Source of the DNA: a virus
Direction: 5' to 3' (one strand)
IMG/VR virus record: IMGVR_UViG_3300036853_000358
Coordinates: 1 to 32,862 of that record
Length of the DNA stretch: 32,862 nt
The notes beneath the pieces are model-generated. The model was not told where the DNA came from and made no database searches. It saw only the letters and a program-made list of their open reading frames with translations. A program made the translations under genes and the position numbers. Below are positions 1 through 32,862 of this stretch, piece by piece. Position 1 is the first letter of the stretch. The number at the start of each line of letters is the position of its first letter.

Positions 1-1
1 C

Positions 2-259
2 AGCCTCGGTGATGTGATCGCGAAGGCGGCGCTCTGGTCTTTGGGACGTCCAACCGACGTATCGAACGGCTTGAGTTCGGGGACACCTCAGGACGTAAAT
101 GCTCCAGGAACCTGCTGGTCTACGATTGTCTTCAGCCATGTGACTCCCTCCGAGTCGCTTTGGTCAGGGTCACGCAGCGTTAGTAGCGCTGTTGTGACCC
201 GCTTTCATTTTACCGCGAATACGCTCCGAACACCCGTGAATATTGAGGTTTTCGCATGA
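2..259 (+). CDS. 3' end of an unidentified virion-region gene (partial)
   Basis: An open frame runs in from the left edge and stops at 257-259, leaving about 85 C-terminal residues. I recognise no family. The sequence is rich in Ser, Thr and Val and ends in a beta-like stretch (TPVNIEVFA), as in many capsid decoration or neck proteins, but this is only an impression. Its stop overlaps the next start in an ATGA. It lies directly before the neck genes, so a head or head-completion role is likely from position. The true start is outside the window. Confidence 0.6.
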   Translation, partial: SLGDVIAKAALWSLGRPTDVSNGLSSGTPQDVNAPGTCWSTIVFSHVTPSESLWSGSRSVSSAVVTRFHFTANTLRTPVNIEVFA

Positions 260-357
260 TCGACCACGCCCTGCTGCGCCGCGCGCTGCGCGAACTCGAA
301 CGGCGGCTGAAGATCGTTACGCGCCGCATCGCCAAGCTAAAGGCGGCGGGCGCATGA
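256..357 (+). CDS. 33-residue basic helical mini-protein in the neck operon
   Basis: This small ORF starts in an ATGA overlap with the upstream gene and ends in another ATGA overlap with the neck gene at 354. The predicted peptide is a charged amphipathic helix rich in Arg, Lys and Leu (MIDHALLRRALRELERRL...). No domain can be assigned at this length. The exact coupling on both sides argues that it is translated, either for the peptide itself or to deliver ribosomes to the next gene. A similar mini-ORF sits at 785-871. Confidence 0.55.
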   Translation: MIDHALLRRALRELERRLKIVTRRIAKLKAAGA

Positions 358-788
358 CGCAGGCGCGCGGCATCGGGATCGAAGAGGTGATGGCGCGAGC
401 CGTTGCGACGGGGCTGTTTACGTCGCTGCTCGCCCTCGAATCGCCGTCGGGAGTTTTCAACGACGGCGGGCAACCGGACGGCCTTTACAATCCGGTCGCA
501 GGCCTCGAGGCGATCCCGTGCATGGATATGCCGCTCGGCGAGTCGCGCATCTTAGCCAGCGAGCTGAAGAGCCTGAAAGACGTGCTCGCCAGCGCGCCGC
601 GTCACGTACTGCTCGACAAGCGCTATTTCGAGATCGAAGGCGGCGTCTCGGTCGGGTGGCGCGCGGTTTTAACGAATGTCATGCAGATCGCGGCGGGCGA
701 GCCGGGCGTCGTGTACGACGTCCTGGGCGCCGAGTGCGACTCGCAACGCCAGATGACCCGCGTGTCGGTCGCATTGAAGGCCCTATGA
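354..788 (+). CDS. Putative head-closure / neck protein
   Basis: 144 residues. The start at 354 was chosen over an upstream in-frame codon because it forms an ATGA overlap with the preceding mini-ORF. The C-terminal part (GAECDSQRQMTRVSVAL) has the look of small neck proteins that join portal to tail. It is followed, after another mini-ORF, by a tail-completion-like protein and the major tail protein, the usual order of connector genes in siphoviruses. The assignment rests mainly on position and size; no catalytic motif is expected. It could also be a different head-tail adaptor. Confidence 0.5.
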   Translation: MTQARGIGIEEVMARAVATGLFTSLLALESPSGVFNDGGQPDGLYNPVAGLEAIPCMDMPLGESRILASELKSLKDVLASAPRHVLLDKRYFEIEGGVSVGWRAVLTNVMQIAAGEPGVVYDVLGAECDSQRQMTRVSVALKAL

Positions 789-871
789 GAAAAGACGTTG
801 CTCGCCTGCTCGCTCTGTACGCGGAACTCGCCGCCCTGCTGGCGGCGCTGAAAGCGGTCCCGAAGCCATGA
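785..871 (+). CDS. 28-residue Ala/Leu-rich mini-protein in the neck operon
   Basis: Second tiny ORF of the neck operon, with ATGA overlaps at both ends (785-788 and 868-871). The peptide (MRKDVARLLALYAELAALL...) should form one hydrophobic or amphipathic helix with a basic N-terminus. It resembles the mini-ORF at 256 in size, placement and helical character, although the sequences are not clearly homologous. Either it is a short structural or regulatory peptide, or it acts as a translational coupler. Confidence 0.5.
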   Translation: MRKDVARLLALYAELAALLAALKAVPKP

Positions 872-1296
872 CGTCCTGCGAATCGAAACTGCGATCGCTC
901 GCCATGCTCGACACAGCGCTGGTCGCGGACCTCGGCCCGCCGACGGCGTTCCGATGGTTCGACCGATCGCTGCCGCAAGGCCAGCTCACGCAGGCGAATG
1001 CGTGCGTCAGCGTGCAGCGTCTCGGCACGCTGCCGATGTACAACATGGGCGGCCTGACGGCGCTGACCCGGCCGCGCCTGCAAATCAACGTGTTCGCCTA
1101 TTCGGGCGAACGTGCCCGCCAGATCGCCAGCGACGTCGATGCGTTTCTCGCCGGCGTTTCGCTTGTCGAATCGCCGAGGTCGGGCGCGCCGACGCTGAAG
1201 CTCGATCAGCGGTCGGACGTGCTCGCGGCGCTCGAACCGCTGGTTTATGTGGAGATTCTGGATTACCGCGTGTGGAACCGCGAAGACTTGAATTAA
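868..1296 (+). CDS. Putative tail terminator / tail completion protein (DUF3168-like)
   Basis: 142 residues, starting in an ATGA overlap. The pattern PRLQINVFAYSGERARQIASDVDAFL in the middle, followed by a C-terminal beta-strand (VYVEILDYRVW), resembles DUF3168/Gp17-type tail completion proteins. In these, a strand reporting 'parallel to other phages' and a helix with regularly spaced Ala and Val recur. Such proteins cap the tail tube and join it to the neck. Position directly before the major tail protein supports this. The family call comes from motif memory, not a search. Confidence 0.6.
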   Translation: MTSCESKLRSLAMLDTALVADLGPPTAFRWFDRSLPQGQLTQANACVSVQRLGTLPMYNMGGLTALTRPRLQINVFAYSGERARQIASDVDAFLAGVSLVESPRSGAPTLKLDQRSDVLAALEPLVYVEILDYRVWNREDLN

Positions 1297-1309
1297 AGGA
1301 AAAACGAAA

Positions 1310-2053
1310 ATGCCAACGCCAACGCTTACTAACGTAAATCTCCCTCTGGGGTCCGGCATCGCCGCCGTCGGTTCCCTGCTTCAGATCCTGAACCTCGCCT
1401 CGCCCTCAAAATACATTCCGATCGGCAACCTCGGCAACATGAAATGGGGATTCAAACTGATGGACGCCGACACGACCAATCAGGGCACGGTGTGGAAACA
1501 GGGGATTCCGACGCTGCGCGACGGAGGCACGATCACGGGCGACCTGCACCTCGTTCCGTCTTCAGCCGGCGCCGATCTGACCGGCGTGCTCGAGGGCCAC
1601 TCGTTCGTTACCGGCCTCGGCCATATTGCCGTGAACGCGGACGTCCGGCAGTATAAGATGACCTGGCCCGATGGCGCGGGCATGTTCTTCTCGGCGTACA
1701 TTACGGACTTTCCGGTCGACATGCAGATCGAAAAGGATCTGCTCTGCAATATCACCTGGAAAGTGACCGGCGCCCCGACCTTCTTCGACCTCGAAACCGG
1801 CGGCGTTACCGTGCAGACGATCACGTTCGCCGCACTTTCGGCGAAGACGGTAACCGATGTTCCGTTTACGGTCACGGCCACGGCATCGTCGGGTCTTGCA
1901 CCCGTGTTCTCGATCACCGGACCGGCGACGATTTCGGGCGGGCTCGTCACGCTGACCGGCGCCACCGGCAGCGTAGTTGTTACGGCCTCGCAGCCGGGCA
2001 ACCTCACGTACGCGGCGGCGACACCCGTTCCGCAGACCTTCGCCGTCACATAG
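1310..2053 (+). CDS. Major tail protein with C-terminal Ig-like domain
   Basis: 247 residues, start preceded by an AAAGGA Shine-Dalgarno. Residues about 1-168 form the predicted tail-tube body (for example MKWGFKLMDADTTNQGTVWKQGIP). Residues 169-247 are an Ig-like repeat beginning QTITFAALS and containing ATASSGLAP and GPATISGG. The same repeat family occurs in three downstream tail proteins. Many major tail proteins, such as lambda gpV, carry a surface-exposed C-terminal Ig-like domain, so the architecture fits. A strong hairpin follows the gene, as often seen after highly expressed tail-tube genes. Confidence 0.8.
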   Translation: MPTPTLTNVNLPLGSGIAAVGSLLQILNLASPSKYIPIGNLGNMKWGFKLMDADTTNQGTVWKQGIPTLRDGGTITGDLHLVPSSAGADLTGVLEGHSFVTGLGHIAVNADVRQYKMTWPDGAGMFFSAYITDFPVDMQIEKDLLCNITWKVTGAPTFFDLETGGVTVQTITFAALSAKTVTDVPFTVTATASSGLAPVFSITGPATISGGLVTLTGATGSVVVTASQPGNLTYAAATPVPQTFAVT

Positions 2054-2059
2054 GCGACG

Positions 2060-2100
2060 GGTGAACCGGCGCAGAGGCCCGCAGGCTGCGCCGGTTCACC
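2060..2100 (+). terminator. Strong hairpin after the major tail gene (attenuator candidate)
   Basis: A perfect 15-bp inverted repeat: GGTGAACCGGCGCAG at 2060-2074 and its reverse complement at 2086-2100, with an 11-nt loop. It begins 7 nt after the major tail stop. No T-tract follows, so it may not be a complete Rho-independent terminator. It could be an attenuator or an mRNA 3'-end stabiliser that keeps tail-tube expression above that of the chaperones. Confidence 0.7.
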
Positions 2101-2136
2101 TCGCTGCACCTGCGGGCACACGTCAGGAGCGAACCC

Positions 2137-2526
2137 ATGACACCGCAACTCTCAACACCGCCGAACGGCTCGCCCGTCACGTATCCGACGATCACGGCGG
2201 GCGGCAAAGAATATCAGCTCCGCTTCGCGCACGCCGCATGGTTCCAGTTGCAGGCGTGGGGCTTCGTGCTCGGCGATCCGAACCGGCCGATCCCGATCCT
2301 GGCGCTCGCCGCGGCTGCCGCCGGGCAAGTGGACCCGGCGACCGGCGCGTGGCGCTCGATCGGCTTCGCGCGTCCTCTGGATCTGGCCGACGCGATGCTG
2401 CCGGGCGAACTGCTGTCGGCGCTCGATGCGCCCGTGCTCGAAGCTCTAAAAAAAGCCGCGCCGGAGGCGGACCTGACGCTCAATCAGTCACCGGCGCCCT
2501 CGCATCCTCCCGAGCCGCTCAACTGA
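2137..2526 (+). CDS. Tail assembly chaperone, short form (gpG-like)
   Basis: 129 residues, start with a GGAG Shine-Dalgarno at 2126. It lies between the major tail and tape measure genes, the conserved place of tail assembly chaperones. The N-terminal part (YPTITAGGKEYQLRFAHAAWFQLQAWG) matches the usual 'field equation' of such proteins, a short beta hairpin followed by helices. Near the C-terminus the codons CTA AAA AAA form a -1 slippery site, giving a longer fusion with the overlapping frame. By analogy with lambda G and GT, the short form would be in excess and both would coat the tape measure before tube polymerisation. Confidence 0.85.
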   Translation: MTPQLSTPPNGSPVTYPTITAGGKEYQLRFAHAAWFQLQAWGFVLGDPNRPIPILALAAAAAGQVDPATGAWRSIGFARPLDLADAMLPGELLSALDAPVLEALKKAAPEADLTLNQSPAPSHPPEPLN

Positions 2527-2972
2527 GCGAAGACGACTGGTTAGAGATGTACGCCTTCGCCACGTCGTCCGCGCACGGGCTCGGCATGACGGCGGCGGAA
2601 TTCTGGGCGAGTACTCCGCGCGAATTCGCAGCAAAACGCAAGGTCTTCGAGCAGGCGCGTGAATTCCCCGCCCGGTTGTACGCCGGTATCCAGTCAACGC
2701 TCCATAACGCCCATTTCCGGCACGAACGCTCGCAACCCGCTTTCACGCCCGAGATGTTCCTGCCCGGTTACCGTTCGGTCGACGCACCGCGCCAGGACGA
2801 AAGCTGGCGCACGTTCAAGGCGCAGGCAATGGGTCACAAACGAACGCCCTCCGAACGGGCGGCGCTTCAGGCGAATGCTGCCGAATTCGCACACCGGCAG
2901 TCCCGTGCGGCGGCGGCGCAGGCGAGCGGAGCGAGCGGGGCGGAAGTGATCCGGATCATGGAGGAAGGCTAA
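2137..2972 (+). CDS. Tail assembly chaperone, frameshifted long form (gpG-T-like)
   Basis: Predicted product of join(2137..2454, 2454..2972), about 278 residues: 106 from the first frame and 172 from the -1 frame. After the slip the protein continues SRAGGGPDAQ and later LSEDDWLEMYAFATSSAHGLG, then GMTAAEFW, a motif like that of T-domain chaperones. The -1 frame has no good independent start with a ribosome site near the junction, and its coding quality begins at the slip. It ends at 2972, immediately before the tape measure ATG. In lambda the T domain recruits the major tail protein to the tape measure. Confidence 0.82.
2446..2455 (+). promoter_or_regulatory. Programmed -1 ribosomal frameshift site (A AAA AAA)
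   Basis: Seven A residues at 2448-2454 are read CTA AAA AAA in the upstream frame, the canonical A_AAA_AAA slippery heptamer. A one-base backward slip moves ribosomes from the gpG-like frame into the open frame that ends at 2972. The stretch after it is very GC-rich and could form a stimulatory structure; I did not identify a definite one. Confidence 0.85.
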
Positions 2973-5900
2973 ATGGCAGTTGAATCGCTCGGCGGCGTTT
3001 CCGTAACGATCGACGGCGATCTCGGGCCGCTCAAAACCGCGTTTACGCAGGCGCAGGCCTCGGCCCAGCAGGCCGGGGCCGGAGTCGCGGCAGCGTTCAC
3101 GGCGGGGTCGAAGACTATCGCCGGAGCGCAGGCTGCGGTGAAACAGGCGACCGAGAACCTGGCGCAGGCGCAGAAACTTTTTGCTCAAGCTACTGCTGCC
3201 GCCGCCGGAGATGCTGCGTTTGCCATAACAGCCGGAAATAAAGAGGTTGCTGCGTCAATCGCACTCGTCGTCGAACAGTACAAAGCCGAGCTGGTGGCCG
3301 CTACCGCTGCACTTGCCGGAATGGCGGGGGCGACTGCGGAAGCCGGAAACGCCGAGGTCGCGCTCGCGGCCAAGACGGAGGTCGCCACCGTCGCGCTCAA
3401 GCATCAGGTGTCGGAATTGCAGGCCGTCAGCGGTCTGCTGCGCGTGGGCGAAGGCGCTGGCGCTTTCCGGGCTGCGGAAAAAGCACTGACGCTGATCCCG
3501 GGCCTTGGGGCCCTGGCGCAGATGATTTTCCCTGTAGTGGGCGCGATCGCACTTGCCGAGGCGTTCTACAAAATCTGGGAAAAGACCGACCCTCTTATAA
3601 AAGCGCAGGCCGACCTTGTCGAAGTTACAAAGAAGACGAATCAGGAATTCGAGTCACTCTCGAAGACATTCGATCGAATCAACGTCGCGCAACTGACGGC
3701 CGAATTCAGCAAGGCTGCGGGATTGCATCTCGCCGCTTTTTATAGTCAGACGACAGCCGACGAAGACAAAGACCGCATTAATGCCCTGGTGGCGAAGATC
3801 GAATGGGCGCGCGGGCGGATCAAAGCGGAAACCACGCAGACGACGAATCCGATTATTTCCACTCTCGAAGCCTTCAATCCGCTGATCACTGGAATGAAGT
3901 TCGCCGAGGGCCGCGACGCTGCGGCGCAGGCGGTGAACATAGAGGGCTTTCAAAAGGAAATCGAGCTTCTAAAGTACAAAGGAACACTCGCCGAAAAGCA
4001 GGCAAAACTCGATGCGACCAACTCGGCGAAGGATGCTGCGCGTGACTCCGCGCAGATTGCCATTGCTTCGATAGCGAACCAGATCGCGGCAACTACCCGG
4101 CTGTCGGATTCGATCAAACAGAAGTACGAAATCGAAATCAGGCTCAGCCAGATCGCCCGCGACGCCGAGATCGCCGCCATGCACGACCCGCACGCCCGTG
4201 CGATCGCGCAGGCCGATGACGACGTGCGGGTCGCTCAGGATCGTCTCGCAAAGCTGAAGCCGCTTTACGAGGCCGACGCCAAAGCGAAAGCCGCCTCGAT
4301 TCTGAAGCAGACGGCGCAGGAAAAGGTCGGCAAAGATCCGGGCGAACGGGCGGCTCTTGAAATCAGGGCGCAGGGTCAGATCGTCGCAGCGAATGATGAA
4401 GCGGCCAAACTAATCACGGCGCTTTGGGCCGCCGAAGCCGAGAGCGAAGCGAGAACCGGGGTCGTCCGCGTCACCCAGCAACGCGAGGTAATGGCGCAGT
4501 GGGATGCCGAGGTCATGAAGGGCTTCGAGTCCCTCGACAAGCAATGGAAACAGGCGCTCGCCCGGGGCGAGAAGTACACGCAGGATCAACTGAACCAGCT
4601 CACCCGCGTCGCCGAAATCGATGCGAAGGGCAAGGGCTCGACCGATGCCCTGACGATTCAGGCGAACAAGCTGGCGGCAGAACGTGCCTATGGCGACGCT
4701 GCGCTGCACACCGCTGCACAGCAGGTCGAATACGCCCGCCAACTGGCGGGATTTGACAGCCAGGCGCGGGCGGCGAAGATAGCGGGCCTCGCCGCCGAGC
4801 TGGTCATTGCGCAGGCGGCAGCGACGGAGATCTCGGGCGGTGAAAAGGTCGCCAACATTCAGCAGCAGATCAATGCCCTGAAGCTCGAAGGCGCGAATGC
4901 CGACGAAGCGGCGGCGATCAAAAACGAACAGGCGCTCGAACGCCTCACCCTGCATTACAAACTGCAGGCTGCGCTGCGCAACGCCGGGCAGCAGATCCCG
5001 GGCGCGATCGGTGGGGCCCTGGCCTCCGGCCTGACGGGCGGCCAGCGTGGCGAAAGCGTCGGCCAGCAGATTACGACGGCATTGCGGGGCGTCGGCCAGC
5101 AACTGCTTTCGACCGCGTTTACGGCGCTGATCAATCAGCTCGTCGTAACGACCGGCGTGCAGGCGTTGCTCGGCTCGATCACCGGAACATCGACCGCTAC
5201 ACACGTGGCGGCGACGACCGTCAATACCGCTGCCCTGGCAGCGAATACGGCGGCACTTGCCGCACACGGGGCGGTCGGCGCAGCTGGTGGCGTGGTGGGT
5301 GCAGCTGGAGGCCTCGGCGGGGCAGCGGGCAGCGTCGCATCGACTGCTGCCGGAGGCCTTGTCGGCCCGCTGATCGCAGCGGCGGGCGGCGTTATCGGCG
5401 GCGTCATCAGTGGTGTAATGGGCCTCATCGGATCGGCGTCCATCGTAAAAGCTGTTCACGGGACGACGGCGGCGGTTCAGGCGTTGCGCACCGTGCCGGG
5501 CGGCGCACCCGGAACGGCGGCGGGCGGTCTTGCGACGGCTCCGCCGCCTGCTCCGTCAGGCGGCGGGCTGTTCGACGATATCCCCGGCAAGATCTCATCG
5601 GGCCTTTTGGAAGGGCTGTTCGGCCTCGGCGCATCGAACGCGATCCCCGTCCGTGTTGTTTCGGGGTACGGGATCGCCGGAAAACTGGCGGGCGGGCTGT
5701 TCGGCTCGCTGCTCGGTTTGATCGGTTTCGCGGGCGGCGGTTCGCCGCCGATCGGCGTGCCGAGCTGGATCGGCGAGCACGGCAAAGAACTCTGGATACC
5801 GCACGAGGCGGGCGTCATCGTGCCGAACAACCAGCTCGGCAACATGCCGATGCCGCGGATCGGCGGTTCGTCGTCGTCGAGCGTCTCGAATTCATCCGGC

Positions 5901-6026
5901 GATCAGCACTTCACGTTTCACGTGAATGGCGCAGCCAATACGCGCGAAACCGTCCGGGCGATCGCTGATTACATGAAATCCGCCTCGCCGGCGTTTGCGA
6001 CAGCCAGCAGCCGGAGCAGACTGTAA
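2973..6026 (+). CDS. Tape measure protein
   Basis: 1017 residues, starting directly after the chaperone stop, with a GGAGGAAGG ribosome site inside the chaperone end. The protein is Ala-rich, mostly helical and largely coiled coil. A hydrophobic segment lies at about 174-203, and a long Gly/Ala-rich hydrophobic region at about 762-826, which may be the part that inserts in the host membrane. The C-terminus has the conserved tape-measure pattern with AGGG, then WIGEHGKELWIPHEAG at about 930-945 and PNNQ. It sets tail length and passes through the tube at infection. No lysozyme or peptidase motif was recognised. Confidence 0.93.
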   Translation: MAVESLGGVSVTIDGDLGPLKTAFTQAQASAQQAGAGVAAAFTAGSKTIAGAQAAVKQATENLAQAQKLFAQATAAAAGDAAFAITAGNKEVAASIALVVEQYKAELVAATAALAGMAGATAEAGNAEVALAAKTEVATVALKHQVSELQAVSGLLRVGEGAGAFRAAEKALTLIPGLGALAQMIFPVVGAIALAEAFYKIWEKTDPLIKAQADLVEVTKKTNQEFESLSKTFDRINVAQLTAEFSKAAGLHLAAFYSQTTADEDKDRINALVAKIEWARGRIKAETTQTTNPIISTLEAFNPLITGMKFAEGRDAAAQAVNIEGFQKEIELLKYKGTLAEKQAKLDATNSAKDAARDSAQIAIASIANQIAATTRLSDSIKQKYEIEIRLSQIARDAEIAAMHDPHARAIAQADDDVRVAQDRLAKLKPLYEADAKAKAASILKQTAQEKVGKDPGERAALEIRAQGQIVAANDEAAKLITALWAAEAESEARTGVVRVTQQREVMAQWDAEVMKGFESLDKQWKQALARGEKYTQDQLNQLTRVAEIDAKGKGSTDALTIQANKLAAERAYGDAALHTAAQQVEYARQLAGFDSQARAAKIAGLAAELVIAQAAATEISGGEKVANIQQQINALKLEGANADEAAAIKNEQALERLTLHYKLQAALRNAGQQIPGAIGGALASGLTGGQRGESVGQQITTALRGVGQQLLSTAFTALINQLVVTTGVQALLGSITGTSTATHVAATTVNTAALAANTAALAAHGAVGAAGGVVGAAGGLGGAAGSVASTAAGGLVGPLIAAAGGVIGGVISGVMGLIGSASIVKAVHGTTAAVQALRTVPGGAPGTAAGGLATAPPPAPSGGGLFDDIPGKISSGLLEGLFGLGASNAIPVRVVSGYGIAGKLAGGLFGSLLGLIGFAGGGSPPIGVPSWIGEHGKELWIPHEAGVIVPNNQLGNMPMPRIGGSSSSSVSNSSGDQHFTFHVNGAANTRETVRAIADYMKSASPAFATASSRSRL

Positions 6027-6029
6027 CCC

Positions 6030-8957
6030 GTGGCATTAAGCCAGACCATCACGTTTCCGGTCATTCCGGCGCATACGTCGGCCGACGGCCCGATCACGCT
6101 GGCCGCAACGGCTTCGTCGGGATTACCCATTACGTACACCGTAACCGGACCGGCCACGCTCGCGGGGAACGTGCTGACGCTGACCGGACCGGGCTCGGTC
6201 AGCGTTACGGCGCTGCAGGGCGGTTCGGCAGGCGCGGGCATTTTCGTGCCCGGCGTTCCGGCGACCGTGATGCTGAACTGGGAGGATCAATTCGGCGGCG
6301 GCGACGGCTCGTACGGGAACGGCACGATCCGGATCATCTTCGACGGCGCAGGCCACGCCACGATGGAGTGGCTCGGCACGCTGGTCGGAACGGCTTCGAC
6401 GAATGCCTTCGGCATCCGGACCGCCGGCGTAAACGGCACGGCGCTGGTCGGAACGACCGTTGGCGCTGGTCCCGTCGCGATCACGCCGCTGCCGGCAGTC
6501 GGGGCCGAGCTGATCGTCTATCTGACGAACGCGGTTTCGGCGGGCGGTTTCTTTACCGGCCCGGCCTCGCGCAATCCGGACGGATATTTCCATTGCTATA
6601 TCGGGGGCGATCCGGCAGCCACTGGTTATCTGGCGGCCACGCCGGTCGTTCGCACGTTCGCCGTCTCGGCGATCAGTGCCGATGCCTGGCTCGTGATCTA
6701 TGAAGCGGGCGGCGCAGTCGATCGCAGCTCGTATTTATCGTTCGCCGAAGGCGCTTCGCATTCGTTCAGCCTGCAGAATCGCCACCGGGGCACGGCGGCG
6801 TTCATGCTCGAAATCCCGGCAGGCGATACGTACATGCCGGAGCGCGGCTGCTTAATCAAGCTGTACGATCCGACCGGCGCGGGCGGGTCGCCGCCGGTTT
6901 ACGCAGGCACGATCGACGTGATCGATGTCGCATGGAAAGGCGACGACGGGACGCGGGTCGCGACGCTCAACTGCGTATCGCTCGAAAAGGTTTTCGATGC
7001 GATTCTGGTCCCGCCGCGGCTCTATACGAATCAGACGGCGTACCAGATTGTCGTCGCGCTGTTCGCACTCGTCGACGGGTCGCCGGTTCTCGCGCCCGAC
7101 GTACCGGCCTCGGATTCAAGTCCGGTCGTCCCTTCCCTGCTCTGCGATTACGATCGGATCTCGGATCTGTTCGACCAGCTCGCGAAACGCGCGAACTTCG
7201 TCTGGGGCGTCGATCCGCAGACGATGCAGCTTTTCTTCCATGCGCCGAACGCCGAGCCCTCGCCGTTTACGCTGACCTGCGATGACGTCTTCTGGGAAAG
7301 TTGCACGTGGAACGTCAACGGCCAGGACTTCCGCGACTGGCAGGCCGTGCGCATATCGCCCGAAGCGTTCACGCATTCGAAGGAACTGTTTACCGGCGAC
7401 GGCTCGACGGGTTTCTTTACGCTGATGCGGCCGCCGAAGCAGATCACGAACGTCTGGCAGACGCGCAACACGCAGAACACGGCGACGGGCACGTTCTCAG
7501 GCGTTCCGGCGGCAGGCGATACGGCAACGATCGGATATCCGGGGGCGGGCGGCGGGACACAGTACAACTGGGCTGCATCGTCGCCGTATGCGATCGGGCA
7601 GTCGATCATCGATCCGGCCGGGCACGTGCAGAAAGTCTCGACCGCCGGGCAGTCAGGAACGACGGAACCTGTATGGAACGATATCGGATCATTTACGGTC
7701 GACCAGGCCGGATTGTTAGCGAGCGGCGTTATCTGGCAAGACAACGGGATTTCAGGGCTCGACGGTTCAGGTGGCAACTTAACGTACACCTTCGTCGCCG
7801 CGCTCGATAACACGCAATGGGGCCAGGTGCTCATCGGCTCGGACGCCGCGGCGACCGCCCGGAATTTCGTCGATGCGATTAACCGGGTCGATGATCTGGC
7901 GGGCGTGACGTTCTCAATGCCGACGTGGGAGAACCCGCTCGTGAATGCGGACCCGCCGTCCGGCGGTTCGTTCGTCGTGCGCAATAAATCGGCCGGCAAA
8001 GGCTACGTCGCCGCGCTCAGTGACAGCGGATCCGCTTTTTCGTGGTCCGCTGCGATCACGTCCGGCGGCATTACGACGTTCAATACGACCTCGCTTGAAG
8101 CCGCGGTCGAAGGGACAAGCAACACGGCAGACGTTTACTACACGCCGGGCAACCCCGTCGTCGGGCCGGTCATTCCGCGGACGCCCACCGGCTACTATCT
8201 CCAGATCGAATACACGCGCGTCGGCGGCGACATCATCATCGTCGAAGATACGGCGCTCGTGGCCGCCAGAGCGGCGATCGAAACCGGCACGGGCAAGTAT
8301 CAGCAGATCATCAGCGACTCGTCGAACACGTCCGCGCCGGCGGGCCTGCTCGAAGCGCAGGCCACGCTGAACGCCTATAAGATCGCACCGACGACGATGC
8401 AGTTCCAGACGTTCCGGCGCGGCATCACGCCGGGGCAGTTGCTCACCATCACGCTGGTGGGCCCTGGACATGATCCGGCGAATCCAGGGCACGCGCCGTT
8501 TTTAGCTAACGCGACATGGGCAGTGCAGGAAGTTTCGGCCGAGCTGGTTCCAGGCGTTAAGCCGCACATGCCGATGACGGGCGCGGGGCATTACAAATAC
8601 ACGCTGCACGTCGTCGATGCGGCGCAAGTTGCAGACTATATCGATTTTTGGGAATCGCTCGGCGGCGGGGGCGGTTCGACCGCTCCGGCCATTCAGGGCC
8701 GCACGCCCGAAGCGCCGGGACCGATCGGCCCAGCGCCGCTGCCGGCTGCGGCCGTCATCGTAACGGCAATTCCCGTGGGCGCGATCGACGGCTCGAATGC
8801 CGTCTTTACGCTGCCAAGCGTTCCTCGAGGGCCGCTCGATCTTTTCCTGAACGGCGTCTGGCAGATGCCGGAAGACGTGGCGCTGGCCGGGTCAACGGTC
8901 ACGTACGCGCGCGCGCCCGAACCGGGCGACGGGCACACCGCGCACTACCCCGGATAA
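6030..8957 (+). CDS. Tail tip / baseplate hub-like protein with Ig-like domain
   Basis: 975 residues with a GTG start 3 nt after the tape measure stop. Residues about 5-72 are an Ig-like repeat of the family shared with the major tail protein. About 74-190 is a beta-rich domain with an aromatic NWEDQFGGGDGS patch. About 225-480 looks like a hub: a distal-tail-like stretch (SFSLQNRHRGTAAFML) and a baseplate-hub-like part (VYAGTIDVIDVAWKGDDG, FDQLAKRANFVWGVDP). About 518-560 resembles a small carbohydrate-binding module. The last ~67 residues (from about 909) form a module also present at the end of the next protein. Position after the tape measure supports a tail-tip role. The domain borders are estimates. 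Confidence 0.7.
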   Translation: MALSQTITFPVIPAHTSADGPITLAATASSGLPITYTVTGPATLAGNVLTLTGPGSVSVTALQGGSAGAGIFVPGVPATVMLNWEDQFGGGDGSYGNGTIRIIFDGAGHATMEWLGTLVGTASTNAFGIRTAGVNGTALVGTTVGAGPVAITPLPAVGAELIVYLTNAVSAGGFFTGPASRNPDGYFHCYIGGDPAATGYLAATPVVRTFAVSAISADAWLVIYEAGGAVDRSSYLSFAEGASHSFSLQNRHRGTAAFMLEIPAGDTYMPERGCLIKLYDPTGAGGSPPVYAGTIDVIDVAWKGDDGTRVATLNCVSLEKVFDAILVPPRLYTNQTAYQIVVALFALVDGSPVLAPDVPASDSSPVVPSLLCDYDRISDLFDQLAKRANFVWGVDPQTMQLFFHAPNAEPSPFTLTCDDVFWESCTWNVNGQDFRDWQAVRISPEAFTHSKELFTGDGSTGFFTLMRPPKQITNVWQTRNTQNTATGTFSGVPAAGDTATIGYPGAGGGTQYNWAASSPYAIGQSIIDPAGHVQKVSTAGQSGTTEPVWNDIGSFTVDQAGLLASGVIWQDNGISGLDGSGGNLTYTFVAALDNTQWGQVLIGSDAAATARNFVDAINRVDDLAGVTFSMPTWENPLVNADPPSGGSFVVRNKSAGKGYVAALSDSGSAFSWSAAITSGGITTFNTTSLEAAVEGTSNTADVYYTPGNPVVGPVIPRTPTGYYLQIEYTRVGGDIIIVEDTALVAARAAIETGTGKYQQIISDSSNTSAPAGLLEAQATLNAYKIAPTTMQFQTFRRGITPGQLLTITLVGPGHDPANPGHAPFLANATWAVQEVSAELVPGVKPHMPMTGAGHYKYTLHVVDAAQVADYIDFWESLGGGGGSTAPAIQGRTPEAPGPIGPAPLPAAAVIVTAIPVGAIDGSNAVFTLPSVPRGPLDLFLNGVWQMPEDVALAGSTVTYARAPEPGDGHTAHYPG

Positions 8958-8961
8958 CCCT

Positions 8962-11061
8962 ATGCCGACATATGTATCGTACGGCGGCGCGACCTTCTCA
9001 GCATCAGCGGCAATCACGCCAGCGTCGAACGCCTTCGATAGTTCGGTCAGTTCGGCATGGACTGCAGGGCCGCCCGCATGGCTGCAGATCCAGCTCGCGA
9101 GTGCGGTCGTGCTCAGTTCGTACCGGATTCAGGCGGGCCTCGCGACGGCCAGCTCCGCATCTTCGCCAGCCGCCTGGACGATGCAGGGCTCGAATAACGG
9201 CTCGACCTGGACGACGATCGATACGCAGGCGGGCCAGATCTCGTCGGCGTGGCTGACGCAGGGCGGCTATTACGTTCAGGACTTCCCGGCCGCGTCGGGC
9301 GTGGCGTATCTCTTCTATCGATGGAATTTCAGCGCGGCGAACGGCGCAGCGTTCGTTGCCATCAATACGATCTATCTTTACCTCGGCACGCAGATCATCA
9401 CATTCCCGGCGATCCCGGCGCACTTGACGACAGACGGCCCGATAACACTGGGGGCGACCGCTTCGTCGGGCCTGCCCGTTTCTTATTCCGTCTCCGGCCC
9501 GGCGACGATCTCAGCCGGCGTCCTGACGCTAACCGGCTCGGCGGGCGTCGTCACGGTCATCGCCAGCCAGGCGGGCAATTCCACTTATCCGGCGGCCATA
9601 TCAGTCACTCGCTCGTTTACGGTTTCCGCGCCGCCCGCGGCGCAAACGATCACGTTCCCGGCGCTCGCCGATCAGATCACGACGGCCTCGCCGGTCCATC
9701 TTCTTGCCACGGCTTCAAGCGGGCTCGCCGTTTCGTACTCGATCACCGGCCCGGGAATTCTCGTTATTGTGAGCGGGGCGTATTACGTGCAGTTGACCGG
9801 CTCGATCGGCACGGTCAGCGTGACGGCCTCGCAGCCGGGCAGCGGCGCATGGCTCGCCGCTACGCCCCTCGTTCGAACGTTCAACGTGACGGCGGCTCCG
9901 GCCGCCAACGTCATCACGTTCGCGGCGATTCCGGACAAGCTCACAACCGATCCGATGTTCGGCCTCGTGGCCTCTGCTTCGTCGGGCCTGCCGGTCACGT
10001 TCGTCGTGACCTCCGGACCGGCGACGGTGCTCGGCGGCATCGTAACGCTGACCGGCGGCACGGGCACCGTCACGATTACCGCATCGCAACCCGGCAACGG
10101 AACGTATGCGGCGGCGACACCGGTCAGCCGCACGTTCCTTGTATCGACACCGGCGGCGCAAACGATCACGTTCCCGGTCATTCCGGACCACCTGAATACA
10201 GACGGATCGTTTACGCTGCTCGCGACCGCTTCGTCGGGCCTGCCGATTACGTACGTAGTAACGAGCGGCCCGGCGAGCGTCTTCGGCTCATCGTGCATTC
10301 TGACGGGCGGGCTCGGTTCGGTCACCGTCACGGCGTATCAGCCGGGCGATTCGACCCACGCTGCAGCGACGCCGGTCAGCCGGACGTTTAACGTTTTGGC
10401 GCCGGCGCTCGTGCCGCAAACGATCACGTTTCCGCCACTGCCGGACCGGCTGGCCAGTGCCATATTTACGCTCGCCGCCACGGCTTCAAGCGGGCTCGCC
10501 GTCACGTATACGATCAGCGGACCGGCGACGCTGTCCGGCTCGATCGTGACCGTAACGGGCACGGGCTCGATTACGATTACGGCATTTCAGGCGGGTGATT
10601 CAACGTGGGCGGCAGCCGTGCCCGTCGCCCGCACGTTCAACGGCGTGGCGCCGGTCGACAAATATCAGCGGGGCAACATCGCATACAACCAGATCCGCGC
10701 CGCGCACCGGCAGGGCTCGGGCGGCACTGTTCAAATGTACAGTGGTGCGCCGCCGGCGTCCGGCAACGTCCCGGTTTGGGATCCGAACGGCTCGCTCGTC
10801 GATTCCGGCGTTTCGGCCGTTGCCGGCGGCAGCAGCGGAAGCGGCAACGCTGCGGTCTTCGGCGAGACGCCGCTCGGCACGATCGGCTCGTCGAATACCG
10901 TCTTTACGCTGGCCTTCACGCCGTTAAATGCCGCGGTCGATCTGTTCCTGAACGGCGTGGCACAGCGGCCGACCGTCGATTTCCTGCTCGCCGGATCGAC
11001 GATCACGTACACCGTCCCGCCGCGGACGGGCGACGTCCACACGGCGAGCTACCGGAGGTAA
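8962..11061 (+). CDS. Fibre-like protein: F5/8C-type domain plus five Ig-like repeats
   Basis: 699 residues. Residues about 1-140 form a discoidin-like (F5/8 type C) carbohydrate-binding fold, with ASNAFDSS, AWLQIQL, WTMQGSNNGSTWTTI and the closing VAINTIYLY strand. Five Ig-like repeats of about 80-85 residues begin at 144, 228, 316, 400 and 486, each opening with a QTITFP-like strand and containing ASSGL. A linker with AYNQIRAAHRQG follows. Residues 634-699 are the C-terminal module shared with the upstream tail-tip protein (IGSSNTVFTL, LFLNGV). The protein has no catalytic signature. A role in host-surface binding is inferred from domains and position. Confidence 0.75.
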   Translation: MPTYVSYGGATFSASAAITPASNAFDSSVSSAWTAGPPAWLQIQLASAVVLSSYRIQAGLATASSASSPAAWTMQGSNNGSTWTTIDTQAGQISSAWLTQGGYYVQDFPAASGVAYLFYRWNFSAANGAAFVAINTIYLYLGTQIITFPAIPAHLTTDGPITLGATASSGLPVSYSVSGPATISAGVLTLTGSAGVVTVIASQAGNSTYPAAISVTRSFTVSAPPAAQTITFPALADQITTASPVHLLATASSGLAVSYSITGPGILVIVSGAYYVQLTGSIGTVSVTASQPGSGAWLAATPLVRTFNVTAAPAANVITFAAIPDKLTTDPMFGLVASASSGLPVTFVVTSGPATVLGGIVTLTGGTGTVTITASQPGNGTYAAATPVSRTFLVSTPAAQTITFPVIPDHLNTDGSFTLLATASSGLPITYVVTSGPASVFGSSCILTGGLGSVTVTAYQPGDSTHAAATPVSRTFNVLAPALVPQTITFPPLPDRLASAIFTLAATASSGLAVTYTISGPATLSGSIVTVTGTGSITITAFQAGDSTWAAAVPVARTFNGVAPVDKYQRGNIAYNQIRAAHRQGSGGTVQMYSGAPPASGNVPVWDPNGSLVDSGVSAVAGGSSGSGNAAVFGETPLGTIGSSNTVFTLAFTPLNAAVDLFLNGVAQRPTVDFLLAGSTITYTVPPRTGDVHTASYRR

Positions 11062-11064
11062 ACG

Positions 11065-13236
11065 ATGCCGACTGATTTTGCACCGCACACGATGACCTCG
11101 AACGTGCTGCCGACGCCGCTCGCTGCGTCCGCATCGAATGTTTACGCGGGTTTTGCGTACTCCGCATTTAATGGCAATCTCGCCGATTACTGGGCGGGAC
11201 CAAGCGCCGTCGAGTGGCTTCAGATCGATCTGGGATCCGCTTCCCATGCCCTCACGAGTTATGCGGTAGCCCATACAACAGGCGGCATTCTGGGCACGTA
11301 TGCGCCCCGAGACTTCACGCTGCGTGGGAGCAATGACGCCTCAACGTGGGTTACGCTCGATACGCGCACGGGCGAAACCGGCTGGGCTAATACGGGTGAA
11401 ACGCGGACGTATACATGCACTTCTCCGACCGGCCTCCCGTACCGTTACTATCGCCTGAACATTACCGCCGGAAACGGGTCGGGCCGCGTTGCCGTGGGGG
11501 AACTGTATCTCTACGAAACTTCCCTCACCGCGCAAACGATCACGTTCGCCACGATCCCGGCGCACCTCACAACCGACGGCCCGATCACGCTGGCCGCGAC
11601 GGCTTCAAGCGGCCTGACGGTCACTTACGGCATCACCGGGCCGGCCACGCTGGCGGGCTCGGTCGTTACGCTGACGGGTTCCGTGGGCACCGTCGTCGTC
11701 ACCGCCAGCCAGGCCGGCAACGGAACCTATGCGGCAGCGCCGAACGTCGTGCGCAGCTTTGCCGTGACGGCGGCCGTGATAACCAGCCGGGGCGGCATCA
11801 CGTACGACCAGATCACGGCGTCGGATCGCAGCGGCACGGGCACGAAGCTGGCGACGGTTACGGGAGCGGTAACGACCGGCCACGTTCCGGCGTTCGACGC
11901 ATCGGGCGCCCTGATCGATGGCGGCACGTTCGATGTATCCGGGGCGGCGGCAGCCGCGCAGGCGGCGGCGATCCTCGCCAGTCTGCAGCGCGCATCGAAT
12001 CTTTCGGACCTGGGCAGCGTGGCGACGGCGAAAACGAATCTGGGCCTCGTTGCCGTGGCCTCGAGCGGCAGTGCTGCCGATCTGACGACCGGTACGCTGC
12101 CGGCCGCACGCCTGCCGAATCCGTCAACGACAACGCTCGGCGGTATCCAGTCATATGCAGCCGTGGCGAACCAGTTTCTCGATCGCATCTCGACGTCCGG
12201 CGTGCCGCTTTCGCGGGCGATCGTGGCGGGCGACATTCCGACGCTGAACCAATCGACTACGGGCTCGGCTGCATCGTTCACCGGATCGCTCGCTGGCGAC
12301 GTGACCGGAACGCAGGCGGCGACCGTCGTCGGCAAGCTTAACGGGGTTTCGCTGGCGGGCCTTGCGACCGGCATCCTCAAAATTACGACGACGACCGGCG
12401 TGCCGTCGATTGCGCTCAGCGCCGATATCATCGCGGCGCTCGGCTATACGCCGACGTCGCCCACAACGCTGGCCGCATGGCCCGGCAGTGCGAACATTAC
12501 GACGCTCGGAACGATCACGTCGGGAACGGTTCCGGCGGCCCGCGTCAGCGGCCTCGCGGCAGTGGCGACGTCCGGATCGGCCGCCGATCTGACGACGGGC
12601 ACGCTGCTCGCGGCTCGTATGCCCGCGCTGACCGGCGACGTAACGAGCACTGCCGGAACGGTGGCCACCACCGTGGGCAAGATCAACGGCGTGACCGTCA
12701 ACCAGGCCGGCAACAATATTGTCATCGGAATCGGGTCGCTGTTATCTACTACGGGCACGCAGAACTTCGCATTTGGGCCGCAAAGTGTGTCGAGCAACAC
12801 CAGCGGAAATCAAAATCTGGGCATTGGCAGCATCACTCTTTACTTAAATACGACAGGCAGCGGAAATATAGGCATCGGCTTCGCTGCGGGCAGTCGTTCA
12901 GCCGATCCCCTGCAGAGCAACATCACGGGCAATAACAACACGTTCATTGGAACGCAGGCGTCGATTGCTTCGGGCTCTGATCCCCTGACTAATGCAACCG
13001 CCATCGGTTCGTTCTGCTCCGTCCCGACCTCCAACACCGTTGCGCTCGGCGACGGCAGCGTTACGCGCATCTATCTCGGCATGAAGGTCTCGATTTACAT
13101 CGGCGCGGGCAGTCCGAACTCCGCGGTCGTCGGCAAGCCCGGCGACATCTATCTGAACACCAGCGGCGGGGCGGGAACGACGATTTACATCAAAGAGAGC
13201 GGCACGAATACGAACACCGGCTGGATCGGGAAATAA
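11065..13236 (+). CDS. Tail fibre with F5/8C-type domain and stalk repeats
   Basis: 723 residues, start 3 nt after the previous stop. About 1-152 is a second F5/8C-type domain (EWLQIDLGSASHALTSYAV, DFTLRGSNDASTWVTLDT, YYRLNITAGNG). One Ig-like repeat starts at 157. Residues from about 240 form a repetitive stalk with two copies of SGSAADLTTGTL.AAR and motifs such as ALTGDVTSTAG that are common in phage fibres. After about 545 come NTTGSGNIGIG-type repeats resembling left-handed beta-roll heads of trimeric adhesins. The C-terminus ends in a GKPGDIYLNTSGG...TGWIGK pattern. Likely a trimeric receptor-binding fibre. Confidence 0.8.
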   Translation: MPTDFAPHTMTSNVLPTPLAASASNVYAGFAYSAFNGNLADYWAGPSAVEWLQIDLGSASHALTSYAVAHTTGGILGTYAPRDFTLRGSNDASTWVTLDTRTGETGWANTGETRTYTCTSPTGLPYRYYRLNITAGNGSGRVAVGELYLYETSLTAQTITFATIPAHLTTDGPITLAATASSGLTVTYGITGPATLAGSVVTLTGSVGTVVVTASQAGNGTYAAAPNVVRSFAVTAAVITSRGGITYDQITASDRSGTGTKLATVTGAVTTGHVPAFDASGALIDGGTFDVSGAAAAAQAAAILASLQRASNLSDLGSVATAKTNLGLVAVASSGSAADLTTGTLPAARLPNPSTTTLGGIQSYAAVANQFLDRISTSGVPLSRAIVAGDIPTLNQSTTGSAASFTGSLAGDVTGTQAATVVGKLNGVSLAGLATGILKITTTTGVPSIALSADIIAALGYTPTSPTTLAAWPGSANITTLGTITSGTVPAARVSGLAAVATSGSAADLTTGTLLAARMPALTGDVTSTAGTVATTVGKINGVTVNQAGNNIVIGIGSLLSTTGTQNFAFGPQSVSSNTSGNQNLGIGSITLYLNTTGSGNIGIGFAAGSRSADPLQSNITGNNNTFIGTQASIASGSDPLTNATAIGSFCSVPTSNTVALGDGSVTRIYLGMKVSIYIGAGSPNSAVVGKPGDIYLNTSGGAGTTIYIKESGTNTNTGWIGK

Positions 13237-13248
13237 GGAGAACTGTTC

Positions 13249-13743
13249 ATGTCTACAACGTTTGGTTTGCAGGTTTCGGGCGAAGCCGCCGTCGCGATCA
13301 CGGTCTCGAACGACGGTGTCGCGAGCCTGCAGGCGATGATCCTGGCGAACACCGCCAACGGTCCGATCCCGACGACGCTGGCCGTCGCTGCGCTGGCAGG
13401 CGATACGTCTTTCACGCTGACGTCGGCTGCGGGCGTGGCGGCCGGCATGGGTGTGATCATCGGCACCGAGTACTCGCTCGTGACGGCGGTCGCCGGAAAC
13501 GTTGTGACGGTGACGCGCGCCCGGTTCTCGACGACTGCTGCCGCTCATTCGCTGGGCGATGCCGTGACGTTCCTGCAGTGGGGGTCGTACAGCGTCGCGC
13601 TCGCCGATCTGCTGTGCAAACAGCTTCGCCTGCTCGTGACGCAGTACCCGGGCTCGATCGTGACGACCGCAAACGCCGCAATTGCTACGCAGAACGCAAC
13701 GATCGCCGCGGCCGTGGCAGCGGGCGCGGGGCACGTACCGTAA
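13249..13743 (+). CDS. Small tail-associated protein of unknown function
   Basis: 164 residues with an AAGGAG ribosome site. The central part (LAGDTSFTLTSAAGVAAGMGVIIGTEYSLVTAVAGNVVTVTRAR...HSLGDAVTF) is a beta-sandwich-like pattern common in phage proteins placed after tail fibres. The C-terminal third is helical and Ala-rich. It ends the late rightward operon and converges with the leftward genes 4 nt later. Structural accessory or fibre partner is the best guess. Confidence 0.65.
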   Translation: MSTTFGLQVSGEAAVAITVSNDGVASLQAMILANTANGPIPTTLAVAALAGDTSFTLTSAAGVAAGMGVIIGTEYSLVTAVAGNVVTVTRARFSTTAAAHSLGDAVTFLQWGSYSVALADLLCKQLRLLVTQYPGSIVTTANAAIATQNATIAAAVAAGAGHVP

Positions 13744-13747
13744 AGGG

Positions 13748-14038
13748 CTACAGGCCGAGCGCGGCGACCTGGACTTTGAGTTCTTTCGAACGGGCCAGTT
13801 CGGTGCGGTATTCGGCGCAGGCGTCGATGACTGCCTGATCGGGCGGAATCTTTGCCATCGTGGCGGGCAGGTCCGGATAGTCGATGCCCTGCGTGAGTCC
13901 GTTGATCGTTTCGCTTGCCGTGCGAAGCGCCTTTGACATGCGGTCGAGTTCCGCCTTCAGCAGTACGACGCGCTCGTTCGATGCGCGCGCCTCCATCACG
14001 AGGCGGCCAATAGCGGTTATCTGTTCGTCTGTGCTCAT
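13748..14038 (-). CDS. Hypothetical helical protein
   Basis: 96 residues from the ATG at 14038, chosen because GAAAGG lies about 8 nt upstream. A longer in-frame version begins at 14140 (130 residues); it would shorten the gap to the neighbour but its ribosome site is too close. The product is charged and helical (MSTDEQITAIGRLVMEARASNERVVLLKAELDRM), probably a short coiled coil. Last gene of a four-gene leftward operon that includes a holin-like protein. Function not recognised. Confidence 0.6.
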   Translation of the reverse strand: MSTDEQITAIGRLVMEARASNERVVLLKAELDRMSKALRTASETINGLTQGIDYPDLPATMAKIPPDQAVIDACAEYRTELARSKELKVQVAALGL

Positions 14039-14156
14039 GCGTCTGCGCCTTTCAGGACGTGGAGGATAGAGAAGTTCAATCAGTTCCAGATCGGGACCGC
14101 ACCCCAGCACGGCCATCAGCTTCGCAACGCCGGTCTCCATCTCTCCAGTGTGCGCA

Positions 14157-14456
14157 TCATTTCGCCCGCAGGTGGTGTTCGATCTCGTTCAGCTTCTCGA
14201 CGGCGACGCAGAGCGCAAGGATGAGAACGCCAGCGATTGCCCCCGCCAGCGAGCCCGTGACGACCTCCGGGTGATTGTTGATACCTGCATCGACGGCAAA
14301 CATCAACGCGATGGCGATGACGATCCAGGCGACGACCTGCAGGAACTTTACGACGCCGGGTTTCTCGACGGATTCTGTCATGCTGTCTTCTTTCTTAGCC
14401 GATTCTCTGGCGAGAAGAACACCAGCTTTCACAAATGCAGGAGTTTCTTTCGTCAT
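14157..14456 (-). CDS. Holin-like small membrane protein with two helices
   Basis: 99 residues from the ATG at 14456, which has an AAGGAC site. A second in-frame ATG at 14381 (residue 26) has a weaker GAAGA-like site, so two products are possible. Two hydrophobic segments, about 36-57 (VVKFLQVVAWIVIAIALMF) and 65-85 (VTGSLAGAIAGVLILAL), are followed by a charged tail (KLNEIEHHLRAK). Size and topology suit a holin, but no endolysin was identified beside it, so this is tentative. A frame extension from a GTG at 14528 lacks support. Confidence 0.6.
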   Translation of the reverse strand: MTKETPAFVKAGVLLARESAKKEDSMTESVEKPGVVKFLQVVAWIVIAIALMFAVDAGINNHPEVVTGSLAGAIAGVLILALCVAVEKLNEIEHHLRAK

Positions 14457-14493
14457 GCTGTCCTTATCGGACGTTTGCGGGGGTTCGTTCGCT

Positions 14494-14775
14494 TTACTCC
14501 GGCTTCTTTCCCTGCGACATGAAGGCACCCATCCCGCTGATGAGCCGCGTAATCCGGTCGTCGATCTCGACGCTGCGTTTCACCTCGGCCAGACGATCCG
14601 CTTCCCGCTGCGCCTCGTACGTGCGCAGCCATCGGCGATGGCGTTTCCAGGAGCGGTCGTTCTTCTTTGTCTCCAGCTCGTGATCCGTCATCAGGCGCAC
14701 GTGGCTCGCGTGCAAGCGTTCCAGCTCTTCCTTCATGCGGTCGAGCCGCGAATCGTGTCCGTTCGTTTCGCTCAT
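14494..14775 (-). CDS. Hypothetical coiled-coil protein
   Basis: 93 residues, start in an ATGA overlap with the upstream gene. The sequence is highly charged and helical (LDRMKEELERLHASHVRLM..., EAQREADRLAEVKRSVEIDDRITRLISGMG), typical of a coiled coil. It precedes the holin-like gene. Phages often carry a small coiled-coil gene next to a holin, sometimes annotated as XhlA-like haemolysin, but XhlA has a C-terminal membrane helix and this one does not. No function assigned. Confidence 0.65.
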   Translation of the reverse strand: MSETNGHDSRLDRMKEELERLHASHVRLMTDHELETKKNDRSWKRHRRWLRTYEAQREADRLAEVKRSVEIDDRITRLISGMGAFMSQGKKPE

Positions 14776-14990
14776 TGCTTTGCCTTTTTCGCCGCCGCCC
14801 GCTTCTTAGCGGCTTTCGCGCGCGCATCCGCCAGCATCTGACCGTGTGCGGCGCGTTCCTCCGGCGTGGCATTTGCCCAGCGCGACGCGTTCAGCTCCTG
14901 GGCTACTTCGGTTCTTTCCGGTCCGGTCGTCTTTTTCCAGCGCTCAGCTACGAGAGCCTGCGCCGCCTTGTTTTTCTTCGTCGTTGCCAT
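14772..14990 (-). CDS. Small Lys/Ala-rich hypothetical protein
   Basis: 72 residues from the ATG at 14990. It contains two related segments, ALVAERWKKTTGPERTEVA and ASRWANATPEERAAHGQ, which suggests an internal duplication, and ends in a very basic Lys/Ala tail (AKAAKKRAAAKKAKQ). The tail could bind nucleic acid. First gene of the leftward operon. The start lacks a Shine-Dalgarno and lies 10 nt after a TATGAT box, so the mRNA leader may be only a few bases. In-frame ATGs at 15005 and 15032 overlap the promoter and were not preferred. Confidence 0.6.
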   Translation of the reverse strand: MATTKKNKAAQALVAERWKKTTGPERTEVAQELNASRWANATPEERAAHGQMLADARAKAAKKRAAAKKAKQ

Positions 14991-15000
14991 CGCCAAAACA

Positions 15001-15055
15001 ATCATAGCATTATATATCCGTACGTATTGCATTTCCGCTCGTACGGATATATACT
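15001..15055. promoter_or_regulatory. Divergent promoter region on a 14-bp perfect inverted repeat
   Basis: TATATATCCGTACG at 15011-15024 is repeated inverted at 15040-15053 with a 15-nt spacer. For the plus strand, TATACT at 15050-15055 lies 17 nt after TTGCAT at 15027-15032, a plausible sigma-70 type pair. For the minus strand, TATAAT (15014-15009) and TATGAT (15006-15001) are candidate -10 boxes. The repeat overlaps both, so a dimeric regulator could control both operons at once. Confidence 0.65.
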
Positions 15056-15082
15056 AGGTTCAGGTAAGGAAATCAAAACCAA

Positions 15083-15343
15083 ATGTTCATGAGTACTGAT
15101 TACGACGGCGAAACCCTCGCCAGCCGCATCGAAGACCAGCAGGCGCGCGAACGTTTCGCCGACGAACAGCACGCCGAAGCGCTCGCCATCGAACGGCGCG
15201 AATGCGCCGCTTTCGACGCTGCGGTTTATAGCTGGGAACGTGCCGTGACCCGCACCCAGCAGTACGGGATGCGCGAAACCGCCGCTCGCTACGCCGAGAT
15301 CGGGAACGGGCTGTTCGTCCGCGTGGGCCGGAGGCGGGCATGA
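15083..15343 (+). CDS. Hypothetical protein, first gene of a rightward early operon
   Basis: 86 residues. AAGGAA at 15066-15071 is placed for a start at 15083, or at the in-frame ATG at 15089. The product is hydrophilic and helical, rich in Glu, Arg and Ala (ASRIEDQQARERFADEQHAEALAIERRECAAF). No family recognised. It follows the 15.0-kb divergent promoter and overlaps the next gene by 4 nt. Confidence 0.65.
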   Translation: MFMSTDYDGETLASRIEDQQARERFADEQHAEALAIERRECAAFDAAVYSWERAVTRTQQYGMRETAARYAEIGNGLFVRVGRRRA

Positions 15344-15522
15344 AGCCGGTCTGCATCGTTGTCACAAACGACCCGCCGCCGATCCCGTTGCGGCAGTTCG
15401 ACTGGTGCGTCTGGGAGGACGGGCACGAAGAGGCCCGGAATTACGGGTACGGCGCAACGCGGGCGGCGGCGCTCGACAGCTTTTTTGAGCAGTACGAAGA
15501 CGAACAAACGGAGGAAAACTAA
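15340..15522 (+). CDS. Small acidic hypothetical protein
   Basis: 60 residues, starting in an ATGA overlap. The sequence has a short strand region (FDWCVWEDGHEE) and an acidic end (EQYEDEQTEEN), reminiscent of small acidic phage proteins that mimic DNA or bind host factors. This is only a composition-based remark. Function unknown. Confidence 0.6.
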   Translation: MKPVCIVVTNDPPPIPLRQFDWCVWEDGHEEARNYGYGATRAAALDSFFEQYEDEQTEEN

Positions 15523-15523
15523 A

Positions 15524-16057
15524 ATGGCAAACTTACGAGCAAAGGATTTCGACTTCGGCGCACCGAAGGTGATGGCGTTCAAGGCGGCAGGCCAGAACGT
15601 CGACGGGCAGTACGGAACGCAGGTTCGATTCAGCACGACGGCAGGCGATTCGCTGTATCTGGATCCGGATCCGGCGAACGATATCGAAACGTCGATGCGT
15701 TCGCTCGGCATCGCGTACGGCGAGGAATTCCGCCTCGCCCGCGCCAAGACGTCGCACGGCGGCAGCCGGTTCGTGATCGAACGGATCGCAGGCCGTGACG
15801 CCGGCGGGCATAACGTACCCGCCCGTTCGGATGCGTACGAAGAGCCCGTGCAGCGAAGCGCTGCGCCGGTTGCGACGGTTGCGGCGCAATCGATTACGGC
15901 GACGAGCATGAAGTTCTGCGCCGCCATGATGACGATGGTGGACGCGATGCGCGAAACGAAAACCTACGCGCTGCGCTGCGGGCTTGACCTGACCACGGAA
16001 GATCTTCGGGCGATGGTCATCTCGGCTTACATCACCGATTGCAAAGGCGGCCGTTAA
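15524..16057 (+). CDS. Hypothetical protein upstream of Gp157-family gene
   Basis: 177 residues with a strong GGAGGA ribosome site. The N-terminal half (GQYGTQVRFSTTAGDSLYLDPD, YGEEFRLARAKT, SRFVIERI) is predicted beta-rich and could be a small barrel. The C-terminal half is helical (MKFCAAMMTMVDAMRETKTYAL...EDLRAMVISAYI). It overlaps the Gp157-family gene by one base (TAATG). Neighbours of that family often act in recombination or single-strand DNA handling, so a DNA-binding role is possible but not shown. Confidence 0.6.
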   Translation: MANLRAKDFDFGAPKVMAFKAAGQNVDGQYGTQVRFSTTAGDSLYLDPDPANDIETSMRSLGIAYGEEFRLARAKTSHGGSRFVIERIAGRDAGGHNVPARSDAYEEPVQRSAAPVATVAAQSITATSMKFCAAMMTMVDAMRETKTYALRCGLDLTTEDLRAMVISAYITDCKGGR

Positions 16058-16614
16058 TGGCTACCGCTTCCCTTTCCCTCGTTCCGAAGCGCTCGCTGTT
16101 CGCGCACGTCGCCGAAGTCGAATCGATCGCCGATCTGGTCGATCGGCTCGATCGCACGAACGAACTGACGCCGGAGGCTGCCGAGCAGCTTTCGGCCGCG
16201 CTGATCGAAGCGATCGCCGGAACGAAACAGAAGACGGACCGGACCTGCGCAGTACTCGCTGCCTTCGAAGCAGCCGGGACGGCGGCGAAGGCCGAACGCG
16301 ATCGCCTGGACGTGCGCGTGAAGTACTTCGAACGTCAGGCCGAACGGCTCGAAGCTTATTGTCTGGCCGTGCTGTCGGCGTCGAATCTCGATCGCATCGA
16401 CGGAATGACGGCATCGATTTCGCGCCGGAAGAATCCGGGTAAGGTGATCGTTGATTCACCGGCCGCTGTTCCGTGGGATTTTATGCGCCTGCCGGAGCCG
16501 AAGCCCGAGCCCGTGGCCGAGCCCGATAAGAAGCTCATCGCGCAGGCGCTTAAAAACGGCGTGCCGGTTTCCGGCTGCCGGTTCATTCAGGATTTCCGTT
16601 TGGTAAGGAGCTAA
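16057..16614 (+). CDS. Siphovirus Gp157-family protein
   Basis: 185 residues from the TAATG start. A helical first half (coiled coil around RLDVRVKYFERQAERLEAYCLAVL) is followed by the family hallmarks: a short beta segment MTASISRRKNPGKVIVD, then PWDFMRLPEP, then PDKKLIAQALKNGVPVSGCRFIQ near the end. This matches the Gp157 family (PF05565), named after a Streptococcus phage protein linked to phage resistance. Its biochemical role is not settled; it often accompanies early recombination or replication genes. Confidence 0.85.
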   Translation: MATASLSLVPKRSLFAHVAEVESIADLVDRLDRTNELTPEAAEQLSAALIEAIAGTKQKTDRTCAVLAAFEAAGTAAKAERDRLDVRVKYFERQAERLEAYCLAVLSASNLDRIDGMTASISRRKNPGKVIVDSPAAVPWDFMRLPEPKPEPVAEPDKKLIAQALKNGVPVSGCRFIQDFRLVRS

Positions 16615-16616
16615 AG

Positions 16617-16931
16617 ATGTCCACGACTAACGCAACTGACTGGGAACGCCTCGGCGCGTTCCCGCAGCACGACGAAGAGCCGGAAGCGGAGGCGCACTGC
16701 GACGAGTGCCTGACGCTTTCGACTGCCCTTGAGAATGCGCGGGCGCTTCTGCGCACGATCCGGCGCATGGAGGCGAAGCCTGCCAAACGCGAGACGCCGG
16801 ACGACACGCCGGCAACGTTGCAGGCCGTCGGTCACGCTTCGTACGTGGCCGCGGTCCACACCCGCATTGATTTGTTTTTGGAAGAACCGGAGATCGAGCG
16901 CGCCCGGCGCAATCCGCGCCGGAGGTCCTGA
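16617..16931 (+). CDS. Hypothetical protein with a CxxC pair
   Basis: 104 residues, start two bases after the Gp157 stop, with AAGGAG upstream. HCDECLTL gives a single CxxC near residue 26, followed by a helical stretch and an Arg-rich end (ERARRNPRRRS). One CxxC pair is not enough to call a zinc finger. Part of the 15.1-17.8 kb early operon. Not recognised. Confidence 0.55.
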   Translation: MSTTNATDWERLGAFPQHDEEPEAEAHCDECLTLSTALENARALLRTIRRMEAKPAKRETPDDTPATLQAVGHASYVAAVHTRIDLFLEEPEIERARRNPRRRS

Positions 16932-17013
16932 ACCGTATGAGACTTGAGGGATGCAGTTCTATGGCGATTGCGGTGTGGAATGCTTTTCCTGGGAACCTTC
17001 GGTTGAGGCTTCG

Positions 17014-17766
17014 ATGTCCACTGCAATAGCCCGCATCTACACACCCGAAGGCTTCGTCGTCGCTGCCGATGGCCGCACACTGAACGCGGCCACGGGCAAA
17101 GTCGGAACCGACACGATGCAGAAGATCTTCCCGCTTCATCACGAGCAGGGAGACATTGCGTGCGTTATAGCCGGATCGGGTCAGTTCTTCTCGCATATGG
17201 GAGAGTTCACCTTCGGCGCGGAAGTGAGCCAGGCGGCGCTGGCCATCGCGCGGACGGAGATCCGCAATCCGGATCACTATGCCGGACAGCTCGCCGCGCT
17301 TGTCGTCAAAAAGCTCGAAGTCTTCAAACTGGTATTCCAGCCTGCATCGCTCCACGCGCGCACGGAAGCGACGCACATCTGGCTCGAAGGCTATCTCGCC
17401 GGGCGACCCATGCGCCGTAAGATCACGCTCGCGTACCAGACGGAAACGGTCGTCGCCGAGGTTTCAGCCGCAGAGCTGGACCCGCCAGGGAAGATCTGGG
17501 CGTACGGGTCTCAACTGGTGACAGGTCTTCTGTTCGCTCCGAAGGATCACGGTTATCTGACGCCTTACTGGAAGGTCTGTCAGCCGCCCTATCCGGCGAC
17601 GATTGAAGATGCGGTGCGCGTGGCGCTCGCCGTTATCCGCGCGCATTGCGACGAGGAAGCGATCAGGATCGACTCCTATGGCTGCGCGGCCGTCGGCGGA
17701 CGCATACTCGCCGCGAAGGTCACGCCAGCGGGCGGCTTCGAGTGGGTTCAGGGATTCGCGCCGTAG
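17014..17766 (+). CDS. Proteasome beta-subunit-like Ntn hydrolase
   Basis: 250 residues from the ATG at 17014 (GAGG 5 nt upstream). An upstream ATG at 16951 would add 21 residues but has no usable ribosome site. Counting the Thr of MSTAIARI as T1, the protein has D17 in FVVAADGRT, R19, and a KIF motif with Lys at 35. A beta-sheet segment with IAGSGQF follows. In proteasome-type Ntn hydrolases T1, D17 and K33 form the active site, so the layout fits with a two-residue shift at the lysine. The start encodes Met-Ser before the Thr, which would have to be removed. The C-terminal half (about 120-250) includes a GxxC-like YGCAAVGGRILAAKV strand region. Target is unknown. Confidence 0.7.
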   Translation: MSTAIARIYTPEGFVVAADGRTLNAATGKVGTDTMQKIFPLHHEQGDIACVIAGSGQFFSHMGEFTFGAEVSQAALAIARTEIRNPDHYAGQLAALVVKKLEVFKLVFQPASLHARTEATHIWLEGYLAGRPMRRKITLAYQTETVVAEVSAAELDPPGKIWAYGSQLVTGLLFAPKDHGYLTPYWKVCQPPYPATIEDAVRVALAVIRAHCDEEAIRIDSYGCAAVGGRILAAKVTPAGGFEWVQGFAP

Positions 17767-17769
17767 CCG

Positions 17770-18102
17770 TTAGGCTGAAGCGGTCGCGGCCCGTTCCTGC
17801 TGCGTGCCGGCGGGCTTGCGCTGCTTCGAATGTACACGCTTCGGCTTTTCTGTCTTTGTCTGAGCGACGGTCCCGTTTGCCGCGGCTTTCTTCTCGGCGC
17901 CGTTCGAACGTGCGCCCGACAGTTCGGCGAGATTACGCGAGGCGTAGTCGGAGAGGGAGTTCCAGAATTCCATCACGGCAGTCTTCGTCTTCAATGCGGG
18001 CGCAGTCGCGAGGGCTTTCGGGATGAGCTGCAGAGCAGCGGCGGCATTTGCGTCGGCAGGCATGTCCCGTTTTGAAATCGGGAGGAGGAGGAGTTTCGTC
18101 AT
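17770..18102 (-). CDS. Lone leftward hypothetical protein with basic tail
   Basis: 110 residues. A helical N-terminal part (residues 20-62, including TAVMEFWNSLSDYASRNLAEL) is followed by a low-complexity basic tail rich in Lys, Ala and Thr. The gene has its own promoter candidate, TACGCT exactly 6 nt before the ATG, and no Shine-Dalgarno. It converges with the Ntn hydrolase gene 3 nt away. Single leftward genes next to integrase are often expressed in the lysogen. No function can be given. Confidence 0.6.
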   Translation of the reverse strand: MTKLLLLPISKRDMPADANAAAALQLIPKALATAPALKTKTAVMEFWNSLSDYASRNLAELSGARSNGAEKKAAANGTVAQTKTEKPKRVHSKQRKPAGTQQERAATASA

Positions 18103-18108
18103 AAAGCC

Positions 18109-18114
18109 AGCGTA
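18109..18114 (-). promoter_or_regulatory. Leaderless-type -10 box (TACGCT) for the 18102 gene
   Basis: Minus-strand TACGCT ends 6 nt before the ATG at 18102. The same hexamer has the same spacing upstream of the plus-strand gene at 23360. No clear -35 is visible. With a start site about 7 nt downstream of the box, transcription would begin at the start codon. Confidence 0.55.
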
Positions 18115-18148
18115 ATTGAAACGCGCGCCGAAAAGAAACGTCTGGCTT

Positions 18149-18194
18149 AAAAAAGAAAAGGCCCGCGCGGCGCAGTCGAGAACGCCAGCGGGCC
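18149..18194 (-). terminator. Intrinsic terminator downstream of integrase
   Basis: Read on the minus strand, GGCCCGC (18194-18188) pairs with GCGGGCC (18166-18160), with inner GGCG/CGCC pairing, and is followed by a T-rich tract (TTTTCTTTTTT, 18159-18149). It starts 37 nt after the integrase stop. Stem plus T-tract make this the clearest Rho-independent terminator in the window. It insulates the 18102 gene from integrase transcription. Confidence 0.88.
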
Positions 18195-18231
18195 GGGCGC
18201 GTATTTGACCCCGCGCGTTAGCTTCCTCTGA

Positions 18232-19269
18232 TTAGAGCACTTTTCGCAGGGGGTAGCGCGCGATGGACCGCCGAACGTATTTGGCGACGTTCTCGACGGA
18301 CTTATGACCGGACAGCGCCATGATCTCGAACACGTCCGCCCCGGCATCGGCTGCGGCCGTGATCGCTCCCGCACGCAAACTGTGCGCGCCGAATTTCCGC
18401 CAATCGAGTCCAGCGCGTTTCGCAGAGGCACGCATTGCGTAGTAGACCACGTTCGGTTCGATCCGGTCTCTGGTCAGCGCGTCACGCTTCGTTATGTCGA
18501 CGAAAAGCGGCCCGGACCAGTGGCCGCGCTCTACGATCCACGCATGAAGCGCGCGAACTGGACAGACGCCAGCACGCTTCGCCCGCGGAATTACAAGTTC
18601 ACGGCCGCGGCCGAGCTGATCGGTTTTTGACCTGGCGAGATTTACGTTCACCCGATCATCGTGCATCGTCAGGTCCTCCAGGTCGAGGCCCGCCAGTTCC
18701 GAGCGCCGAAAAGATCCGGCGAATCCCAGCAGCAGCAAAGCGCGGTCGCGAGTACTTCGGAGCGTTTCCTCGGAAGTGAGCAGCTTAGACATCGCGGTCA
18801 GTTCCGTCACGGTGATCGCAGCTTTCTGCCGGACCCGCTGGACATTCTCTCGCCGAGCTCCGGCGATCGCTTCGCGGACCACCAGCGTGTTGGGCGATCT
18901 GAAGCCGTGAAACTCGTGACGATATGCGATCGCTGCGGCGCGACGTTCGAGTGTCGAGACCTTCCGAATGTGTGACAGGTGGGACAGGTACAACGCCACG
19001 GTTTCGGGTTCAGCAGGAAGCGGTGTTCTGGCGTTTGCGGCACACCATCCGGAGAAGTCCTTCCAGTCGTCGGCGTAAGCGGCGATCGTTCGCGGAGCGT
19101 GGCTTGAGCCACGCAGCTGAACCAGGCGTGCGCGGGCGGATGCCATATCTGTTGCTCCTTGCCAATCTTCACACAAAAACATCTGTTCGGCTACTACGAC
19201 TGCTACTACTTCGCGTTCCGGAGTTTTTGGGCGCATGGTCGAAGTCGTTTGTTCCTGAGGAGTTTTCAT
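18232..19269 (-). CDS. int: Tyrosine recombinase / integrase
   Basis: 345 residues. An N-terminal SAM-like core-binding domain (about 45-145, HAPRTIAAYADDWKDFSGWC) is followed by the catalytic domain (150-345). Catalytic residues are visible: R188 in FRRSEL, K215 in SKT, H296 and R299 in HSLR, H322 in SGHKS, and Y331 in KYVRR. The size suits phage integrases and XerCD-like recombinases. Start taken at 19269; ATG at 19236 is an alternative and neither has a good Shine-Dalgarno. An intrinsic terminator follows. It is divergent from the initiator gene. No attP core could be identified without a host sequence. Confidence 0.93.
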   Translation of the reverse strand: MKTPQEQTTSTMRPKTPEREVVAVVVAEQMFLCEDWQGATDMASARARLVQLRGSSHAPRTIAAYADDWKDFSGWCAANARTPLPAEPETVALYLSHLSHIRKVSTLERRAAAIAYRHEFHGFRSPNTLVVREAIAGARRENVQRVRQKAAITVTELTAMSKLLTSEETLRSTRDRALLLLGFAGSFRRSELAGLDLEDLTMHDDRVNVNLARSKTDQLGRGRELVIPRAKRAGVCPVRALHAWIVERGHWSGPLFVDITKRDALTRDRIEPNVVYYAMRASAKRAGLDWRKFGAHSLRAGAITAAADAGADVFEIMALSGHKSVENVAKYVRRSIARYPLRKVL

Positions 19270-19284
19270 AATACGACTTATGGA

Positions 19285-19297
19285 ACTGTAGTATCGT
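19285..19297. promoter_or_regulatory. Back-to-back -10 boxes between int and the initiator gene
   Basis: On the plus strand TATCGT at 19292-19297 ends 6 nt before the ATG at 19304. On the minus strand TACAGT (19290-19285) lies 15 nt before the integrase ATG. The boxes are one base apart, so polymerase binding in the two directions would compete. No convincing -35 elements are seen. Confidence 0.5.
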
Positions 19298-19303
19298 CAT
19301 GAA

Positions 19304-20446
19304 ATGCCGAGGGCCAAAAAACTGCTAAGCGAAGGCGGAAACATGGCTCTGCCTACCCCACAGTCTCCCGAATATGTGTTAGCGGAAGTTCAAAACGCCG
19401 AACTCGGGCGCGCGTTGGGTCTGATCGCGTACCTTGCGCCGACACTCGGAGAAGCCGAACTTCGAGTCCTGATCGCTCTGACAAAGCTGTTCGGCGCGAC
19501 CGAACACAAAAGTGGCCGAATCAGCGCACGGCAACTTGCAGAGCTTGCCTGCGTGTCCCGCCGGAATGTTCAGCACGCCCTGAATTCGCTCGATGAAAAG
19601 CACTTAATTGCGACTCGCGACGGTACGGCCACCCAGCCGTCGGGTCACCTTTTGACGTACCTTCGAACGACTCTTATGAGTGGTGCTGCAGCAACTCCGC
19701 CACCGCTGACTGAAGACTTATTTGCCGAGGGTGGCGCTGTTGTGACGCCACCCCTGGCGTTTTCTCAGCGCGAGGGTGGCGCTGTTGTGACGCCACCCCT
19801 GGCGTTTTCTCAGCGCGAGGGTGGCGCTGTTGTGACGCCACCCCTGGCGTTTTCTCAGCGCGAGGGTGGCGCTGTTGTGACGCCACCTCCCTTCAAGGAA
19901 CACGCGTCCGCGCGCGCAATCGATATCGATCGATTAAACCCCGATTCGATAATCGATCGACTGCTCCGCGCGAAGCCGACAAAATGCGATCCTGTGGAAA
20001 TCCGGGAGCTGAGGAAATGGGTTCACGGCTACCAGTGCAAGTTCGGCCAGGATAAAAACCCCCATGCGCCGGACGACACGATCCTGTCTCAGCTTCTATC
20101 GCTCGCCCCCCTCTACCGGATCGTCCGCATGATCGAAGATCTGATGGCGGAACGGAAGGAACCGGGCGCGAACTATGCCTGGTATGTGACCGTCGCGCTG
20201 CAGCGAATTCACGGTATCAAGCCCGAGGAATTTAAGGCCCGCAAAGCCGAACTCCGGATCGAACCAAAACGGCATCAGGCCCTAACCGGCGAACAGCAGC
20301 AATTCCCCGCCCCGGAAATCCCCGCCGAATTTACGACGAACGAACGCGCCGAAAAGCTCGACCCACGAATGGCTGATCCCGAATTCCGCCGTAAACTATT
20401 GCTCGGCATCGAGAGCGGGACGAAGGCGAAAGGAGCCGCCGGGTGA
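19304..20446 (+). CDS. Replication initiator-like winged-helix protein carrying iterons
   Basis: 380 residues from the ATG at 19304, supported by a leaderless-type box. The ATG at 19343 has a good AAGGCGG site and is a real alternative. Residues about 48-110 form a winged-helix domain (LGEAELRVLIALTKL, ISARQLAELACVSRRNVQHALNSL). Residues 142-195 are three perfect 15-residue repeats (EGGAVVTPPLAFSQR) plus a partial one, encoded by 45-bp iterons. The C-terminal part (about 205-330) is helical, with WYVTVALQRIHG, and could load the helicase. The arrangement matches lambda O, where iterons lie inside the gene. Confidence 0.8.
   Translation: MPRAKKLLSEGGNMALPTPQSPEYVLAEVQNAELGRALGLIAYLAPTLGEAELRVLIALTKLFGATEHKSGRISARQLAELACVSRRNVQHALNSLDEKHLIATRDGTATQPSGHLLTYLRTTLMSGAAATPPPLTEDLFAEGGAVVTPPLAFSQREGGAVVTPPLAFSQREGGAVVTPPLAFSQREGGAVVTPPPFKEHASARAIDIDRLNPDSIIDRLLRAKPTKCDPVEIRELRKWVHGYQCKFGQDKNPHAPDDTILSQLLSLAPLYRIVRMIEDLMAERKEPGANYAWYVTVALQRIHGIKPEEFKARKAELRIEPKRHQALTGEQQQFPAPEIPAEFTTNERAEKLDPRMADPEFRRKLLLGIESGTKAKGAAG
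19727..19887 (+). repeat. Iteron array (3.6 copies of 45 bp), probable replication origin
   Basis: Identical 45-bp units start at 19727, 19772 and 19817. A partial copy runs 19862-19887. Each unit contains the dyad GGGTGGCG, 9 nt, CGCCACCC (last copy one base shorter on the right). Repeats are in frame with the initiator gene. Contiguous copies without unique spacers exclude CRISPR. The adjacent downstream segment is the most AT-rich part of the gene. Confidence 0.85.
19926..19960. repeat. 11-bp inverted repeat in the AT-rich segment beside the iterons
   Basis: TCGATCGATTA at 19926-19936 is repeated inverted at 19950-19960, spacer 13 nt. Each arm has a GATC site. It starts 38 nt after the last iteron, where an unwinding element would be expected in a lambda-type origin. 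It lies inside the initiator coding sequence. Confidence 0.65.
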
Positions 20447-20841
20447 GTGACACGTTCGACAGAGTGCAGGAGCTTACCGAGCTGCTGAAGCGGGAACCGA
20501 ACGGCAGGCGCCAGGAACCTTCGCTGCCGGTCACATGGGAGCAGCTTCGATTCCGGCGTGATTTCAAGAAACTTTGCGGTCAGATCTGGGATGCAGACAG
20601 AAATATAACCGACCGGGAAATCAATGCCTTATTCACGGCCGAGGATCCAAACGACCCCGAGTTTTTCCCGAAAGTGCAAGACCGCGCGGCGAAGTACATC
20701 CCCGCCGCCAAAGCCAAACTTCGCGCCGCGCGGGAACAGGCGATCGTCGATGCCCGCCAAGCCGAAATGAAGGCGTACGAAAAGCAAATTCGCGAGGCCG
20801 AAAACCGCCGCGCTAAACGCCGGAAAGGAGCCTCCGGATGA
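20443..20841 (+). CDS. Hypothetical charged helical protein after the initiator
   Basis: 132 residues, GTG start overlapping the initiator stop (GTGA). The C-terminal half is a highly charged helix (AKAKLRAAREQAIVDARQAEMKAYEKQIREAENRRAKRRKG). The N-terminal half has a mixed segment with WEQLRFRRDFKKLCGQIWDADRNITDREINALF. In lambda the helicase loader P follows O; this protein is shorter and shows no clear similarity, so a loader role is only a positional guess. Confidence 0.65.
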   Translation: MSDTFDRVQELTELLKREPNGRRQEPSLPVTWEQLRFRRDFKKLCGQIWDADRNITDREINALFTAEDPNDPEFFPKVQDRAAKYIPAAKAKLRAAREQAIVDARQAEMKAYEKQIREAENRRAKRRKGASG

Positions 20842-21026
20842 GAATCAAGATCAATCGAAAAGACCGGATCATCGACATGGCGTTTCAGGCGGAAACGGCG
20901 GAAGATGCGCGGGATTTGAAAACTGCCATGATGGCTGCCATGCGCGAAGGACTGACCCCAGCTGCGATCATCGCCGAACTGCACCGGATCGGTTACGACT
21001 GCGAGGCCTGCGAGGTTGTCCAGTGA
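20838..21026 (+). CDS. Small hypothetical protein
   Basis: 62 residues, ATGA overlap at the start. Pattern of a short strand then two helices (DMAFQAETAEDARDLKTAMMAAMREGLTPAAIIAELHRIGYDCEACEVVQ). The segment GLTPAAIIAELHRIGY looks like a small DNA-binding or protein-binding helix pair. Not recognised. Confidence 0.65.
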   Translation: MRIKINRKDRIIDMAFQAETAEDARDLKTAMMAAMREGLTPAAIIAELHRIGYDCEACEVVQ

Positions 21027-21280
21027 TCCCGCCCGACGACGATCTGATTCTCTTCAGCGAAGACGGCGTCACGTGGCTGCGTTATCGCGCCTGGCTCGCC
21101 CTGATCTACTCAACCCATCCGGAACGCCTCCGCGATTCGCCTGACGGCGCTGCTGGCGCGGCAATTGCCGTCACAGATCGCGAGGAGGCCAAGCAGTGGC
21201 GGGCGGGACGTCGGCAGGGATTACTCGGCCGGACGTCGCCGCTCGCGAGCGAACGACGGCGAAAGGAGGTCCAGCCATGA
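21023..21280 (+). CDS. Small hypothetical protein
   Basis: 85 residues, GTG start in a GTGA overlap. The N-terminus (DDDLILFSEDGVTWLRYRAWLALI) is amphipathic; the C-terminal half is basic and probably flexible (GRRQGLLGRTSPLASERRRKEV). Member of the chain of small, overlapping early genes. No family recognised. Confidence 0.6.
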   Translation: MIPPDDDLILFSEDGVTWLRYRAWLALIYSTHPERLRDSPDGAAGAAIAVTDREEAKQWRAGRRQGLLGRTSPLASERRRKEVQP

Positions 21281-21471
21281 CGATCACCGTGGGCACGCTC
21301 GAACAGCTCGACCAGCTCATCGCGCATCTTGCCAAACTTGCCGGCGAACTGCGCGCGCATTTCACGGCGGCGCATTCCGACACGCCGCCGGGCGAGCAGG
21401 AATGGTCGGAGGACTGCGCCGGCTGCCGGGAATTGAAACGCCGGTTCTGCGAATGGACGGTGCGGCCATGA
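21277..21471 (+). CDS. Small hypothetical protein with Cys motif
   Basis: 64 residues, ATG at 21277 in an ATGA overlap and preceded by AAAGGAGG. A helical N-terminus (LEQLDQLIAHLAKLAGELRAHF) precedes a Cys cluster CAGCRELKRRFC, which could bind a metal or stay reduced. Function unknown. Confidence 0.62.
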   Translation: MTITVGTLEQLDQLIAHLAKLAGELRAHFTAAHSDTPPGEQEWSEDCAGCRELKRRFCEWTVRP

Positions 21472-21770
21472 CGTGGCAGGAAGCAAACCGCGAACGGGTC
21501 CGCGGCTGGATCGAGGACTCGCTGAACGTCTCGCTCGGCCTGAACGATTCGAGCCCCGACACGCTGATCGCGCAGGCGCAGGCGCTCGGCCTGACGCCGG
21601 AACAATTGAGACTTTGGACTTATGAGCAGCCGAAAATTGACTGGTCGCCGGGCGCGCTCGAAACCTGGGCCCGGCACATGGGCTTCGTTTTCGACACGCC
21701 GGACGTCGCGGAAAAAGCGGCGTTCGCCCGGCGCGTCGGCGAAATGCTCGACGGCGAGGGCACGAAGTGA
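21468..21770 (+). CDS. Hypothetical protein
   Basis: 100 residues, ATGA overlap. It is helical and acidic, with repeated helix caps (NDSSPDTLIAQAQALGLTPEQLRLWTY and SPGALETWARHMGFVF). The second half may be a small all-helical fold. It belongs to the coupled early gene chain. No family recognised. Confidence 0.62.
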   Translation: MTWQEANRERVRGWIEDSLNVSLGLNDSSPDTLIAQAQALGLTPEQLRLWTYEQPKIDWSPGALETWARHMGFVFDTPDVAEKAAFARRVGEMLDGEGTK

Positions 21771-22102
21771 CACCGATGGAAAACTTACTGGCGGGTGCGT
21801 CGAGAAAAATAGCGCAACGGCTTGCCAACGGTGGCCGCGTTGTCATCGGCACGAACGAACCCATCGATGAGGGAGTCACGTTGGGCAAAGACGGCGAGCG
21901 CCATCTGGTCGTAAAGCGGCGCGCGACACGGCAGGAATTTATCGAGAACTCACCAGTGATCACGCCCGAAGACAGGGCCGCAGTCGCAGCGATGCACCCG
22001 CCGTTTTACTACGAACTGGAACTTTGGGACCGCGTCCTCGAAGCGCCGGACGGTTTTCGTCTCGGCATCAGAATCAGGCAAGTTGGCGAGGCCTCCGAAT
22101 GA
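21767..22102 (+). CDS. Hypothetical protein
   Basis: 111 residues from a GTG at 21767 (GTGA overlap); an in-frame ATG at 21776 would shorten it by three residues. Beta-rich character (GGRVVIGTNEPI, GERHLVVKRRATRQEFI, FYYELELWDRVL, GFRLGIRIRQVGE). It may be a small protein-protein interaction domain. Not recognised. Confidence 0.6.
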   Translation: MTPMENLLAGASRKIAQRLANGGRVVIGTNEPIDEGVTLGKDGERHLVVKRRATRQEFIENSPVITPEDRAAVAAMHPPFYYELELWDRVLEAPDGFRLGIRIRQVGEASE

Positions 22103-22260
22103 CCGGCGATCCCCGCTGCCCGCACTGCCGTGCGCCCGAACCCGTGTACGGCGAAACGCAGCACGCCAGGGACTGCCCGCTCGCGCGGGATAAATCGGCG
22201 AGCCGGTTTCGCGAAGTGCGGGCGAACGGCGGCCGGAAAGCGAAGGCGGCAACGGCATGA
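22099..22260 (+). CDS. Small zinc-finger-like protein
   Basis: 53 residues, ATGA overlap. CPHC near the start and HARDC about 18 residues later could form a zinc-binding site (Cys-Cys-His-Cys). The C-terminal half is basic (FREVRANGGRKAKAATA). Probably nucleic-acid binding. The family is not recognised. Confidence 0.62.
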   Translation: MTGDPRCPHCRAPEPVYGETQHARDCPLARDKSASRFREVRANGGRKAKAATA

Positions 22261-22484
22261 CGCACGATGAACACCGGAAACGACACGTCTTCCTGCATCG
22301 GATGTTCGATGAGCTGATCGCCGACTATTTCACGTTCAACCGTGGAAAGCTGCCTATCAACACGACGATAGGCGAGTTGATGACCTGGTCGTACAAACAG
22401 ACAAACGAACCGGAGGAACTTCAGCACGGTTTTGCGGCGACTGACCCGTTCGAGGACCTTCCGTTGGGACCAGGGAAGTTATGA
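22257..22484 (+). CDS. Small hypothetical protein
   Basis: 75 residues, ATGA overlap. Helical N-terminus with several His residues (HDEHRKRHVFLHRMFDELIADYF) and a short region TTIGELMTWSYKQT. It precedes the HNH endonuclease gene with another ATGA overlap. No function can be assigned. Confidence 0.6.
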   Translation: MTHDEHRKRHVFLHRMFDELIADYFTFNRGKLPINTTIGELMTWSYKQTNEPEELQHGFAATDPFEDLPLGPGKL

Positions 22485-22843
22485 GCATTCGGCCCGAATA
22501 CAAACGCTTCTACGGCGAGGCGTGGCGTCGTTATCGGCTCGCCCTGATCTTCGCGCACGGCATTTGCTGCCAGCACTGCGGGCAGCAAACGCGCCGCTAC
22601 CTGGCGGCGGCGCATCTGACGCACGATCCGCGGTCGTCGTCCGTGGCGCTGCTCTGCCCGGCCTGCCATGCCCGCCATGACTCGGCCCACGCTTACGCCG
22701 TCCGGCGCCGGAACCGGGCGAAACGCTGCGGGCAGGCGTGGCTCTGGGCCGACGTCGAGTGGGATCCGTTTCCGGCGTGGCAGCGGCCGCGGCGAGTACT
22801 CGAAATGCAGCGACCCAAGCAGGGGGAATTATGGGCGGCGTGA
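22481..22843 (+). CDS. HNH endonuclease
   Basis: 120 residues. The HNH fold is visible: zinc pair C30-x-x-C33 (CQHCG), catalytic AHLTHD with H45, then LCPACHARHD with C59, C62 and H63. Size suits free-standing phage HNH enzymes. HNH enzymes near terminase genes help packaging in some phages; here the terminase is about 4 kb downstream, so a role in host DNA breakdown, homing or packaging stays open. No flanking intron was seen. Confidence 0.88.
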   Translation: MSIRPEYKRFYGEAWRRYRLALIFAHGICCQHCGQQTRRYLAAAHLTHDPRSSSVALLCPACHARHDSAHAYAVRRRNRAKRCGQAWLWADVEWDPFPAWQRPRRVLEMQRPKQGELWAA

Positions 22844-23097
22844 ACGAAAACCTGACAGCCGAGGAAACGCGGATTGTAAAAGCCGCCAGGGTCTCGGCAG
22901 TCAGCGAGTTGCTGCACATGGCCGAGATGTGTTCCGCGTCGGATATTCTTGGTGTGCGTGCTATCGCGCATGCGTGCCTGCAGCGGGTATTGCTCATCCA
23001 CGACGGCGAAACCGATCCTGCGTTTTACACGCCACCGGAGGCCAACCGCCTTGCGAAGCGAATTATAAGACGACTTCAGAACACAGGAACGAACTGA
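22831..23097 (+). CDS. Hypothetical helical protein
   Basis: 88 residues from the ATG at 22831, which overlaps the HNH end by 13 nt and is preceded by a GGGGGAA site. It is helical (AEETRIVKAARVSAVSELLHMAEM, GVRAIAHACLQRVLLIHDG) and ends in a basic helix (ANRLAKRIIRRLQ). No family recognised. Confidence 0.6.
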   Translation: MGGVNENLTAEETRIVKAARVSAVSELLHMAEMCSASDILGVRAIAHACLQRVLLIHDGETDPAFYTPPEANRLAKRIIRRLQNTGTN

Positions 23098-23102
23098 CCC
23101 GT

Positions 23103-23276
23103 ATGGCCCGCCGAAATCCAACGCAGCCGATCGAGAATCGCGAAATAAAACGGGACCGGAACGGCCTCACCCGCTGCCGCGTTTGCCACTGTACCGAGCT
23201 GCAGGCGTGTGACCCGCCGTGCGCCTGGCAAAGTGGCGAGCCGGATTGCCACGTCTTCCACGACAACCAGCGCTGA
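23103..23276 (+). CDS. Small zinc-ribbon protein
   Basis: 57 residues. CRVCHCTELQACDPPCAW and a later DCHVFHD give a Cys-rich pattern seen in small phage zinc-ribbon proteins of unknown role. The N-terminal 20 residues are basic. Last gene before the 23.3-kb promoter region. Confidence 0.68.
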   Translation: MARRNPTQPIENREIKRDRNGLTRCRVCHCTELQACDPPCAWQSGEPDCHVFHDNQR

Positions 23277-23295
23277 CCATCGCACCCTCGCAGCC

Positions 23296-23353
23296 AGTGA
23301 AACTTTAGAACGTACTTTCACTCTGGCGCACACCGCTGCGATGGTGCTACGCT
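23296..23353 (+). promoter_or_regulatory. Promoter with upstream 7-bp inverted repeat for the HTH gene
   Basis: AGTGAAA (23296-23302) and TTTCACT (23316-23322) form an inverted repeat with a 13-nt spacer. TGCTACGCT (23345-23353), an extended -10 type sequence, ends 6 nt before the ATG at 23360. The repeat lies upstream of the -35 position, a place suited to an activator or repressor of this promoter. Confidence 0.5.
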
Positions 23354-23359
23354 TTCACA

Positions 23360-23875
23360 ATGTCATCCCACGCGGCGAAGCCCGCACAGTCGAAAACCCT
23401 TACAAAACGCGAAGTCATCGAGCTTCTCGGGAAAAGCAAACGAACGGTCGAAACCTACATCGCCTCCGGCCGTTTGCCGTGCGAGTACTTCAACGGCCCG
23501 AACGGAAAAACTGCCTCGTTCAAAACCGAAGACGTCAAGCGGCTGAAGCTCGAAAACGACACGCCCACTCCCTGCGTTCCGCGCGTCATCGAAAAAGCGA
23601 AACGGGAACCGCGGCTGGTAGCCGTCGCCGAACGAGCGGCGGCGCCGCTCGCTTTGCCTCCGGCCGCCGATCTGGCGTTCATCTTCGAACGGGCTCGCGA
23701 ATATGCGCAGCTCGCGCCGAAGCCGTGGCTCGACGTGAAAGCGGCAGCGGACTATTCCGGACTGCCCGCATCGTATTTAGTCCAGGCTGCGCGCGAGGGA
23801 AAGATCCGCGCCGTGAACGTGGGGAAAGGCGCGCGGGAATTCTGGAGATTTAATCGGGAGGGACTTTCGAAATGA
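23360..23875 (+). CDS. Putative regulator with two excisionase-type HTH domains
   Basis: 171 residues. The N-terminal HTH (about 14-62: TKREVIELLGKSKRTVETYIASGRLPCEYF...FKTEDVKRL) and the C-terminal HTH (about 121-171: WLDVKAAADYSGLPASYLVQAAREGKIRAVNVG...WRFNREGL) both look like MerR/excisionase-type domains (HTH_17). An Ala/Pro-rich linker joins them. It could be an excisionase-like partner of the integrase or a transcription switch. Its gene has its own promoter without Shine-Dalgarno. Confidence 0.75.
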   Translation: MSSHAAKPAQSKTLTKREVIELLGKSKRTVETYIASGRLPCEYFNGPNGKTASFKTEDVKRLKLENDTPTPCVPRVIEKAKREPRLVAVAERAAAPLALPPAADLAFIFERAREYAQLAPKPWLDVKAAADYSGLPASYLVQAAREGKIRAVNVGKGAREFWRFNREGLSK

Positions 23876-24111
23876 AGGGCAAGTATCGAGTGGACGGGGA
23901 GACGGGTAATATCACGGTCACGAGGCCGATGAGCGATGACGAATTACAGAAGGACGCCACCGAGCTGGCGGCGCTCATGGATGAGATCGACGCCAAAACC
24001 GGCCATAACTGCGACGAGGTTTTCGAGGACATGCGCAGTTCGGGATTAAGACCGATCATCGTGGCTGCGCTTGCGTTGCGGGCGTCGAAGCGGGCGGCGC
24101 TGGCGAAATGA
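23872..24111 (+). CDS. Small hypothetical protein
   Basis: 79 residues, ATGA overlap with the HTH gene. Pattern of strand then helices with acidic centre (SDDELQKDATELAALMDEIDAKTGHNCDEVFEDM) and a final hydrophobic helix (PIIVAALALRASKRAALAK). Not recognised. Likely co-transcribed with the regulator. Confidence 0.6.
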   Translation: MKGKYRVDGETGNITVTRPMSDDELQKDATELAALMDEIDAKTGHNCDEVFEDMRSSGLRPIIVAALALRASKRAALAK

Positions 24112-24410
24112 GCGTCGTAAACGATACCTGGCATCTCGTGACGTTCGAGGACGGAAAGGGCGGGTGTCTCGGCTTCGCCGTGGTGCAGGGCGACGACGAC
24201 GCGAGCGCCTGCGCTCGGGTCAACGAACTTGGGCTCGGCGAGGCGGTTAAAGCCGTCGCTAAGGTTCATATTATGCCTCTGCCGGGCGTTCTCGGTTCGC
24301 CGCCCGCGCTCGCTCAGGATCGCGTCATCACCACCGCGCACGAACTGAAGAAACTACTCGACCCGTGGCTGCGAGGTCCGCGACCGCGTGCTCATCGCCA
24401 CGCCCGCTGA
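24108..24410 (+). CDS. Hypothetical protein, end of the rightward early block
   Basis: 100 residues, ATGA overlap. The middle (HLVTFEDGKGGCLGFAVVQGDDDASACARVNELGLG) has the look of a small alpha/beta domain; the end is basic (RGPRPRAHRHAR). It converges with the toxin-antitoxin operon 27 nt downstream. Function unknown. Confidence 0.58.
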   Translation: MSVVNDTWHLVTFEDGKGGCLGFAVVQGDDDASACARVNELGLGEAVKAVAKVHIMPLPGVLGSPPALAQDRVITTAHELKKLLDPWLRGPRPRAHRHAR

Positions 24411-24437
24411 GCTTCCTAAACCGCCGCTTTCGATTTC

Positions 24438-24650
24438 TCACGCGGACCCTCGTCGCTCTTCGTTTCTGCGTCTCGATTGTTCAAACAGATCGATGTCGTC
24501 ATACGGCGGGGCGTCTTCGCGTTCCTCGATCGTACGGATCTCGCGCAGCCACGTTCCGCACGATTTGCACTGACGCCATTTATTCGGCTCCATTTGAACG
24601 CCGGGATGGCCGCGCCGTCTGCAGACCGCCAGCTCTTCAGGGTTAATCAT
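24438..24650 (-). CDS. Zinc-ribbon protein in the BrnTA operon
   Basis: 70 residues, ATGA overlap with the antitoxin stop. CRRRGHPGVQ followed by CKSCGTWL gives a possible Cys/His zinc site. The C-terminal half is strongly acidic then basic (REIRTIEEREDAPPYDDIDLFEQ). A third gene is unusual for brnTA, so it may modulate the system or only share its promoter. Confidence 0.68.
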   Translation of the reverse strand: MINPEELAVCRRRGHPGVQMEPNKWRQCKSCGTWLREIRTIEEREDAPPYDDIDLFEQSRRRNEERRGSA

Positions 24651-24919
24651 GCGGCCGGCCTTTTCTTCGATTCGCGGGCGAGCGCCTCGTGCAGCAGTGA
24701 TTTGATGTAGGTCTGATACGGCAGGCCCTTCGCGGCTGCGAGGCGGTTCGCCGTTACGAGGTCGTGCGCACTCACCCGAATACTGATGTGACGCGTTCCC
24801 GCTCCGCGAATTGCGCCTGACCAGTCGGTACGTTCGGGAATATCGCTCAGGTCAATTTTCTCGTCGGGCATCGCCGCGAGCGCTTCGAGTTCTGTCTTCT
24901 GTTGTTTCTTAGTGAGCAT
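24647..24919 (-). CDS. brnA: BrnA-like antitoxin
   Basis: 90 residues. Contains DLSDIPERTDWSGAIRG, a hallmark of BrnA antitoxins, followed by a ribbon-helix-helix-like segment (HISIRVSAHDLVTANRLAAAKGLPYQTYIKSLLHEAL). The ATG at 24919 overlaps the toxin end by 11 nt. BrnA neutralises BrnT and represses its own promoter. Confidence 0.85.
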   Translation of the reverse strand: MLTKKQQKTELEALAAMPDEKIDLSDIPERTDWSGAIRGAGTRHISIRVSAHDLVTANRLAAAKGLPYQTYIKSLLHEALARESKKRPAA

Positions 24920-25193
24920 AAAGTCTCCGTTCGGTTGGGGTTGCTTTTCGTGCCGAGATGATTCGGATCACATCGTCGCCGTCCGCTTCTGAATTCGTAT
25001 GCGCGACGGCCAGGATCACGACGCCGTCTGCGAGACCGAATGCCTGCCAGCGTTCCTCGCCGTCCACGATCCGGTCGGAAAACAGGACCACGTTCGGATC
25101 GTCAAAGACCTGCGTTGCGGTCTCGAAACTGACGCCGTGCTTCAGGCGATTCGTTCGGTTTTTCTCTTCGTCCCACTCGAATCGAATCGCCAT
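24909..25193 (-). CDS. brnT: BrnT-like ribonuclease toxin
   Basis: 94 residues from the ATG at 25193. It shows the family pattern: FEWDEEKNRTNRLKHGVSFETA, then DPNVVLFSD, and the C-terminal RIISARKATPTERRLY. BrnT toxins are RelE-fold RNases that stop translation until bound by BrnA. Toxin first, antitoxin second is the usual gene order. In a phage it may exclude other phages or help maintain the lysogen. Confidence 0.92.
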   Translation of the reverse strand: MAIRFEWDEEKNRTNRLKHGVSFETATQVFDDPNVVLFSDRIVDGEERWQAFGLADGVVILAVAHTNSEADGDDVIRIISARKATPTERRLYAH

Positions 25194-25231
25194 GTGTATA
25201 TACAGTGTAGCACAATTGAGATAGAAAGACA
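25194..25231 (-). promoter_or_regulatory. brnTA promoter and candidate operator
   Basis: On the minus strand TTGTCT lies 17 nt before TGCTACACT (-10 TACACT at 25209-25204), and the ATG follows 10 nt later. The palindrome TGTATATACA (25204-25195) fills the space between -10 and the start codon, a natural site for BrnA autorepression. Confidence 0.65.
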
Positions 25232-25277
25232 ACGAACGGACGGCCTGCAACGTGCGCCGCTCGCCGCCTAAATCCGC

Positions 25278-25283
25278 TACGCT
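25278..25283 (+). promoter_or_regulatory. Possible -10 box upstream of the ParB-methyltransferase gene
   Basis: TACGCT, identical to the boxes at 18109 and 23348, but about 90 nt before the nearest start codon, so a leader of roughly 85 nt would result. No Shine-Dalgarno precedes the ATG at 25375. Low confidence. Confidence 0.3.
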
Positions 25284-25374
25284 TGTAGTCGGCTTCCCCG
25301 CCAGCGTCCCGCACGCGCCGGTCGCCTCGTCAGCCATGTAACGCAGCGATCCGGCGCACGGGCGCAAACGTTCA

Positions 25375-26781
25375 ATGCCGAAAACCAAAACGAAACCGCA
25401 GGCCCGCAAACGTTCGGCGAAGCCTGCCGCAACGCCGCGCAGCGATGCGCAGCCACCGGAACCCGAACAGCCGACGATCCGGATCGAGCAGTGGGCGATC
25501 GCGCGGCTGAAGCCATACGAGCGCAATCCGCGAAAAAATGACGGCGAACCGGTCGCGAAAATGATCGCGTCGATAAAGGAGTTCGGCTTTGCCGTGCCGG
25601 TTCTCGCGCAGGCCTCCGACGGACTTGTGATCGATGGCCATCTAAGACTCAAGGCTGCCGTTGCGATGCATCTGGCGAGTGTGCCGGTCATTCCGTGCGA
25701 CGGGTGGAGCGAGGCCCAAGTCCGCGCGTTTCGAATCATGGTCAACCGCAGCGTGTCGTGGTCGGAGTTCGACCCCGAGCTGCTGGCGCTCGAATTCGCC
25801 GAGCTGAAGGCCCTTGAATTCGATCTGACGCTGACCGGCTTCGATCAGAAGGAACTCGTCTCGTTCATGGCCGGAACGGCGAACGCCGCCGAAGACGACA
25901 TGCCGCCCGTGCCCGAAACGCCGGTTTCGCGCGCTGGCGACCTGTGGCTGCTGGGCGGCGGCGCTTCTGGAGTAACCCACCGGCTTTTATGCGGCGATTC
26001 GACGAACGCGGCGGACGTCGAGCGCCTGATGGACGGGGCGAAGGCAGACATGCTGACGGGCGATCCTCCGTACGGTGTGAACTATTCAGGCGGAAAAGGA
26101 AAGGACCGCGAGGAGTTCGAGAACGACTCGAAAGACCACGACACGTACAGGCAGTTCGTCTCAGCCAGTCTGAACGCATGGGCGGGCCATATTACAGAGA
26201 AAGGCCCGCTCTATTTGTGGTTCTCGGATTCCCAGATGGAAGCGATCCTCGCAGCGGTCGCCGAGAACGGATGGAAACGACGTTGCTTGATCCAGTGGTG
26301 TAAGAGCCATTGGGTGATGGGCCGGGCAGTCATTCATTACCACCAGCAGAACGAACCTTGCGTCTATGCGGCGCAGTGTCCAACCCTTCCCAACTGGCAC
26401 GGACCTTTCAACGAAAAGACCGTTTGGGAGTTTGACAAACCGGTCTCGTCGGATGATCACCCAACCCAGAAGCCGGTCGAGCTTTATCGAAGGGCGATCA
26501 CAAATTCGACGCGACCTGGCGAGCTCGTAGCGGAGATGTTCCTTGGATCGGGAACGACGTTACTCGCCGCCGAACTGACCGAACGGATCTGTTACGGCCT
26601 CGAGATCGCGCCCGCCTATTGCGACGTGATCGTCACCCGTTGGCAGACGCTGACGTCGAAAGCCGCCACGCTCGACGGCGACGGCCGAACCTTCGCCGAC
26701 GTGGCTGCCGAGCGCATAAACCCCAATGAAAGCGCGCCTGCGCCGAATACTTCCCGCCCCATAAAAGGAAAACGTGCCTAA
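25375..26781 (+). CDS. ParB-like nuclease domain fused to beta-class adenine methyltransferase
   Basis: 468 residues. After a basic, low-complexity N-terminus (1-32), residues about 35-130 form a ParB-type domain (KPYERNPRKN, DGLVIDGHLRLKAA). A methyltransferase follows with DPPYG at 230-234 and FLGSGTT at 389-395. DPPY before the AdoMet-binding motif marks the beta order, usual for N6-adenine enzymes. Such fusions are common in phages and may protect the genome or regulate genes by methylation. No cognate restriction enzyme is visible. The target sequence cannot be read from the protein. Confidence 0.9.
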   Translation: MPKTKTKPQARKRSAKPAATPRSDAQPPEPEQPTIRIEQWAIARLKPYERNPRKNDGEPVAKMIASIKEFGFAVPVLAQASDGLVIDGHLRLKAAVAMHLASVPVIPCDGWSEAQVRAFRIMVNRSVSWSEFDPELLALEFAELKALEFDLTLTGFDQKELVSFMAGTANAAEDDMPPVPETPVSRAGDLWLLGGGASGVTHRLLCGDSTNAADVERLMDGAKADMLTGDPPYGVNYSGGKGKDREEFENDSKDHDTYRQFVSASLNAWAGHITEKGPLYLWFSDSQMEAILAAVAENGWKRRCLIQWCKSHWVMGRAVIHYHQQNEPCVYAAQCPTLPNWHGPFNEKTVWEFDKPVSSDDHPTQKPVELYRRAITNSTRPGELVAEMFLGSGTTLLAAELTERICYGLEIAPAYCDVIVTRWQTLTSKAATLDGDGRTFADVAAERINPNESAPAPNTSRPIKGKRA

Positions 26782-27127
26782 AACCGCCGGTCACCCGCCG
26801 TACGCGCCGACCGAAGCTGATCGGACGGCGGTGCTCGTCATGACGGCGGCCGGCATCGCGCAGGACGATATCGCGGACTGCCTCGGCACGCACGGCATTT
26901 CGCCGAAGACGATGCGCAAGCACTTCAAACGCGAGATGCGGATCGGCGTAACGCGGGTCAACGGCCTGTGCTCGCAGGCGATCGTACAGGCGATCACGCG
27001 CGGCGAATCGTGGGCGTGCTGTTTCTGGGCCAAGACCCGTATGGGCTGGCGCGAAAAGTCGGCGCTCGACGAGGTTTCGGAAATCACCGTAAAACGCCTG
27101 GTCGGCGTCGCGATCGAAGATGTGTAA
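26774..27127 (+). CDS. Putative terminase small subunit
   Basis: 117 residues, GTG start with AAAGGAAAA upstream and an 8-nt overlap with the methyltransferase end. A predicted HTH (IAQDDIADCLGTHGISPKTMRKHFKREM) is followed by a helical region ending KTRMGWREKS, a form common in small terminase proteins preceding a large subunit. The small subunit recognises the packaging site. The large subunit follows one gene later. Confidence 0.72.
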   Translation: MPKTAGHPPYAPTEADRTAVLVMTAAGIAQDDIADCLGTHGISPKTMRKHFKREMRIGVTRVNGLCSQAIVQAITRGESWACCFWAKTRMGWREKSALDEVSEITVKRLVGVAIEDV

Positions 27128-27142
27128 CCAAAGCGAGGACGT

Positions 27143-27355
27143 TTGACCGGAATCGCGCACTGCCGATGCGGCGGCGCGAAAGAGCACTGGCAGGCGTTCT
27201 GCGCTACGTGTTATGCGATGCTGCCGCAGCAGATGATCGACGACATGAACCGGCGGCAGCCGATCCCGGGCGCATTCGCCCGGGCCGCCGTCTGGCTGGG
27301 CGAACGCGAGCGCGAACAGGCGGCGAAGCGCGAACGGCTGACGGCGTCAGCCTAA
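27143..27355 (+). CDS. Small zinc-ribbon-like protein between terminase genes
   Basis: 70 residues from a TTG at 27143 with GAGGA upstream. HCRCGG and FCATCY supply four Cys in a ribbon-like arrangement. The C-terminal half is a helix rich in Glu and Arg. It could bind DNA during packaging; this is inferred from position only. Confidence 0.55.
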   Translation: MTGIAHCRCGGAKEHWQAFCATCYAMLPQQMIDDMNRRQPIPGAFARAAVWLGEREREQAAKRERLTASA

Positions 27356-27377
27356 CGGCCAGCAGCGTGCGACACGC

Positions 27378-27383
27378 TACGTT
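27378..27383 (+). promoter_or_regulatory. Candidate -10 box for the large terminase
   Basis: TACGTT lies 6 nt before an ATG at 27390 and 10 nt before the GTG at 27394 used by terminase. Transcription would start near 27390, leaving a leader of about four bases and no Shine-Dalgarno. The ATG itself opens only a 24-codon frame. Confidence 0.4.
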
Positions 27384-27393
27384 CGACCCATGA

Positions 27394-28719
27394 GTGCGTA
27401 CACCGACCATCACCTACGCGGATTACAGGCCATTCGGCGCGGCGCGAGAACTCTTCTCACGGCGTGAGCCGGAGGTCGTTCTCTCAGGTCCTGCCGGAAC
27501 TGGAAAAACCCGCGCACTCGCGGAGCGCTGCCACGCCGTCGCCGAAAAGTATGCGGGCTGCCGCATCCTCATGGCCCGCAAGACGCGCCGCTCGTTCGAC
27601 ACGACAACGGCGGTAACGTTCGAGCGCCTCGTCCTTCCGCCCGGCGCGGCGAAGCCCGTGGCGGACGGCGTTAAGTATCCGAACGGCTCGGAAATCGTTT
27701 ACGGCGGCTTTGACCGGAACTCCCGCATCATGGGTTCCGAATACGACGTCGCCTACATCGCCGAAGCGACCGAACTGACCGAGGACGACTGGGAAGCCGT
27801 CACGACCCGCCTGCGCTGGGGTTCCGTGCCGTACCAGCAACTGATCGCCGACTGCAATCCGTCGGCGCCGACGCACTGGCTGAAACGTCGCGCGAACGCC
27901 GGCGCGACGCTGATGCTCGAATCGCGCCACGAAGATAACCCGTCGCTCTGGGACGGCAAACAATGGACCCCGAAGGGCGCGGCGTATATCGCAAAGCTCG
28001 ACAAACTGACCGGCGCCCGGTATCTGCGTTTGCGCAAGGGGATCTGGGCGGCAGCCGAAGGCATGGTCTATGAGGGCTGGGACCCGGCGATTCATCTGGT
28101 AGATCGCTTCCCGATTCCGGCCGACTGGCCGCGGATCTGGGTCGTCGATTTCGGCTATACGCACGCCTTCGCCTGGCAGGCGTGGGCGCGCGATCCGGAC
28201 GGCCGGCTGTTCCTGTATCGACAGATCTGCAGGACGCAAACGCTGGTGCAGGACCACGCGCAGGCCATGCGCGACGCCTGCCTCGGCGAGCCGTATCCGC
28301 AGGCTATCGTCTGCGATCACGACGCCGAAGACCGGGCGACCCTTGAACGGTATCTCGGCATGTACACGACGGCAGCGTTTAAATCTGTGCGGCCCGGCAT
28401 TCAGACCGTGCAGGCCCGGCTGCGCAAGGCGGGCGACGGCAAACCGCGGCTGTTCGTGCTGCGCGATTCGCTCGTCAGCCGGGACGACGCTCTGGTCGAA
28501 GCGCATCGGCCGACGTGCCTCGAGGAAGAAATCGACTCGTACGTCTGGGCGAAAAGCGTGACGGACGGCAGGGCGAAGGACGAACCCGTGAAGAAAGACG
28601 ACGATTGCTGCGATGCGCTGCGGTACGCATGTTGCTGGTTCGACGGGACCGCCGCCGATCCGGCCGAGGACAAGGTCACGTGGGCGTACGACGCCCGGTA
28701 TCAGATCTCGCCGATATAG
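27394..28719 (+). CDS. terL: Terminase large subunit
   Basis: 441 residues from GTG 27394; an in-frame stop just upstream excludes earlier starts. ATPase domain: Walker A GPAGTGKT at 32-39 and Walker B around 117-124 (DVAYIAEA). Nuclease domain with metal-ligand candidates D252 (VVDFGYTH), D310 (CDHDAED) and D407 (DDDCCDALRYA). It powers packaging and cuts the concatemer. Sequence style is close to the PBSX/Terminase_6 type. Packaging strategy cannot be read from the window. Confidence 0.95.
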   Translation: MRTPTITYADYRPFGAARELFSRREPEVVLSGPAGTGKTRALAERCHAVAEKYAGCRILMARKTRRSFDTTTAVTFERLVLPPGAAKPVADGVKYPNGSEIVYGGFDRNSRIMGSEYDVAYIAEATELTEDDWEAVTTRLRWGSVPYQQLIADCNPSAPTHWLKRRANAGATLMLESRHEDNPSLWDGKQWTPKGAAYIAKLDKLTGARYLRLRKGIWAAAEGMVYEGWDPAIHLVDRFPIPADWPRIWVVDFGYTHAFAWQAWARDPDGRLFLYRQICRTQTLVQDHAQAMRDACLGEPYPQAIVCDHDAEDRATLERYLGMYTTAAFKSVRPGIQTVQARLRKAGDGKPRLFVLRDSLVSRDDALVEAHRPTCLEEEIDSYVWAKSVTDGRAKDEPVKKDDDCCDALRYACCWFDGTAADPAEDKVTWAYDARYQISPI

Positions 28720-28864
28720 TGAAGATCTCCGCTGCCGTGGTGGATCGGTCTGGTGGCGCGGGCCGACGTAACGAGCGGGCATCGCCCTAAGTCCTGCGCC
28801 CGGCGGCGGGCTCAATTTAGTCAATTTCCGGCCCGTTTCCTAACGTGCCGGACGCCGCGCGGCG

Positions 28865-28870
28865 TATCGT
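28865..28870 (+). promoter_or_regulatory. Leaderless-type -10 box (TATCGT)
   Basis: TATCGT ends 6 nt before the GTG at 28877, the same box and spacing as upstream of the initiator gene at 19304. A short GC-rich inverted repeat (GCCGCGCGGC, 28855-28864) lies next to it. The 157-bp gap after terminase also has TCAATTT twice (around 28811-28827). Confidence 0.5.
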
Positions 28871-28876
28871 ACGGTT

Positions 28877-29068
28877 GTGCTCAACGGCCGACAAATTACT
28901 ATTCACGTTGATTTTCCCGCGCTCGCCGACTACGTGGCGTACCTGCGGGAAGATCGGCAGCAGCAGCAAACCATCGACGCCCTGACGGCCAGGGTTCTTG
29001 ACGCGACCGCGCGCCTTCAGCAGTCCCGCAACAAACTCACCAGCTCAATCGAAGAGAACCAGAAATAA
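28877..29068 (+). CDS. Small coiled-coil protein
   Basis: 63 residues, GTG start without Shine-Dalgarno directly after the TATCGT box. A short N-terminal strand (ITIHVDFPALADYVAYL) precedes a Gln-rich helix (REDRQQQQTIDALTARVLDATARLQQSRNKL). First gene of the 28.9-32.2 kb operon. Function unknown. Confidence 0.6.
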   Translation: MLNGRQITIHVDFPALADYVAYLREDRQQQQTIDALTARVLDATARLQQSRNKLTSSIEENQK

Positions 29069-29083
29069 AGGAGAATCACTCAC

Positions 29084-29377
29084 ATGCCAGTAGACGTAAC
29101 AGCTCTTAACGCCTCAATCGACGCCCTGACGACTCAGACGACGGCGACCGAGGGAACCGAAGACAGCGCCGAGGTGGTTATCGCCGCTTTTGCGAAAGCC
29201 ATCACGACCGCCGTAACCGATGCTCTGAATGCCGACAAGGCAGCGAACGATGCCACCGTCGCCGCCGCCACTACCGCGATCAGTGCCGTCACAGCCCGCT
29301 TCACGGCGTCTGCCGGAAAGCTCGGCACCGCTATTGCGGCGAATCCGCTGCCGCCCTCGTTCCCGCCCGCCCCTTAA
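29084..29377 (+). CDS. Ala/Thr-rich helical protein
   Basis: 97 residues with a strong AAAGGAGA site. Long low-complexity helix rich in Ala and Thr (AEVVIAAFAKAITTAVTDALNADKAANDATVAAATTAI) and a Pro-rich C-terminus (PLPPSFPPAP). The pattern suits a fibrous or oligomeric accessory protein. Not recognised. Confidence 0.65.
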   Translation: MPVDVTALNASIDALTTQTTATEGTEDSAEVVIAAFAKAITTAVTDALNADKAANDATVAAATTAISAVTARFTASAGKLGTAIAANPLPPSFPPAP

Positions 29378-29387
29378 GCCGGATCGC

Positions 29388-30107
29388 GTGCTCAGGCTTC
29401 GCCTCATCGCGTTCGTTTTGCTGCTGGCCTGTTCTGCTTTCGGCGCCACGAAAGCAGAACAGGATCTGCAGGTCCAGCTTACGGCGGCGCTGAAGGAAAA
29501 GGCTGTTCTGCAGGAGCAACTCGCATCGGCCCTGCAGGCGAGCGATGTCGTAGTGAATGTCGTAGCCCAAAACACAGCGAGCGCAAAAAAAGATGCCAAA
29601 ACCGCCAGGGATCAACGTGATGTGGCGGCGACTACCGCCGCGGTCAACGCTCGCGCGGTCGCCTCGGCGATCGAGATCGCCACGCTGAAATCGCAGGCGG
29701 CAATCGACCTTGCCAATGCCAAAACCGAACTCGCTCAGCAGCGGGCGACGAACGCCGTCGAAGCCGCTACGCGATCCACGGACGGGCTCAAATACGGGAT
29801 GTACAGCACGCTCGGCGTCGCTGTTGTCGGGCTGCTGATGGCCATAATCAAGATCTTTTCCGACCGCGACGACCGCTCGGAGACGCGCAATCATCGTGTG
29901 GTGGAACTGGACAAGATCGACGCCAGCGCGCGCGATTCGACCGACGCAATCAACAAATCGAATCACCTTACTCAGAAGATTGTGGACATGCGCGAAGACC
30001 TCGTGAAGGCCGTCGCAGCGGTTGCACCCGGCACTCCGTCTTCAGCGCCGAAAGCGAATTCCGCCGCAAGCGGCAGATCCTGGCTGGATCTGCCCGAAGG
30101 GACTTAA
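29388..30107 (+). CDS. Exported coiled-coil protein with membrane helix (spanin-like?)
   Basis: 239 residues from the GTG at 29388. The N-terminus is a signal sequence with a possible lipobox (LLAC, Cys15) or cleavage after AFGA. A long coiled coil follows (about 22-130), then a membrane helix at about 139-157 (LGVAVVGLLMAIIKIF), then a charged C-terminal region of some 80 residues. A lipoprotein N-terminus plus C-terminal membrane helix recalls unimolecular spanins that join the outer and inner membranes at lysis, though their cytoplasmic tail is usually short. The call is tentative. Confidence 0.6.
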   Translation: MLRLRLIAFVLLLACSAFGATKAEQDLQVQLTAALKEKAVLQEQLASALQASDVVVNVVAQNTASAKKDAKTARDQRDVAATTAAVNARAVASAIEIATLKSQAAIDLANAKTELAQQRATNAVEAATRSTDGLKYGMYSTLGVAVVGLLMAIIKIFSDRDDRSETRNHRVVELDKIDASARDSTDAINKSNHLTQKIVDMREDLVKAVAAVAPGTPSSAPKANSAASGRSWLDLPEGT

Positions 30108-30108
30108 A

Positions 30109-30249
30109 ATGCTGATTCTACTTGTCGTACTCGTGATCCTGTTTGGCGGCGGCGGTTTCTATCGTTACGGAGGCCAGGGCCTCGGCGGAGGCCTCGGCCT
30201 CGTGCTGCTGGTCGTCCTGCTTGCCTGGATCATGGGCTACCGGCTTTGA
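30109..30249 (+). CDS. Small Gly-rich two-helix membrane protein (DUF3309-like)
   Basis: 46 residues, start just after the previous stop. Two hydrophobic helices (LILLVVLVILFG and LGLVLLVVLLAWIMG) flank a Gly-rich turn with GFYRYGGQGLGGG. This matches the pattern of DUF3309 proteins, small bacterial membrane proteins of unknown role. Placed after the spanin-like gene it might serve as a small holin, a guess from size and context. Confidence 0.65.
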   Translation: MLILLVVLVILFGGGGFYRYGGQGLGGGLGLVLLVVLLAWIMGYRL

Positions 30250-31760
30250 CGCCCGTTACGTTCAGCGTCGGCCCGCGCGGGCTCGTGACGCTCGCCCGCG
30301 GCGCGGCAAACCTGCTTGCAAAGATGGACATGGCGCCGACGTTCGTGCGTGTCGGCATGATCGATGCGGCGGGCCGGGCATCGCCGGGCTCGGTCGCGGC
30401 GGCTAAGACCGTAACCGATCCGTCGAAGGGGCTGATTGTGCAGGCGTTCGGCTGGGGCATGGTCACGACGACATACACGGCCGTCGGCGACGTGTTTCAT
30501 ATCGACGTGCAGATCTCGAACACCACGACGGATTTGACCATCACGCAGCTCTGGTTTTACGTGCTCGCACTTGCGCTACCGTCGATCCCGGCGAACATGG
30601 CGACGGCGCACACGATGGGCTTTAATATCGACGCGCCCACCACCAGCTTTTTCGATCTGGGCGCGGCCGGAGCCGTCTCGCTCGTGAACGAAGACGTCGT
30701 AAAGCCGGTCGCGGTCGGCTGGTGGCCGATGTCCTCGCGATCGAAAACGCAGTGGTTCGTGTCGTTGCAGACCGATCCCGGCAGCCTGCACGGCTGGCCG
30801 CCTACACCGAGGCCGATCGCGCCCGGCCAGACGGACCGTTTCAGCGTCTCGCTGCGGTTCGGCGATGCCGGGTCAACGGAAGCGCAACTATCGGCCGATA
30901 TCTATGCGCTCTACGGAAAGACGTTTCCGCCTCCGCCGGCGTTCTCGAACAAACCGATCGCGATGCTCAACATGACGTCGAAGCACCGGCCCGTGCTCGC
31001 GAAGAATCCGCGCGGCTGGTTCTCGGCGGCGCCGTGGGTCGATGTAACGACGCCGCTCGGCATCGCCGCTTTTCATGGCTACCTGCTCGGTTACGCTACC
31101 GGCGCGATCGCCGAAATGCGGCGGGTCGGGGCGCAGGGCGGAATCCTTTGGGACATCGAAGGGCAGGAGTTCGATTGGGCATACGGCGGCGATCCCGGGC
31201 AGGCGGAAGTCGCCGCGCCGGAACTGATCGGCGTGATCGACGAGTTCGTCGCGATGTTCGTCAGCGCGGGCTTCAGAATCGGCTTTACGTTGCGCCCGCA
31301 AACCCTTGATTTAACGAATCACGCCTTCCAGCCGGACGGGCCGGACCCGGGCGGCACGCTCGCCGCAAAGATGGATTACGCGATTAAGCGCTGGGGCGCG
31401 ACGCTGTTCTACGTCGATTCGTCGGTCGTCTCGAACGTGCCAACGGCGGCCGCGATTTTCGAAACGCTGGCGAAAGCGCACCCGGGCGTGCTGATCTTTC
31501 CGGAATGGGAATCGACGCGGCACTACGCCTACACCGTGCCGTACAACAATTCACTGGCGACGATCTACGGACCGCCCGCCGAGGCGCTCGCCGTGTATCC
31601 GGACGCGATCTGCCTGATCGCGCTGAACGACGTTTCGGCCGCTGCGCATCCGGCCGAGCTGCAGGCGGCGGCAGCAGCCGGGAACATTCTGTGCTGGCCC
31701 GGATGGTACCCGAACCCGGCGGGCGATCTGGTTCGCAAGATCTACGCGGGGCTGGCTTAA
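30246..31760 (+). CDS. TIM-barrel, glycosidase-like protein
   Basis: 504 residues from a TTG that overlaps the previous stop. Residues 1-235 are beta-rich (possibly a substrate-binding or attachment part). About 240-500 look like a TIM barrel: NPRGWFSAAPWVDVTT, GGILWDIEGQEFDWAYGGDP with candidate acids in DIEGQE, then GFRIGFTLRPQTLD, and later TLFYVDSS and LIFPEWES. This resembles a group of poorly characterised glycoside-hydrolase-like proteins of soil bacteria. It may degrade a surface polysaccharide. No signal peptide was seen, so it could be a virion depolymerase. Confidence 0.65.
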   Translation: MTPVTFSVGPRGLVTLARGAANLLAKMDMAPTFVRVGMIDAAGRASPGSVAAAKTVTDPSKGLIVQAFGWGMVTTTYTAVGDVFHIDVQISNTTTDLTITQLWFYVLALALPSIPANMATAHTMGFNIDAPTTSFFDLGAAGAVSLVNEDVVKPVAVGWWPMSSRSKTQWFVSLQTDPGSLHGWPPTPRPIAPGQTDRFSVSLRFGDAGSTEAQLSADIYALYGKTFPPPPAFSNKPIAMLNMTSKHRPVLAKNPRGWFSAAPWVDVTTPLGIAAFHGYLLGYATGAIAEMRRVGAQGGILWDIEGQEFDWAYGGDPGQAEVAAPELIGVIDEFVAMFVSAGFRIGFTLRPQTLDLTNHAFQPDGPDPGGTLAAKMDYAIKRWGATLFYVDSSVVSNVPTAAAIFETLAKAHPGVLIFPEWESTRHYAYTVPYNNSLATIYGPPAEALAVYPDAICLIALNDVSAAAHPAELQAAAAAGNILCWPGWYPNPAGDLVRKIYAGLA

Positions 31761-31773
31761 CGAAAGGAACGAT

Positions 31774-32181
31774 ATGGGAACCGCAATAGCACTTGAAAAG
31801 CCCGTAAAGATTGCCGCGCAGACGGTCGATGACTTCGGCGACGTCTGCAAACTGCGCGACGAATTCGCGCCGACCGAACGGCTTTACAACCGGCTGCGCG
31901 AACAACTGAAAGACCTTGTCGCCGACGCCGATCCGGACGCCGAATTCCTCGTCCGTGGCGAACGGTATACGCTCCGGATCTCGGCGCGATCGATTCAGCG
32001 CAAGGTCGATGTGGAGAAGGTAAAGAAGCTGCTGGGCGCGGCGAAGTTTTTAGAGGCGGCGACCGTCACGCTGACGGCGCTCTCGAACTTCCTGACGAAA
32101 CCGCAAATCGAAACAGTCGTGTTTGAAGAGCAGTCAGGCTCCAGGTCCTTCGATCCGATCCCGCTCGCCCGCGACGTCTGA
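31774..32181 (+). CDS. Hypothetical protein
   Basis: 135 residues with AAAGGAAC upstream. The sequence has a helical start (KLRDEFAPTERLYNRLREQLKDLV), a beta segment (EFLVRGERYTLRISARSIQRKVD) and a helical KVKKLLGAAKFLEAA region, ending in a Ser-rich tail. The overall order of helices and strand is loosely like the Gp157 family end, but the family marks are missing. Function unknown. Converges with leftward genes 4 nt later. Confidence 0.62.
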   Translation: MGTAIALEKPVKIAAQTVDDFGDVCKLRDEFAPTERLYNRLREQLKDLVADADPDAEFLVRGERYTLRISARSIQRKVDVEKVKKLLGAAKFLEAATVTLTALSNFLTKPQIETVVFEEQSGSRSFDPIPLARDV

Positions 32182-32185
32182 CGCC

Positions 32186-32356
32186 TTACGGTTCGCCGAT
32201 CGCGCTGACCCAGCCCGGGCGTTCCTTGCGGGCGAGCGCCGCCGACCGCAACCGGCTGGCGTTCGCGTTTGCTGCCGCCCACGTTGCCACGCCAACGATA
32301 AAGCCTATCGCGCAGCCAACGGCGAAGACGACGGCAAGGGCGAGCGCGTGCGTCAT
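32186..32356 (-). CDS. Small single-helix membrane protein
   Basis: 56 residues, ATG 2 nt after the upstream stop. One hydrophobic helix (ALALAVVFAVGCAIGFIVGVATWAA) is followed by a basic tail (SRLRSAALARKERPG). Too short for the usual ORF cutoffs in this frame. Could be a holin- or Rz-like component or an unrelated membrane peptide. Confidence 0.55.
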   Translation of the reverse strand: MTHALALAVVFAVGCAIGFIVGVATWAAANANASRLRSAALARKERPGWVSAIGEP

Positions 32357-32358
32357 CG

Positions 32359-32556
32359 TTACCCGGCGATCTTCAAAGCGTGGTGTTCCACTGTTTTCTG
32401 CAGATCCGACACGGCGGCAGCGTTCCGGATCGCCTCGGTTGAAAGCTGATCGAGCGTCGCTTTCCGTTCGGCGTTCTGTTCCGCCAGATCGCGAACGTTC
32501 CGTTCGAGGGCGTCGATGCGTTTCGCGAGCGAAGCGAGCGTGGGCGTGGCGGCCAT
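32359..32556 (-). CDS. Small coiled-coil protein
   Basis: 65 residues of heptad-like helix (LAKRIDALERNVRDLAEQNAERKATLDQLSTEAIRNAAAV). Start 1 nt after the upstream stop; no Shine-Dalgarno, so probably coupled. It precedes the small membrane protein, and a coiled-coil plus membrane-peptide pair is common in lysis regions. No firm role. Confidence 0.6.
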   Translation of the reverse strand: MAATPTLASLAKRIDALERNVRDLAEQNAERKATLDQLSTEAIRNAAAVSDLQKTVEHHALKIAG

Positions 32557-32557
32557 T

Positions 32558-32800
32558 TCAGAGGACCATGCGGAGCGGGAAAGCCAGCACTTCGGCGGAC
32601 GGCGCGCGCGTTTCCTGCAGTTCCGATTCGAACTGACTGAGATCAGGTTCAGTCGCCGCTGCTGCGATGCGGACGATGAGACACTGAACCTCTATCCCGG
32701 ATTCCGTGGTGCCTTCCCAGACGCGACACGGAACACCATCAGCCAAAGCCGACGTTTTCACCAGAATGACCTTCGACGTGTTTTCGATGGTGATCTTCAC
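32558..32800 (-). CDS. Hypothetical protein
   Basis: 80 residues, GTG start in a GTGA overlap. Beta-rich N-terminal half (MKITIENTSKVILVKT, CRVWEGTTESGIEVQCLIVRIAA) and an acidic C-terminal half (LSQFESELQETRA). Not recognised. Part of the leftward group at the right edge. Confidence 0.6.
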   Translation of the reverse strand: MKITIENTSKVILVKTSALADGVPCRVWEGTTESGIEVQCLIVRIAAAATEPDLSQFESELQETRAPSAEVLAFPLRMVL

Positions 32801-32862
32801 ACCTTGAACCCCTGCGCCGCAAACGCTTCGACGATCGCTGGCCGCGCCAGATCCGTGCCCCT
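32797..32862 (-). CDS. C-terminal end of a leftward gene (partial)
   Basis: Open frame entering from the right edge and ending at 32797-32799, with 21 residues visible (ending in VEAFAAQGFKV). Its stop overlaps the next start (GTGA). Too little remains to identify it. Confidence 0.5.
   Translation of the reverse strand, partial: RGTDLARPAIVEAFAAQGFKV

Follow-up and report, generated by a model that had tools for sequence, protein, structure and literature searches.

Does one gene of this phage genome encode a proteasome-type Ntn hydrolase, and if so, what is such an enzyme doing there? The window analyzed here is the whole 32,862-nucleotide IMG/VR virus record IMGVR_UViG_3300036853_000358, in which an earlier note, made from the letters alone, read one gene as a self-processed, proteasome-beta-like hydrolase in an early operon. 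We consider the protein to be a divergent proteasome-type Ntn hydrolase with a probability of about 0.8, and we observe that its gene belongs to the accessory part of the genome.

The open reading frame is a genuine coding gene, running from an ATG at 17014 to a stop codon ending at 17766 and encoding 250 residues. Its GC content by codon position (0.66/0.47/0.74) displays the coding-type GC3 seen in the genes for the Gp157-family protein (0.67/0.46/0.72) and the large terminase subunit, TerL (0.65/0.50/0.80), whereas the antisense frame overlapping it (0.69/0.59/0.58) has no real-gene pattern. With Thr3 taken as T1, the residues fall where the earlier note had placed them (D17, G18, R19, the pair K35-I36, and an IAGSG turn). 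An in-frame extension of 21 residues is also open upstream, from an ATG at 16951. We prefer the start at 17014, where a GAGG is spaced 5 nt from the ATG, since the extension lacks a coding GC pattern and has its own GAGG only 1 nt from its start. The extension is thus probably untranslated, yet it could be a propeptide: it begins MQFYGD, against MVFYND in the viral-contig relative described below (locus L105), and at least three of five such matches are expected by chance with a probability of approximately 0.003.

Table 1. Features of the candidate hydrolase gene and its surroundings (positions in the window)
Feature	Position	Strand	Evidence
Gp157-family gene, early DNA-metabolism type	16057..16614	+	PF05565, E=2e-23; PHROG 253 "Mu Gam-like end protection"
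104-aa gene directly upstream of the candidate	16617..16931	+	48% identity to L100:5965-6264
Alternative in-frame N-terminal extension, 21 aa	16951..17013	+	Open frame; poor SD spacing, no coding GC pattern
Candidate divergent proteasome-type Ntn hydrolase, 250 aa	17014..17766	+	ORF, coding signature, relatives, in-register HslV match
Thr3 codon, proposed catalytic T1	17020..17022	+	Invariant (n=5); next to the start Met in P0004; on HslV Thr1
D19-G20-R21 codons, proposed D17, G18, R19	17068..17076	+	All invariant; D19 on HslV D17
K37 codon, K35 in T1 numbering, proposed equivalent of K33	17122..17124	+	Invariant; on HslV K33
Convergent 110-aa gene closing the variable slot	17770..18102	-	48% over 64 aa to its L100 counterpart
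Phage integrase beside the slot	18232..19269	-	PF00589, E=5e-17

Taken alone, the phage protein has diverged beyond what the standard family libraries recognize. It has no match in Pfam, PHROGs or the PDB even at E=10, and tblastn with the protein against phage and plasmid records is likewise without a match. The Pfam proteasome model (PF00227) searched directly against the record returned nothing and its cut-off was not reached, while searching the PDB with profiles gave either no match or chance matches. Peptide-pattern scans with the single protein recovered no relatives from viral or genome contigs, and none of the 18 matches to a degenerate DNA pattern for DGR...KIFP lies in frame for such a protein. 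The sole, weak NCBIfam match is to BspB (NF047381), at 18 bits (E=0.0019) against a curated cut-off of 350 bits; we take it as chance and reject this identity, because none of the four relatives shares it.

Those relatives come from mobile elements. The viral one lies on the phage-like contig IMGVR_UViG_3300037140_000154 and shows 33% identity over residues 1 to 245, essentially the whole length. Searches steered by two N-terminal motifs repeatedly gave one and the same relative, as did real alignments, and yielded none from genome contigs. The steered alignments, in which artificial rows vary the nonmotif columns, served only for choosing search patterns, and each match was then verified by a tblastn comparison with the real protein. 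In addition, plain tblastn with residues 1 to 56 against plasmids gave a weak match (E=7) on Rhodococcus jostii pRHL1. The protein encoded there begins MTAIVFARATNGYVLAADGRT and has 36% identity to the phage protein across 101 aligned residues (pairwise E=5e-6), and its homologues on other Rhodococcus plasmids (37 to 46% identity) are hypothetical proteins where annotated. Rhodococcus plasmid relatives (L111 1998-3089, L114 2992-4077, and L115 1649-2728) carry a cysteine-rich insertion between the domain halves, which is perhaps metal binding. On the viral contig itself, two large genes, L127 10496-14254 and L128 1-2952, both on the minus strand, carry intein as well as LAGLIDADG signatures; one of the intein signatures seems to be inserted within a GSGK P-loop, and a 1,252-aa ORF combines an intein domain with a second Hint-like region.

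The gene is accessory cargo of a temperate phage, occupying a variable slot by the integrase. Two observations carry this conclusion: the nearest related phage that was found (record G001, locus L100; 81% in TerL) keeps both flanking genes, each at 48% identity, and holds other genes in the slot, and the hydrolase gene is absent from the TerL relatives covered (80 loci, 40 whole records). The neighbor that the earlier note assigned to the Gp157 family does belong to it, although it is not adjacent, the 104-aa gene lying in between.

Elsewhere in the window, a segment beside the terminase (28813-29362) corresponds to L100 6648-7184, the slot region of the closest relative, and this module has thus changed place between the two genomes. 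A perfect 45-bp tandem repeat of 3.6 copies (AVVTPPLAFSQREGG) at 19726-19887, within a replication-initiator-like ORF (19304-20446), is either iteron-like or a protein linker. Several tail proteins at 1310-13236 have in common repeats of Ig-like segments such as TITFPAIPAHLTTDGPITLAATASSGLPVTY, and at 25375-26781 an N6/N4 DNA methylase is fused to an N-terminal ParB-like domain whose weak score falls short of the Pfam cut-off.

The accessory position bears on whom the enzyme serves. It may be an Ntn amidohydrolase of bacterial metabolism or stress, carried as lysogen cargo to the benefit of the host and not the phage, a reading to which we give somewhat less than even odds. It is favored by the slot beside the integrase, by the absence of the gene from the closest relative phage, by the place of the viral-contig relative at its contig end beside an IS1-like transposase, and by the remaining relatives being on Rhodococcus plasmids. 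However, the phage gene is codirectional with the early gene array, within 83 nt of it, and our searches of genome contigs turned up no chromosomal gene as its source. This reading is compatible with the assignment to the proteasome-type hydrolases, from which it differs only in the beneficiary.

That assignment draws first on residue conservation. Thr3, Asp19, Arg21 and Lys37 are invariant in all five proteins of the family alignment, so that homologues with varying Thr, Asp and Lys, named in the earlier note as evidence against its reading, did not appear among them. The alignment has 19 invariant columns, which also include I5, G13, V15, G20 and a C-terminal GG; the hypergeometric probability of finding the four residues among them is ~1e-3 for the first 60 residues and ~2e-5 for the whole protein, values that are optimistic because one member, P0003, was recruited with a motif containing D, R and K. 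Conservation of the four thus appears to be more than chance. In the R. jostii protein P0004, a stop codon stands immediately 5' of the GTG start, and Thr is therefore necessarily residue 2.

The second line of support is similarity to HslV. Using hhalign with an alignment of eight HslV sequences as reference, T3 falls on T1, D19 on D17, and K37 on K33. None of 150 column shuffles of the N-terminal family profile reaches the score of the profile itself, whereas the phage protein by itself is equaled by 26 of 150 shuffles against the HslV profile, a nonsignificant result. When the HMM of the family N terminus is ranked against a background of about 3,794 ORFs from the analyzed loci, authentic HslV proteins take ranks 1, 2, 3, 4 and 7. 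The Thr column coincides with HslV residue 1 in four of these five alignments; that of the fifth starts later but keeps the same register. Without the motif-recruited P0003, the HslV ranks become 1, 7, 8, 16 and 17. Run in the other direction, with an HslV HMM searched against the members singly, the comparison is weaker and places the best of them 6th of 3,795; hmmscan of one family member lists PF00227 at E=0.15. These tests support proteasome membership of the family, but this support does not extend to the phage protein taken singly. Separately, the HslV matches in the phage collection mostly look like host DNA, since they are 95 to 99% identical to enterobacterial HslV or sit on short unannotated records, and they were set aside.

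In structure prediction, AlphaFold gave a pLDDT of 37 with a single sequence, and with two sequences a low-confidence model (pLDDT, 44; pTM, 0.46) whose order of strands and helices is compatible with a proteasome subunit and which places two predicted helices after strand 4. A fold search with this model returned no significant match, the weak ones including both PP2C phosphatases and 20S subunits, and none at all in the viral library. The earlier note's assignment as a proteasome-type hydrolase is supported by residue conservation, the in-register HslV match and the Thr directly after Met in the Rhodococcus relative, but falls short of proof, as prediction yielded no confident fold. The same picture could arise if T, D and K fell into this pattern by chance within an unrelated alpha/beta fold, such as a PP2C-like phosphatase, and both the PP2C phosphatases among the top, nonsignificant fold matches and the nonsignificant single-sequence profile test against HslV point that way. 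However, the usual PP2C motif is DGxGG, which is absent (DGRT here), and no PP2C Pfam match was obtained, on which grounds we judge a PP2C-like fold unlikely. Since the family profile also recovers HslV in register and one relative has its Thr right after Met, we regard a protein outside the Ntn hydrolases as improbable in general.

For the divergent Ntn hydrolase that we favor, we infer a fold, activity, processing and role along the following lines. Removal of Met1 and Ser2, by an aminopeptidase and/or by autocleavage, would leave Thr3 as the N-terminal nucleophile. Asp19 and Lys37 would assist it, and Arg21 would correspond to the residue found two positions past the catalytic Asp. The resulting Thr3 enzyme would hydrolyze a peptide or amide bond. 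The self-processing proposed in the earlier note is plausible, as the M-S-T start means that one residue besides Met must go; the same feature counts against our main reading, given that Met-Ser and not Met alone precedes the Thr and an extra cleavage would be needed. This leads to a further alternative, slightly less probable than an unrelated fold, in which the protein has the Ntn fold but has lost its catalytic function, or never undergoes processing, and acts as a binding or structural subunit in the manner of proteasome alpha subunits. In neither the phage protein nor the L105 relative (M-P-T) does Thr occupy position 2, and autocleavage at so short a pro-segment is putative, both of which would fit such a subunit. 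Yet even the very divergent relatives retain all four residues (Thr, Asp, Arg and Lys), which would be unexpected had catalysis been lost.

Least probable is the earlier suggestion of an early-expressed protease degrading host or rival-phage proteins, for although the gene lies downstream of the Gp157-family gene in the same direction, we find no evidence of such targeting: no partner ATPase or unfoldase (AAA+, HslU-type) was identified among the window genes scanned, the protein matches no defense or counter-defense model in PADLOC, its position is not conserved, and no homologue beside Gp157 was found in other phages. A benefit to the lysogen is more likely than a role against host or rival-phage proteins.

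A proteasome-fold enzyme in an early phage operon had been called unusual in the earlier note, which overstates the case. Fuchs et al. 2021 (PMC8665760) described 22 new families of proteasome homologues with unknown functions, of which PPH and AAH were found in phages, with CPH, DAH and PMI-4 also ticked for phages in their Table 1. PPH, the proteasome homologue of phages and hosts, is about 140 aa long and lacks helix H2 (PMC8665760). The Pseudomonas prophage AH14a encodes a 156-aa "proteasome subunit beta" a few genes before the terminase (PMC4936722), a possible example of PPH. The protein described here resembles PPH in being phage borne and accessory and in having proteasome-type candidate catalytic residues, and differs in its 250 aa, in the two helices predicted with low confidence after strand 4, and in having no PHROGs match. 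With HslV it aligns in register at the N-terminal Thr, D17, K33 and the first strands; however, HslV is only about 175 aa, is not detectably matched by the phage protein as a single sequence, and has an HslU-type ATPase that is missing among the window genes scanned. The group II homologues (DAH, PMI-4 and others), compared by description only, resemble it in carrying insertions or extra domains; DAH and PMI-4 are recorded in phages, and DAH occurs in Actinobacteria, as do our Rhodococcus relatives (Fuchs et al. 2021, PMC8665760). In Anbu, the catalytic Thr is laid bare once the start Met has been removed (PMC5666114), as would happen in the Rhodococcus relatives, whereas in the phage protein a further residue, Ser, precedes the Thr, and no sequence match to Anbu was found.

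The phage protein is accordingly a new and divergent example of a class that is not itself new, since the literature already describes proteasome homologues encoded by phages (PPH, AAH and others). It is possible, if on balance doubtful, that together with the L105 relative and the Rhodococcus proteins it forms a mobile-element-borne family outside the 22 of 2021 (again compared by description), in whose phage-side members the pro-segment preceding the nucleophile is unusual in consisting of one residue (M-S-T or M-P-T). The example reveals no role by itself. What it adds is a larger, divergent phage-borne member overlooked by standard annotation libraries, and because it comes with a testable candidate active site and mobile relatives, it helps to chart how far the family reaches in viruses.
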